Below are positions 1-64,000 of a stretch of 64,000 bases of DNA, piece by piece. Location of the stretch: positions 27,740,266-27,804,265 of the forward strand of contig OX387197.1 of NCBI GenBank assembly GCA_947561715.1, given 5' to 3'. Position 1 is the first letter of the stretch, and the number at the start of each line of letters is the position of its first letter. A program made the translations under genes and the position numbers. The notes under the pieces are model-generated. The model worked only from the letters and a program-made list of their open reading frames with translations, was not told the DNA's origin and ran no database searches. The DNA comes from Ascidia mentula. Lineage: Eukaryota; Chordata; Ascidiacea; Phlebobranchia; Ascidiidae.

Positions 1-3000
1 ATCAGCGAATATCGAAATCCTACTTGAAACTGCGCCACCTAATGGCCAATTCACCGAAAGTGAAGCCAGGAGACAAAAAGAAGTTGAGAGAGAGGCAGGA
101 CGCCCTCCAGAAGATCAGGAGGTAAGTTGGAACAAGGGAGGATATAAACCGTTTTCAGTTCAAATCCATATTTGAAACATTAAAAGATCCCGAACATTTA
201 TGATACTGAGGAGACCTTGTAGGTCGAAACAGTGGCCATCTTTATGCAGCTTACACAATTTATGAAACTGTTAAATTAGCGGAAATACCGGGAAACTTTT
301 GATCTGTACGAATATTTGAGTGAAAAACAAGAGAATATTCCAGAGCGAAGGACATGCAGCGGGAGGTCACGGTTGAGTTGAGCAGCAAAGGTTTCCGAAG
401 AACCGGGATTTATTCCGATGTTTGTCAACACTCTCTACTGCTCCCAGTGTTGACCCATCACCTCAGGTAGTAACTATTACAAGTGTATGTGGGGAGTGAC
501 TGAGAGGCACAGTTTTGTGACTTCATGATTGTTTTGGGGAAATCACGTAATTCTTGGTCGTGTGAAATATTTCGTTGTGATTTAAATTCCTATTTTACTG
601 ATCACCTGGCTTTGTTTATTACGTCACTCGTATATCGTCAGATACCACCTGTGTCTGAAGAGTTTGGAAAAGAAAATCGGATACGAGTTCAAGGAGAGGA
701 AATGGTTAAGTGTGAGTTTCTCCATTAACCCCAACGTCATACTAAGTTGATTCTAAAACCTTTGTTCAGCGCGCGATGAATCATCCAAGTTGTCAGATGA
801 ATTTCGGTTTAAATCCGGATCACGTGCGTAACGCTCTCTCCAACTGTGGTCTGAGAGTGCCTAGATACGGAGATAGCTCCATTCATTACAAGTAACTAAA
901 CATTATTACGTCATCTGGTGATGATGTCATCTTGTGGTTTATTAGCAAAAATACTTTGATGCAAACGGAGACTTATTAGTAGTGAAATAAACAACCAAAC
1001 AAATACAGTTTCTTTTTAACCTATAAAAAAAAGTAGTGCATAATGATGCAGTTTTTCCAATCCAACAAATTAAGAAGTGAGTAACCTAACAGATGGACGC
1101 GGAAGCGTGGTATTACCACACTGATCCGGATTATGGCAAGATTGGGACAGTACCGACCGGTGCTCTCCCCTATCGAGCACAATGAGAGATTGGAGTTTTT
1201 GGGTGACGCCGTCGTCGGATATTTCACGAGCGTTCACCTCTTCCTTATGTTCCCTGATCTATCAGAAGGTGCACTCACAACGTTTCGTACAGTCCTCGTC
1301 AACAATCAGCATCTGGCAACATTGGCCGAAGTGAGTTCTTGATTCCTTTTTCGTATTTGTGAAACTTGGATCAACCTTTCCTGAGTAAATCCACCCCATG
1401 TAGGATTTGGTGATTTCCCACAATATTGAAATATTCTCTTTCTATGCTTAAGATCAAAACTTTTTAAACACGGAAATATTTCAGCGTCTCCGCCTCGATG
1501 AATACATGCTGTACGCTCATGGTCCGGATTTATGCCGCAAAGCCGACTTACGTCACGCGATGGCAAATTGTTTCGAAGCCTTGATGGGTAAGTAGGTCAA
1601 GGTCACGTGTTTGTGTGCACCAAGGCGTGTAGATTTCAACCAACATAATGTTGATGTGACGTCATGTTTTGCGTAGGCGCAATCTACATGGAAGGTGGAC
1701 TCGGCCAAACTCAAAAACTATTCGGCGAGTTTCTGTGGGAAACCCCTAAACTGAAAGGAGTGTGGAGGGACTTACCCCTGCACCCTCTACAGGTTACGTA
1801 TTATTGGTTTTTATATTGGAGCTGGGTGGATGGTCACCGCCATCTGCAAATACGTTTACTAAACGTTGTAATGAATTTCGAAACTCCAAACATCCTCATC
1901 ATCTTTCCTGCATCCCGGAGCAGGAAGAAGAGCCAGGATCCGACAGAGGATGCATCAAGGATGTTCCGATCCTCCAGAAGCTGACCAAGTTCGAGGATTC
2001 GATCGGAGTCGAGTTCAACCACGTCAGGATTCTCGCCAAAGCTTTTACTTGGAGGAATGTCTACGAGAACATTCTAACAAGGTGACGTAACAATCAGGGC
2101 GCTTCGCATTTTACTCGTTCTAACTTAAGTTGCACAGAGGTCACAACCAACGCTTGGAGTTTCTTGGAGATTCGATTTGCAACCTCGTCGCTTCCACATA
2201 TCTCTTCAAGGTCTATCCCACACACCACGAAGGTGATTCCCCTGGTGTACTTTGTGACGTAACAATAGTAACTTTGGCAATCAAAGTAGTTTAACGTTGA
2301 CCAAAATCACCCATTACCCAACCAGCTATAGTCTTCAAACTGGATAATATTTTATCTGTTGCCACGAAACCAGACAACATGTGAATGTTTAACTAATTTT
2401 GTTTGTGACGCAGGACATCTCACGTTGCTACGGGCAACCATTGTGAACGGGCGTACGCAGTCGCTAGTAGCAACGGAGTTGGGAATGCCTGAATACGTCA
2501 TATGTAATTTGGATGGGGACACTTCAGGTAAAACGTTGCATGAATGGATTGTGTTGCTACCATGTTTCAATCAACATAATATTCAAAATGACAAGCTGTT
2601 TTTTCTTTAAAACATTCCAGATATCAAACCGGTTTTCCTTTAAAACACCCCAGATATCAAACCGGTTTTCCTTTAAACCACCCCCAGATATCAAACCGGT
2701 TTTCCTTTAAGACACCCCCAGATATCAAACCGGTTTTCCTTTAAAACACCCCAGATATCAAACCGGTTTTCCTTTAAGACACCCCCAGACATCAAACCGG
2801 TTTTCCTTTAAAACACCCCAGATATCAAACTGGTTTTCCTTTAAAACACCCAAGATATCAAACCGGTTTTCCTTTAAGACACCCCAGATATCAAACCGGT
2901 TTTCCTCTAAAACACCCAAGATATCAAACTGGTTTTCCTTTAAAACACCCAAGATATCAAACCGGTTTTCCTTTACAAACACCCCAGATATCAAACCGGT

Positions 3001-6000
3001 TTTCCTCTAAAACACCCCAGATATCAAACCGGTTTTCCTCTAAAACACCCCAGATATCAAACCGGTTTTCCTCTAAAAAAACCCAGATATCAAACCGGTT
3101 TTCCTCTAAAACACCCCAGATATCAAACCGGTTTTCCTCTAAAACACCCCAGATATCAAACCGGTTTTCCTCTAAAACACCCCAGATATCAAACCGGTTT
3201 TCCTCTAAAAAAACCCAGATATCAAACCGGTTTTCCTTTAAAACACCCCAGATATCAAACCGGTTTTCCTCTAAAAAAACCCAGATATCAAACCGGTTTT
3301 CCTTTAAAACACCCCAGATATCAAACCGGTTTTCCTCTAAAACACCCCAGATATCAAACCGGTTTTCCTCTAAAACACCCCAGATATCAAACCGGTTTTC
3401 CTCTAAAAAAAACCCAGATATCAAACCGGTTTTCCTCTAAAACACCCCAGATATCAAACCGGTTTTCCTCTAAAACACCCCAGATATCAAACCGGTTTTC
3501 CTTTAAAACACCCCAGATATCAAACCGGTTTTCCTCTAAAAAAACCCAGATATCAAACCGGTTTTCCTCTAAAACACCCCAGATATCAAACCGGTTTTCC
3601 TCTAAAACACCCCAGATATCAAACCGGTTTTCCTTTAAAACACCCCAGATATCAAACCGGTTTTCCTCTAAAAAAAACCAGATATCAAACCGGTTTTCCT
3701 TTAAAAAAACCCAGATATCAAACCGGTTTTCCTTTAAAACACCCCAGATATCAAACCGGTTTTCCTCTAAAACACCCCAGATATCAAACCGGTTTTCCTT
3801 TAAAACACCCCAGATATCAAACCGGTTTTCCTCTAAAACACCCCAGATATCAAACCGGTTTTCCTTTAAAACACCCCAGATATCAAACCGGTTTTCCTCT
3901 AAAAAAACCCAGATATCAAACCGGTTTTCCTTTAAAACACCCCAGATATCAAACCGGTTTTCCTCTAAAACACCCCAGATATCAAACCGGTTTTCCTCTA
4001 AAACACCCCAGATATCAAACCGGTTTTCCTCTAAAACACCCCAGATATCAAACCGGTTTTCCTCTAAAACACCCCAGATATCAAACCGGTTTTCCTTTAA
4101 AACACCCCAGATATCAAACCGGTTTTCCTCTAAAACACCCCAGATATCAAACCGGTTTTCCTCTACAACACCCCAGATATCAAACCGGTTTTCCTCTAAA
4201 AAAACCCAGATATCAAACCGGTTTTCCTTTAAAACACCCCAGACATCAAACCGGTTTTCCTCTAAAACACCCCAGATATCAAACCGGTTTTCCTTTAAAA
4301 CACCGCAGATATCAAACCGGTTTTCCTTTAAAACATCCCAGATATCAAACCGGTTTTCCTCTAAAACACCCCAGATATCAAACCGGTTTTCCTCTAAAAC
4401 ACCCCAGATATCAAACCGGTTTTCCTTTAAAACACCCCAGATATCAAACCGGTTTTCCTCTAAAACACCCCAGATATCAAACCGGTTTTCCTTTAAGACA
4501 CCGCAGATATCAAACCGATTTTCCTCTAAAACACCCCAGATATCAAACCGGTTTTCCTTTAAAACACCCCAGATATGAAACTCGATTCCCTTTAAAACAC
4601 CCCAGATATCAAACCGGTTTTCCTTTAAAACACCCCAGATATCAAACCGGTTTTCCTCTAAAACACCCCAGATATCAAACCGGTTTTCCTTTAAGACACC
4701 GCAGATATCAAACCGATTTTCCTCTAAAACACCCCAGATATCAAACCGGTTTTCCTTTAAAACACCCCAGATATGAAACTCGATTCCCTTTAAAACACCG
4801 CAGATATCAAACCGGTTTTCCTTTAAAACACCCCACATACCAATAACATATTCGTAACAAACCTCCAGGCGCCAAAGCACCAGAGTGGAGGGAGAAGAAT
4901 CTCGCCGATCTTCTCGAAGCTTTCGTGGCCGCTCTTTACGTGGACAAGGGTTTGAAATACGTGGAAGGGTTTATGAAAGTTTGCTTCTTCCCAAGACTAA
5001 AGGTACGGATTATGTTGAAATCTTCGCCTTTGTTGTTAACACACCAAGAGTAAATATGCTAGAAACGTGTATACCCTCCATGAGACACAGAACCATAATT
5101 TTGCCCCAACCTCGTGTACAACGTGACACATAACTTGTAAATCCACCATCCAGGAATTCATCTTGAAGCAAGAATGGAACGACCCCAAGTCGTGTTTACA
5201 ACAATGTTGCCTCACACTACGACAAGAAGGGAAAGAACCCCAACTCCCAACCTACGAAATATCTCACCAAACTGGTAACCTTGTTACGTCACAATCATGT
5301 GTAATGTTATGTAATAGAGGAGTTACACCCTCATTTAACAAACCGGTGTTAGGAAGTTGGTACAAATTAATTATTTAATCAATATTTGTATCAAACTTGT
5401 TAAGAGAAATGTGTAGTGATGTTTAACAGTAAGTGACCGGGATTCAAATCTCTGTGCTTAGGTCCCTCCCATGCAAGAAAATATGTTGTTTCTGTTTTTT
5501 TCGATGGAAAGTCAATCGGTTCAGGCACGGGAGAGAGGTATGACGTCATAAGTTCAATATGTTTGATCATTATTTCCTCACAAAACTTTGTGTCCCGCAT
5601 TCTCCACAATAAGTAAACGAAATGTGCAATGACGTCATTTGTGTTGCAGCATTCAGAAAGCCGAACGAAACGCAGCCAGAACCGCTTTGCAAGAATGTAA
5701 GTAATAACGTCATTCATGTTGATTGTTACGTTTAGTTGACATGTTGTTACGTCACAATTCGTTTGCAGACAACTTCCCGCAGTTAGAATGGCAGAAACGT
5801 TACGTGGCCGAGAAACACGACCTCCCTTACAAACCACGGATGGATTTGAAGAAAATTGACGTCACACAAGGTAAAATGTAGTGACGTCATCGTCAATCGA
5901 ATGATTACGTCAATGGATGATTTATTGGATGAAAACATTTTGAGATGATTTGGATAAATTAAAAACAAATTTTATTGGAAACATAGACAAGGAAATGGAG

Positions 6001-6033
6001 GCGAAACAATCAGCATCTGTGACGTCAGAATGA
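1..6033 (+). CDS. DROSHA: Drosha ribonuclease III, 3' part (5' end outside window)
   Basis: Nuclear RNase III that cuts primary microRNA hairpins in the Microprocessor complex. Sixteen exons are read: 1-121, 344-466, 642-711, 770-891, 1093-1330, 1485-1587, 1677-1792, 1924-2081, 2138-2232, 2414-2527, 4869-5002, 5154-5274, 5462-5537, 5650-5696, 5769-5870, 5987-6033, giving 594 residues with consistent phases. The first RNase III domain carries [13 protein letters not shown] and [16 protein letters not shown]. The second carries [12 protein letters not shown] (1924-2232) and [15 protein letters not shown] (exon 4869-5002). A dsRNA-binding domain follows (exons 5154-5870, including [20 protein letters not shown] and [15 protein letters not shown]). 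Acidic catalytic residues look intact. If intron 5871-5986 were retained, the protein would stop early at 5879-5881; splicing to 5987 instead ends with VTSE and TGA 6031-6033. A polyadenylation signal AATAAA lies at 6089-6094. Intron 2528-4868 holds a 33-bp minisatellite. The missing N-terminus should lie left of the window. Confidence 0.95.
201..258 (-). repeat. Fragment of dispersed foldback repeat (GATGGCCACTGTTTCGACC family)
   Basis: On the minus strand this intronic stretch reads GCTGCATAAAGATGGCCACT followed by a GTTTCGACC core. The same core occurs near 10,750, 15,590, 28,850, 28,960, 29,300 and 32,640. It is a short non-coding dispersed repeat inside a Drosha intron. Confidence 0.6.
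2610..4845. repeat. 33-bp minisatellite in a Drosha intron (block 1)
   Basis: About 67 tandem units of 33 bp, each containing GATATCAAACCGGTTTTCCT and a variable CTTTAAAACACCCC or CTCTAAAA linker. The period is divisible by three, so long spurious reading frames arise on both strands (11-residue repeat [11 protein letters not shown] on minus). Units carry the palindromes GATATC and AAACCGGTTT. The array lies wholly between exon 2414-2527 and exon 4869-5002 and is not coding. Some units near the 3' end carry an ATATGAAACTCGATTCCC variant, which becomes a regular component of the longer array at 45.2-49.3 kb. Confidence 0.95.
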
Positions 6034-6088
6034 TCATATGGGAAGTATTGTTACGTCATGAGTTTGTGTTTCATGTTCAGCTCAAGAA

Positions 6089-6094
6089 AATAAA
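6089..6094 (+). terminator. Polyadenylation signal of DROSHA
   Basis: AATAAA lies 56 bases after the proposed stop codon. The same signal is conserved in the second Drosha copy near 50,564. Confidence 0.6.
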
Positions 6095-6172
6095 GCAAAA
6101 AAATACATTTTAGACTGACAATCTCTTCGAGTAGACTCGTATAGAGCATAAAAAGAAAAGAACATCATCATC

Positions 6173-6178
6173 CACAAG
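6173..6178. repeat. Left target-site duplication CACAAG of the giant foldback element
   Basis: CACAAG at 6173-6178 precedes the element's first bases AGTAGTG. An identical CACAAG follows the last bases CACTACT at 20151-20156. The uninterrupted site in the second block (50648-50653) has a single CACAAG. Confidence 0.9.
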
Positions 6179-6210
6179 AGTAGTGTTTATCACACCACTT
6201 GCTCAATGAT

Positions 6211-6430
6211 TAATTAGAGGATGAAAGAGGATGAGGATGAAAGAGGATGAGGATGAAAGAGGATCAGGCTGAATGAGGATGAGGATGAAAGAGGATGAGG
6301 ATGAAAGAGGATCAGGCTGAAAGAGGATGAGGATGAAAGAGGATCAGGCTGAAAGAGGATGAGGCTGAAAGAGGATGAGGCTGAAAGAGGATGAGGATGA
6401 AAGAGGATCAGGCTGAAAGAGGATGAGGCC
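6211..6430 (+). repeat. Purine-rich subterminal minisatellite, left arm
   Basis: Imperfect tandem units built from GATGAGGATGAAAGAG and GATCAGGCTGAAAGAG, almost all purine on the plus strand. The mirror array in the right arm (19,932-20,112) differs in copy number and order, accounting for most of the length difference between arms. No coding value is apparent. Confidence 0.9.
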
Positions 6431-8257
6431 AAGTTGAGCCAAGTGCGAGATCAGAGCGTTGAGCCGAGTAATCTGCTATTGTACGACCCTGTGAGCGGGA
6501 GGGGCATTGTTAATTGTTCTCTCAATCACGTCGAGGTCAACACAAGTTCACACGTCGAACAATTAGAGTGTTACGCTTGCTTTAATTTCCCACTGCGAAA
6601 TCTATTGTTGTGAAAACTGCGTTGTAACCCACGCTGGTTTTCCGAAGTGAAAAAGAGTTTATTTATCAAACAAAAGTGTATAGCTGTCGTGTCGAATATG
6701 GATGTGTTCGATTGACATAGGGCCAAGAAGGAATAACATTTTCCTGACAAACATGGATAGCAACCGTTTAAACTTGAGTCAAAGCGGTGAAGAAGCTTTC
6801 AAACTGGGTTCTAGCCATTCCATATTAGAGATCGCATTAAAAAGCTCACGACCACAGCAGAAGCATTTCACCTGTAACAATTACAATATCAAATTACTCC
6901 GTGTCAAAACACACCTTTGTTTTTAAAATAACTTGTGCTTTTGCTTGATCACAGTGATTTTAAGTCAGAACGCCGATGGTTGTTTGTTTATGATCTGTCG
7001 CTGTGTGTGATTGTTAATTTGGCTGACGCAGGTCATAAAAATCACTCGAGCGATTCAAACTTGGTATTCCAAACGAATTGATTGGACGTTCAACAGAGTT
7101 CACACTGTGTTTTCGAGCTGGACGATCAGTTTACAACGTTGAAAGTTGAAGCCGACTCTGATCAAAACGATCACATACCAAAAAAGTACAATCACTTTAT
7201 AAGGATGATATTTATAACTAAGTTGAACCGAGCATGACGTGCTGATACATTTGGCCGATTGCTAATCTCGAGTGCAGTACGATGGTATGAAAGAGAAAAG
7301 TGTTAATTGTTCTCTTCTCTATAATCTGGAGCGGGCGTGGACACGGATGTTTAGCTCTTTCGATTTGCCTGGGAGCATTTCATACACCTTTTCATGCAGG
7401 CTTCTGATTGGTTTATTTCCATCCGAAGCACCGCACAATGCATTTGGAGCTGGGTAATTGGTACACGGGGCGGCGTATCGCTGATATAGGTTTGTTCGCA
7501 TTAATAAGTGTTTGACTGGTAAAAAATGTGCGATAATATTATTTATTTTTAAATAATGGAAAGAAAGTTCCCAGCGAAAAGAGGGTTGTTAAAAAAAAAG
7601 AAACTCCCAAGCGTATAACAGGGTAGGTGGAAGCGTTGTAATTAGCTTTGCAATAAAATAACGAAAGAAAAATTCCCCAGCGAAAACAGGGTAGGTGAAA
7701 AAGAAAGCTCGCAAGCGAACAAGAGGGTACGTGGATGCGTTGTAATTAGCGTTAGGTGCATGCGTTGTAATTAGCTTTAGGTGCATGCGTTCTAATTAAC
7801 ATCACAGCGACATGCGAACCAAACTTGATATTACAAACGGACGTTCAAAGAAGAGTGCACACTGCGTATTGTTTAACGATGAATGTCAGAGCACACGCTG
7901 TGCGAGTCTTGACGCGGCGCTGTGGGAAAATTGCTAGTTGTTCTTTTCCGTCTCCGGAGCGGGAGTGGGCACTTTGGAGCTTTTCACGCAGCTTTTCAGA
8001 CTGTTGATTGGTTTGTGGGGTTATAGTGAAAGCACGCGCTGTTTTATTTATGTTTATTTGGTCCAGCCGAAGCACCGCACGATACGTTTCGAATTGGACT
8101 ATCATGCAGCTTCGTAAAAGAACCAGTAAAAAAGAGAGTAGGGGAAGAGTTATGCGCCGCTTTGTAATAGTACAACGAAAGAACAACCACCAGCGAAAAA
8201 AGCATAGGTGAAAAAATAAGCTCCCAACAAGCAAGTACATGGTAGCTGCATAGCGTG
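6431..8257. other. Left-arm subterminal region without a recognisable gene
   Basis: No gene is seen. The stretch contains diverged direct repeats: a block with GAGCGGG, a CCGAAGCACCGCAC motif and TGATTGGTTT occurs at about 7,300-7,480 and again at about 7,900-8,110. Short GTTGTAATTAGC modules repeat at 7,635, 7,738 and 7,767. TTGATTGGTTT-type CCAAT-box motifs (for example 8,004-8,011) suggest that promoter DNA of the captured RRM2 gene may be included. That reading is inference. Confidence 0.5.
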
Positions 8258-10072
8258 ATGAAGACCAACATGATGGCATGCAACTCTAATATTCCTTGCG
8301 AAGTTCAAGTCAACAAAATCAACGAATTGAAACAAGAAACGGTAAGTTGGTTTACTCTTAAACTTGCTATTTCAGTTTTTTTTTTTGTAAATCTCATGCT
8401 GTAGTAAAAACTAAACGGATTTAAAACATAACTACAATTTAGATATTGTTTATTGTTTTGTAGAGCGACAGGGAAATTGGGCCATTGCTTCGTGACAACG
8501 CACGACGATTTGTCATCTTTCCTATTCAATATCATGACATATGGAGAATATACAAGAAAAGCAGAGGCTTCCTTTTGAACAGTGGAAGAGGTGCAAAATT
8601 CTTTGCCGCTTCCGACGGGATTGTTAATGAAAATCTCGTAAGTTACTCAAATACTACAAACAACTTTCAACAAGCTTGTATGGTTTGGTAAAATGAATTG
8701 TTACAATTAGGTCGAACGTTTTGCTCAATAAATACAAGTGACTGAAGCCAGATTTTTCTATGGTTTCCAAATTGCAATTGAGAATATTCATTTCGAGTTG
8801 TACTCTCTTTTGATCAATACTTATGCACGAGACAGTCAAGAGAGAGGAATGTAGTTTACGTATTTCACACCAACAATATGATAATTTTTCAATGAATGTT
8901 GCTCTGTTTTGTGGTTTCCTAATAGGCATTTTGTTATGTTGACATGTTCTGCAACACCACCATAGTTTTGTAAGCCTAACGTCAATCGTCAACCTTTCAT
9001 CTCAAAATTACGTTTTGTTTAACCATATTTTTATAGGGAGTACCTGTTCAACGCGATCGAAACTATGCCATGTGTTCGCAAGAAGGCTGAGTGGGCCCTC
9101 AAATGGATAAATTAGCAACAGTCAACCTCTGCAGAGCGAGTGATTGCATTCGTTGCGGTGGAAGGCATTCCTCTGCTGCAATATTCTGGTTGAAAAAAAC
9201 GAGGCCTAATGCCTGGTCTTACCTTTTCCTATGAACTCATCAGCCGGGATGAGGTTTGTATAAATTGTAAAGGCAACCATGTAAAGGGGGATATGCGGTG
9301 GTCGAAAATGCCCATACCCAGCGATGCGGCGTTGACCTTATTTTTGTGTTCATATTGTAATGTTTATGAGAAATGTCGTTTTGCTAACTTTTCAATAATT
9401 TAAAACGTGCTTTTTTGTTTCTTACAGGGCTTGCATTGTGATTTTGCCTGCTTGATGTTCAAGCATTTGATTAACAAACCATCTCATGCCCAAATAATTG
9501 AAATAATCGGAGATGCAGTTTGCATTGAACAGGCAAGTTTCACCTAATACACAGCTCCGCATCCATGCTTTCCAACCTTCAATGTTAATCATACAAATAA
9601 AAACGCTTACAGAATCCAAAATCCGCACCAAAGTGTAATGCACATAATTGCTGCAAATAAATTTATTTGGGAGAATAGCATGCATCACAATAGTTTTGTA
9701 AATTGCTGTTTTTTATATTACTTGTGCCAAACGCCACTCAAATAACGTAGTTTTGTGAAAGGCGAACTAACACACAACACAGTGTTGTAACGCGTCCGTT
9801 TGGTTTACAGGAGTTTTTGTCCAAAAATTGTGTTGTTTTTACTATTGTGTCTTAAGAAAATGTATTTCTGTGAATTTGTGATGCAATATATGAAAAATAC
9901 CGAATTGTATGTTTTAGGTGTACAAATCCGAAAAACCCTTTCGATTTCATGGAGTTGATCTTACTCGAAGGAAAAAAACAACTTCTTCGAAAAGCGCATC
10001 GGCGAATATTAGAAAGCTGGTGTGATGGCAAAAGCGGAAGACATCAAATTTACGCTAGATGCAGACTTTTAA
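8258..10072 (+). pseudogene. RRM2: Ribonucleotide reductase small subunit (RRM2) pseudogene, left arm
   Basis: The functional enzyme is the R2 subunit that makes dNTPs with a diiron-tyrosyl radical. Recognisable exons: 8258-8341, 8464-8637 ([23 protein letters not shown]), 8711 to about 8850 ([17 protein letters not shown], keeping the E-x-x-H iron ligands and radical Tyr), 9037-9253 ([25 protein letters not shown]), 9428-9532 ([14 protein letters not shown], ligand E-x-x-H completed across the junction) and 9918-10072 (ending FTLDADF). Introns have GT-AG or GC-AG borders, so this is not a retrocopy. Defects: a frameshift and deletion after IYKK removing the first Asp iron ligand, stop codons at 8729-8731 and 9113-9115 and another further along the same exon, loss of the exon after CIEQ, and a frameshift near 9932. 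It is inactive. It lies in mirror image in the other arm. Confidence 0.9.
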
Positions 10073-13000
10073 CCGTTTCCATTGTCATTTATTATATTTC
10101 TATCTTCGACTTACTAAAATAACTGGCATTGTTGTTGTTTTTCTTGTGGGAATCCAGTAATTTCGAATTGAAATGGCCGATTTTTTAAGAAAATTCTCCA
10201 CATATTCGTGCATGTTTGCTACTTGAGGTCGAGTTTTTCAGAGATCAGGCGTGGATGTCTGCGGGAAATTGTTATTACATTTACTATTGAACGCAGAATG
10301 TACACCCACAGACAACAAACGTCTTATTTGGACGCCTTATCAGACCATAATTTGGTTAAAAAAACAAAATGGCACCTAATTATAAAAAGAAATGTCCCAT
10401 AAAGGTTGCAAGAAAAGTAGTTGTTAAAAAACTGCGTCCATTATTGCTAAAAAATGTATTAATGCTATTTGTTCACCGACTTAGCACGACGATTGTTCCG
10501 TGCAGGAGGAAGGGGGGCCTTATCTTTCCTCAGTCCACTGGGGGGAACAACAGATTATTCACTTACTTTAAAAATATTTTACATCATATTTTTCAAACCA
10601 ATGCATGTGATTGATGTAAATTTAACTATGTCTGTATAAAAAAAGCTAGACCCTTGTCCCAAACTACAACCGACACGTTGGTATAAACTTGCGGTTAATA
10701 TTTACCTAATGTATTTCATTTTCTTCAGTGTTCTCTAAAATTGTGTATAAGCTGCAGACAGATGGCCACTGTTTCGACCTAAACGGTCTCATCAGTGCAG
10801 CTGGTGTGACTATAAGACGACTTTGCCGACCAAACGCCCAAGCAAAGACTTCCACTTTGTGGTGACTATAAAATCACCGTTCTTCAAAATGCTTACAATT
10901 ATCTTTAATAATCTATTACGTAAAAACACCACAAAATCAGACGAGACAAACCAGACCTCCGTCTAACGATTGACTGGTCGAAAACCAACTTGATTGTTTA
11001 TTTCGTTTCAAGGCGTTAATTTAAAACAAAAACAAAACAAAAAAATATTTAATGGCAAAGATATATCATTGTAATGTTTGGAAACAATCTTTGTCAGGTT
11101 GATCTGGTATTAAATCACGTTTGAGTTTTATTCAGTTACCTACATCCTTTATAAGTTTAAAATAATGTTTTGCACTGTTTTTGTATAAAATTGAATCAAT
11201 GCAGTTTGTTTTCCTAGTTTCGAAACATTACAATGACATGTCGTAGCCATCAATTAAAAAAAAATGTTTTCTTTTGAACAAATGCAGTAAAACACGACAT
11301 AAACAACCAAGTTTGGTGGTGCTATATATGCCTAAATCAACAAAGCGTTTACAAGAAAACACTTTACTTAAAGAAAGCATTTTACCTTGGGTCACAAGAG
11401 TTTTTAACCGATGCCTGTTGCTCTTATTGATAGGAGCAATAGCCCGATGAATTGAGTTTAAATACATTAAGTTTGTTGCCGACAGAATGCTTGTTGAGTT
11501 GGACTGTCCAAAGTCGATGAATCTGAACCGACGTATAGCTATTGACGACGGCGTTCCTGTGTCTTCCACCTGAGAAATAGATCGTTCAAATTAATTTCGT
11601 TTGAAACAATGAAAAGCGTGGGTTAAAGAAATGTATGCAATGCAGTTAAATGGTGAACACGCGCACAACATGCAGTTTATTGATCTCACGATCCGCGACA
11701 GAAATGTTCTAACTCTGGATAACTATCGAAAGCGGAAACTTAATTTTTTCAGTATATCCAATAAGTTAGGTGACAATAGTCTTATGTCTGTTGTGCCACA
11801 AGTTACGAATTTAAGACACGTTTTTTAATCAATGGATTTCGCTGGAACCAAGACGACACCCAAGCGAAGATAAACTATGCTAGACCTCAATAGCTGTTCC
11901 TATCGTAAAATCAACCTATACAGATGTGTTATGTATTTCTGCTCTCTTCTTTCACTGAAAGAACTTGTATTGTAATCTTTTACCTTGCTTGCGGGTAAAC
12001 ACTGCCCGCATTTACATTCTGTGACCTTGAGTTGTTTGTTTTCATCATCACAGCTTTACACATTGTACGGTTTCCATGTTATAGTCGCAAGTGGGGTTCA
12101 CTTGATGCTTTGCTGTGGTCGTCGCAATCAGAACCATGTATGAACGAATCTCAACGTTACCATTAAGATTAACAATGTCAGCAGAGCATTCGGTGCGTAA
12201 AATATGTGCGTCACCTTTCTCTTCCCAACCTGGAGATGTCGTTCATATATTCTCAGCAAAACGATCGAGATGTTGAAAATATCTTGGGCCGAAATTGACA
12301 AAACTATTGACCATCAGTCAATTCAAGTCGCTTGTGTTTAAGCGGTATATTGTTTCGAATGCGATCCTATAGAATGTCAGGGCACATGAGACTTATTACA
12401 CTGATCCACTATATTTACCAACAGCACACGCGGGTGAAAAGGCCAACGCAACAGAAAAGCAAACCATTTTAAATGTATCAATCAAATAGAAATAGAAAAA
12501 CAAGTAGGTCGGAAAAGAGCGGTCGATCGACGGCCAACTAATGTTATTCATTTACTGTTCCGCTGGTATGTCAATAAATCTGAACTGACGTGGCTATTGG
12601 CGATGACGTTTCTCTCGAGACCTTCACTCGAGATTTATATCGTTCAAAGTAATTTCGTGTGAGCAATGAAAAGCGTTGGTTAAAGAAACATATGCGCAAC
12701 GCAGTTAAAACATGAACACGCGCAACAACATGCGACTTTTCATCGCACGTTCCGCGACAGCAATTTGCTAACCCTGGATCACTACCGAAAACCGTGCACA
12801 TCTGCGGCACGTGAAGACACTCTCTTAAAAACTAGAACTGGGTTTTAATTTGCGATGTGTAATAATTTACTGGTAAGTACAGCCAAAGATGCCCATGCAG
12901 GCGAAACTTAATTTTTCGAATATATCCAACAAATTAGGTGACATCCATCTCATGTCTGTTGTGCCACAAGTTACAAATTTGAGACACATTTTTCAATAAG

Positions 13001-13108
13001 TTGATGTCGCTGGCACCAAAACGATGCCTACGCGAGGATAAGACTTTGCTAGACCAAAATAGCTGGTTCCTATCGAAAAATCAAGGCATCTAGATCATTC
13101 CAAGTATA
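10073..13108. other. Left-arm inner region, repeats and unidentified exon-like stretch
   Basis: A dispersed foldback repeat occupies about 10,745-10,880. On the minus strand 11,393-11,571 looks like an exon: TTTCTCAG acceptor, an open frame starting VEDTGTPSSIAIRRFRFIDF, then a GTAAAA donor. I do not recognise the product. The stretch 11,510-11,900 is repeated in diverged form at 12,580-13,080, where the frame is degraded. Everything is mirrored in the right arm at 13,250-16,287. Nothing else gene-like is seen. Confidence 0.45.
10745..10880 (+). repeat. Dispersed foldback repeat inside the left arm
   Basis: This copy is nearly the same as the one at 29,285-29,440 in an NDC80 intron: TAAGCTGCAGACAGATGGCC, a GTTTCGACC core, then GTGCAGCTGGTGTGACTATA. 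Its mirror copy lies at about 15,480-15,615. It shows that the foldback element has captured or received a repeat common in this genome. Confidence 0.8.
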
Positions 13109-13251
13109 CCCCCCTCTTCCCCCCCCCTCCCCCCCCCTCCCCTCCCCCAAAAAAAGAGAAAGGTGAAAAACAAACTTAAAATGAAAACCTAACTTCATCT
13201 TTTTTTTGGGGGGGGGGGGAGGGGGGGGAGGGGGGGGGGGGAAGAGGGGGG
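13109..13251. repeat. Palindrome axis: C-tract, short spacer, G-tract
   Basis: The left arm ends in a run of nearly pure C (13,109-13,148), the right begins with nearly pure G (13,208-13,251). About 40 bp of unpaired spacer separates the short A and T runs inside them. The G-rich strand has many runs of at least four G and could form quadruplexes. Tract lengths differ between arms, as expected for slippage or sequencing uncertainty. Confidence 0.85.
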
Positions 13252-16200
13252 TATACTTGGAATGATCTAGATGCCTTGATTTTTCGATAGGAACCAGCTA
13301 TTTTGGTCTAGCAAAGTCTTATCCTCGCGTAGGCATCGTTTTGGTGCCAGCGACATCAACTTATTGAAAAATGTGTCTCAAATTTGTAACTTGTGGCACA
13401 ACAGACATGAGATGGATGTCACCTAATTTGTTGGATATATTCGAAAAATTAAGTTTCGCCTGCATGGGCATCTTTGGCTGTACTTACCAGTAAATTATTA
13501 CACATCGCAAATTAAAACCCAGTTCTAGTTTTTAAGAGAGTGTCTTCACGTGCCGCAGATGTGCACGGTTTTCGGTAGTGATCCAGGGTTAGCAAATTGC
13601 TGTCGCGGAACGTGCGATGAAAAGTCGCATGTTGTTGCGCGTGTTCATGTTTTAACTGCGTTGCGCATATGTTTCTTTAACCAACGCTTTTCATTGCTCA
13701 CACGAAATTACTTTGAACGATATAAATCTCGAGTGAAGGTCTCGAGAGAAACGTCATCGCCAATAGCCACGTCAGTTCAGATTTATTGACATACCAGCGG
13801 AACAGTAAATGAATAACATTAGTTGGCCGTCGATCGACCGCTCTTTTCCGACCTACTTGTTTTTCTATTTCTATTTGATTGATACATTTAAAATGGTTTG
13901 CTTTTCTGTTGCGTTGGCCTTTTCACCCGCGGGTGCTGTTGGTAAATATAGTGGATCAGTGTAATAAGTCTCATGTGCCCTGACATTCTATAGGATCGCA
14001 TTCGAAACAATATACCGCTTAAACACAAGCGACTTGAATTGACTGATGGTCAATAGTTTTGTCAATTTCGGCCCAAGATATTTTCAACATCTCGATCGTT
14101 TTGCTGAGAATATATGAACGACATCTCCAGGTTGGGAAGAGAAAGGTGACGCACATATTTTACGCACCGAATGCTCTGCTGACATTGTTAATCTTAATGG
14201 TAACGTTGAGATTCGTTCATACATGGTTCTGATTGCGACGACCACAGGAAAGCATCAAGTGAACCCCACTTGCAACTATAACATGGAAACCGTACAATGT
14301 GTAAAGCTGTGATGATGAAAACAAACAACTCAAGGTCACAGAATGTAAATGCGGGCAGTGTTTACCCGCAAGCAAGGTAAAAGATTACAATACAAGTTCT
14401 TTCAGTGAAAGAAGAGAGCAGAAATACATAACACATCTGGATAGGTTGATTTTACGATAGGAACAGCTATTGAGGTCTAGCAAAGTTTATCTTCGCTTGG
14501 GTGTCGTCTTGGTTCCAGCGAAATCCATTGATTAAAAAACGTGTCTTAAATTCGTAACTTGTGGCACAACAGACATAAGACTATTGTCACCTAACTTATT
14601 GGATATACTGAAAAAATTAAGTTTCCGCTTTCGATAGTTATCCAGAGTTAGAACATTTCTGTCGCGGATCGTGAGATCAATAAACTGCATGTTGTGCGCG
14701 TGTTCACCATTTAACTGCATTGCATACATTTCTTTAACCCACGCTTTTCATTGTTTCAAACGAAATTAATTTGAACGATCTATTTCTCAGGTGGAAGACA
14801 CAGGAACGCCGTCGTCAATAGCTATACGTCGGTTCAGATTCATCGACTTTGGACAGTCCAACTCAACAAGCATTCTGTCGGCAACAAACTTAATGTATTT
14901 AAACTCAATTCATCGGGCTATTGCTCCTATCAATAAGAGCAACAGGCATCGGTTAAAAACTCTTGTGACCCAAGGTAAAATGCTTTCTTTAAGTAAAGTG
15001 TTTTCTTGTAAACGCTTTGTTGATTTAGGCATATATAGCACCACCAAACTTGGTTGTTTATGTCGTGTTTTACTGCATTTGTTCAAAAGAAAACATTTTT
15101 TTTTAATTGATGGCTACGACATGTCATTGTAATGTTTCGAAACTAGGAAAACAAACTGCATTGATTCAATTTTATACAAAAACAGTGCAAAACATTATTT
15201 TAAACTTATAAAGGATGTAGGTAACTGAATAAAACTCAAACGTGATTTAATACCAGATCAACCTGACAAAGATTGTTTCCAAACATTACAATGATATATC
15301 TTTGCCATTAAATATTTTTTTGTTTTGTTTTTGTTTTAAATTAACGCCTTGAAACGAAATAAACAATCAAGTTGGTTTTCGACCAGTCAATCGTTAGACG
15401 GAGGTCTGGTTTGTCTCGTCTGATTTTGTGGTGTTTTTACGTAATAGATTATTAAAGATAATTGTAAGCATTTTGAAGAACGGTGATTTTATAGTCACCA
15501 CAAAGTGGAAGTCTTTGCTTGGGCGTTTGGTCGGCAAAGTCGTCTTATAGTCACACCAGCTGCACTGATGAGACCGTTTAGGTCGAAACAGTGGCCATCT
15601 GTCTGCAGCTTATACACAATTTTAGAGAACACTGAAGAAAATGAAATACATTAGGTAAATATTAACCGCAAGTTTATACCAACGTGTCGGTTGTAGTTTG
15701 GGACAAGGGTCTAGCTTTTTTTATACAGACATAGTTAAATTTACATCAATCACATGCATTGGTTTGAAAAATATGATGTAAAATATTTTTAAAGTAAGTG
15801 AATAATCTGTTGTTCCCCCCAGTGGACTGAGGAAAGATAAGGCCCCCCTTCCTCCTGCACGGAACAATCGTCGTGCTAAGTCGGTGAACAAATAGCATTA
15901 ATACATTTTTTAGCAATAATGGACGCAGTTTTTTAACAACTACTTTTCTTGCAACCTTTATGGGACATTTCTTTTTATAATTAGGTGCCATTTTGTTTTT
16001 TTAACCAAATTATGGTCTGATAAGGCGTCCAAATAAGACGTTTGTTGTCTGTGGGTGTACATTCTGCGTTCAATAGTAAATGTAATAACAATTTCCCGCA
16101 GACATCCACGCCTGATCTCTGTAAAACTCGACCTCAAGTAGCAAACATGCACGAATATGTGGAGAATTTTCTTAAAAAATCGGCCATTTCAATTCGAAAT

Positions 16201-16287
16201 TACTGGATTCCCACAAGAAAAACAACAACAATGCCAGTTATTTTAGTAAGTCGAAGATAGAAATATAATAAATGACAATGGAAACGG
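13252..16287. other. Right-arm inner region, mirror of 10,073-13,108
   Basis: This is the inverted copy of the left inner region. It includes the exon-like open frame at 14,791-14,969 (plus strand) and a dispersed foldback repeat at about 15,480-15,615. Only scattered substitutions distinguish it from the left arm. Confidence 0.6.
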
Positions 16288-18103
16288 TTAAAAGTCTGCA
16301 TCTAGCGTAAATTTGATGTCTTCCGCTTTTGCCATCACACCAGCTTTCTAATATTCGCCGATGCGCTTTTCGAAGAAGTTGTTTTTTTCCTTCGAGTAAG
16401 ATCAACTCCATGAAATCGAAAGGGTTTTTCGGATTTGTACACCTAAAACATACAATTCGGTATTTTTCATATATTGCATCACAAATTCACAGAAATACAT
16501 TTTCTTAAGACACAATAGTAAAAACAACACAATTTTTGGACAAAAACTCCTGTAAACCAAACGGACGCGTTACAACACTGTGTTGTGTGTTAGTTCGCCT
16601 TTCACAAAACTACGTTATTTGAGTGGCGTTTGGCACAAGTAATATAAAAAACAGCAATTTACAAAACTATTGTGATGCATGCTATTCTCCCAAATAAATT
16701 TATTTGCAGCAATTATGTGCATTACACTTTGGTGCGGATTTTGGATTCTGTAAGCGTTTTTATTTGTATGATTAACATTGAAGGTTGGAAAGCATGGATG
16801 CGGAGCTGTGTATTAGGTGAAACTTGCCTGTTCAATGCAAACTGCATCTCCGATTATTTCAATTATTTGGGCATGAGATGGTTTGTTAATCAAATGCTTG
16901 AACATCAAGCAGGCAAAATCACAATGCAAGCCCTGTAAGAAACAAAAAAGCACGTTTTAAATTATTGAAAAGTTAGCAAAACGACATTTCTCATAAACAT
17001 TACAATATGAACACAAAAATAAGGTCAACGCCGCATCGCTGGGTATGGGCATTTTCGACCACCGCATATCCCCCTTTACGTGGTTGCCTTTACAATTTAT
17101 ACAAACCTCATCACGGCTGATGAGTTCATAGGAAAAGGTAAGACCAGGCATTAGGCCTCGTTTTTTTCAACCAGAATATTGCAGCAGAGGAATGCCTTCC
17201 ACCGCAACGAATGCAATCACTCGCTCTGCAGAGGTTGACTGTTGCTAATTTATCCATTTGAAGGCCCACTCACCTTCTTGCGAACACATGGCATAGTTTC
17301 GATCGCGTTGAACAGGTACTCCCTATAAAAATATGGTTAAACAAAACGTAATTTTGAGATGAAAGGTTGACGATTGACGTTAGGCTTACAAAACTATGGT
17401 GGTGTTGCAGAACATGTCAACATAACAAAATGCCTATTAGGAAACCACAAAACAGAGCAACATTCATTGAAAAATTATCATATTGTTGGTGTGAAATACG
17501 TAAACTACATTCCTCTCTCTTGACTGTCTCGTGCATAAGTATTGATCAAAAGAGAGTACATCTCGAAATGAATATTCTCAATTGCAATTTGGAAACCATA
17601 GAAAAATCTGGCTTCAGTCACTTGTATTTATTGAGCAAAACGTTCGACCTAATTGTAACAATTCATTTTACCAAACCATACAAGCTTGTTGAAAGTTGTT
17701 TGTAGTATTTGAGTAACTTACGAGATTCTCATTAACAATCCCGTCGGAAGCGGTAAAGAATTTTGCATACCTCTTCCACTGTTCAAAAGGAAGCCTCTGC
17801 TTTTCTTGTATATTCTCCATATGTCATGATATTGAATAGGAAAGATGACAAATCGTCGTGCGTTGTCACGAAGCAATGGCCCAATTTCCCTGTCGCTCTA
17901 CAAAACAATAAACAATATCTAAATTGTAGTTATGTTTTAAATCCGTTTAGTTTTTACTACAGCATGAGATTTACAACAAAAAAAACTGAAATAGCAAGTT
18001 TAAGAGTAAACCAACTTACCGTTTCTTGTTTCAATTCGTTGATTTTGTTGACTTGAACTTCGCAAGGAATATTAGAGTTGCATGCCATCATGTTGGTCTT
18101 CAT
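16288..18103 (-). pseudogene. RRM2: RRM2 pseudogene, right arm
   Basis: Mirror copy of the left-arm pseudogene, reading right to left, with the same stop codons, missing exon and frameshifts. It differs by a 2-bp indel after the GTGGAAGAGG stretch (near 17,768) and by point changes, for example ACC for GCC in the FFAASDG region. The shared lesions mean the gene was already broken before the arms were duplicated, or gene conversion has homogenised the arms. Confidence 0.9.
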
Positions 18104-19931
18104 CACGCTATGCAGCTACCATGTACTTGCTTGCTGGGAGCTTATTTTTTCACCTATGCTTTTTTCGCTGGTGGTTGTTCTTTCGTTGTACTATTACAAA
18201 GCGGCGCATAACTCTTCCCCTACTCTCTTTTTTACTGGTTCTTTTACGAAGCTGCATGATAGTCCAATTCGAAACGTATCGTGCGGTGCTTCGGCTGGAC
18301 CAAATAAACATAAATAAAACAGCGCGTGCTTTCACTATAACCCCACAAACCAATCAACAGTCTGAAAAGCTGCGTGAAAAGCTCCAAAGTGCCCACTCCC
18401 GCTCCGGAGACGGAAAAGAACAACTAGCAATTTTCCCACAGCGCCGCGTCAAGACTCGCACAGCGTGTGCTCTGACATTCATCGTTAAACAATACGCAGT
18501 GTGCACTCTTCTTTGAACGTCCGTTTGTAATATCAAGTTTGGTTCGCATGTCGCTGTGATGTTAATTAGAACGCATGCACCTAAAGCTAATTACAACGCA
18601 TGCACCTAACGCCAATTACAACGCATCCACGTACCCTCTTGTTCGCTTGCGAGCTTTCTTTTTCACCTACCCTGTTTTCGCTGGGGAACTTTTCTTTCGT
18701 TGTTTTATTGCAAAGCTAATTACAACGCTTCCACCTACCCTGTTATACGCTTGGGAGTTTCTTTTTTTTTAACTACCCTCTTTTCGCTGGGAACTTTCTT
18801 TCCATTATTTAAAAATAAATAATATTATCGCACATTTTTTACCAGTCAAACACTTATTAATGCGAACAAACCTATATCAGCGATACGCCGCCCCGTGTAC
18901 CAATTACCCAGCTCCAAATGCATTGTGCGGTGCTTCGGATGGAAATAAACCAATCAGAAGCCTGCATGAAAAGGTGTATGAAATGCTCCCAGGCAAATCG
19001 AAAGAGCTAAACATCCGTGTCCACGCCCGCTCCAGATTATAGAGAAGAGAACAATTAACACTTTTCCCTTTCATACCATCGTACTGCACTCGAGATTAGC
19101 AATCGGCCAAATGTATCAGCACGTCATGCTCGGTTCAACTTAGTTATAAATATCATCCTTATAAAGTGATTGTACTTTTTTGGTATGTGATCGTTTTGAT
19201 CAGAGTCGGCTTCAACTTTCAACGTTGTAAACTGATCGTCCAGCTCGAAAACACAGTGTGAACTCTGTTGAACGTCCAATCAATTCGTTTGGAATACCAA
19301 GTTTGAATCGCTCGAGTGATTTTTATGACCTGCGTCAGCCAAATTAACAATCACACACAGCGACAGATCATAAACAAACAACCATCGGCGTTCTGACTTA
19401 AAATCACTGTGATCAAGCAAAAGCACAAGTTATTTTAAAAACAAAGGTGTGTTTTGACACGGAGTAATTTGATATTGTAATTGTTACAGGTGAAATGCTT
19501 CTGCTGTGGTCGTGGGCTTTTTAATGCGATCTCTAATATGGAATGGCTAGAACCCAGTTTGAAAGCTTCTCCACCGCTTTGACTCAAGTTTAAACGGTTG
19601 CTATCCATGTTTGTCAGGAAAATGTTATTCCGTCTTGGCCCTATGTCAATCGAACACATCCATATTCGACACGACAGCTATACACTTTTGTTTGATAAAT
19701 AAACTCTTTTTCACTTCGGAAAACCAGCGTGGGTTACAACGCAGTTTTCACAACAATAGATTTCGCAGTGGGAAATTAAAGCAAGCGTAACACTCTAATT
19801 GATCGACGTGTGAACTTGTGTTGACCTCGACGTGATTGAGAGAACAATTAACAATGCCCCTCCCGCTCACAGGGTCGTACAATAGCAGATTACTCGGCTC
19901 AACGCTCTGATCTCGCACTTGGCTCAACTTG
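18104..19931. other. Right-arm subterminal region, mirror of 6,431-8,257
   Basis: Inverted copy of the left subterminal region with the same direct repeats and CCGAAGCACCGCAC motifs. No gene is seen. Confidence 0.6.
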
Positions 19932-20112
19932 GCCTCATCCTCTTTCAGCCTGATCCTCTTTCATCCTCATCCTCTTTCAGCCTCATCCTCTTTCAGCCTG
20001 ATCCTCTTTCATCCTCATCCTCTTTCATCCTCATCCTCTTTCATCCTTATCCTCATTCAGCCTGATCCTCTTTCATCCTCATCCTCTTTCATCCTCATCC
20101 TCTTTCATCCTC
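19932..20112 (-). repeat. Purine-rich subterminal minisatellite, right arm
   Basis: Mirror of the array at 6,211-6,430, with pyrimidine units CATCCTCTTTCA on the plus strand. It is shorter by roughly 40 bp, showing independent copy-number change after the arms formed. Confidence 0.9.
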
Positions 20113-20150
20113 TAATTAATCATTGAGCAAGTGGTGTGATAAGCACTACT

Positions 20151-20156
20151 CACAAG
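20151..20156. repeat. Right target-site duplication CACAAG
   Basis: Immediately follows the element end CACTACT and is continued by CTACTTATTATGCAG, which follows CACAAG directly in the empty site at 50,648. Confidence 0.9.
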
Positions 20157-20269
20157 CTACTTATTATGCAGAGCGTTGCACACACAGATAGTTGCATTGG
20201 GCATTTTTAGACGTTGATTATGTTGTTATGAGTGTCCTTCGTTGTCAAGGAAACCAGGTGTTGCTTGGA

Positions 20270-20428
20270 TTAAAACAAGTGTCGGTATTTTCCCCACAAA
20301 TGATCAATTCCATACTTTTTGCATTTTTCGTCGATGGTTTTTGCTTGTTCCTCACTCATGTGATTTCTCCAATCTCCAATAATTCCCTTCCTTATAACCG
20401 GGCATTTCCCATCCACTATCCTGCGGCT
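20270..20428 (-). pseudogene. Duplicated last exon of a cytosolic sulfotransferase
   Basis: The minus strand opens after a TTAATCCAG acceptor and encodes SRRIVDGKCPVIRKGIIGDW and ends in KYRHLF and TAA, matching the final exon of the complete gene at 50,765-50,923. RKGIIGDW is the family's C-terminal cofactor-binding motif. The upstream exons are absent: homology to the second block stops at about 20,447, where the 167-bp tandem units begin. It cannot make a sulfotransferase by itself. Confidence 0.85.
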
Positions 20429-20451
20429 CTGGATTAAATTAAATTAGCTTG

Positions 20452-21119
20452 TCCCGGAAAGTGTTTAAAACGCCAATAGAATCCGGCATATAAGGTTGCA
20501 ATTGTTGACGGAAAAGTCATTTCATTGGAAAACGGCGCTTGTCTACCATTTTATTTTAGTATGAGCGTTTAGCTGATGCTGTAATCTACCTACACAGCAA
20601 TTTTTAGAAAAATATCAGTCCCGGAAAGTGTTTAAAACGCCAATAGAATCCGGCATACAAGGTTGCAATTGTTGACGGAAAAGCCATTTCGTTGGAAAAC
20701 GGCGCTTGTCTACCATTTTATATTGATATGAGCGTTTAGCTTATGCTGTAATCTACCTACACAGCAATTTTTAGAAAAATATTAGTCCCGGAAAGTGTTT
20801 AAAACGCCAATAGAATCCGGCATACAAGGTTGCAATTGTTGACGGAAAAGCCATTTCGTTGGAAAACGGCGCTTGTCTACCATTTTATATTGATATGAGC
20901 GTTTAGCTTATGCTGTAATCTACCTACACAGCAATTTTTAGAAAAATATTAGTCCCGGAAAGTGTTTAAAACGCCAATAGAATCCGGCATATAAGGCTGC
21001 AATTGTTGACGGAAAAGCCATTTTGTTGGAAAACGGCGCTTGTCTACCATTTTATATTGATATGAGCGTTTAGCTTATGCTGTACTCTACCTACACAGCA
21101 ATTTTTAGAAAAATATTAG
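20452..21119. repeat. Four tandem 167-bp units
   Basis: Units start at 20,452, 20,619, 20,786 and 20,953 with TCCCGGAAAGTG and end with TTTTTAGAAAAATATTAG or a close variant. The last unit ends exactly at 21,119, directly abutting the first base of a duplicated beta-mannosidase exon, so its closing TAG sits where the splice acceptor would be. Confidence 0.92.
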
Positions 21120-22155
21120 GAGGTCAACGACCAAGTTTGGAGACTGAAACACCACCCATCCATTGTAACATGGGCCGGTAATAATGAAAATGAGGCAGCT
21201 TTGTCTACGGACTGGTACAACACCACAGATCATTTCGACCGGTACAAGCGCGACTATGTGACTTTGTATGTGGGTAGGTTAAAAAAGTTTGTGTGAAATT
21301 ACCTGGAAACAAACAAAGCAAATAAAAAGTACTTCTTACTGTTTGGTTTAGATACGATCAGATCGGTTGTGACCGACCTCGATAATTCCCGACCATTTCT
21401 AACATCGAGTCCAACAAATGGCCGGGAAACACAACAAGAGGGTTGGGTTGCCAAGGATCCTTACAGTGTTTATTATGGAGATGTTCATTATTACAACTAC
21501 AATGACGATTGTCTGGACTGGACAAAGTATCCAAAGACCAGGTTATTATGGGTTCTATTATCATTTCCAATTATTCTGAAGACATAAACTGAATTTCTTT
21601 CCAGATTTGCATCAGAATATGGATTCCAGTCATGGCCTTCATTTGAGAGTCTGCACTCAGTGACTGAGCCACGGGACTGGATGATGGATTCTGATTGGGC
21701 GAATCACAGGCAACACCATGGCAACGGCAACATGCAAATGACCAATCAGATTAAAATGCACTTTAGTTTACCAAATGTTGGGAATTCAACTCAAATATTC
21801 AAAGACACAATATATTTAACTTAGGTAAACAACTCATTGCTGGGTGTCTTGCAGTTTGTCAGATACTTTTACTTAATATTTCCCTGATTATTCTGATCAA
21901 TATTTGAGTTATTAAATTTCAGGTGATGCAGGCTTTGTGTTACAAAAGTGAGACAGAGTTTTATCGTCGAAGTGAAATCGTGAATAATGCTGGACGCACG
22001 ATGGGGGCGTTATACTGGCAACCAAACGACATATGGCAAGCTCCAACCTGGTCGTCTACGGGTCATTATATAATTTTTCTTCTTTATTTAGAATTTACAA
22101 AGGTTTCCAAGATTGTTTAACTGATAATGTTACAATTTGTTCCTGTTTGAAATAG
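21120..22155 (+). pseudogene. MANBA: Beta-mannosidase fragment (duplicated exons 9-12)
   Basis: Exons 21120-21273, 21352-21541, 21605-21824 and 21923-22061 correspond to 56634-57581 of the complete gene and include both catalytic glutamates (NNENEA and SEYGFQSW). Introns are duplicated too. Lesions: the last codon of the third exon is TAG at 21,822-21,824 where the full gene has CAG, the fourth exon lacks 6 bp (one Arg-Ser pair), and Leu is replaced by Pro in the LYWQLND motif. Homology ends in the following intron at about 22,155. No promoter, signal peptide or C-terminal exons accompany it. Confidence 0.9.
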
Positions 22156-22437
22156 CCCCTCCTTGACAATCGAGCCCATTCTCAACAGAATCCAACTAGT
22201 ATTTCTTTCAAAAATCATCAAAACGTCAACCGAAGTCGACGCGCTTTGGCGCCGTTGGCGGTAAAACGGTCCCAAAGTGTACAATTGTACGTTACCATGA
22301 AGGAAACATCGCAGGTGCTTGAAATTTGGTACAAGCAACCACAAGATGTCTACACTAATGTAGTAAAATGTTAACCCGATACCACTTTATTAACCCTCTC
22401 TTAATCGACGACAAACTTTTGTTTGTGACGTAACAAT

Positions 22438-22629
22438 CAAAGAGGTAATTGCTGCGATTACGCGACAAAGGAGACTTAGAAGAAGTAGCGCAAGTTGAAA
22501 GACGTAACGCAAGCGAGATAACTAGCGATGGCGCCAGAAAAACGGGTGTAAATGTAAAAGAGTAGAAAGTCCAAGTTTAAAACAAAATATCAATAAATAT
22601 TCGAATTACGACAAGCTAAAATCCCTACA
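22438..22629 (+). repeat. Left copy of a 190-bp direct repeat
   Basis: Shares AATTGCTGCGATTACG at its start and AAGCTAAAATCCCTACA at its end with 23,845-24,035. The two copies differ by a few substitutions. The LTR-like spacing is about 1.2 kb. Confidence 0.85.
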
Positions 22630-23844
22630 TAGCTTCCCCACCGGACAAGTGTTTTCCGAAAACTGGTTTATGCGCGTGCAGTTATCCAAGTCCTCCACAT
22701 ATAAAGTTGTCCGACATGGCATGCTCTCTGCATCTCGTGAATTGCGTTGTAAGTATAGATGACTTCGTCGTAATGACGATTTTCTTCACAATGCACGTGG
22801 AGTGGGAATTGACGAGCATTGCCAAGGACTTTATCTTTGTTGCTTGGACGTGGATGCGTCGATTTTGCGCCGCGGTTTCGGGGAAAACTTCTGTGGAATA
22901 GGCGTAGTGAATCGTCGTAAAAATGCTTTGAAACGGTTGAAGTATAACTGGAGAAGGCAAAATGGTACGAAAGAGTAAACCGTGCATTAGGATTACAAAA
23001 AAGGAAAGGTGGTAATTTTAGGCTAGGTTTGCTATACGCATGTCGGTAAACAAACTTGCCAAATCATTAAAAAAACATGCACGGAATATATCAACAGCAC
23101 AACCTTTGCCGTCTACAGCCCGTTGACCTTGGCTGTACCAACTGGTCAATCCCTAACTAAAAATGGAGCAAGGACTTTGATCATTATGAGGCAAAAAAAT
23201 GCAGGCAATGAAGAGGTGGCCTTGCCGCAATCACCGTGTTACGACAGGCCTCTAATGTCGTGCTTCTCGCGTTCGGAAGGCTTTCTAAAACGTACCCATC
23301 GCGGCACTTTGGTCCGCTTGGTTAAGGCATGTAGACTTACCTGGCATATAATTATGTGAGGAAATATAACACGCAGTAAAAAATATCAAAAACTACCATT
23401 TCGGCGACATGCGTTAACAAACCTATACCTTAAAACTACCTGGAAGGGAAAAGTGGGAAAGCTAAGAAACACATTTTGTGACGAAAAGAAGGAAAAAAAT
23501 AGTAGTTTAACAAAACAAACTTCACAGCAGTTTGGCGTTGCACTTGAATTGACTCCGGGATCAGAAGGCGTTGTGTTCGAGATCACGTCGGGGTCACCAG
23601 AAATGCAGGTTTGCATGGACGAAGACCCGACATCAAGCTTTCTGGCACCATGTTGGCAGTAGGTCCCGACACCGATGGTCTGTTCTTGGAGCGAAGTTCG
23701 GTCTGAGACCAAAGCAGATATCTGGGACCGAACACCGTGGTCTGTGAGACCGAAAATGATGATCTATGAGAGATCACATTATGATCTGTTCATTTGTGGA
23801 AACAGTCGCAAATATATAGGGATACATCAAGACGAGACAGAAAC

Positions 23845-24035
23845 AAAGAGATAATTGCTGCGATTACGTGACAAAGGAGACTTAGAAGAAGTAGCGCAAG
23901 TTGAAAGACGTAACGCAAGTGAGATAACCAGCGATGGCGTCAGAAAGACGGGTGTAAATGTAAAAGAGTAGAAAAACCAAGTTTAAAACAAAATACCAAT
24001 AAATATTCGAATTACGACAAGCTAAAATCCCTACA
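23845..24035 (+). repeat. Right copy of a 190-bp direct repeat
   Basis: See 22,438-22,629. It contains AATAAATATTCG, which could serve as a polyadenylation signal. Confidence 0.85.
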
Positions 24036-24140
24036 AACCCCTCCTTGACGATCGAATCTATTTTCGGACTGTAATTTTTTTATGTTATTTGAGATTTTCC
24101 AACTGCACCCTTGAGGTAATCTCCACGCAGTCGTTAGGGA

Positions 24141-24295
24141 TTTTTGCAGCAGGGCCCCTTCGCCATTAGCCATATTTTACCTGCACGAGAGTTAGGTTTT
24201 TTGCAGCAGGGCCCCTTCGCCATTAGCCATATTTTACCTGCACGAGAGTTAGGTTTTTTGCAGCAGGCCCCTTCGCTATTAGCCCTATTCTACCT
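24141..24295. repeat. 57-bp tandem repeat, about 2.7 copies
   Basis: Units begin TTGCAGCAGG at 24,144, 24,201 and 24,258 and include CTTCGCCATTAGCC (the third unit has GCTATT). No function is suggested. Confidence 0.9.
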
Positions 24296-24390
24296 GCGCA
24301 CATGCGTCTTCCGCAACGGGAACGCCAGTCTATCTGAAAAACTACATTCGTATAAACTGTTAAAATGTACCACATTAATCACACTTACAT

Positions 24391-24638
24391 TTACACTTGA
24401 TGTTTTGGATTAGTACTGATGGCCAGCACCAAATCATGGAAATAGTGCGACTTCGGTCGCCTCTGACGCCACATGAATTCGTCCAGGTACGTCGGAATAT
24501 AGTCCCGATGGAAACCATTTCTTCGGCGTGACTGGCGTTTAGCCGCCGACCACAGGCTTTCTATGGTTTTAGTGTGGACGCCTTGTGACGTAACATACTG
24601 GACAGAGTGATTAACTGTTCTGTGAGTATATCCGATGT
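24391..24638 (-). pseudogene. Transposase C-terminal exon, ISXO2-like / Merlin type
   Basis: After a TTGCACTTGTAG acceptor the minus strand encodes YTHRTVNHSVQYV, then GVHTKTIESLWSAAKR, YIPTYLDEFMWRQR and a TAA at 24,391-24,393. NHS, G-H-T-x-x-I-E-S-x-W and YLDEFMWR are hallmarks of the DDE catalytic end of ISXO2-like transposases, used by Merlin elements in animals. The catalytic Glu is within IES. Only this one exon was found, so it is probably a remnant. The nearby 410-bp MITE with a 9-bp target duplication could belong to the same superfamily, which is inference. Confidence 0.75.
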
Positions 24639-24943
24639 CTACAAGTGCAAAAACACACGTTTAAAAAAACTGCATTTACTCATCAGTTCTACCCATAAGC
24701 CATTCTCCATCAATGGAAAACACTTTACAATTGCAATGATCACCGAGCCTACAAGGGTGGAACTACAACAACCACATGGGTGTAACTTTCCACCGACAAT
24801 TTATCAATGCGTGGAAAAGCACACGCCAAAATTTTGAGGTGGTAAACTACAACAAAGGGGTGGATTTTAACAAGTAAAGGTGGCAAAAATTTTACTTCGG
24901 GGTGGAAAAGTCAAACATAGGTTGGAAATAGTGTGTAATGACT

Positions 24944-25041
24944 GCGCGATCTCGGACCAAGTGAAGACTGCGCGATCTCGGACCAAGTGAAGAGTGCGCG
25001 ATCTCGGACCAAGTGAAGAGTGCGCGATCTCGGACCAAGTG
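24944..25041. repeat. 26-bp tandem repeat, four copies
   Basis: Units start GCGCGATCTCGGACCAAGTG at 24,944, 24,970, 24,996 and 25,022. They lead directly into the zinc-finger-like frame at 25,042. Confidence 0.9.
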
Positions 25042-25146
25042 AAGTGTTCTAAATGTAAAGAATGGTATCTCCCAACATGTCTTAAAACCTGTTTGCCTGA
25101 ATCCGCCGTAATTGAAGATGTCCCTTGGTTTTGCGGCCAATGCTAA
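25042..25146 (+). pseudogene. PHD-finger-like C-terminal fragment
   Basis: An open frame reads KCSKCKEWYLPTC, then EDVPWFCGQC and TAA. The C-x-x-C, C and W-F-C-x-x-C spacing matches the second half of a PHD-type zinc finger. No first half is visible because the 26-bp tandem lies upstream. Such fingers end many transposon proteins, so this is probably a transposon remnant. Confidence 0.45.
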
Positions 25147-26738
25147 CTATTTGTTTTTGTTTTTCAGGTTTCCGAAGTTTTATTGAAATATTACGTTTCG
25201 TTAATTTACCTTATTTTCTCAATTTACCAGTTCTATTTCCACATGCCTACAAATAACAACATCTCGTTTTATATTTATCCAGGTTTTAGCACGTAGGAAG
25301 TTTTATAACCTTTGAAAATGTTCTGAAAATAACTTGAAGATGTGGATATCTAATTTTACGTTGGGAATGGTATGATTATGATACACAAAATATTGTGCAA
25401 GCTTGGTGGTAGAATTGTCTTGTAGCCAAGGTTACAAATGAAAAACTGTTTTTTTTACGACGGTCATAATTAATATTCGGCCGGTAAACATATTTCCCCC
25501 ACTAATGAGAAGACAAGTTTGGTATCGTTGGAAAGGTTTTTCAATGAGCTTTGCAATGGTGTGAAATTATTTTTCCTGCTGTGCCTAGAAAAAAAGTTAT
25601 GATCGAAAAACTGTTTTTTGGGGGCCGTGGTTATGAACAATATTCGGCCGGTAAACATATAGGCTAGCCCCCTCGAATGAGAAGACAAGTTTGGTATCGT
25701 TGGAAGGGTTTTTGTGTAAGCTTTGCAATGGTGGTAGAATTGTCTTTCCTGTCAAACTGTAGCCAAAGTTATAAGTAAAAGACTGATTTTTGTTGTGTCA
25801 TAATTGATAGTTGGTCGGTAAACATATTTCCCCTACGTAATCGGAAGATACTTTACCAAAATAGCTTGCGTTTCCATGGCCGGAATTATCCAAGCGTGAC
25901 GTAAACAACAACAACTATCGATTGACAGTCGACGACCTTGTTCAATGACATTTTAGACTATTTAGAGGAAAGAATTCCATCCAATGCATCAACAGTGTCA
26001 CGAAAGCTAAAAAAGATAGTTTTAATACTAACTGTTGTTTTGAAACTACTTTGTATTACAAAACTCGTTACTCATCAGAGGTTGCTGGGTACAGTGCATG
26101 CTATTGTTGCAGCAAAGCACAATTTAAGGAACATAAAAGAAGATGGATGTTACACAAATTTGGTGGAAAACACCCCTGACAAAAATATGATAAATTTTAC
26201 CAAAACTGACAAAACCTACTCTGTGAAATCATGACTCCGTTTCCTCATTTCTCCAACAGCCTGCATCATGATATTTTTTGTTTCTCCTTGCCTTACTGTA
26301 TGTTTGTTGAACTAATAGTGTAATTCTTTCGCTACCACAACCAAATCATCCTCTTCACTGTCACTCCATGTTCTCTTTAAACTTCCTTTGGGCATTTTTG
26401 TGATATGTTACCTGCGACAAAAGGGAAAAATAGGATGGCAATGCTTTAAAAGTAACAAAACTTATAAAACAAACCTACTACTGCTAAAAATAGTTCCACT
26501 CCGATGATTAAAAAAGTAAAAACAAAAACTTTGACCTTGTTAACGACCCTGTTGTCACCGTCGCGCAATTGAGCAAAATATAAAAAATTTTAATAATTAC
26601 CTTCAGGAAAGTGAAACTAAAACGCGCGCACGTGGCGATATAGCGTTATGTCCACCCGTGACGGAAGGACAAACGAAAGTCGGAAAAAATACTTACGTAG
26701 ACAAGTCAGGTAAGACTCGCCTTTTTCTCGTCTCTCTC
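25147..26738. other. Intergenic, with a 167-bp degenerate tandem
   Basis: Three diverged units about 167 bp apart carry GGTAAACATAT near 25,482, 25,649 and 25,816, the first two also with GAGAAGACAAGTTTGGTATC. A 98-codon plus-strand frame at 25,938-26,234 is not recognised and has no supporting features. The rest shows nothing gene-like. Confidence 0.5.
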
Positions 26739-27148
26739 GGTAGACACTTAAACCACCGGGACTTCCCCGGTTTTCGTGATATGGTTAAACTAGCTTTTCA
26801 CACATGTTTGTTGGAAATATTATTCTTTCCGAACTAAAACAGTTATCAAGGCATTGTATAGAGGTATTTTAAAAGCAAACAAAACATATTCCATCAACGA
26901 AACGTTTGTTTCGTTCACCACGTGCTTCGGCAATGCTATACACGTCCCAAAGTATTGAAATTTTTGGTCTTTAGGCAAATCTACCAAAAAACAATATGCT
27001 CTTAGTGTGCAACAACGTTTTTGCATAAACAAACTAAATATTAGAGTTATAATATTGCAAAGTCTCCATTAAAACTAAGTTAAAGTAGCCACGCATGAAA
27101 CGGGGAAATCCCGTTTCGCCCGTCCGTGAGGTGGTTTAAGTGTCTACC
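26739..27148. mobile_element. 410-bp MITE with 9-bp target-site duplication
   Basis: Terminal inverted repeats GGTAGACACTTAAACCACC (26,739-26,757) and its complement (27,130-27,148). Flanking direct repeats GTCTCTCTC at 26,730-26,738 and 27,149-27,157 form a 9-bp duplication. The interior has no long coding frame. It sits about 430 bp upstream of the proposed NDC80 start codon. A sequence TTACGTAGACAAGT occurs on both sides (26,693 and 27,187), suggesting local duplication of the surrounding DNA. Confidence 0.85.
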
Positions 27149-27581
27149 GTCTCTCTCCCTGTATCTCTCTCTCTCTCTCTCTTAGACTTACGTAGACAAG
27201 TGGCGTCGTAGACAAGTCGCGTGTAGTTTGGCGGGAACCTATTAGGCGCAGGACACCAAAAAGTTAAAAAAAACAGGTGGTTGCTCTGTTTACTCCTAAC
27301 TCTTGAAATGCGCTAAGATATCAATTTTACACGGACTTATATGTGGATCAAGTTTGAAAAAAACTTTGTGACCCGGTGTAGTAGTATTTTCCCACGAAAT
27401 CGCGCACAAGTAAAGGGATTTAAAGTTATTTTTTTACATTTTCAGAAATTTTGTGTCAATCTATGCATCTTGCCAAAAAATTATCGAAATCCATTGAGAA
27501 ACGGCAAAGTTATGTGCGTTTGAAATTTTGTCGACTGGAAAAAAAGTGTTGTCGACTAGCGGTGAAAATCCAGCCTACAAC

Positions 27582-30500
27582 ATGCAAGGTTTTTAATTGT
27601 TTTTTTTTGTTATTTTAACGCGTATTCCAAACTTATGCAGGTACAAGAATCCTGTAATCGAAATAAGCCTGGTCGTTCTCATGCGTTAGTTACCAGATAC
27701 GACATTTTTACTATTCGACACGCTCGACAATTTTTCTCAAGATGTTCGACGCCCTGCCTATGTATATCAATATTGCACAATTGAAGTTTTAAGTAATTCT
27801 CAAGTTTAACATCTGTTTGTTTTTAGCAAAAGGTTCACGCAGATCAATGCACGTGGGTCAGAGTGATTACCATATTGTCAAAGATACCAGACCAATTTCA
27901 GACAAAGCCTTCATGAAAAAGTCTATCTTTGCTCTTGTCCACGTAAGCAGTAAAATACATACTAGAATAATGTTGTGTGGCATTCGATGCTGGTCTAAAA
28001 CATTTGTCCTTGAAAGTTTTGTGCCCTAATTATTTAAAATAGTTTTGTGACAAGCATATAACCAGGCACATTCGATGGGCTTCTTTTAAATAAACCTTTC
28101 CTCGCTACAAAATAGTTTTTTCATATATTTTATTCAGCTTTAGATATGTTGTGATCGACATGGTGTTACTAGTGATGGCAAAGTTAATGCTGTAACAGTT
28201 TAAATGTATTATCCATGTCTATGTTTTTCTACAATAAAAAGTAGCCTTTTTGTTCTCAGAATATTGTGTAAATTGGTTAATAATGTTCCATGACAATAAA
28301 TATGTGAAAAATGTCACCATCAAATTTTGTTTTCAGTTTTTGGAGGAATTAGGTTATCCCAATCCTGTGTACCCGAAAATGATGAACCCTCCAACCAACA
28401 GGGATTATCAGAGGATCTTTGAGTACTTGGTCAGCCATGTACTCGGTTCCTATAACATTGTTGGAAAACCTGATGAAGAAATGCTCAGAGTTGCCAGAGA
28501 CTTGGGGTAAGTGTGGTTTAACTACGATAAATATTTGGGACACTGGGTATTGTTGATGCCGACCTGTGTTCCAGATATCCGTTTACCATTTCAAAGAGCA
28601 CACTTAACAATGTGGGGACAATGAGTGCTTGGCCGCATGCACTTGGATTATTGTCATGGATTATGGAACTTGTTAAAGTAAGATTGATAAATATTGCTTC
28701 TAAGGTTTATTTGCTTCTTCCCTTACTTTAATGTTGCAGTATGTTTGCCTTCCGGAAACAACTCAGCCTTTTTCTGATGATCCAAGAAAGCAAGTAAGAG
28801 TTTTTTTGTATTCTTGAAGAATTAATTTGTTCATTTGTGAGCTGCATACAGATGGCCACAGTTTCGACCTATGGAGTTTTAGTGCAGCTTGGTGTGACAA
28901 GATTTTCTATACTCACTCCAAGCTGTAATGTTGAGACCTCATAAGTCGAAACAGTGGCCATCTGTATGCAGCTCACAAAAAAATTCCTATTATCGGCTCC
29001 ATGCTTATATATATGATCAATTTGTTACATTTGTGTTTTAAGAGCCACTACCAGGTGACATTTTTTTAATGTTGATTTCATGTTTCAGATGAAGTTGGGT
29101 TTTTATTACAAATCTTACATTCTGTTTATGAGGGGGGATGATGGCCAACTACCTAATGGCTTAATTAAAGAAATGAAACAGCAGCTAAGTAAGTTAAGGA
29201 AGGCATGTTTGCTCACAAAGAAGTGAGCAATTTGTGTGATTGAATATTTTGCCATCAGTTGTATTTTCCTCCAAACAAAACAATATATTTGTGTATAAGC
29301 TGCAGACAGATGGCCACTGTTTCGACCTAAAAGGTCTCATCAGTGCAGCTGGTGTGACTATAAGACGAACTTTGCAGACCAAACGGCCAAGCAAAGACTT
29401 CCACTTTGTGGTGACTATACAGTCACCGTCATCCGTTGGGCACCAAACTAGGTGCAACCTTACGGAGCAAACAATATATGTTATATAAAAACAGCCATGT
29501 ATAAATAGAAATAATTACTTTTAGCTCTACTTGATGAAACAGCGTCATCTGAAGTCAGGGATTTGGTGCATTCTAATACAAGATTGTCAGAGGAATATCA
29601 AATGAAAATTAATGAAAAGGTGGTTTTTGAATATGTGTTTATGATGCCTTTTTCGTAACAGGGGCAATACAAACCAAAAATCTTGTTACAGTTCATTCAT
29701 TTACAAAACAGTGTGCAGAATGGTTTCCCAGTTTACATTCTATGTGTAATGTGCATGATATTTATATGCAAAAGATGTAAATGTTGTACACAGAGAAAGT
29801 AGTTTTTATGACAACATTATGTAACATATCATTATTTCAATACTAAACTTTTCGTTCTTCCGGCGAAAAGTTTCCGTTCTGATCATAAGGTTTACAGGCC
29901 TCGCAGCCGAGCTGGATCAGCCACTTTTCCCAACAAGTCGGAGCGAGATCTGAAAAATCAAGCTCCTGGTGAGGTTTGAACTCACGACCCTGGGCTAACC
30001 AGGCCCAACGCTCTACCAACTGAGCTACAGAAGCATAAAGGGCCTGCGCAGTGGGGCGATCCTGCCTTGTTATGCGAAAGCATGGCATTACTTCTGCGTT
30101 ATCTTATCAGTGTTTTCAGCATCATTATTTTCACATATATTCTTGTAGGAAAGCAATGAACATGTCATGGATGAGATTGTTACACAGAAGAACAACACAG
30201 AGAAAATGCTCACCTACTTTTCAGATATTGATAAATATTTGGGGCAACTGAAGGTATTTGCTCCATACTTCTTGCTTTTAATTAGTTGTATACTTTGTTC
30301 TTGTAAAGTTCTGTAAACATTCTGTTACTGAAGCGGCCATGTATGATGACATTGCATAACAGCTCCCCTGGAGTTCTTTTAGGTTGTATAAAGTTAAGGA
30401 GTTAATTCAAAATCTCTTTAGGATAAAACGATTGGGATTAAAATGAAGACAGACGAAAATCGGGAATTGGTGGCAAAGTTGAAAGAAGACATTTCCAAAA

Positions 30501-33361
30501 CAAAGACGACCATATCTTTGCAAGTCAGTTACTGACTGTAGTTTATAAATATGATTTTCAGATTAAATTATGAAACTTAAACATAATTAGTGATGTTGTA
30601 TTTTAATCTTGGTTGGTTTAAAAAATTTACAAAAGTGGTAAAATTATAAACTAGAAAAAAATACAAAAATTATAAACTATATATACCTGGTAAAATTTAC
30701 ATTATGTCGCATGCCAAAATATAATGGTGGCATTCTGGACAAACATCATTCCCAATAATTTGTATTTTTGTGAAGAAATACAATAAACTTATCTTTGTTG
30801 TGTGAAGCTGTTCTCAGCTTCTGAAGCTGAAAGACTCCTACTTGAAATTGAAGAACTACGGAAAAGTATTCAAGTTTCTGAAGAAAGATCCACTAAGGAA
30901 GAGCAGTGGGACAAAGAAATTAAATTTGGAAAGATTGTTAACGAAGTCAGTTATTCTGAACTTTCATGTAAAAATAATAAGTACACAATGTCATTTACTA
31001 TACCTTACACTATTATATTGCCCACTTTTTATGATGGTATTTTTGTACAAATCAATAAAGTTGTATTGTAATAAAGTTATTTGTTGCAATTAAATCAAAA
31101 AATTAAAACACAGCTCTGTGTATTGCAATGCCCTTTGCACTGTGATGAGGCCCATCTATTTTGCTCTTACATTTTTTGTACCTTTTATGATGTATTTCAG
31201 TTTGAAAATATGACAATTTCAAACACAATTTCTTCATGTTTTTAGATGGATTCATTTGTTCATACTCACAATTGTGAGATTAAGAAACTTCACGAAAGGT
31301 TGCCTCAAGTCGCTTCCAGCTCTTTGATGGAGAGTTTAGAAAAACCCAGTGAGGAAGACTGCCACCTAGAGACAGGACATAATGGCGTTGAAGTTAATAA
31401 TACAAGACTTCTAACCAAAATATTGGTAACAAATGTTATTTTTCTGTAGTTATTGGACAATTTTTTAATTTTTGAATGTAGAATCATTACAATTTATTCA
31501 AACCTGTTTTAGTAAAAGTTTTTGACTAAACACCCAAGAATTTTAATTTGTTTGCTGACGTCCAAAAACGGGAATGTAAGCATTTAGATATCAGTTTTTT
31601 AGTGAACATTTTAAGTAATAAAGACATTGATAAACTGTGATTATATTTTGTCAGCCTTATCTTACCGCCATCAACAAGGAATTTGTGGAAATCCAGGGAT
31701 GCCAGAAGAAAGAATTAAATACACAAAAGAAAATAATTTTACAGGTTGAATCTTTTTTTCTCAAAACTGCAAATTTTTCGGTTGTAACATGATATTAAAT
31801 GTACACAGTTACCCACCTAAAATTTTTTTTGTATTACTTTAGTATACAGTGAATATATTTGAAACCCTTGAGAATGTGAATGGCTTATTTTACTCCCAGA
31901 AGCCTTAATTTGAAAGTTACACTGCAAAATAAAAGTAAATGTTTAGTGCAACAGTCATGTTTTTCACCACAAAGTGATCTTATTCTTGTAATGTGTCGTT
32001 TCCAACATTTCCTTTCATGTGTTTTCAGGACCAAGAAATGTTGGATGATTTGGAAACACAAAGGGAAACATTTAAACTAAACATAAACAAAATATCTGTC
32101 GATGTCGAAACAACGCAAAGCGTAAGAATGAATACTTGTTGTTGGTAAACCTATGTATCCTTTATATTAAAGTGGAAAGTGATTCAGTCTTTAGATGGGG
32201 ATGAGGTTTGATATTTTAAACAGATAAGTTAAATCAATGTTGTGGTTGTTATTCAATCGAATTTGGCAGGACAATGTTTCTTGTCAATATAATGCATGGT
32301 TTATATTGCCAGTAGAAGTTTGAATTGACTGAACATTACACCTGGCACAATCAGCAAAGAGTTGCTAACAAACATCTTTAAGTACAAATTGAATAACTTC
32401 GATTGAATTATCTGTGACAAAAGGATTTTGTGCATTAGGAGATTAGCAAACAAGAAGGGGATTTGAAGAAGAATTTGGAGGAGAAACAAGTTCATCTCGA
32501 ACATCTTCGCATGGCAAGGATGAGCACCGCTGACCGTGAGACAATAAAGAAAAAGCAAAAGGAGTATGAACGCTTTGTAATTCTTTGTGATGAGTTTATG
32601 CAATCACTAATATTAGGATATCTGTGAGCTGCAGACAAATGGCCACTGTTTCGACCTACAAGCTCTGCAGCTCACAGAAATTGTATTATTGGCTCCACTT
32701 TGCTTATACTACTGTTCGAGTTTTTAAAACATTCCACAGTTCCAATGATTGGGTTGAATGTATTTGCCCCATGTTTGTGAATGCATCAACCCCAGTGTTG
32801 CCGCCTAAGTTTTTATTTGTACATTTATTTCATCAATTTAAATTCCACTGTAGCAATTTTTTTGAATTATTTTTTCTGTACCATGAAAATGGTAAAAGTC
32901 TGTGGTTAAATTAGTTGTACTGTATGAATGTGCTTTCATGGGAAAAATATGTTAAAAATGTTCTGCTACGTTTTTAGGTTCGAGTCGTTTAAAAACTCGG
33001 CAATGAAAAAGGAAGCAGATTATGAAAAGTGCCTTGTCATGATGGCTCAGCGTTATTTGAAGTTGCAAGAAGACTTGGAGCGGATGGTTGGAAAGTTTGA
33101 TGAAATTGTCGAGGATATAGACAAAGTAAGCAGTGTTTTACAAAAAACAATTTTCGTAGGTCTGATCAAATATGCCAAATGTCATAAAATTGTAACTTAA
33201 CAGGACTTGTGTTCACACTTTTGCCTAATAATAACAAAACATATTTTCAGGAATTGGAAAGTAAAAGAGAAGCTTTGCGAGCAAAAATGGCAGAAATCGA
33301 CCCAGAAATCACAAACCTGGAGGAATTTGTGGCTCAGATTCAAACCAAGAATTCTGCTTGA
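27582..33361 (+). CDS. NDC80: Kinetochore protein Ndc80/HEC1
   Basis: Microtubule-binding subunit of the Ndc80 complex at the outer kinetochore. Coding exons: 27582-27588, 27827-27942, 28337-28506, 28575-28677, 28740-28793, 29089-29188, 29525-29619, 30149-30253, 30422-30523, 30808-30945, 31246-31425, 31655-31744, 32029-32121, 32439-32576, 32985-33125, 33251-33361; phases agree and give 580 residues (human about 640). The N-terminal calponin-homology region is clear: KDTRPISDKAF, then YPFTISKSTLNNVGTMSAWP. Low-complexity charged coiled coil follows to the C-terminus. The start is the weakest part: it uses a 7-nt coding exon ATGCAAG with a poor GTTTTT donor; Met within exon 2 is the alternative. 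Exon 15 uses the second of two adjacent AG acceptors. Polyadenylation signals lie at 33,456 and 33,477. Confidence 0.92.
28837..28976. repeat. Complete foldback MITE in an NDC80 intron
   Basis: A 140-bp hairpin: TGAGCTGCATACAGATGGCC at the left and its near-complement ending GCAGCTCAC at the right, each arm including a GTTTCGACCTATG core, around a short loop. It is the most complete member of the family in this window. Confidence 0.85.
29285..29440 (+). repeat. Dispersed foldback-family repeat in an NDC80 intron
   Basis: Nearly the same sequence as 10,745-10,880 in the giant foldback element, including GTGCAGCTGGTGTGACTATA and AGCAAAGACTTCCACTTTGT. It links the two loci through one repeat family. 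Confidence 0.8.
29880..30060 (-). repeat. tRNA-derived SINE in an NDC80 intron
   Basis: Bases 30,034 to 29,962 on the minus strand fold as a tRNA: acceptor GCTTCTG/CAGGAGC with one wobble pair, D arm with A-box TAGCTCAGTTGG, anticodon stem TGGGC/GCCCA with loop CTGGTTA (anticodon GGT, threonine), and T arm GTGAG/CTCAC with a B-box-like GTTCAAACC. Eukaryotic nuclear genomes normally lack a GGT threonine tRNA, and unrelated sequence continues downstream to about 29,880, so a SINE head is more likely than a working tRNA gene. Confidence 0.65.
32623..32676. repeat. Short foldback-family hairpin in an NDC80 intron
   Basis: TGTGAGCTGCAG at the left and CTGCAGCTCACA at the right enclose a GATGGCCAC-like core (AATGGCCACTGTTTCGACC). 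It appears to be an internally deleted member of the family. Confidence 0.75.
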
Positions 33362-34590
33362 TCAACTTTCGTTACCCGCAGACTACTTTGCATGGTTGGG
33401 GTGTACAGAACTACATGGACCGAGCAAACATGGTTTTCATTTATATTTTCATGTTAATAAATATATATTCTTATTCAATAAATACTCATATAACTCTCAG
33501 TGGGTTCTGCTCTAGCATCGACCAAAATAATGTTTCTCATTGGCTACAATAGACGTAAGTACAAGTATGGCACAAAAATGATGAATTGATAAAAAAGAAC
33601 AGGGTCTAAAAGGTCACGCACCATTTTTGTTTGCAAAAAGTGCTCCATTGATTACAAGGCCAATTTTGTACAGAACTAGGATGCAAGTAAAAATATACAG
33701 ATTCCATACTTGTAAAAAGGACACTCACATATAAAAAGTACAGATAACATGACAATAAAAAAGCTTGCAGGCACCACAAAAGAAGTCAGAAAAACTCCTC
33801 ACATTTTACAAATGTTCAAAATCTTGGAAAGCCCCATATTTGATTAAATTTCATTTTCTGTGCTGATGTTTTGATGACAATTTACTGCATTGTTTAAAAC
33901 TTTTTTGACAAATTATATTATCCACAATTTCGAGGCATTGCATATGGAAGTTGGACAAACATGTCACAAGTTCTCAAATAGTTGCCATTTGATTTGAATG
34001 TTCTTTTAAGCTTCTTGTAAGCACCCAAGGTCGGTTACAATTCTCACAGAAATAGTTCTGCCTTGGTCATTAGTATCGTGGTAAACACCAACCTCAATAT
34101 CTGAACGACTGCTGTTGCTTCCACTTCTGAAAGTCAGAACTAAATTGGTATCATAGAAAAGTCATGACCAACTTTCAAAGGTGGAACACTTATCACAAAA
34201 TTTGTTTTAAATTAAAATGGCATTTTAGACAAAAGCAAACATTGGTCAGCAAATCTTGGTTCTGATTTCTTCAGGAGTTTCTAGAACAGATGATAGGTTT
34301 TGACCACTGAATAACGAGATGAATTACTGACAATTTTGTACTTTTTCCGTCGTGTAATTTCGAAGAAACCTAGTCGTTTCTACGGGCAAATCATTAGAAA
34401 ATCCATTATTTTTATCAAAACGTGTAAATTTGTTGTTTTTCAACGGGAGATCGAACAGTTAAGGCCGCATCTCTGTATTTCTGTGGAAAAGAGTTTCTTG
34501 GTTGGGAAATGCCATTCTCGAACTCCTGCGTAACAGAGTTAATTGTGTGCAACAATGCAATAACGTCGACTACTGATACTGTGGATCAAA
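33362..34590. other. NDC80 3' region and intergenic DNA
   Basis: Two polyadenylation signals follow the NDC80 stop. Apart from the possible minus-strand exon at 34,006-34,126, no gene is supported. Confidence 0.5.
34006..34126 (-). CDS. Possible terminal exon of an unknown minus-strand gene
   Basis: A good acceptor (CTGACTTTCAG) is followed by an open frame SGSNSSRSDIEVGVYHDTND and RIVTDLGCLQEA, ending with TAA at 34,008-34,006. Composition looks protein-like, but no upstream exon in phase was found and the product is not recognised. It may be a remnant. Confidence 0.3.
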
Positions 34591-34905
34591 TTGATTTGGA
34601 CGATAATACAAAACGTGGTAGAAGTAATGGAGTTGACACATGTTAACAAAGAAGCGGTTTGTGTGCCACAAGGCACTTCCTCTGAAATTATGTTTAACTT
34701 TTGTTTGAAATCGAAGGAGCATTTTGTTTTGCCGCATTCGACTTATGTGGAAGTTATGGAGGATATAACAAATCTCTTTTCTACTTTTCATAATGATGTA
34801 TTGAAAATGACACTTTGTAGCGATCACAATCAGATCGATTCGCAGTACAGGTATCTTTTGGATAGTCGTACTATAGGTGATATGTGGACAAAAATTCAAA
34901 ACCCT
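34591..34905 (+). pseudogene. Transposon-type protein fragment, left part (interrupted)
   Basis: An open frame includes FNFCLKSKEHFVLPHSTYVE and ends near MWTKIQNP at the edge of the inserted element. Its style resembles uncharacterised transposon-associated proteins of marine animals. The continuation appears beyond the insertion at 44,753. Family assignment is tentative. Confidence 0.4.
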
Positions 34906-34959
34906 CCCAGCAAACATTCTTACGTTTAAGTAACGTATGAAGTTGGTTCTAACCACAAC

Positions 34960-35800
34960 GTTGAAAATTTGTTTGTACGAGGTTGATTTTGAAAGGTTTT
35001 TTAACGTAATTTGAGCAACATTAGATCAACGTAATTTGATGAATGTTTTTTCAACGTTTAAATCTCATTAGAATCATAACGTTGTTATCGTGTTACCACG
35101 AAGTTGATTTTGAAAGGTTTTTTAACGTAATTTGAGCAACATTAGATCAACGTAATTTGATGGAGGTTTTTTAAACGTTTAAATCTGATTAGAATCCTAA
35201 CGTTGTTATCGCGTTACCACGAGGTTGATTTTGAAAGGTTTTTTAACGTAATTTGAGCAACATTAGATCAACGTATTTTGACGAATGTTTTTTAAACGTT
35301 GAAATCTTATTAGCAACATAACGTTGTTATCGTGTTACCACGAGGTTGATTTTGAAAGGTTTTTTAACGTATTTTGAGCAACATTGGATCAACGTAATTT
35401 GATGGAGGTTTTTTAAACGTTTAAATCTGATTAGAATCCTAACGTTGTTATCGCGTTACCACGAGGTTGATTTTGAAAGTTTTTTTTACGTAATTTGAGC
35501 AACATTACATCAACGTAATTTGATGAATGTTTTTTAAACGTTGAAATCTGATTAGAATCATAACGTTGTTATCACGTTACCAAAAGGTTGATTTTGAAAG
35601 TTTTTTTTACGTAATTTGAGCAACATTACATCAACGTAATTTGATGAATGTGTTTTAAACGTTTAAATCTCATTAGAATCATAACGTTGTTATCGCGTTA
35701 CCACGAGGTTGATTTTTAAAGTTTTGTTAACGTAAATTGGGCAACATTGGATCAACGTAACTCGATGGACGTTTTCTTAACGTTGTTTTTTGTTTGTTTG
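34960..35800. repeat. 121-bp tandem array, about seven units
   Basis: Units contain AACGTTGTTATCG, TTACCACGAGGTTGATTTTG and AGCAACATTAGATCAACGT. AACGTTGTTAT recurs near 35,078, 35,199, 35,320, 35,441, 35,561 and 35,681. Confidence 0.9.
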
Positions 35801-35989
35801 TAGAACGTTGCTGAGCTAACGTAACTTTCAAGTTTTCGTTTGTTGCCCAGCTTGTGTTTGTTTTGTTCTGAAAACGTAAAACCTTTTCCCAGTAGTAGAC
35901 GCAAACTGATAACCAATGCACAATTGCTGTTGAGTTAAAACTCTGCACGTTGACATTGGAGCTCCATCATAGGTACACAATATTTCCAG

Positions 35990-36670
35990 AAGTGTATTTA
36001 TTAGAATACATTATACAAACACATATAACCTTATTGCGACAACGAGTCGTCTGAAGATGCACACAAAGACAATTTTCTAAACGGGGCGAACCTGAAAGCA
36101 GTCCGCCAATAAGCGTTTATTTCTTTTTTGGTGGTCGAGCTGCACCTCATCATGTAATCTGTAAAATTGAGAAGTTCGCATTACTTTTTGTAACAAAACA
36201 AATCATGGTTGTTGTTCTGCCAAAGAACTGCTGCTATATTTCACATACTAAAGCGTGTTTCATATAGGTTGTTAAAAGATTTTGTTTCTTTAAAACATAT
36301 TTTTCTTATTGCCACAACCCCACCAAGTTGTATTAGAAAACATCTAAAATCAAATATCTAATGATCTATTAAGGTTTCTCAAAAAGCAATTTTATTTGAA
36401 CAACCCCAAAGTAATAGTGATGGGCCTTGGTTTGTCCCTTGAGCATAGCTGAAATGTTGATGTTTCACTCACCACTTTATACAGTTATGCTGTGGTGAAA
36501 GTTCTTTTTCCATGGCTTCCTTTCATGCTAAGTTGTGCCATTGCTTCATTGGTCATTAATCTGCAAAACATAAAAAAAATATAACAACAATCTGGGCATT
36601 AATATAAAATGATTTACTTACTTTCTCAAGCGGATCACATTGTCTTTCATTTGCCATGGAACTTTTATTG
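35990..36670 (-). pseudogene. DUF4806-like exon fragments
   Basis: Minus-strand pieces read PWQMKDNVIRLRK (about 36,602-36,652), then LMTNEAMAQLSMKGSHGKR (about 36,474-36,559), then TTKKEINAYWRTAFRFAP ending in SDDSLSQ and TAA (about 36,036-36,157). The middle piece resembles the core of DUF4806, a domain common in transposon-linked animal proteins. An in-frame TAA follows TFTTA in the middle exon and the joining phases disagree, so the gene is broken. An AATAAA lies downstream near 35,993. Confidence 0.45.
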
Positions 36671-38119
36671 TCAACTTTCACCAGCAATTTACTTTAAGCT
36701 GCAAAACAACCTGTGTAAATCAACAGTCATTACAAAACACAAAATTTGCTATATAGCACTAAACAAATTATGTGTTCTGAGGTTATGCTATGGTATACTC
36801 TGATATTATTTCTGACATGACTTGAGGCTAACCATCAGTTCAACTCGCAGCCAATAATATCCCTCCTGAGAGGAATCCAACCGTACTTTGAAAAACTTTC
36901 CCGCCATCCGGCTCCACTCCCACAGGCCGCGGCAAGCCCAGATAGCGCCAAATGTTCTTTTGCAAATATGTGATGCGGTGCGTTGTCGACTTGCGATCCC
37001 ACGCTGTGGCAAATCGACAAGGGACGAACTATAGCGAGGTCGGTGGACAGCCCCAATTAATCACAGTGTGTGGTGTCGCAAGGAATACAGAATTTGTCGA
37101 AATGGCTTTTAGTCGAATTTGAAAATAGAATTCATGCGTGTATGGCTCCGTATAAATGACCGGCCCTGGTTCGTATTTCTAAATAAAACCTGCAGTCAAA
37201 AAAAAAGCACAAATACAAACTATTTTGCGGTGGCCCGCAATTACTCTTTGTACACTTGCGTGCGCTGACAGAGTTTTTTCTTGGGACAAACTTTAAGATT
37301 AACATGCGTTATACAACTTGTTGAAAAACTAAACCAACTGACTTTAAAAAGTGAAAATAAAACGCACTGGCTAGCTTTAAGCACGATGTGTTTTTAGGTC
37401 AATATTGAAGCAAGTTTCTAATTTTATGGTTATTTTTTTAAATGACAATTGGATTTATTCTGCTAAAAAATATTTTACGAAAGGGATAAGGCTAACCATA
37501 ACTTTGACTCATAACCAAAATCAATAATGCCCTCCCGAGAGGAACCCAACAGTACTTTGAAAAACTTTCCCGCCAACCGGCTTCACTCCCACAAGCCGCG
37601 ACGGGCCAGATAGCGCCAAAACCCTTAAATTCAGTGTAACATAAACAGGAAGATACGATAATAAATGATAGGCTACTAACCATGTCCTAATCGTTTGCTA
37701 AAAATAAAACCAAAATGCGGTACAAAAACTGTTATTGCAATCAAACGATGTTGTTCCCTGCACAACAAGGAAAGTCAACGTGCAAATTTTCTTGTGCGAA
37801 AACGTGAGGTATGTGGTGCGCTGTCCATTGTTCGTTGCCGCCTTCAAGGTCTTCGACCACACGCTAAGGCAAATCCACAAGGGACGAAGCGTAGCGAGGT
37901 CCGCGGTGGAGAGCCCAATTAATCACAGTGTGTGGTGTCGCAAGGAATGTGAAATTTTTCGAACTGGGTTTTGTATAGGACGAAGTATTGCGTATATGAC
38001 AATTTAATCTTTACAAATCTCGAAAAACAACTGATTTGGTCCCATTTCGATATAGCCATACAGGAGCAGTTTGGTTACGTTTATGGTATATAGAATTTTG
38101 GAAAGGTCTTCCACTATCA
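36671..38119. repeat. Diverged internal repeat modules
   Basis: A module with GGCTAACCAT, TACTTTGAAAAACTTTCCCG and AGATAGCGCCAAA occurs at about 36,827-36,950 and 37,491-37,622. A second module with CAAGGGACGAA, CCCAATTAATCACAGTGTGT and GGTGTCGCAAGGAAT occurs at about 37,005-37,090 and 37,860-37,960. No gene is seen. Confidence 0.75.
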
Positions 38120-41100
38120 CATCATAAAAGTTTTGCACAGTATTACAACACTCCATTCGGAGTTGAACTGTAAAAACCGATTTCTTCCATTTCAATTGGC
38201 TTTTGAAAGACAAGCGACCAAGCATGTTAACGTGCCGGCAGTAGATACCAAACAGCGCGGGTCGTGCCTTCGTGTTCAATCAAGTTGTCAGTCTCTCATT
38301 CGTTTGTTTCAACTTCAATCGAAACAAAATTTTGCACAGTATTACAACACTCTATTCGGAGTTGAACTGTAAAACCCGATTTATTTTATTTTAATTGGCC
38401 TTTAAGATCCAAGCGACCAAGTATTTTAATGAGCCAACAGTAATACCAAACCGCGCGGGTCGTGCCCTTGTGTTCAATCAAGTTGTCAGTCTATCATTCG
38501 TTTGTTTCAACTTCAATCGAAACAAAATTTTGCACAGTATTACAACACACTATTCGGAGTTGAACTGTAAAACCCGATTTATTTTATTTTAATTGGCCTT
38601 TAAGATCCAAGCGACCAAGTATTTTAATGAGCCAACAGTAATACCAAACCGCGCGGGTCGTGCCCTTGTGTTCAATCAAGTTGTCAGTCTATCATTCGTT
38701 TGTTTCAACTTCAATCGAAACAAAATTTTGCACAGTATTACAACACACTATTCGGAGTTGAACTGTAAAACCCGATTTATTTTATTTTAATTGGCCTTTA
38801 AGATCCAAGCGACCAAGTATTTTAATGAGCCAACAGTAATACCAAACCGCGCGGGTCGTGCCCTTGTGTTCAATCAAGTTGTCAGTCTATCATTCGTTTG
38901 TTTCAACTTCAATCGAAACAAAATTTTGCACAGTATTACAACACACTATTCGGAGTTGAACTGCAAAACCCGATTTCTTTCATTTCAATTGGCTTTTGAA
39001 AGACAAACGACCAAGCATGTTAACGTGCCGGCAGTAGATACCAAACAGCGCGGTTGGGGGGGGGGTGTTCAATCAAGTTGTCAGTCTCTCATTCGTTTGT
39101 TTCAACTTCAATCGAAACAAAATTTTGCACAGTATTACAAAACTCTATTCGGAGTTGAACTGTAAAAACCGATTTCATTTATTTCAATTGGCTTTTGAAA
39201 GACAAGCGACCAAGCATGCTAACGCCCCGGCAGTAGATACAAAACCGCGCGGGTCGTGCCTTCGCGTTCAATCAAGTTGTCAGTCTCTCAGGCGTTTGTT
39301 TCAACTTCAATCGAAACAAAATTTTGCACAGTATTACAACACTCTATTCGGAGTTGAACTGTAAAACCCGATTTATTTTATTTTAATTGGCCTTTAAGAT
39401 CCAAGCGACCAAGTATTTTAATGAGCCAACAGTAATACCAAACCGCGCGGGTCGTGCCCTTGTGTTCAATCAAGTTGTCAGTCTATCATTCGTTTGTTTC
39501 AACTTCAATCGAAACAAAATTTTGCACAGTATTACAACACACTATTCGGAGTTGAACTGTAAAACCCGATTTATTTTATTTTAATTGGCCTTTAAGATCC
39601 AAGCGACCAAGTATTTTAATGAGCCAACAGTAATACCAAACCGCGCGGGTCGTGCCCTTGTGTTCAATCAAGTTGTCAGTCTATCATTCGTTTGTTTCAA
39701 CTTCAATCGAAACAAAATTTTGCACAGTATTACAACACACTATTCGGAGTTGAACTGTAAAACCCGATTTATTTTATTTTAATTGGCCTTTAAGATCCAA
39801 GCGACCAAGTATTTTAATGAGCCAACAGTAATACCAAACCGCGCGGGTCGTGCCCTTGTGTTCAATCAAGTTGTCAGTCTATCATTCGTTTGTTTCAACT
39901 TCAATCGAAACAAAATTTTGCACAGTATTACAACACACTATTCGGAGTTGAACTGTAAAACCCGATTTATTTTATTTTAATTGGCCTTTAAGATCCAAGC
40001 GACCAAGTATTTTAATGAGCCAACAGTAATACCAAACCGCGCGGGTCGTGCCCTTGTGTTCAATCAAGTTGTCAGTCTATCATTCGTTTGTTTCAACTTC
40101 AATCGAAACAAAATTTTGCACAGTATTACAACACACTATTCGGAGTTGAACTGCAAAACCCGATTTCTTTCATTTCAATTGGCTTTTGAAAGACAAACGA
40201 CCAAGCATGTTAACGTGCCGGCAGTAGATACCAAACAGCGCGGTTGGGGGGGGGTGTTCAATCAAGTTGTCAGTCTCTCATTCGTTTGTTTCAACTTCAA
40301 TCGAAACAAAATTTTGCACAGTATTACAAAACTCTATTCGGAGTTGAACTGTAAAAACCGATTTCATTTATTTCAATTGGCTTTTGAAAGACAAGCGACC
40401 AAGCATGCTAACGCCCCGGCAGTAGATACAAAACCGCGCGGGTCGTGCCTTCGCGTTCAATCAAGTTGTCAGTCTCTCAGGCGTTTGTTTCAACTTCAAT
40501 CGAAACAAAATTTTGCACAGTATTACAACACTCTATTCGGAGTTGAACTGTAAAACCCGATTTATTTTATTTTAATTGGCCTTTAAGATCCAAGCGACCA
40601 AGTATTTTAATGTGCCAACAGTAGATACCAAACCGCGCGGGTCATGCCTTCGTGTTCAATCAAGTTGTCAGTCTCTCATTCGTTTGTTTCAACTTCAATC
40701 GAAACAAAATTTTGCACAGTATTACAACACACTATTCGGAGTTAAACTGTAAAACCCGATTCCTTTTATTTCAATTGGCTTTTGAGAGCCAAGCGACCAA
40801 GCATGTTAACGTGCCGGCAGTAGATACCAAACCGCGCGGGTCGTGCCTTCGTGTTCAATCAAGTTGTCAGTCTCTCGTTCGTTTGTTTCAACTTCAATCG
40901 AAACAAAATTTTGCACAGTATTACAACACAATATTCGGAGTTGAACTGTGAAACCCGATTTCTTTCATTTCAATTGGCTATTGAAAGACAAGCGACCAAG
41001 CATGTTAACGTGCCGGCAGTAGATACCAAACCGCGCGGGTCGTGCCTTCGCGTTCAATCAAGTTGTCAGTCTCTCATTCGTTTGTTTCAACTTCAATCGA

Positions 41101-42190
41101 AACAAAATTTTGCACAGTTTTACAACACACTATTCGGAGTTGAACTGTAAAACCTGATTTATTTTATTTTAATTTTCCTTTAAGATCCAAGCGACCAAGT
41201 ATTTTTATGTGCCAACAGTAGATACCAAACCGCGCGGGTCATGCCTTCGTGTTCAATCAAGTTGTCAGTCTCTCATTCGTTTGTTTCAACTTCAATCGAA
41301 ACAAAATTTTGCACAGTATTACAACACACTATTCGGAGTTAAACTGTAAAACCCGATTCCTTTTATTTCAATTGGCTTTTGAGAGCCAAGCGACCAAGCA
41401 TGTTAACGTGCCGGCAGTAGATACCAAACCGCGCGGGTCGTGCCTTCGTGTTCAATCAAGTTGTCAGTCTCTCGTTCGTTTGTTTCAACTTCAATCGAAA
41501 CAAAATTTTGCACAGTATTACAACACAATATTCGGAGTTGAACTGTGAAACCCGATTTCTTTCATTTCAATTGGCTATTGAAAGACAAGCGACCAAGCAT
41601 GTTAACGTGCCGGCAGTAGATACCAAACCGCGCGGGTCGTGCCTTCGCGTTCAATCAAGTTGTCAGTCTCTCATTCGTTTGTTTCAACTTCAATCGAAAC
41701 AAAATTTTGCACAGTTTTACAACACACTATTCGGAGTTGAACTGTAAAACCTGATTTATTTTATTTTAATTTTCCTTTAAGTTCCAAGCGACCAAGTATT
41801 TTTATGTGCCAACAGTAGATACCAAACCGCGCGGGTCATGCCTTCGTGTTCAATCAAGTTGTCAGTCTATCATTCGTTTGTTTCAACTTCAATCGAAACA
41901 AAATTTTGCACAGTATTACAACACACTATTCGGAGTTGAACTGTAAAACCCGATTCCTTTTATTTCAATTGACTTTTGAGAGCCAAGCGACCAAGCATGT
42001 TAACGTGCCGGCAGTAGATTCCAAACCGCGCGGGTCGTGCCTTCGCGTTCAATCAAGTTGTCAGTCTCTCAGGCGTTTGTTTCAACTTCAATCGAAAAAA
42101 AATTTTGCACAGTATTACAACACGCTATTCGGAGTTGAACTGTAAAACCCGATTCCTTTTATTTCAATTGGCTATTGAAAGACAAGCGAC
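38120..42190. repeat. 198/199-bp satellite, about 20 units
   Basis: Tandem units contain TTTTGCACAGTATTACAACA, TTCGGAGTTGAACTG and TTCAATCAAGTTGTCAGTCT. Several units are exactly 198 bp, so repeated 65-codon frames appear; these are incidental. Higher-order structure is visible: a roughly 1.2-kb block at about 38.4-39.36 kb recurs at 39.39-40.55 kb with one extra unit, and a 597-bp block at 40.65 kb recurs at 41.25 kb. Confidence 0.95.
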
Positions 42191-42719
42191 CAAGCATATC
42201 AATGTGCCAGTCGATAGCAAACCTATTATTATTTGAACATTATTTTCAATCAGTATAAACGAATGATGCATGCCTATATGTAATCGCTGTAATGGGAATG
42301 TTTGTATTTTAGGCGTTAGTTTGATTTCAATTAAAGCAAAATTTCCTGATGAATGGCAACCCTAAAAAATTGTCCCCTCCATTGTACTAGAATTGTTGCC
42401 GTGGGAGTCGGTCGACGTTGGGCAAAGAAATATCTGAAGCGTAAACAACTGTCAGATTTTGACTGATAATACGTTATTCCCATGTGAAACGCTTTTCGGC
42501 CAACAAATGAAAAAAGTTATGTTTGCTATTTGACTTTGTGCCTCAAACTTCAATGATATTTCACAACACCTTTTTTATTTGGTATCAAACAGTCATTCTG
42601 ATATGAAAAGACATGGTATGAGATAAACCTGTTAATTATGATAACATATAATACTCACAATTAATTATTTGTTTATTTATATGTCAAGTCAACGTCCTTG
42701 TTGCGTTAACATTGACGCG

Positions 42720-44520
42720 CAATTGTTTAACAAACATTCTATAAATGTTACGCATCGGTTGGTTATTTTTTCGTCATTCCGATAACATTGGAATAACGTT
42801 GATGTTTGGTTCTTTATTATAACGTTATCATAACAACATTCAATAAACGTTAGGTTTTGGTTGGTTGATTTTTTGTTTTTCCGATAACATTAGAATAACG
42901 TTGATGTTTGGTTCTTTATTATAACGTTATCACAACAACATTTAATAAACGTTATAGGTTTTGGTTGGTTGATTTTTTGTTTTCCCGATAACATTGGAAT
43001 AACGTTGATGTTTGGTTCTTTATTATAACGTTATCATAACAACGTTCAATAAACGTTAGGTTTTGATTGGTTGATTTTTTGTTTTTCCGATAACATATGA
43101 ATAACGTTGATGTTTGGTTCTTTATTATAACGTTATCATAACAACGTTCAATAAACGTTAGGTTTTGGTTGGTTGATTTTTTGTTTTTTCGATAACATTA
43201 GAATAACGTTGATGTTTGGTTCTTTATTATGACGTTATCATAACAACATTCAATAAACGTTAGGTTTTGGTTGGTTGATTTTTTGTTTTTCCGATAACAT
43301 TAGAATAACGTTGATGTTTGGTTCTTTATTATAACGTTATCATAACAACATTCAATAAACGTTAGGTTTTGGTTGGTTGATTTTTTGTTTTTCCGATAAC
43401 ATTAGAATAACGTTGATGTTTGGTTCTTTATTATAACGTTATCATAACAACGTTCAATAAACGTTAGGTTTTGGTTGGTTGATTTTTTGTTTTTCCGATA
43501 ACATTAGAATAACGTTGATGTTTGGTTCTTTATTATGACGTTATCATAACAACATTCAATAAACGTTAGGTTTTGGTTGGTTGATTTTTTGTTTTTCCGA
43601 TAACATTAGAATAACGTTGATGTTTGGTTCTTTATTATAACGTTATCATAACAACATTCAATAAACGTTAGGTTTTGGTTGGTTGATTTTTTGTTTTTCC
43701 GATAACATTAGAATAACGTTGATGTTTGGTTCTTTATTATAACGTTATCATAACAACATTCAATAAACGTTAGGTTTTAGTTGGTTGATTTTTTGTTTTT
43801 CCGATAACATTAGAATAACGTTGATGTTTGGTTCTTTATTATAACGTTGTCATAACAACATTCAATAAACGTTAGGTTTTGGTTGGTTGATTTTTTGTTT
43901 TTCCGATAACATTAGAATAACGTTGATGTTTGGTTCTTTATTATAACGTTATCATAACAACGTTCAATAAACGTTAGGTTTTGGTTGGTTGATTTTTTGT
44001 TTTTCCGATAACATTAGAATAACGTTGATGTTTGGTTCTTTATTATAACGTTATCATAACAACGTTCAATAAACGTTAGGTTTTGGTTGGTTGATTTTTT
44101 GTTTTTCCGATAACATTAGAATAACGTTGATGTTTGGTTCTTTATTTTACGTTATCATAACAACATTCAATAAACGTTAGGTTTTGGTTGGTTGATTTTT
44201 TGTTTTTCCGATAACATTAGAATAACGTTGATGTTTGGTTCTTTATTATAACGTTGTCATAACAACGTTCAATAAACGTTAGGTTTTGGTTGGTTGATTT
44301 TTTGTTTTTCCGATAACATTACAATAACGTTGATGTTTGGTTCTTTATTATAACGTTATCATAACAACATTCAATAAACGTTAGGTTTTGGTTGGTTGAT
44401 TTTTTGTTTTTCCGATAACATTGGAATAACGTTGATGTTTGGTTCTTTATTATAACGTTATCATAACAACATTCAATAAACGTTAGGTTTTGGTTGGTTG
44501 ATACAACGTTTTACGATTAA
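42720..44520. repeat. About 100-bp AACGTT tandem array, about 18 units
   Basis: Units contain AATAACGTTGATGTTTGGTT, TATAACGTTATCATAACAAC and AATAAACGTTAGGTTTTGG with very little divergence, pointing to recent amplification. Confidence 0.92.
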
Positions 44521-44752
44521 CAACAAAAGAACGTTGGAATTAGGTTAGGTTTAGAAGACGTTCATTTCCTACGTTAGTTCAACGCTGATATTTGGTAGGT
44601 TTAAAAAACGTAGAAAGGAAACGTAGAATCAACGTTAATATTTGGAAAACATGCAACCAGTAAAAATTTTTTGGTTCGATTTACGTTAATGAACGTTTCA
44701 ACCAAAAGTCAACGTAACAAAAACGTTCCTTCCACGTTTGATGTTTGCTGGG

Positions 44753-44937
44753 CTGGACTTTTTTCAAATTATTGTCAGTCTATTGGTTATGTTTCACCAA
44801 CCCAAATAAGTTTAGATGAATGCATTTCATTTCAGTATGTTTCGATACTACAAACTTTGTCAAATCATCTTCACGATGTTGCTGTGTGGCTAATGGTTAA
44901 TAAACAACAAAAACAAGTTTCAAAGAATTTTTTGAGC
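44753..44937 (+). pseudogene. Transposon-type protein fragment, right part
   Basis: The frame resumes with GLFSNYCQSIGYVSPTQISL and FQYVSILQTLSNHL, in the style of the same uncharacterised transposon proteins. It is cut at about 44,938 by the start of the second Drosha block. Confidence 0.4.
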
Positions 44938-47900
44938 ATCAAAGTAGTTTAACGTTGATCAAAATCACTCATTAACCAACCAGCTATTGGTCTTCAAACT
45001 AGATAATATTTTATCTGTTGCCACGAAACCAGATAACATGTGAATTGGTGTTTAACCAATTTTGTTTGTGACGCAGGACATCTGACGTTGCTACGGGCAA
45101 CCATTGTGAACGGGCGTACGCAGTCGCTAGTAGCAACGGAGTTGGGAATGCGTGAATACGTCATACGTAATTTGGATGGGGACACTTCGGGTAAAACGTT
45201 GCATGAATGTTTTGTGTTGCTACCATGTTTTAATCAACATATTTAAATGACAATCTGGGTTTCCTTTAAAACACCCCAGATATCAAACTCGTTTTCCTTT
45301 AAAACACCCCAGATATCAAAGCGGTTTTCTTTTAAAACACCCCAGATATCAAACCGGTTTTCCTTTAAAACATCCCAGATATCAAACTCGTTTCCCCTTA
45401 AAACACCCCAGATATCAAACCGGTTTTCCTTTGAAACACCCCAGATATCAAACCGGTTTTCCTTTAAAACACCCGAGATATCAAACCGGTTTTCCTTTAA
45501 AACACCCCAGATATCAAACCGGTTTTCCTTTAAGACACTCCCAGATATCAAACCGGTTTTCCTTTAAAACACCCCAGATATCAAACCGGTTTTCCTTTAA
45601 GACACCCCCAGATATCAAACTCGTTTTCCTTGAAAACACCGCAGATATCAAACCGGTTTTCCTTTAAAACACCCCAGATATCAAACCGGTTTTCCTTTAA
45701 AACACCCCCAGATATCAAACCGGTTTTCCTTTAAAAACCCCAGATATCAAACTCGTTTTCTTTTAAAACACCCCAGGTATCAAACCTGTTTTCCTTTAAA
45801 ACACCCCAGATATCAAACCGGTTTTCCTTTAAGACAGCCCCAGATATCAAACCGGTTTTCCTTTAAAGCACCCCAGATATCAAACTGGTTTTCCTTTAAA
45901 ACACCCCCAGATATCAAACCGGTTTTCCTTTAAAAACCCCAGATATCAAACTCGTTTTCTTTTAAAACACCCCAGGTATCAAGCCTGTTTTCCTTTAAAA
46001 CACCCCAGATATCAAACCGGTTTTCCTTTAAGACAGCCCCAGATATCAAACCGGTTTTCCTTTAAAACACCCCAGATATCAAACCGGTTTTCCTTTAAGA
46101 CAGCCCCAGATATCAAACCGGTTTTCCTTTAAAACACCCCCAGATATCAAACCGGTTTTCCTTTAAAAACCCCAGATATCAAACTCGTTTTCTTTTAAAA
46201 CACCCCAGGTATCAAACCTGTTTTCCTTCAAAACACCCGGAATATCAAACCGGTTTTCCTTTAAAACACCCCAGATATCAAACCGGTTTTCCTTTAAAAC
46301 ACCCCAGGTATCAAACCTGTTTTCCTTTAAAACACCCGAGATATCAAACTGGTTTTCCTTCAAAACACCCCAGGTATGAAACCTGTTTTCCTTTAAAACA
46401 CCCCAGATATCAAACCGGTTTTCCTTTAAAACACCCCAGATATCAAACCGGTTTTCCTTTAAAACATCCCAGATGTCAAACTCGTTTCCCTTTAAAACAC
46501 CCCAGATATCAAACCGGTTTTCCTTTGAAACACCCAAGATATCAAACCGGTTTTCCTTTAAGACACCCCCAGATATCAAACTCGTTTTCCTTTAAAACAC
46601 CCCAGATATCAAACCGGTTTCACTTTAAAACACCGCAGATATCAAACCGGTTTTCCTTGAAGACACCCCAGATATCAAACCGGTTTTCCTTTAAAACACC
46701 CCAGATATGAAACTCGATTCCCTTTAAAATACCGCAGATATCAAACCGGTTTTCCTTTGAAACACCCAAGATATCAAACCGGTTTTCCTTTAAGACACCC
46801 CAGATATCAAACTCGTTTTCCTTTAAAACACCCCAGATATCAAACCGGTTTCACTTTAAAACACCGCAGATATCAAACCGGTTTTCCTTGAAGACACCCC
46901 AGATATCAAACCGGTTTTCCTCTAAAAAACCCCAGATATCAAACCGGTTTTCCTCTAAAAAACCCCAGATATCAAACCGGTTTTCCTCTAAAAAACCCCA
47001 GATATCAAACCGGTTTTCCTTTAAAAAACCCCAGATACCAAACCGGTTTTCCTTTAAAACACCCCAGATATGAAACTCGATTCCCTTTAAAATACCGCAG
47101 ATATCAAACCGGTTTTCCTTTAAAACACCCAAGATATCAAACCGGTTTTCCTTTAAAAAACCCCAGATATCAAACCGGTTTTCCTTTAAAACACCCCAGA
47201 TATCAAACCGGTTTCACTTTAAAACACCGCAGATATCAAACCGGTTTTCCTTGAAGACACCCCAGATATCAAACCGGTTTTCCTCTAAAAAAACCCAGAT
47301 ATCAAACCGGTTTTCCTCTAAAAAACCCCAGATATCAAACCGGTTTTCCTCTAAAAAACCCCAGATATCAAACCGGTTTTCCTTTAAAACACCCCAGATA
47401 TGAAACTCGATTCCCTTTAAAACACCGCAGATATCAAACCGGTTTTCCTTTAAAACACCCCACATATCAAACCGGTTTTCCTTTAAAAAACCCCAGATAC
47501 CAAACCGGTTTTCCTTTAAAACACCCCAGATATGAAACTCGATTCCCTTTAAAATACCGCAGATATCAAACCGGTTTTCCTTTGAAACACCCAAGATATC
47601 AAACCGGTTTTCCTTTAAAAAACCCCAGATATCAAACCGGTTTTCCTTTAAAACACCCCAGATATCAAACCGGTTTCACTTTAAAACACCGCAGATATCA
47701 AACCGGTTTTCCTTGAAGACACCCCAGATATCAAACCGGTTTTCCTCTAAAAAAACCCAGATATCAAACCGGTTTTCCTCTAAAAAACCCCAGATATCAA
47801 ACCGGTTTTCCTTTAAAAAACCCCAGATACCAAACCGGTTTTCCTTTAAAACACCCCAGATATGAAACTCGATTCCCTTTAAAATACCGCAGATATCAAA

Positions 47901-50508
47901 CCGGTTTTCCTTTGAAACACCCAAGATATCAAACCGGTTTCACTTTAAAACACCGCAGATATCAAACCGGTTTTCCTTTAAAACACCCCAGATATGAAAC
48001 TCGATTCCCTTTAAAATACCCCAGATATCAAACCGGTTTTCCTTTAAAACACCCCAGATATCAAACCGGTTTCACTTTAAAACACCGCAGATATCAAACC
48101 GGTTTTCCTTGAAGACACCCCAGATATCAAACCGGTTTTCCTCTAAAAAACCCCAGATATCAAACCGGTTTTCCTCTAAAAAACCCCAGATATCAAACCG
48201 GTTTTCCTCTAAAAAACCCCAGATATCAAACCGGTTTTCCTTTAAAACACCCCAGATATGAAACTCGATTCCCTTTAAAATACCGCAGATATCAAACCGG
48301 TTTTCCTTTAAAACACCCCACATATCAAACCGGTTTTCCTTTAAAAAACCCCAGATACCAAACCGGTTTTCCTTTAAAACACCCCAGATATGAAACTCGA
48401 TTCCCTTTAAAATACCGCAGATATCAAACCGGTTTTCCTTTGAAACACCCAAGATATCAAACCGGTTTTCCTTTAAAAAACCCCAGATATCAAACCGGTT
48501 TTCCTTTAAAACACCCCAGATATCAAACCGGTTTCACTTTAAAACACCGCAGATATCAAACCGGTTTTCCTTGAAGACACCCCAGATATCAAACCGGTTT
48601 TCCTCTAAAAAACCCCAGATATCAAACCGGTTTTCCTCTAAAAAACCCCAGATATCAAACCGGTTTTCCTCTAAAAAACCCCAGATATCAAACCGGTTTT
48701 CCTTTAAAAAACCCCAGATACCAAACCGGTTTTCCTTTAAAACACCCCAGATATGAAACTCGATTCCCTTTAAAATACCGCAGATATCAAACCGGTTTTC
48801 CTTTGAAACACCCAAGATATCAAACCGGTTTTCCTTTAAAAAACCCCAGATATCAAACCGGTTTTCCTTTAAAACACCCCAGATATCAAACCGGTTTCAC
48901 TTTAAAACACCGCAGATATCAAACCGGTTTTCCTTGAAGACACCCCAGATATCAAACCGGTTTTCCTCTAAAAAACCCCAGATATCAAACCGGTTTTCCT
49001 CTAAAAAACCCCAGATATCAAACCGGTTTTCCTCTAAAAAACCCCAGATATCAAACCGGTTTCACTTTAAAACACCGCAGATATCAAACCGGTTTTCCTT
49101 GAAGACACCCCAGATATCAAACCGGTTTTCCTCTAAAACACCCCAGATATCAAACCGGTTTTCCTTTAAGACACCGCAGATATCAAACCGATTTTCCTCT
49201 AAAACACCCCAGATATCAAACCGGTTTTCCTTTAAAACACCCCAGATATGAAACTCGATTCCCTTTAAAACACCGCAGATATCAAACCGGTTTTCCTTTA
49301 AAACACCCCACATACCAATAACATATTCGTAACAAACCTCCAGGCGCCAAAGCACCAGAGTGGAGGGAGAAGAATCTCGCCGATCTTCTCGAAGCTTTCG
49401 TGGCCGCTCTTTACGTGGACAAGGGTTTGAAATACGTGGAAGGGTTTATGAAAGTTTGCTTCTTCCCAAGACTAAAGGTACGGATTATGTTGAAATCTTC
49501 GCCTTTGTTGTTAACACACCAAGAGTAAATATGCTAGAAACGTGTATACCCTCCATGAGACACAGAACCATAATTTTGCCCCAACCTCGTGTACAACGTG
49601 ACACATAACTTGTAAATCCACCATCCAGGAATTCATCTTGAAGCAAGAATGGAACGACCCCAAGTCGTGTTTACAACAATGTTGCCTCACACTACGACAA
49701 GAAGGGAAAGAACCCCAACTCCCAACCTACGAAATATCTCACCAAACTGGTAACCTTGTTACGTCACAATCATGTGTAATGTTATGTAATAGAGGAGTTA
49801 CACCCTCATTTAACAAACCGGTGTTAGGAAGTTGGTACAAATTAATTATTTAATCAATATTTGTATCAAACTTGTTAAGAGAAATGTGTAGTGATGTTTA
49901 CCAGTAAGTGACCGGGATTCAAATCTCTGTGCTTAGGTCCCTCCCATGCAAGAAAATATGTTGTTTCTGTTTTTTTCGATAGAAAATTAATCGGTTCAGG
50001 CACGTGAGAGAGGTATGACGTCATAAGTTCAATATGTTTGTTCATTATTTCCTCACAAAACTTTGTGTCCCGCATTCTCCATAATAAGTAAACGAAATGT
50101 GCAATGACGTCATTTGTGTTGCAGCATTCAGAAAGCCGAACGAAACGCAGCCAGAACCGCTTTGCAAGAATGTAAGTAATAACGTCATACATGTTGATTG
50201 TTACGTTTAGTTGACATGTTGTTACGTCACAATTCGTTTGCAGACAACTTCCCGCAGTTAGAAGGGCAGAAACGTTACGTGGCCGAGAAACACGACCTCC
50301 CTTACAAACCACGGATGGATTTGAAGAAAATTGACGTCACACAAGGTAAAATGTAGTGACGTCATCGTCAATCGAATGATGACGTCAATGGATGATTTAT
50401 TGGATGAAAACATTTTGAGATGATTTGGATAAATTAAAAACAAATTTTATTGCAAACATAGACAAGGAAACGGAGGCGAAACAATCAGCATCTGTTACGT
50501 CAGAATGA
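44938..50508 (+). pseudogene. DROSHA: Second, 5'-truncated Drosha copy with nonsense codon
   Basis: Duplicates the main gene from within the intron before exon 2414-2527. Exons: 45077-45190, 49344-49477, 49629-49749, 49937-50012, 50125-50171, 50244-50345, 50462-50508. It lacks the first RNase III domain and the front of the second. The dsRNA-binding exon 49937-50012 has TGA at 50,005-50,007 where the main copy has GGA, plus Gly-Lys-Ser changed to Arg-Lys-Leu just upstream. Exon 50244-50345 has Gly for a conserved Trp. Splice sites remain good, so it could still be transcribed if a promoter were nearby. Confidence 0.92.
45255..49315. repeat. 33-bp minisatellite in the second Drosha copy (block 2)
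   Basis: About 123 units, nearly double the length of the block 1 array. The right part shows higher-order repeats: a variant containing GAAACTCGATTCCC followed by TACCGCAGATATC recurs at spacings of 14, 10, 16 and 11 units. This indicates unequal exchange after the duplication. The left part has more diverged units (AAACTCGTTTTC, AGGTATCAAACCTG). Confidence 0.95.
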
Positions 50509-50647
50509 TCATATGGGAAGTATTGTTACGTCATGAGCTTGTGTTTCATGTTCAGCTCAAGAAAATAAAGCAAAAAAATACATTTTAGACTGACAATCTC
50601 TTCGAGTAGACTCGTATAGAGCATAAAAAGAAAAGAACATCATCATC

Positions 50648-50653
50648 CACAAG
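50648..50653. other. Empty insertion site of the giant foldback element
   Basis: CATCATCCACAAGCTACTTA is uninterrupted here. In block 1 the same sequence is split after CACAAG by 13,972 bp plus a repeat of CACAAG. This defines the element's ends and target duplication without ambiguity. Confidence 0.92.
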
Positions 50654-50764
50654 CTACTTATTATGCAGGGCGTTGCACACACAGATAGTTGCTTTGGGCA
50701 TTTTTAAACGTTGATTATGTTGTTATGAGTCTTGGGTTGTCAAGGAAACCAGGTGTTGCTTGGA

Positions 50765-51953
50765 TTAAAACAAGTGTCGGTATTTTCCCCACAAATGATC
50801 AATTCCATACTTTTTGCATTTTTCGTCGATGGTTTTTGCTTGTTCCTCACTCATGTGATTTCTCCAATCTCCAATAATTCCCTTCCTTATAACCGGGCAT
50901 TTCCCATCCACTATCCTGCGGCTCTGGATTAAATTAAATTAGTTTGGAGTCTACTCATGACCAATAGAATAATTATGAAATATTGGATCTGAATTTTCAC
51001 CCTTGTACGAGGGTTTTTCCCAACAGTGAGACAGCTGTTACAACAGTAGGAATTTCGCTTTCAAATACAGTGATTGGACAAACCGAGGCAAATGTAATGA
51101 AAACTTTCAGGTAACTTACAAACTTTGTCATGTTCCCCGCCATGTAATTGAAGCTACAATGTTGCAGAATTGTCTCAAGGTCGTTAGGGTCGCTCACGTG
51201 ATGCTCGTATCCAAGGAAACGCGCTAAGTCCATAACAACCGACTTTGTGTCGCTCTGAAACATCGCGAAATCCCATTAATTTTTGATAATAAGGCAGAAG
51301 TTTTGAGTCACAAGAAAATTAATCTGTTAGTCGGATTGAAAATGTTGTCCTACCCTCACAGATCAACTCACCACCAAATCTTCATAGAGAACGTTGAAGC
51401 AATTCGATTCCGCGAAACTCTCCATCCAACATTTGACATGCTCGAAATAATCCCCGAAATCAGTCTGACCGCGATCGAAAAGTTGAAAATAATCGTCGAA
51501 ATCTCCTTTGAAGTGATAGAGATTCGAGTACTCCACCGTGTGGTGATAAAATGACACGCACACATCCTTAGGGTGGCGCAACACGCAAATTGTCTTCGCT
51601 TTTTCCGATATCGTCATCTGGTTTCGCGGCAAGTGAGTGTGGTAAAGCCTAGGAGTGACGTCATTCACTCTATTACGTAATAATAGGTTAGCACCATCAG
51701 CCTCAAGGAAAGGAACAAAATCGGACAAAGTTTCTCCCTCATGCAGAGGCGCCCCCTTGTGGATGATCAACCACGTGATGTTCATCATCCACGTGGTGCC
51801 GCTCTTGGGAAACGTACAAATGATGACGTCATGCTGATCAAATTTGAAGTTGGCGGCCTCGTCATAACTTTCCTGAGAGCAAGCCGTTGGGAGGGCAATA
51901 TACCCCCCAGACCTTGTCTTGGCGTAACTGAGGGCAATTATTTTATTGTTCAT
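50765..51953 (-). CDS. Cytosolic sulfotransferase (SULT family)
   Basis: Transfers sulfate from PAPS to small hydroxyl or amine substrates. Exons 51372-51953, 51120-51254 and 50765-50923 join in phase 0 to give 291 residues, the usual family length. PAPS-binding TFPKSGTTW spans residues 48-56, catalytic histidine region YHTHLPRNQM 104-113, 3'-phosphate-binding VLRHPKDVCVSFYHH 124-138, and RKGIIGDWRNH about 252-262. Met at 51,953 is chosen because the length then fits the family; an upstream non-coding exon is possible. There is no signal peptide. It is convergent with the Drosha copy. The substrate cannot be told from sequence. Confidence 0.93.
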
Positions 51954-53538
51954 TGCAGCTACGATGAAAACGTCGTTTACAAATCAATTAATCTTCTTTA
52001 GCAACTAAGTTTCTGAAAGAAATTTGTCATAAGTACAGCTTCCAGTTACAAATCTTCGTCGGTATTGATATTGATTTAACCGGGCGCGACATGTGACGTT
52101 TTCATTTATCCATTCAACCCAGTAAAGATTTGTCGGTGAATATTTCGTCGATCGCGTGGTGCTCGTTACATGTGGTTGTGTGAATGAGTGTCCCATGACA
52201 ACTTCGTAGACTCTATGTTCGACAAATACCTCAAATATGCCATGATATGGGGTTGGTTTGAATACAGTTAAACAACATGTCGCTTTTGACATACTGGTTT
52301 TACGGTAATCATCTACAGCAAGCATTTTAGCACTTGTGAGCAAATCGATGTTATTAGCTGTAGTACCTTAAACTGCGGGTTACATTTTGCAATTGAATCT
52401 GGAGCAATGAGGAATTTAAACAGCAGGTTTACAGATCATTAGTAAACACTTTGCTTCAAGCTGAGTACAACTTCCAGTTTATTTGGTTCTAAGAAATTGT
52501 TGCAATCTTTCTTAAATATTTAGTTTCATGACCACCTACACTGCACCTGGCCATGAATTTTAATACAACAAGAACCAAACTACTTGCAGTGCCCTCTGTA
52601 AACGCAACAGACCATGGAGAATACAACAAACATTTCCAGCCAAGTCATCACTTTTCACGGTTGGCAAACAATGCATTTCGTGAGTAGTTGCCAAACAAAG
52701 GTAAAGTAATATTTAAACTGTACCAGTGGTGAAAACATAAAATACTCAAAGTTTAACTTAAAAAATAAGAATGGTAAGATGAAGACGCCAGCAACCATAC
52801 AAGCGTTGTTTTGTGTTTCTTGGTTCAGTGAGTTTGCGTTCCTCTGTGGACATGATTGGCTACACAATTTATGGGTACTTTCCAGTTTGACAATGATTTT
52901 TACTTAACACCTTAGACTACTTTTGACAAGTAAACTATGCCTGTGCACAAATTTTGTTTATGCCGCGGATTTGTTCCAAATAATCAACAAAGCGGAACGA
53001 CTTGTGATTGATCACATGTAGGGGTTTCACCTACTTACAGGTCAGAATCCTGCAAATTACTTGCTTAATTTATTGCTGCAATTGACCTCCTGTACTTTGT
53101 CAAGCGAGTAATTGCTGATTGCAAGTATAGCAATGTTAGTCTGTGTGGATAGCAAGTCCATATCTGCTATTGGGGCGGCAGCGATAAAACGTGTTGTACG
53201 CTCTTTTACCGGATATGCGGGTCAACGAGTGAATCTGCACCGATTCCGCCTTTCCTCACGGATCACCGTCTGCCGCACTGCAGTGCTCACATGGGAAATG
53301 GTTGCAAGTTGCAACTGGATGCCTCAGACTTTAAGTGGCAACACGGCCGTGCACACGTTAAGTTGCAGTGTTATAATGCAAATTGTAAATTTGTAATATT
53401 TTTCAAAATGTAGCTCAGGGCAGGATTAGTTCTGATATTTATGTTCTAAGATGGGGTCGCTTATACTTGAAAATTTTTGCAATCTTCAACATGTTTTTAG
53501 ATTCGTATTTTAAAACATTTTATGCAGATGTTGTTGCT
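51954..53538. other. Intergenic between divergent sulfotransferase and beta-mannosidase
   Basis: A 112-codon minus-strand frame at 52,005-52,343 is unrecognised and lacks supporting signals. Promoters of both flanking genes should lie here, but no specific element can be assigned. Confidence 0.4.
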
Positions 53539-56500
53539 ATGTGGTGGGTAGTACTTGCTCTATTTCAATTCACACTGGTTGATGCACACACAAGGCATCA
53601 AGACCTTGGTGGTGAATCATGGAAAGCTTCTGGAGAGAAACCTCCCTCGAATGTTGTAATCCAACTGACTCACACACAAGTACCTGGTTGTGTTCACACT
53701 GATTGGATGCATGGGAAGGGGCCAACTGATGTCAGTATTTACTTTGTTGGTTTTATTCTAAAATTAAGCTTTGAATGATTTATGTAAATTACAAACACAC
53801 TAAAATCCTGCAGTGTGTTTTTATGATGTTTAGAATCCATACTATGGGTTTAACGACGTTAAACTACGCTGGATTGCGGAAACAAATTGGAAATATTCAA
53901 GAACTTTCAGTGTTGCTTCCGATCATCTTGCTGAACATGAACAGTGGTTGGTGTTCGAAGGAGTCGATACAATTGCAATGATTTCACTCAACGGAAAAGT
54001 CATCGGTCACACTTATGACATGTTTGTTGTCTATGTAGGTGTTATTTTAATAAACAATTTGCATTAAATTTTTCACAGTAACAAAGCATGCAGGTCAATC
54101 ATTTAAAGTGGGAGAAAACATTTAACCTACTTTTGTGTAAACTTTGCTTATAAACATTAGTTGTTTCTGCAAGTGTTTTTTTTTCAACGTAATTTTAGTT
54201 CCATAATTATTATTCAGAGATTCAATGTCACTGGTTTGCTTCAAGCTAATTTCAATATGCTTACTGTGTCGTTTACCTCTGCAATCGACTATGCAAACAA
54301 CCAGTCATCAAAACAACCATACACGATCCCCCCAAACTGTCCACCAGATGTACAACATGGCATCTGTCATGTCAACTTGATCCGGTAAACTAACTTATGT
54401 GGAATTTAACAGTATTTTGTCTCTATTTGAAATGTATTTATGATAGTTTTGTAAATATAGGCAATAATGTATTGTTCATATTTATGTGATGAATAAACTG
54501 TGGATTGATTTCATAGAGAAGCTTTGAAGTTCGCTCATCTCAGATAATGAGTTTACAATTTTTTTCCAATTTTGAAAGCTAATGAATTTTTGATTAAAGC
54601 AATGCTAATTAGAATCATGCAGTTATGAAAGTAAACATTGATTTTATTTTAGAAAAGAACAATGTTCGTTCAGTTGGGATTGGGGTCCAGCATTTGCTAC
54701 TCAGGGAATCTGGAAGCCGGTTTATCTGCTTGCTTTCTCAAAATCTGTCCTCACTCATGCCACGGCTACATATGATTGGGGTACGGTTGCTGTTCAAACA
54801 CGATAAAGCAAATTTTCAGAATGCCGATTTGTTTGGTTGCAGTTGTCAATGGTTTCAGTAGGTTTAATTTTTTGGAGGTATTGGATTGAATGTAGCCAGA
54901 TGTATGTTTTGCATTTCTATGTAGCATTACAAGATGTTATTTGGATTAGTTCTAATATAGTTTGCAGACTTTAATGTTTAAATCATTGATTGACCAAATT
55001 TTAAATGTAACCCACGACTGTGCTTTCTGTTTCTTTCACCTGAACATTTTGCCAACAATATTCACACTTATTCAGATAAACACCAGCTGATGTTTCAATT
55101 AAAGATTCAAGTTTCCAAACTTGTCTCAATTTCACCCCATGGAAATGTTACCATCAATATTCCTGACCTTGGAGTCACCAAAAATTTCACCAACGTCACT
55201 TTATCGCCGTCATCAAATTATTTTTCAGTTTTAAATCTTAATGTTGATATGTCGAAGGTAAATGTTTGCAGCTGAAAGTTTATTTTAAACCTACTGTAAA
55301 TTAATTTCTGCCTTACTTTTATTGCAATAATAAAGGTGTTTGAGTGGCTCAACATTTAAATTTTGTCTGTTGTTTGTAAAGTTATGGTGGAAGTTGCAGA
55401 ATGCAGCATTAAAAGCCAGTTTTGTTAAACATATTGATTTAAGTACTTGGCCCACTTGACTGTAGTAAAGTTTGAACTGTTGACTGCCTACTGACTTTCA
55501 ACACCAAGGTTCAATATTTGATTTTGAGCATTTTACTTGTAATTGGGAAACATGTTTCCTTTTGTGACTATCTTTAACAAAAACGCAAAAATATCATGTT
55601 AAATACGACAATACTTAAATTGTTGTATTATTTATTGTTCTTTATTGACCTTCTCAAAAATAAAAACTTTTTTCCATCCCATATTAAGGTCGGATTCAAG
55701 CTTTGGTGGCCGAATGGTTACGGTAATCCAAACCTTTATGACATCACAGTAAATTTTACATCACATGGTGAAACGAGCAACAAAACATTTAAGTGAGACA
55801 TTTTCTTTTTTTTTGATTTCCTAATTATTTGTTTCAACCAAACTATGTTGTAAGTTTTTGCTTGGCTGATTTCATTAATTGGTATGTTACCTATATTTGG
55901 TTGTAAAATTTTGTCCATGTTATATTTCCTATATTATATTTTCACTGGAAATAAGCTGACAATTATGTTTTGAAACAATTCGTCCACATGTTAGTATAAA
56001 TCCCACTCCCATTTTATTCAGATTTGGTTTCCGTCGGGTTGAGTTAATTCAGGAAGAAGTTGAGGGTTCGACCGGTTTAAGTTTTTACTTCAAAATTAAT
56101 GAGAAGCCAGTATTTGTTAAAGGGGCGAACTGGATTCCTGCTGATGCGTTTAAGGACAGGATCACAGAGGAGAGGTGAGGTGTCAGTATATTTGGGTCAA
56201 TATCTTTTTAATCTATGTTCTGAAAGGTCAATTTTCCTCCCATATATATAAATATTTTGTTATTTTAGGTTTGAAAACCTCTTGACGTCTGCACACGATG
56301 CTCACATGAACATGCTCCGAGTGTGGGGCGGGGGAGTTTATGAAGACGATAGATTCTATGAACTTGCCGATGAGAAAGGGATCATGATATGGCAGGATTG
56401 TATGTTCGCGTGTGCTTTGTATCCAACATCTCACGACTTCCTTGCCAATGTAACACAGGTGACAAGTGTTTAATTTTATTCATGGCATTTGTATTTGCTG

Positions 56501-59500
56501 ACTAATTAAAATTTAAATCAAATAGTAAATACCAATCAATTTCATAATTGGCAAATTCTGGTCTCAATTTTTGGGTAACAAATGTTGAATATTGTGAGGA
56601 TCAAGAGTTGTTATAATGGTTGTTATCTTGTAGGAGGTCAGCGACCAAGTTTGGAGACTGAAACACCACTCATCCATTGTAACTTGGGCCGGTAATAATG
56701 AAAATGAGGCAGCTTTGTCTACGGACTGGTACAACACCACAGATCATTTCGACCGGTACAAACGTGACTATGTGACTTTGTATGTGGGTAGGTTAAAAAA
56801 GTTTGTGTGAAATTACTTGGAAACAAACAAAGCAAATAAAAAGTAGTTCTTACTGTTTGGTTTAGATACGATCAGATCGGTTGTGACCGACCTCGATAAT
56901 TCCCGACCATTTCTAACATCGAGTCCAACAAATGGCCGGGAAACACAACAAGAGGGTTGGGTTGCCAAGGATCCTTACAGTGTTTATTATGGAGATGTTC
57001 ATTATTACAACTACAATGACGATTGTCTGGACTGGACAAAGTATCCAAAGACCAGGTTATTATGGGTTCAATGATCATTTCCAATTATTCTGAAGACATA
57101 AACTGAATTTCTTTCCAGATTTGCATCAGAATATGGATTCCAGTCGTGGCCTTCATTTGAGAGTCTGCACTCAGTGACTGAGCCACGGGACTGGATGATG
57201 GATTCTGATTGGGCGAATCACAGGCAACACCATGGCAACGGCAACATGCAAATGACCAATCAGATTAAAATGCACTTTAGTTTACCAAATGTTGGGAATT
57301 CAACTCAAATATTCAAAGACACAATATATTTAACTCAGGTAAACAACTCATTGCTGGGTGTCTTGCAGTTTATCAGATACTTTTACTTAATATTTCCCTG
57401 ATTATTCTGATCAATATTTGAGTTATTAAATTTCAGGTGATGCAGGCTTTGTGTTACAAAAGTGAGACAGAGTTTTATCGGCGAAGTCGAAGTGAAATCG
57501 TGAATAATGCTGGACACACGATGGGGGCGTTATACTGGCAATTAAACGACATATGGCAAGCTCCAACCTGGTCGTCTACTGGTCATTATATAATTTTTCT
57601 TCTTTATTTAGAATTTACAAAGGTTTCAAGATTGTTTAACTGATAATGTTACAGTTTGTTCCGGTTTAAAATAATGTATTTTTTTCAATTGTTGCTTCTG
57701 AAACACAAGCAAAGTGGATGGCAGCTATTATTTCTAAAATAAAATGTGGCTGTTTGGTAGAACTTGTTTTGGAAAGAAGTCAAATTTTTTTGTGCGGGAA
57801 AATCAAAAATTGATTTCTGAAAACTTATGGTGTCATCAACCAGTTTTAACTGTTTTTTTGTATTTGCAGAATATCTCGGCAAATGGAAAGCTCTTCACTA
57901 CTTTGCCGTGAAATTTTTTGCTCCAGTTTCATTGATCGCTTATGACGATGACACACAACTAACTGTTTACTCAGCATCAGATGTTGATGCTGGAATCAAC
58001 GATACATTGCTTGTCACAGTGCGGTCATGGCAACAATTCCAACCTCTCGTCATGCTTAAGAAAGTTGTTTATATCCCTCCCCATCAGTCGTCATGGTTAC
58101 TTCAGGAGAGTGTGGGGTCCATTCTTCACTATGGCAACTGTCCGTACAAGGTACGTCGAGCTCAACATGATGTTTGGCTCAATTTATGATTTTGTAGGAT
58201 TTGAAACAAGTAGTTTATTTAAAGTTCACTATGATTATAAGAATCTACTATTGCTCAAACTTACTTTGTTATCCACCACCGCAGTCTGGAGTATCCACCA
58301 TTCACACATTCCTTGTTAATTTTAAACCAAAATTACCAGTTTATGATGATTTGAAAAGAAATGGGCAAAAGAACATGGTGTTTTCTAACTAACAGTTTTA
58401 TATTCAGGAGTTGTGCTATCTCACTATAAGTTTGCTGAACAGAACAGACATCAAACCAACTAATTTCTTCCCTGTTCCATTCAAAAACATCGCTGGACTT
58501 TCTAAACCAGACATTGTGGTAAGTTCCCAGCTTCGTATTTGTGTAAATTACTACGTAAGTGTGGTTTCCACTATGAACAAAATGTTAAAAATATTCATTG
58601 ACCTTTCACAAATACTTTTGGGACTTTTTAATCCCTGTATTTCTTCAGGTAGCGAAGGTTGAGAGTCTCGGTGAGAATAATTTTCAAATTGAGATAAAAT
58701 CGACTCAACCTGCTCTCTTTGTGTGGATCGAAGCTGTTGGAATAGAAGGTAAAAACATCATGATTTATTTGTTAAAATAATCTAAATAATATGTAAACAT
58801 TTTCTTTTGTGTGACTTAAAAATAATGTTGTCACTTAATATTATTTATGCCCATCAAATATAAAGTAGCAAAAAAACATTACATGACTTGCAGGAAGATT
58901 TTCTGACAATGGGTTTGTGATGAGCGAGGAAACCTTGGAAATTATTTTCTATTCCTGGGAGAAAGATTTAAATGTTGAAACTTTGAATAGAAGTTTGTCA
59001 ATGAAATCTCTTGCTGGGATTTATCAAGGTGGGGAAAATCTTTATCGTATCCAAGTTGATTTGAAAACACAGAGATTAAACAAACCTTTAATTGATATTA
59101 AATCTCAAACTTAACCCTCCCCATTAAATAGAACAAATATTGTTCACAATGATTTATTTTAATATTTCTTTGACACAAAACACGTGTATAATATTCTTAC
59201 TGTGTTCTTATTATTTTGCTTTTTTATCAGACCTCAGTGACATCGACTCTTCCGGTGGTGTATCCGCTGACGTCATCGAATACACGTGGTTGGATGACGT
59301 CACTGCCAAGTTGGCTTTCGGCGTTATTGGATTGTTATTTATCGTCATGGCAGCAGTGCAGACCACGTGCCTCGTTTTAAGGTTTTGATTAGTTAATTTT
59401 TTTATAATCACTTCATAGCAAACATTTTGACACAATTTTCGTCATTAAATGTCAGAGCTGGAAACTGATCTTGAAATTTGCCGCTTTATCTCCTGGCCCA

Positions 59501-59849
59501 CCTTTGCTCTGTCCCACAGAATCACTGATTTATATCAAAATGCGACTACATTATTTATTGAATTAAAAACAAGTTGCTGACGTGATTATCTTGGAATCGA
59601 ACCCGCAACCTCTCGTATTTGTCCAGGTTAAATAAACCGAGTAAAAGAAGCAACATGAAGTCAAGATGCGTAAACAACAACTTGCTTTCCGCCGATGACA
59701 TCACCAGACAGAACTCCTTTACGTCATCGCGATCCGAAACTGATGACGTCACTTGTGGCGTTGATGATTCAATTGCTTTTCTGGTAAAGTCCAAGAAAGG
59801 ATACGGCCACGGCGCCAAAAAGACCGAAATTCGGTTTTACGTCATCTGA
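53539..59849 (+). CDS. MANBA: Beta-mannosidase with C-terminal transmembrane extension
   Basis: Lysosomal GH2 enzyme releasing terminal beta-mannose from N-glycan fragments. Eighteen exons: 53539-53730, 53834-54034, 54218-54384, 54653-54780, 55076-55257, 55689-55792, 56022-56174, 56269-56458, 56634-56787, 56866-57055, 57119-57338, 57437-57581, 57870-58150, 58408-58518, 58649-58748, 58894-59028, 59231-59381, 59627-59849; all phases match, total 1,008 residues (human 879). Signal peptide [33 protein letters not shown], acid/base Glu about 462 in NNENEA, nucleophile Glu about 558 in [22 protein letters not shown]. Human MANBA ends where exon 16 ends. Here two further exons add [20 protein letters not shown] (residues 912-931, membrane segment) and a 74-residue tail. 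Retaining intron 59,029-59,230 would end the protein earlier. AATAAA at 59,982. Confidence 0.93.
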
Positions 59850-60454
59850 TGACGTAGTTTGGTACAAAACATGTAATTTTCACTCAGGTTCGATCGCTTC
59901 ACTACTTTTTGTTTTTGGTGAACACAGGACCCCCCTCCCCTTGAGTCATACGTAATCCGTTACTTAATGATTGTTTGTGCAAATAAAAGTTGATGTGCTG
60001 ATGAATTTACATAATCATTGCTTTGCAAATATATTCCTGTTTATGAACAGAATCAATTGTGACGTAAACATTGTTGATAATATTCGATTGTTTCTTTTCA
60101 TTTCTAATTTTCTGAAGTTTCCATGCCGAAAACCAACAGTGTTTATTTCATGTTTACTTCTACGTGGGTATTATCTGCTTTTGAACGTTTTTCACTTGCA
60201 ACATTCTTATACTGCTGTTGAGAATCGCTTTTTTGCCACTTGACTCATTTGCTGACTTTCTGGTTATTTTTGTCGCCGCCAAATGTATTATGCTTACAAT
60301 TCCTCTGGTTTTATTATTGCAATAAATGAAATTTAATCTTTTGGTATGGTGTTTGAGTTGAAAACATTAAAACATTTATACTCATGCAGATTTGTGGTAA
60401 ATATCGCCCCACGATGTATCACGTTATTGCGTATAGGTTGGGTAGTCTATGAGG

Positions 60455-60770
60455 TGTTTGGATGTATGGTGGTTATTTAGGATTTAAACATGAAACTTCT
60501 CTGAGGCTTCAGTGTCCGTGGAATAAGAGGGCTGGAGTTTTTTGCAGTTTCAAGTTTTTCTCAGAAGTGGTCAGAGTTAGGTCAGGAAACATGCGTGAGG
60601 TGCTACACGTCTTTCAACTTGTCGTGGTCGGTCCCAGATCACGGTGGTCGGTCCCAGATATCTGCTTTGGTCTCAGACCGAACTTCGCTCCAAGAACAGA
60701 CCATCGGTGTCGGGACCTATACTGCCAACATGGTGTCAGAAAGCTTGATGTCGGGTCGTCGCCCATGTGA
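60455..60770. repeat. Dispersed repeat family member
   Basis: The first half matches 61,826-61,935 in the mitoferrin intron (GTTTGGATGTATGGTGGTTA, GTGGAATA). The second half, with GGTCGGTCCCAGAT repeated twice and GACCGAACTTCGCTCCAAGA, matches 23,590-23,745 in reverse orientation. Confidence 0.8.
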
Positions 60771-61340
60771 CCCTTCATTCTGCTCAACAATTTTGCCAAA
60801 AGATTAGTTTATTTTATGTGAAAACTTTACCTTCACTTTTTTGTAAAGTGGGGTTCAATAAAAAAAAAGTTTAAAGAATTTTCAACCTGTCATTCAAAAA
60901 TGAAGATGGCTCATGTACCGATTTGAGAAAGAGATTGTATATATCAAGACTGTTTGTGCAATTAACGACTTTACAGTTATTCCATTATTATTTGATGCCA
61001 ACAGTTATTTAATGAGGAGATTAGTGCCTCGAAACCTTTAAGCGGAAAATCTACCTTGAAAACATTTGCTGAATCATTGTGACTTTCCATGCGTGACGTA
61101 GTGGTCGCCCATGCTCCCGTGTCGCCATTTACACGAAACATGAAGTTTGCATTCTAGAAATTTGGAGTTGTGACGTACACGAAATTATGTTGTCGTTTAA
61201 CTAAGTATGCATTCATGGGTCATAGAAATGCAGTTTGTATATTATAAAAAATGACAGAAAAACATGTTTTGTGGAATGCCAAATTGCATGCAGTTGTTGC
61301 CGTATTTAAGAAAAGTAAGAATTGTTACCTACTACACCTG

Positions 61341-61408
61341 CCAGATTGGACAAAATGTCGTGCGCGGAGGATAAATCCTCCGCGCATAAAACAAACTTTC
61401 CAATCTGG
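61341..61408. repeat. 68-bp hairpin with perfect 12-bp inner stem
   Basis: TGCGCGGAGGAT (61,361-61,372) and its exact complement (61,375-61,386) are separated by AA. An outer pair CCAGATTGG (61,341-61,349) and CCAATCTGG (61,400-61,408) also matches perfectly. It is most likely a small foldback repeat. Confidence 0.85.
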
Positions 61409-61653
61409 CCTACCTGTAGCTGTAGGCTTTCTTGCAAATAAGTTTTAAATCAAATTTTGTCGTTGTAGTTACAGTTTTATGCCCAAAACCTTATTTTTCA
61501 GAAGCTGAAATAGGTAAATGTCGACTTTAGGCTTTTTAATATTAAGTAGAATGTAACTAATTTTCTGACCAATGTTTAACTTCTTGCCAGCAGAACTTGG
61601 TACATTGAAAATTGTCAAAGAAACTTCCACATCACGAAACGACTGCAGAGTTG

Positions 61654-63726
61654 ATGTCCTTTTTCTCAGAGACTTCACTGACACAAAACATTGTTATGGA
61701 CAATGATGATTACGATGCATTGCCGAATGAGTGGCCCATGTCGGTCCACATGTGTGCCGGGGCTGCGGCCGGAATCATGGAACATGCCACAATGTATCCT
61801 GTTGATTGCATAAAGGTTGGCACATGTTTGGATGTATGGTGGTTATTTGGGATTTATGCGTGAAAGTTCTCTATGGCTTCAGCGTCCGTGGAATATGAAG
61901 GCTTGAGTTATTTGCAGTGGTCAAGTTTTTTTTAGTTTGTTTGGAAATACACTTATTTAAAAACAACTTAATATAAATTAGTATAGTGGCTATTTTATAA
62001 AATTTTTCTCAAATGGTTGAACTGGAAGGTGCACCAATTTACTAAAACATATTATATGGCCAGTTATACTGCATATTGTTTAATATCACTTTTTTGGGAT
62101 GTTGTCTTGATGAAATGACTTTGTACAAGGTAGGTTTCCTTAAGGGCCACGCTTTATTATGTTGATGAATATTGATACCTTCAGCTTACAAAAAATATTT
62201 TGTGTGATTTTAACTAAACTTGAATTTAACAAACAATAAATCATCAATACATTGTTGCTACTATGCTGTATTTAAACTCAACATATTAAATGTACACTCT
62301 ATGTAAAGTTTTTTAAACTTTGAGCTTAAAATCACCTTTACTATCACCAATATAAAACGTGTCAGGTGATGCAACTAACCCAGGACATCATTTAATATAA
62401 AGCCCACAAAAAATAATTATTTGGAGGAAGCCAACATAGTTTGTGGTAAACTCACATGAAAAATTGTATTTTTTTAGACACAGATGCAGAGCATACGCTC
62501 AGTTTATTACAGTGGTTTACGTGATGCGTTTATCACAATATCCCAGCGTGAAGGATCGCGAAGATTGCTTCGTGGCATGAGTGCCATGGTTATTGGTGCT
62601 GGTCCTGCTCATGCTATGTACTTTGCTTGTTATGAAAAGACAAAGCACGAACTTACACTCAAAATTAATGGAAAAAAATGGAAGAATTCAAGCATTGCTA
62701 ATGGTATGTTCAATTCCAGCTCAAAAAAGTTTATTCTATAAATGAGAAATGATGGATTTGCATAAAACATTCATTTTGTTGAATAAAACATTGTTAAAAT
62801 AAATTTTAGACACTTTTCTGTGCATATAACGAGACATTGCAATGTGTAAATATAATTTACGTCTTTATTTCAGGTTTGGCCGGCGCTGTTTCGACATTCT
62901 TCCATGATATTGTAATGAATCCTGCCGATGGTAAATAACAAACTTTGTGATAAAAATCAAAATATGTCAAATATTTAAACCCATATCCAGTTGACTAAAA
63001 ACATGTATATACTGATATGAGATGCAACTACATATAATATTTTATATATGTAGTGCCACCTAAATAAGTATATTGCAAGATTTTGTATAGTGTTTTGATG
63101 TAACTATTTTTCAAATCGTTATACCCTCGGATACTTGTGTAGTGATAAAGCAGCGAATGCAGATGTACGGATCCACTTATACAACATGCAGAAGTTGCAT
63201 GCTTCACACTTACCAAACTGAAGGAGTACGGGCGTTCTATCGAAGCTTTCCAACACAGTTTGTCATGAATGTCCCCTTCCAAACTGTCCATTTCATGGTG
63301 TATGAGATCACCCAGGAATATGCGAACCCAACAAGGACTTACCTCCCACTTAGTCACATTATCAGTGGAGCAACAGCTGGTGGTGCAGCAGCATTTGTTA
63401 CAAACCCGTTAGATGTGTGTAGGACATTATTAAACACACAGGAATCTGTTCAAAACACGACCGTGCATGGCCTCAAACAAGCAGTCTTCATGGTTTACAG
63501 AACTGATGGATTAAGGACGTTTTTTCGTGGTGTGACAGCGAGAATGTTCTACCAGATGCCCTCTACTGCAATCTCGTGGAGTGTTTATGAAGCATTCAAG
63601 CATCTTCTTTCATCAAAAAACTCACCAAGTGGCCAGGAATCAAGCGATAAAACTTACACATCATACGCCCCGGTAACATGGACCCCAGCATGTTCTGGAT
63701 CACTTCTAACTCCACCAAACAAGTAA
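61654..63726 (+). CDS. SLC25A37: Mitoferrin, mitochondrial iron transporter (SLC25 family)
   Basis: Inner-membrane carrier that imports iron for heme and Fe-S cluster synthesis. Exons 61654-61815, 62478-62703, 62874-62930 and 63143-63726 give 342 residues with matching phases. Three carrier repeats show the signature P-x-D-x-x-K/R: YPVDCIK, NPADVIK (split by an intron after Asp) and [21 protein letters not shown] and [14 protein letters not shown] are typical of mitoferrins. Whether it is orthologous to SLC25A37, SLC25A28 or ancestral to both cannot be decided here. Met at 61,654 is chosen as the first ATG in frame; Met at 61,696 is also possible. The first intron contains a dispersed repeat (61,826-61,935). 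Confidence 0.92.
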
Positions 63727-64000
63727 CGGTGCGGTAGTATTGCAAGGTTGTTTTTCGTCATAAAATTCAGTCATAGTTTTCAAATAACAACAATATGTCC
63801 CTGGTTTTTGGCAGGTGTTTATGTCTAAGCCCATATGATTGTTCATGTACATTTAGCGGTTTGGGCCACAACATAATTTAGTGTTTACTGAGTTAACCAC
63901 AGTTAAACAAAACGCGCCACTACACTTATTGTCTAAACAATGTCACAAATTAGAGTCTGCTTTTCAACTATATTTAGTCTCATACGCTATATTGTTCAAA
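63727..64000. other. Mitoferrin 3' untranslated or flanking DNA
   Basis: No AATAAA is seen before the window ends, so the transcript end is not defined. Confidence 0.4.

What the first reader, a model, noticed from the sequence alone, without database searches (positions are those of the whole stretch)
6179..20150. A 14-kb foldback element with readable filled and empty sites
The sequence shows two near-identical ~7-kb inverted arms bounded by AGTAGTG/CACTACT and 6-bp CACAAG duplications, while the second block at 50,648 has the same flanks with a single CACAAG. Terminal repeats occupying essentially a whole 14-kb element are far beyond typical foldback transposons. AG termini and a 6-bp duplication recall Polinton/Maverick elements, yet no polymerase, integrase, ATPase or protease gene is present. 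It may be a non-autonomous palindromic derivative of such an element or a new family.
Basis: partly seen in the sequence, partly recalled or inferred. Interest (0 to 1): 0.88.

Follow-up and report, generated by a model that had tools for sequence, protein, structure and literature searches.

The report
Giant palindromic satellites of Polinton elements
A 14-kb stretch of sea-squirt DNA that reads as two mirror-image halves turns out to be one of several mobile copies wearing the end sequences of Polintons (virus-like jumping elements), which suggests a gene-less hitch-hiker that keeps its two halves alike by copying one onto the other.

Summary
Observation confirmed: window 6179-20150 is a 13,972-bp near-perfect palindrome with 6-bp CACAAG duplications and a paralogous empty site at 50,648. 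It is not alone: by my reading, at least nine loci carry arm sequence in both orientations. Of 10 elements whose two ends I read, 9 abut matching 6-bp duplications (6 of 7 palindromes, 3 of 3 Polinton-bearing elements).

The window's ends match a 42-kb element with Polinton-type ATPase, integrase and protease. A sister palindrome's first 297 bp are 98.3-98.7% identical to the ends of two elements carrying ATPase, integrase and protein-primed polymerase. I found none of these genes in the window palindrome.

Unexpected: in each copy compared, the two arms are closer to each other (0-2.7% apart) than to other copies, and one arm core is joined to two different Polinton ends. So arms are homogenised by arm-to-arm copying; whether during protein-primed replication or in the chromosome is unresolved. 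I found no printed precedent for palindromic Polinton satellites in the searches named. New variant of a known kind.

The parts
6173..6178 (+). left target-site duplication CACAAG
6179..20150 (.). palindromic (foldback) element, 13,972 bp
6179..6725 (+). left end module: terminal inverted repeat and adjoining sequence shared with the ATPase-side end of the Polinton at C72:17349978
   Evidence: arm positions 1-547; short blocks of further similarity to arm position 716
6217..6428 (+). 16-bp tandem array in left terminus (13.2 copies)
6882..13148 (+). left arm core; no recognised gene; this is the part that sister palindrome C71b joins to another Polinton end
13149..13211 (.). axis: asymmetric loop between C-rich and G-rich tracts; a homologous loop lies at the axis of two other copies
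13212..19479 (-). right arm core (inner boundary; outer boundary inferred from the arm alignment)
19636..20150 (-). right end module, mirror of 6179-6725 (inner boundary inferred from the arm alignment)
19933..20112 (-). 16-bp tandem array in right terminus (11.2 copies)
20151..20156 (+). right target-site duplication CACAAG
50648..50653 (+). single CACAAG at the paralogous empty site; 49376-50653 and 50648-50946 match the filled site's flanks

Best explanation
The element is a gene-less, palindromic satellite of Polintons (Mavericks). Shown here: it belongs to a multi-copy family in this genome; copies bear Polinton terminal repeats and are flanked by 6-bp duplications as the Polintons are; one core is joined to two different Polinton end types; and in each copy tested the two arms are more alike than arms of different copies. 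Inferred: the Polinton integrase recognises its AGTAGT ends and inserts it in trans; the Polinton protein-primed polymerase copies it from those ends; and it stays palindromic because one arm is repeatedly copied onto the other. I think the copying most likely happens while the element is replicated as linear DNA: a nascent or displaced strand folds back at the hairpin-prone axis and copies itself, so one arm supplies both. This last step is the least certain (about 0.45); inter-arm gene conversion in the chromosome is nearly as likely.
For: Ends and duplications: 9 of 10 elements abut matching 6-mers, 6 of 7 palindromes and 3 of 3 Polinton-bearing elements. AGTAGT...ACTACT is the (AGT)2//(ACT)2 end motif, with 6-bp duplications, reported for vertebrate Mavericks (PMC8097293, passages). 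Window ends match C72:17349978-17391860, which carries ATPase (Adeno_IVa2 above its cut-off; Pox_A32 below), integrase with chromodomain, and a C5 protease. C71b's first 297 bp are 98.3-98.7% identical to all four ends of C69:21856469-21871296 and C2:18110756-18122797, both with ATPase, polymerase and integrase. Family: arm hits in both orientations at nine loci. Homogenisation: in 12 within-copy comparisons over four segments (window 4, C71a 3, C71b 3, C52 1, C69 1) the arms differ by 0-0.62% in window, C71a and C71b, 1.66% in C52 and 2.71% in C69, each time less than either arm differs from its nearest other copy in that segment (0.84-4.76%). Five of five arm pairs placed in the tree are sisters, support 0.90-1.00. 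C67's arms are 94-97% alike, and 69-93% like other loci over matches of 200 bp or more. Both C71a arms lack arm positions 2986-3320; both C71b arms lack 1472-1574 and 1797-1916. Both C71b arms begin their core at the same arm position, 704, although the C71b axis loop is homologous to those of the window and C72a: if the palindrome is that old, an end change reached both arms. Both window arms carry sequence matching the ATPase-side end of C72 beyond the repeat shared by that element's two ends, as expected if one end was duplicated.
Against: No mobilisation, replication intermediate or transcript was observed. The Polinton that shares the window's end type has no detected polymerase and is inflated by other insertions and a tandem array. 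About 6.3 kb per arm has no Polinton homology among the pieces held, so its origin is unknown. C69:15043590-15093920 shows no matching duplication. A complete reset of both arms at each insertion is contradicted for the window copy: at 8 of 23 arm differences both states also occur in other copies, against 6.2% expected for random substitutions (binomial 5e-5), and at 3 of 11 in C71a (0.03); C71b 0 of 4, C52 1 of 25 and C69 4 of 76 fit a reset. The window differences are also uneven, with one substitution between arm positions 3103 and 5698, which may mean patchy conversion in place. C52's arms (1.66%) are only slightly closer to each other than to the nearest other copy (1.83%). Some loci show arm sequence in one orientation only (C52:13.07, C52:20.59, C69:12.63, C69:2.37), so palindromy is not universal.
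Confidence: 0.75

Rival explanations
1. Same elements, but the arms are kept alike by gene conversion between inverted repeats after insertion, as in chromosomal palindromes; replication plays no part in it.
For: Shared-state sites in the window copy (8 of 23) and the uneven spread of differences argue against one complete copying event per insertion.
Against: In C52 and C69, 24 of 25 and 72 of 76 differences have one state not seen in the other copies compared, as if these arms were identical at insertion and only drifted since. Copies with more decay (C52, C69, C67) have more diverged arms, so continuing conversion has not kept up there.
Confidence: 0.4
2. An unrelated transposon superfamily with 6-bp duplications whose ends resemble Polintons by convergence.
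For: No Polinton gene was found in the arm.
Against: The likeness is long nucleotide identity (297 bp at up to 98.7%; 368 columns at 95%), not a short motif.
Confidence: 0.03
3. Assembly artefact: a false inverted join.
For: Palindromes are a known assembly hazard (recalled); reads are not available here.
Against: Arms differ at 23 positions and in array length; other copies have their own flanks and duplications; an empty paralogue exists. The assembly is long-read with an estimated QV of 64.9 (PMC11109543, passages).
Confidence: 0.02
4. An autonomous element whose genes are too diverged to recognise.
For: Open frames of up to 146 aa exist in the arm.
Against: Ten of the eleven left-arm frames of 80 aa or more were scanned and gave no credible Pfam match (one at E 0.044, below its cut-off); no longer frame exists there.
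Confidence: 0.03

Closest known systems
Polinton/Maverick elements
   Same: (AGT)2//(ACT)2 ends, 6-bp duplications, and terminal repeats shared at DNA level with coding Polintons of the same genome
   Different: no Polinton gene found; nearly the whole element is one inverted repeat
Galileo (P superfamily), Drosophila
   Same: foldback-like copies of long inverted repeats with internal tandem repeats; 98-100% identity between repeats mentioned in a passage cut at 'of the same', and sequence exchange among copies proposed (PMC3573991, abstract and passages)
   Different: longest repeats there about 1.26 kb (95.2% identical); P-element superfamily; here about 7-kb arms and Polinton ends
Drosophila Foldback and sea-urchin TU elements
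   Same: long inverted repeats with tandem subrepeats near the ends (recalled)
   Different: other duplication lengths (9 and 8 bp, recalled) and no Polinton link known to me
Palindromic derivatives of protein-primed replicons (yeast linear plasmids, adenovirus end-duplication genomes)
   Same: one end duplicated to both sides: a model for the mechanism (recalled; the listings show no paper that I recognise as describing them)
   Different: extrachromosomal; here the products are chromosomal insertions propagating as a family

Membership tests
Polinton/Maverick | 6-bp target-site duplication | tested here: met
   window CACAAG; 9 of 10 elements tested
Polinton/Maverick | (AGT)2//(ACT)2 type termini | tested here: met
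   motif from PMC8097293 (passages)
Polinton/Maverick | terminal inverted repeats shared with coding members | tested here: met
Polinton/Maverick | pPolB, integrase, ATPase, protease and capsid genes in the element | tested here: not met
   tblastn of frames of 100 aa or more from 12 Polinton-related loci (polymerase not among them) gave only short matches in the end region and one of 30 aa at 19496-19585; 10 of 11 left-arm frames without credible Pfam match; genome searches with ATPase (100 of 100 candidates scored), polymerase (86 of 114) and integrase (107 of 338) list no hit inside the window. Hence a derivative, not a Polinton proper
Foldback elements (structural class) | inverted repeats making up most of the element | tested here: met
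Foldback elements (structural class) | tandem subrepeats in the termini | tested here: met
Drosophila FB family | 9-bp duplication (recalled) | tested here: not met
   6 bp
Galileo / P superfamily | P-type transposase in coding copies with the same ends | tested here: inconclusive
   the three coding elements with the same ends carry rve-type integrase and other Polinton genes; a P-type transposase was not itself searched for
Satellite of a virus-like element | depends on a helper's enzymes | not testable with these tools
   inferred from shared ends only

The most novel reading that the evidence does not exclude
The palindromes are defective-interfering-like satellites of animal Polintons: replicated from Polinton ends by the helper polymerase, re-made as palindromes when a strand folds back at the axis, able to swap between helper families by acquiring their ends, and perhaps packaged. 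Three copies (12.6, 14.0 and 15.0 kb, the last with about 3.1 kb of unmatched sequence) fall near the size of the two compact coding Polintons (12.0 and 14.8 kb); three others do not (3.3, 8.6 and 27.2 kb; coordinates).
Probability: 0.22. Interest if true: 0.82.

Novelty: new variant of a known kind. Interest (0 to 1): 0.62.

Why it matters
Polintons are thought to be integrated viruses, but how they replicate is known mostly by analogy. A lineage that parasitises their ends and stays palindromic would give a natural record of what their replication does to DNA, and pairs satellite and candidate helpers in one sequenced animal. It also shows that foldback elements can bear the ends of a self-synthesising, virus-like element and reach the scale of the helper itself.

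Tried and rejected
Rejected: assembly join (other loci, own duplications, empty site); chance; IS3EU or Dada-type superfamilies, considered only from memory because of the 6-bp duplication (long DNA identity to Polinton ends decides against them); a simple fold-over of the Polinton at C72 (similarity stops within about 0.7 kb of the end). Complete reset of arms at each insertion was tested and is not fully supported. A first duplication table was set two bases off for type II ends and was replaced. One search allowed shifts of up to 8 bases at each end and kept the match with the best terminus; eight of the nine accepted matches abut AGTAGT on both sides, and the ninth (C1:9525593) reads AGTATAGTATAC on its left side. 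C72a, C70:3.87, C52:20.59 and other fragments were not scored for duplications because an end is missing or was not fetched. In one search positions without letters in both arms were left out; arms covering under 85% of a segment were dropped; the tree left out the right arms of C69, and C72a's two arms overlap there by only about 0.55 kb. The homoplasy expectation assumes uniform sites and 60% transitions and used two more rows. A tenth locus, C72:9886948-9891273, also has short matches in the second orientation and was not counted. Literature searches whose listings show no palindromic or foldback Polinton: (at most 20 papers listed per call; passages read of PMC8097293, PMC6431247, PMC3573991, PMC2836005, PMC8504770, PMC12910113 and PMC11109543; subscription papers and Repbase entries are not covered). 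PMC3573991 mentions expansion of Polinton inverted repeats, citing works that I did not read, so some precedent for longer repeats exists.

Full report
Setting. The window is G000:C1:27740266-27804265 of an assembly of 195.8 Mb in 79 contigs. The nine chromosome lengths in Table 2 of the Ascidia mentula genome note agree with nine large contigs seen in my calls, to within rounding (C1 27.92, C2 19.88, C52 23.17, C67 22.72, C69 22.34 against 22.35, C70 21.17, C71 19.87, C72 19.66, C73 15.45 Mb; PMC11109543, passages). I take the organism to be that sea squirt. The best database match of a Polinton protein is from Phallusia mammillata, recalled to be of the same family.

The observation. Positions 6179-20150 form a 13,972-bp palindrome, with 23 substitutions between arms over 6,639 compared positions. 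It begins AGTAGTG, ends CACTACT and is flanked by CACAAG on both sides. A paralogous block carries the same flanks and a single CACAAG at 50648, 98.9% (left, 1,278 bp) and 97.0% (right, 301 bp) identical next to the site. Filled and empty sites are thus readable. Each terminus has a 16-bp tandem array.

A family. Searching the genome with three stretches of the left arm gives hits in both orientations at nine loci by my reading: the window, C71:11.89 (C71a), C71:19.07 (C71b), C52:12.89, C72:9.90 (C72a), C69:15.04-15.09, C70:3.87, C67:11.56-11.58 and C1:9.53; a tenth, C72:9.89, has only short matches in the second orientation. Others have one orientation or are fragments. Counts are lower bounds, since the tool scores only the best candidates. 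C67 and C69 are spread out by intervening sequence; in C67 it includes long open frames that I take to be retrotransposons, without a family search. In C71a, C52 and C72a the two sides of the axis differ in extent.

Ends. Type I ends (window, C71a, C52, the one end seen of C72a, C69:15.04) match the two ends of C72:17349978-17391860. That element has a CCCCTG duplication, an ATPase (Adeno_IVa2 1.8e-5, above its cut-off; Pox_A32 3.5e-4, below), an integrase with chromodomain (3e-17, 1.7e-8) and an adenovirus-type protease (5.7e-6). A 629-aa frame there matches 99 proteins, one of which carries a weak double-jelly-roll hit. No polymerase was found in it, and it holds frames of other mobile elements and a 1,885-bp tandem array. 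Type II ends (C71b, C1:9.53, and C67 at 85%) match both ends of C69:21856469-21871296 and C2:18110756-18122797: for C71b 297 bp at 98.3-98.7%. Those two elements each contain an ATPase, a protein-primed polymerase frame of 1,068 or 1,087 aa (the second with one stop in the matched stretch) and an integrase, and have duplications TTTATT and GTTGGT. Of 10 elements tested, 9 have matching 6-bp duplications; C69:15.04 does not. Vertebrate Mavericks are reported with (AGT)2//(ACT)2 ends and 6-bp duplications (PMC8097293, passages).

One core, two ends. In C71b the match to the Polinton ends stops after 297 bp and the palindrome core begins, matching the window arm from arm position 704 (the two ends of the C2 Polinton stay alike for about 400 bp, so C71b holds part of that repeat). 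Both C71b arms match the window arm from the same position. So the same core is joined to different Polinton ends in different copies. In the window, sequence beyond the C72 element's own repeat (324-333 bp) still matches its ATPase side to arm position 547, with short blocks to 716; both window ends therefore carry one and the same Polinton end.

Homogenised arms. Four arm segments gave 12 within-copy comparisons: window 0.50, 0.53, 0.09, 0.00%; C71a 0.62, 0.00, 0.09%; C71b 0.00, 0.00, 0.19%; C52 1.66%; C69 2.71%. Each is below the distance of the same arms to the nearest other copy (0.84-4.76%), narrowly so for C52 (1.83%) (substitutions only, while, counting gaps, gives 91-94% for C69 and 96-99.6% for C52). 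Five of five arm pairs placed in a tree are sisters (support 0.90-1.00). C67 has arms 94-97% alike and 69-93% like other loci over matches of 200 bp or more. Copy-specific deletions occur in both arms of C71a and of C71b. The axis loop is homologous in window, C72a and C71b; either the palindrome is old and arms are rewritten, or the same axis is used again each time one arm is copied. Both mean arm-to-arm copying.

When does it happen? If arms were made identical at insertion, later differences should be private. They are in C71b (4 of 4), C52 (24 of 25) and C69 (72 of 76), but not fully in the window (15 of 23) or C71a (8 of 11), against 6.2% shared expected by chance. Homogenisation is thus strong but not a clean reset. 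I lean to copying during linear replication because the ends are those of a protein-primed replicon and the axis is hairpin-prone, but conversion in the chromosome is nearly as likely.

Function. No gene is recognised in the arms within the limits. The simplest account is a non-autonomous satellite served by Polinton enzymes; service in trans is inferred, not shown. Lengths near that of compact Polintons (window 13,972; C71b 12,582; C71a 15,032 with about 3.1 kb that does not match the window arm; Polintons 12,042 and 14,828) are compatible with packaging, but C1:9.53 (3,268), C52 (8,616) and C67 (27,169) differ (coordinates), so this proves nothing.

Novelty. Foldback elements with homogenised long repeats are known (Galileo, PMC3573991, passages), as are Polintons. 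A multi-copy, near-complete palindrome on Polinton ends was not seen in the listings, which cover open-licence papers only.

Noticed in passing
G000:C72:13495247-13497633: Tandem array with a step of about 102-104 bp, similar to a short tandem repeat inside the palindrome arm (window 18614-18802): a satellite apparently related to the element.
   Followed up: partly
L026-L027 (G000:C72:17358000-17377999): A 1,885-bp unit repeated in tandem (ten repeats of the same 141-aa frame seen in the two pieces) inside the 42-kb Polinton.
   Followed up: no
L036 600-1948 (G000:C71): NACHT and NOD2-type winged-helix frames at the left boundary of palindrome C71b, which seems to have inserted into or next to an innate-immunity-type gene.
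   Followed up: no
window 2584-4843 and 44938-49318: Short-period tandem array with long open frames (HPRYQTGFPLK-type unit), longer in the second block than in the first.
   Followed up: no
window 38127-42223 and 42728-44536: Two further tandem arrays with steps of about 199 and 102 bp.
   Followed up: no
G000, many loci: Genome rich in Polintons: several loci have polymerase frames of about 1,000-1,100 aa within about 10 kb of ATPase and integrase frames.
   Followed up: partly
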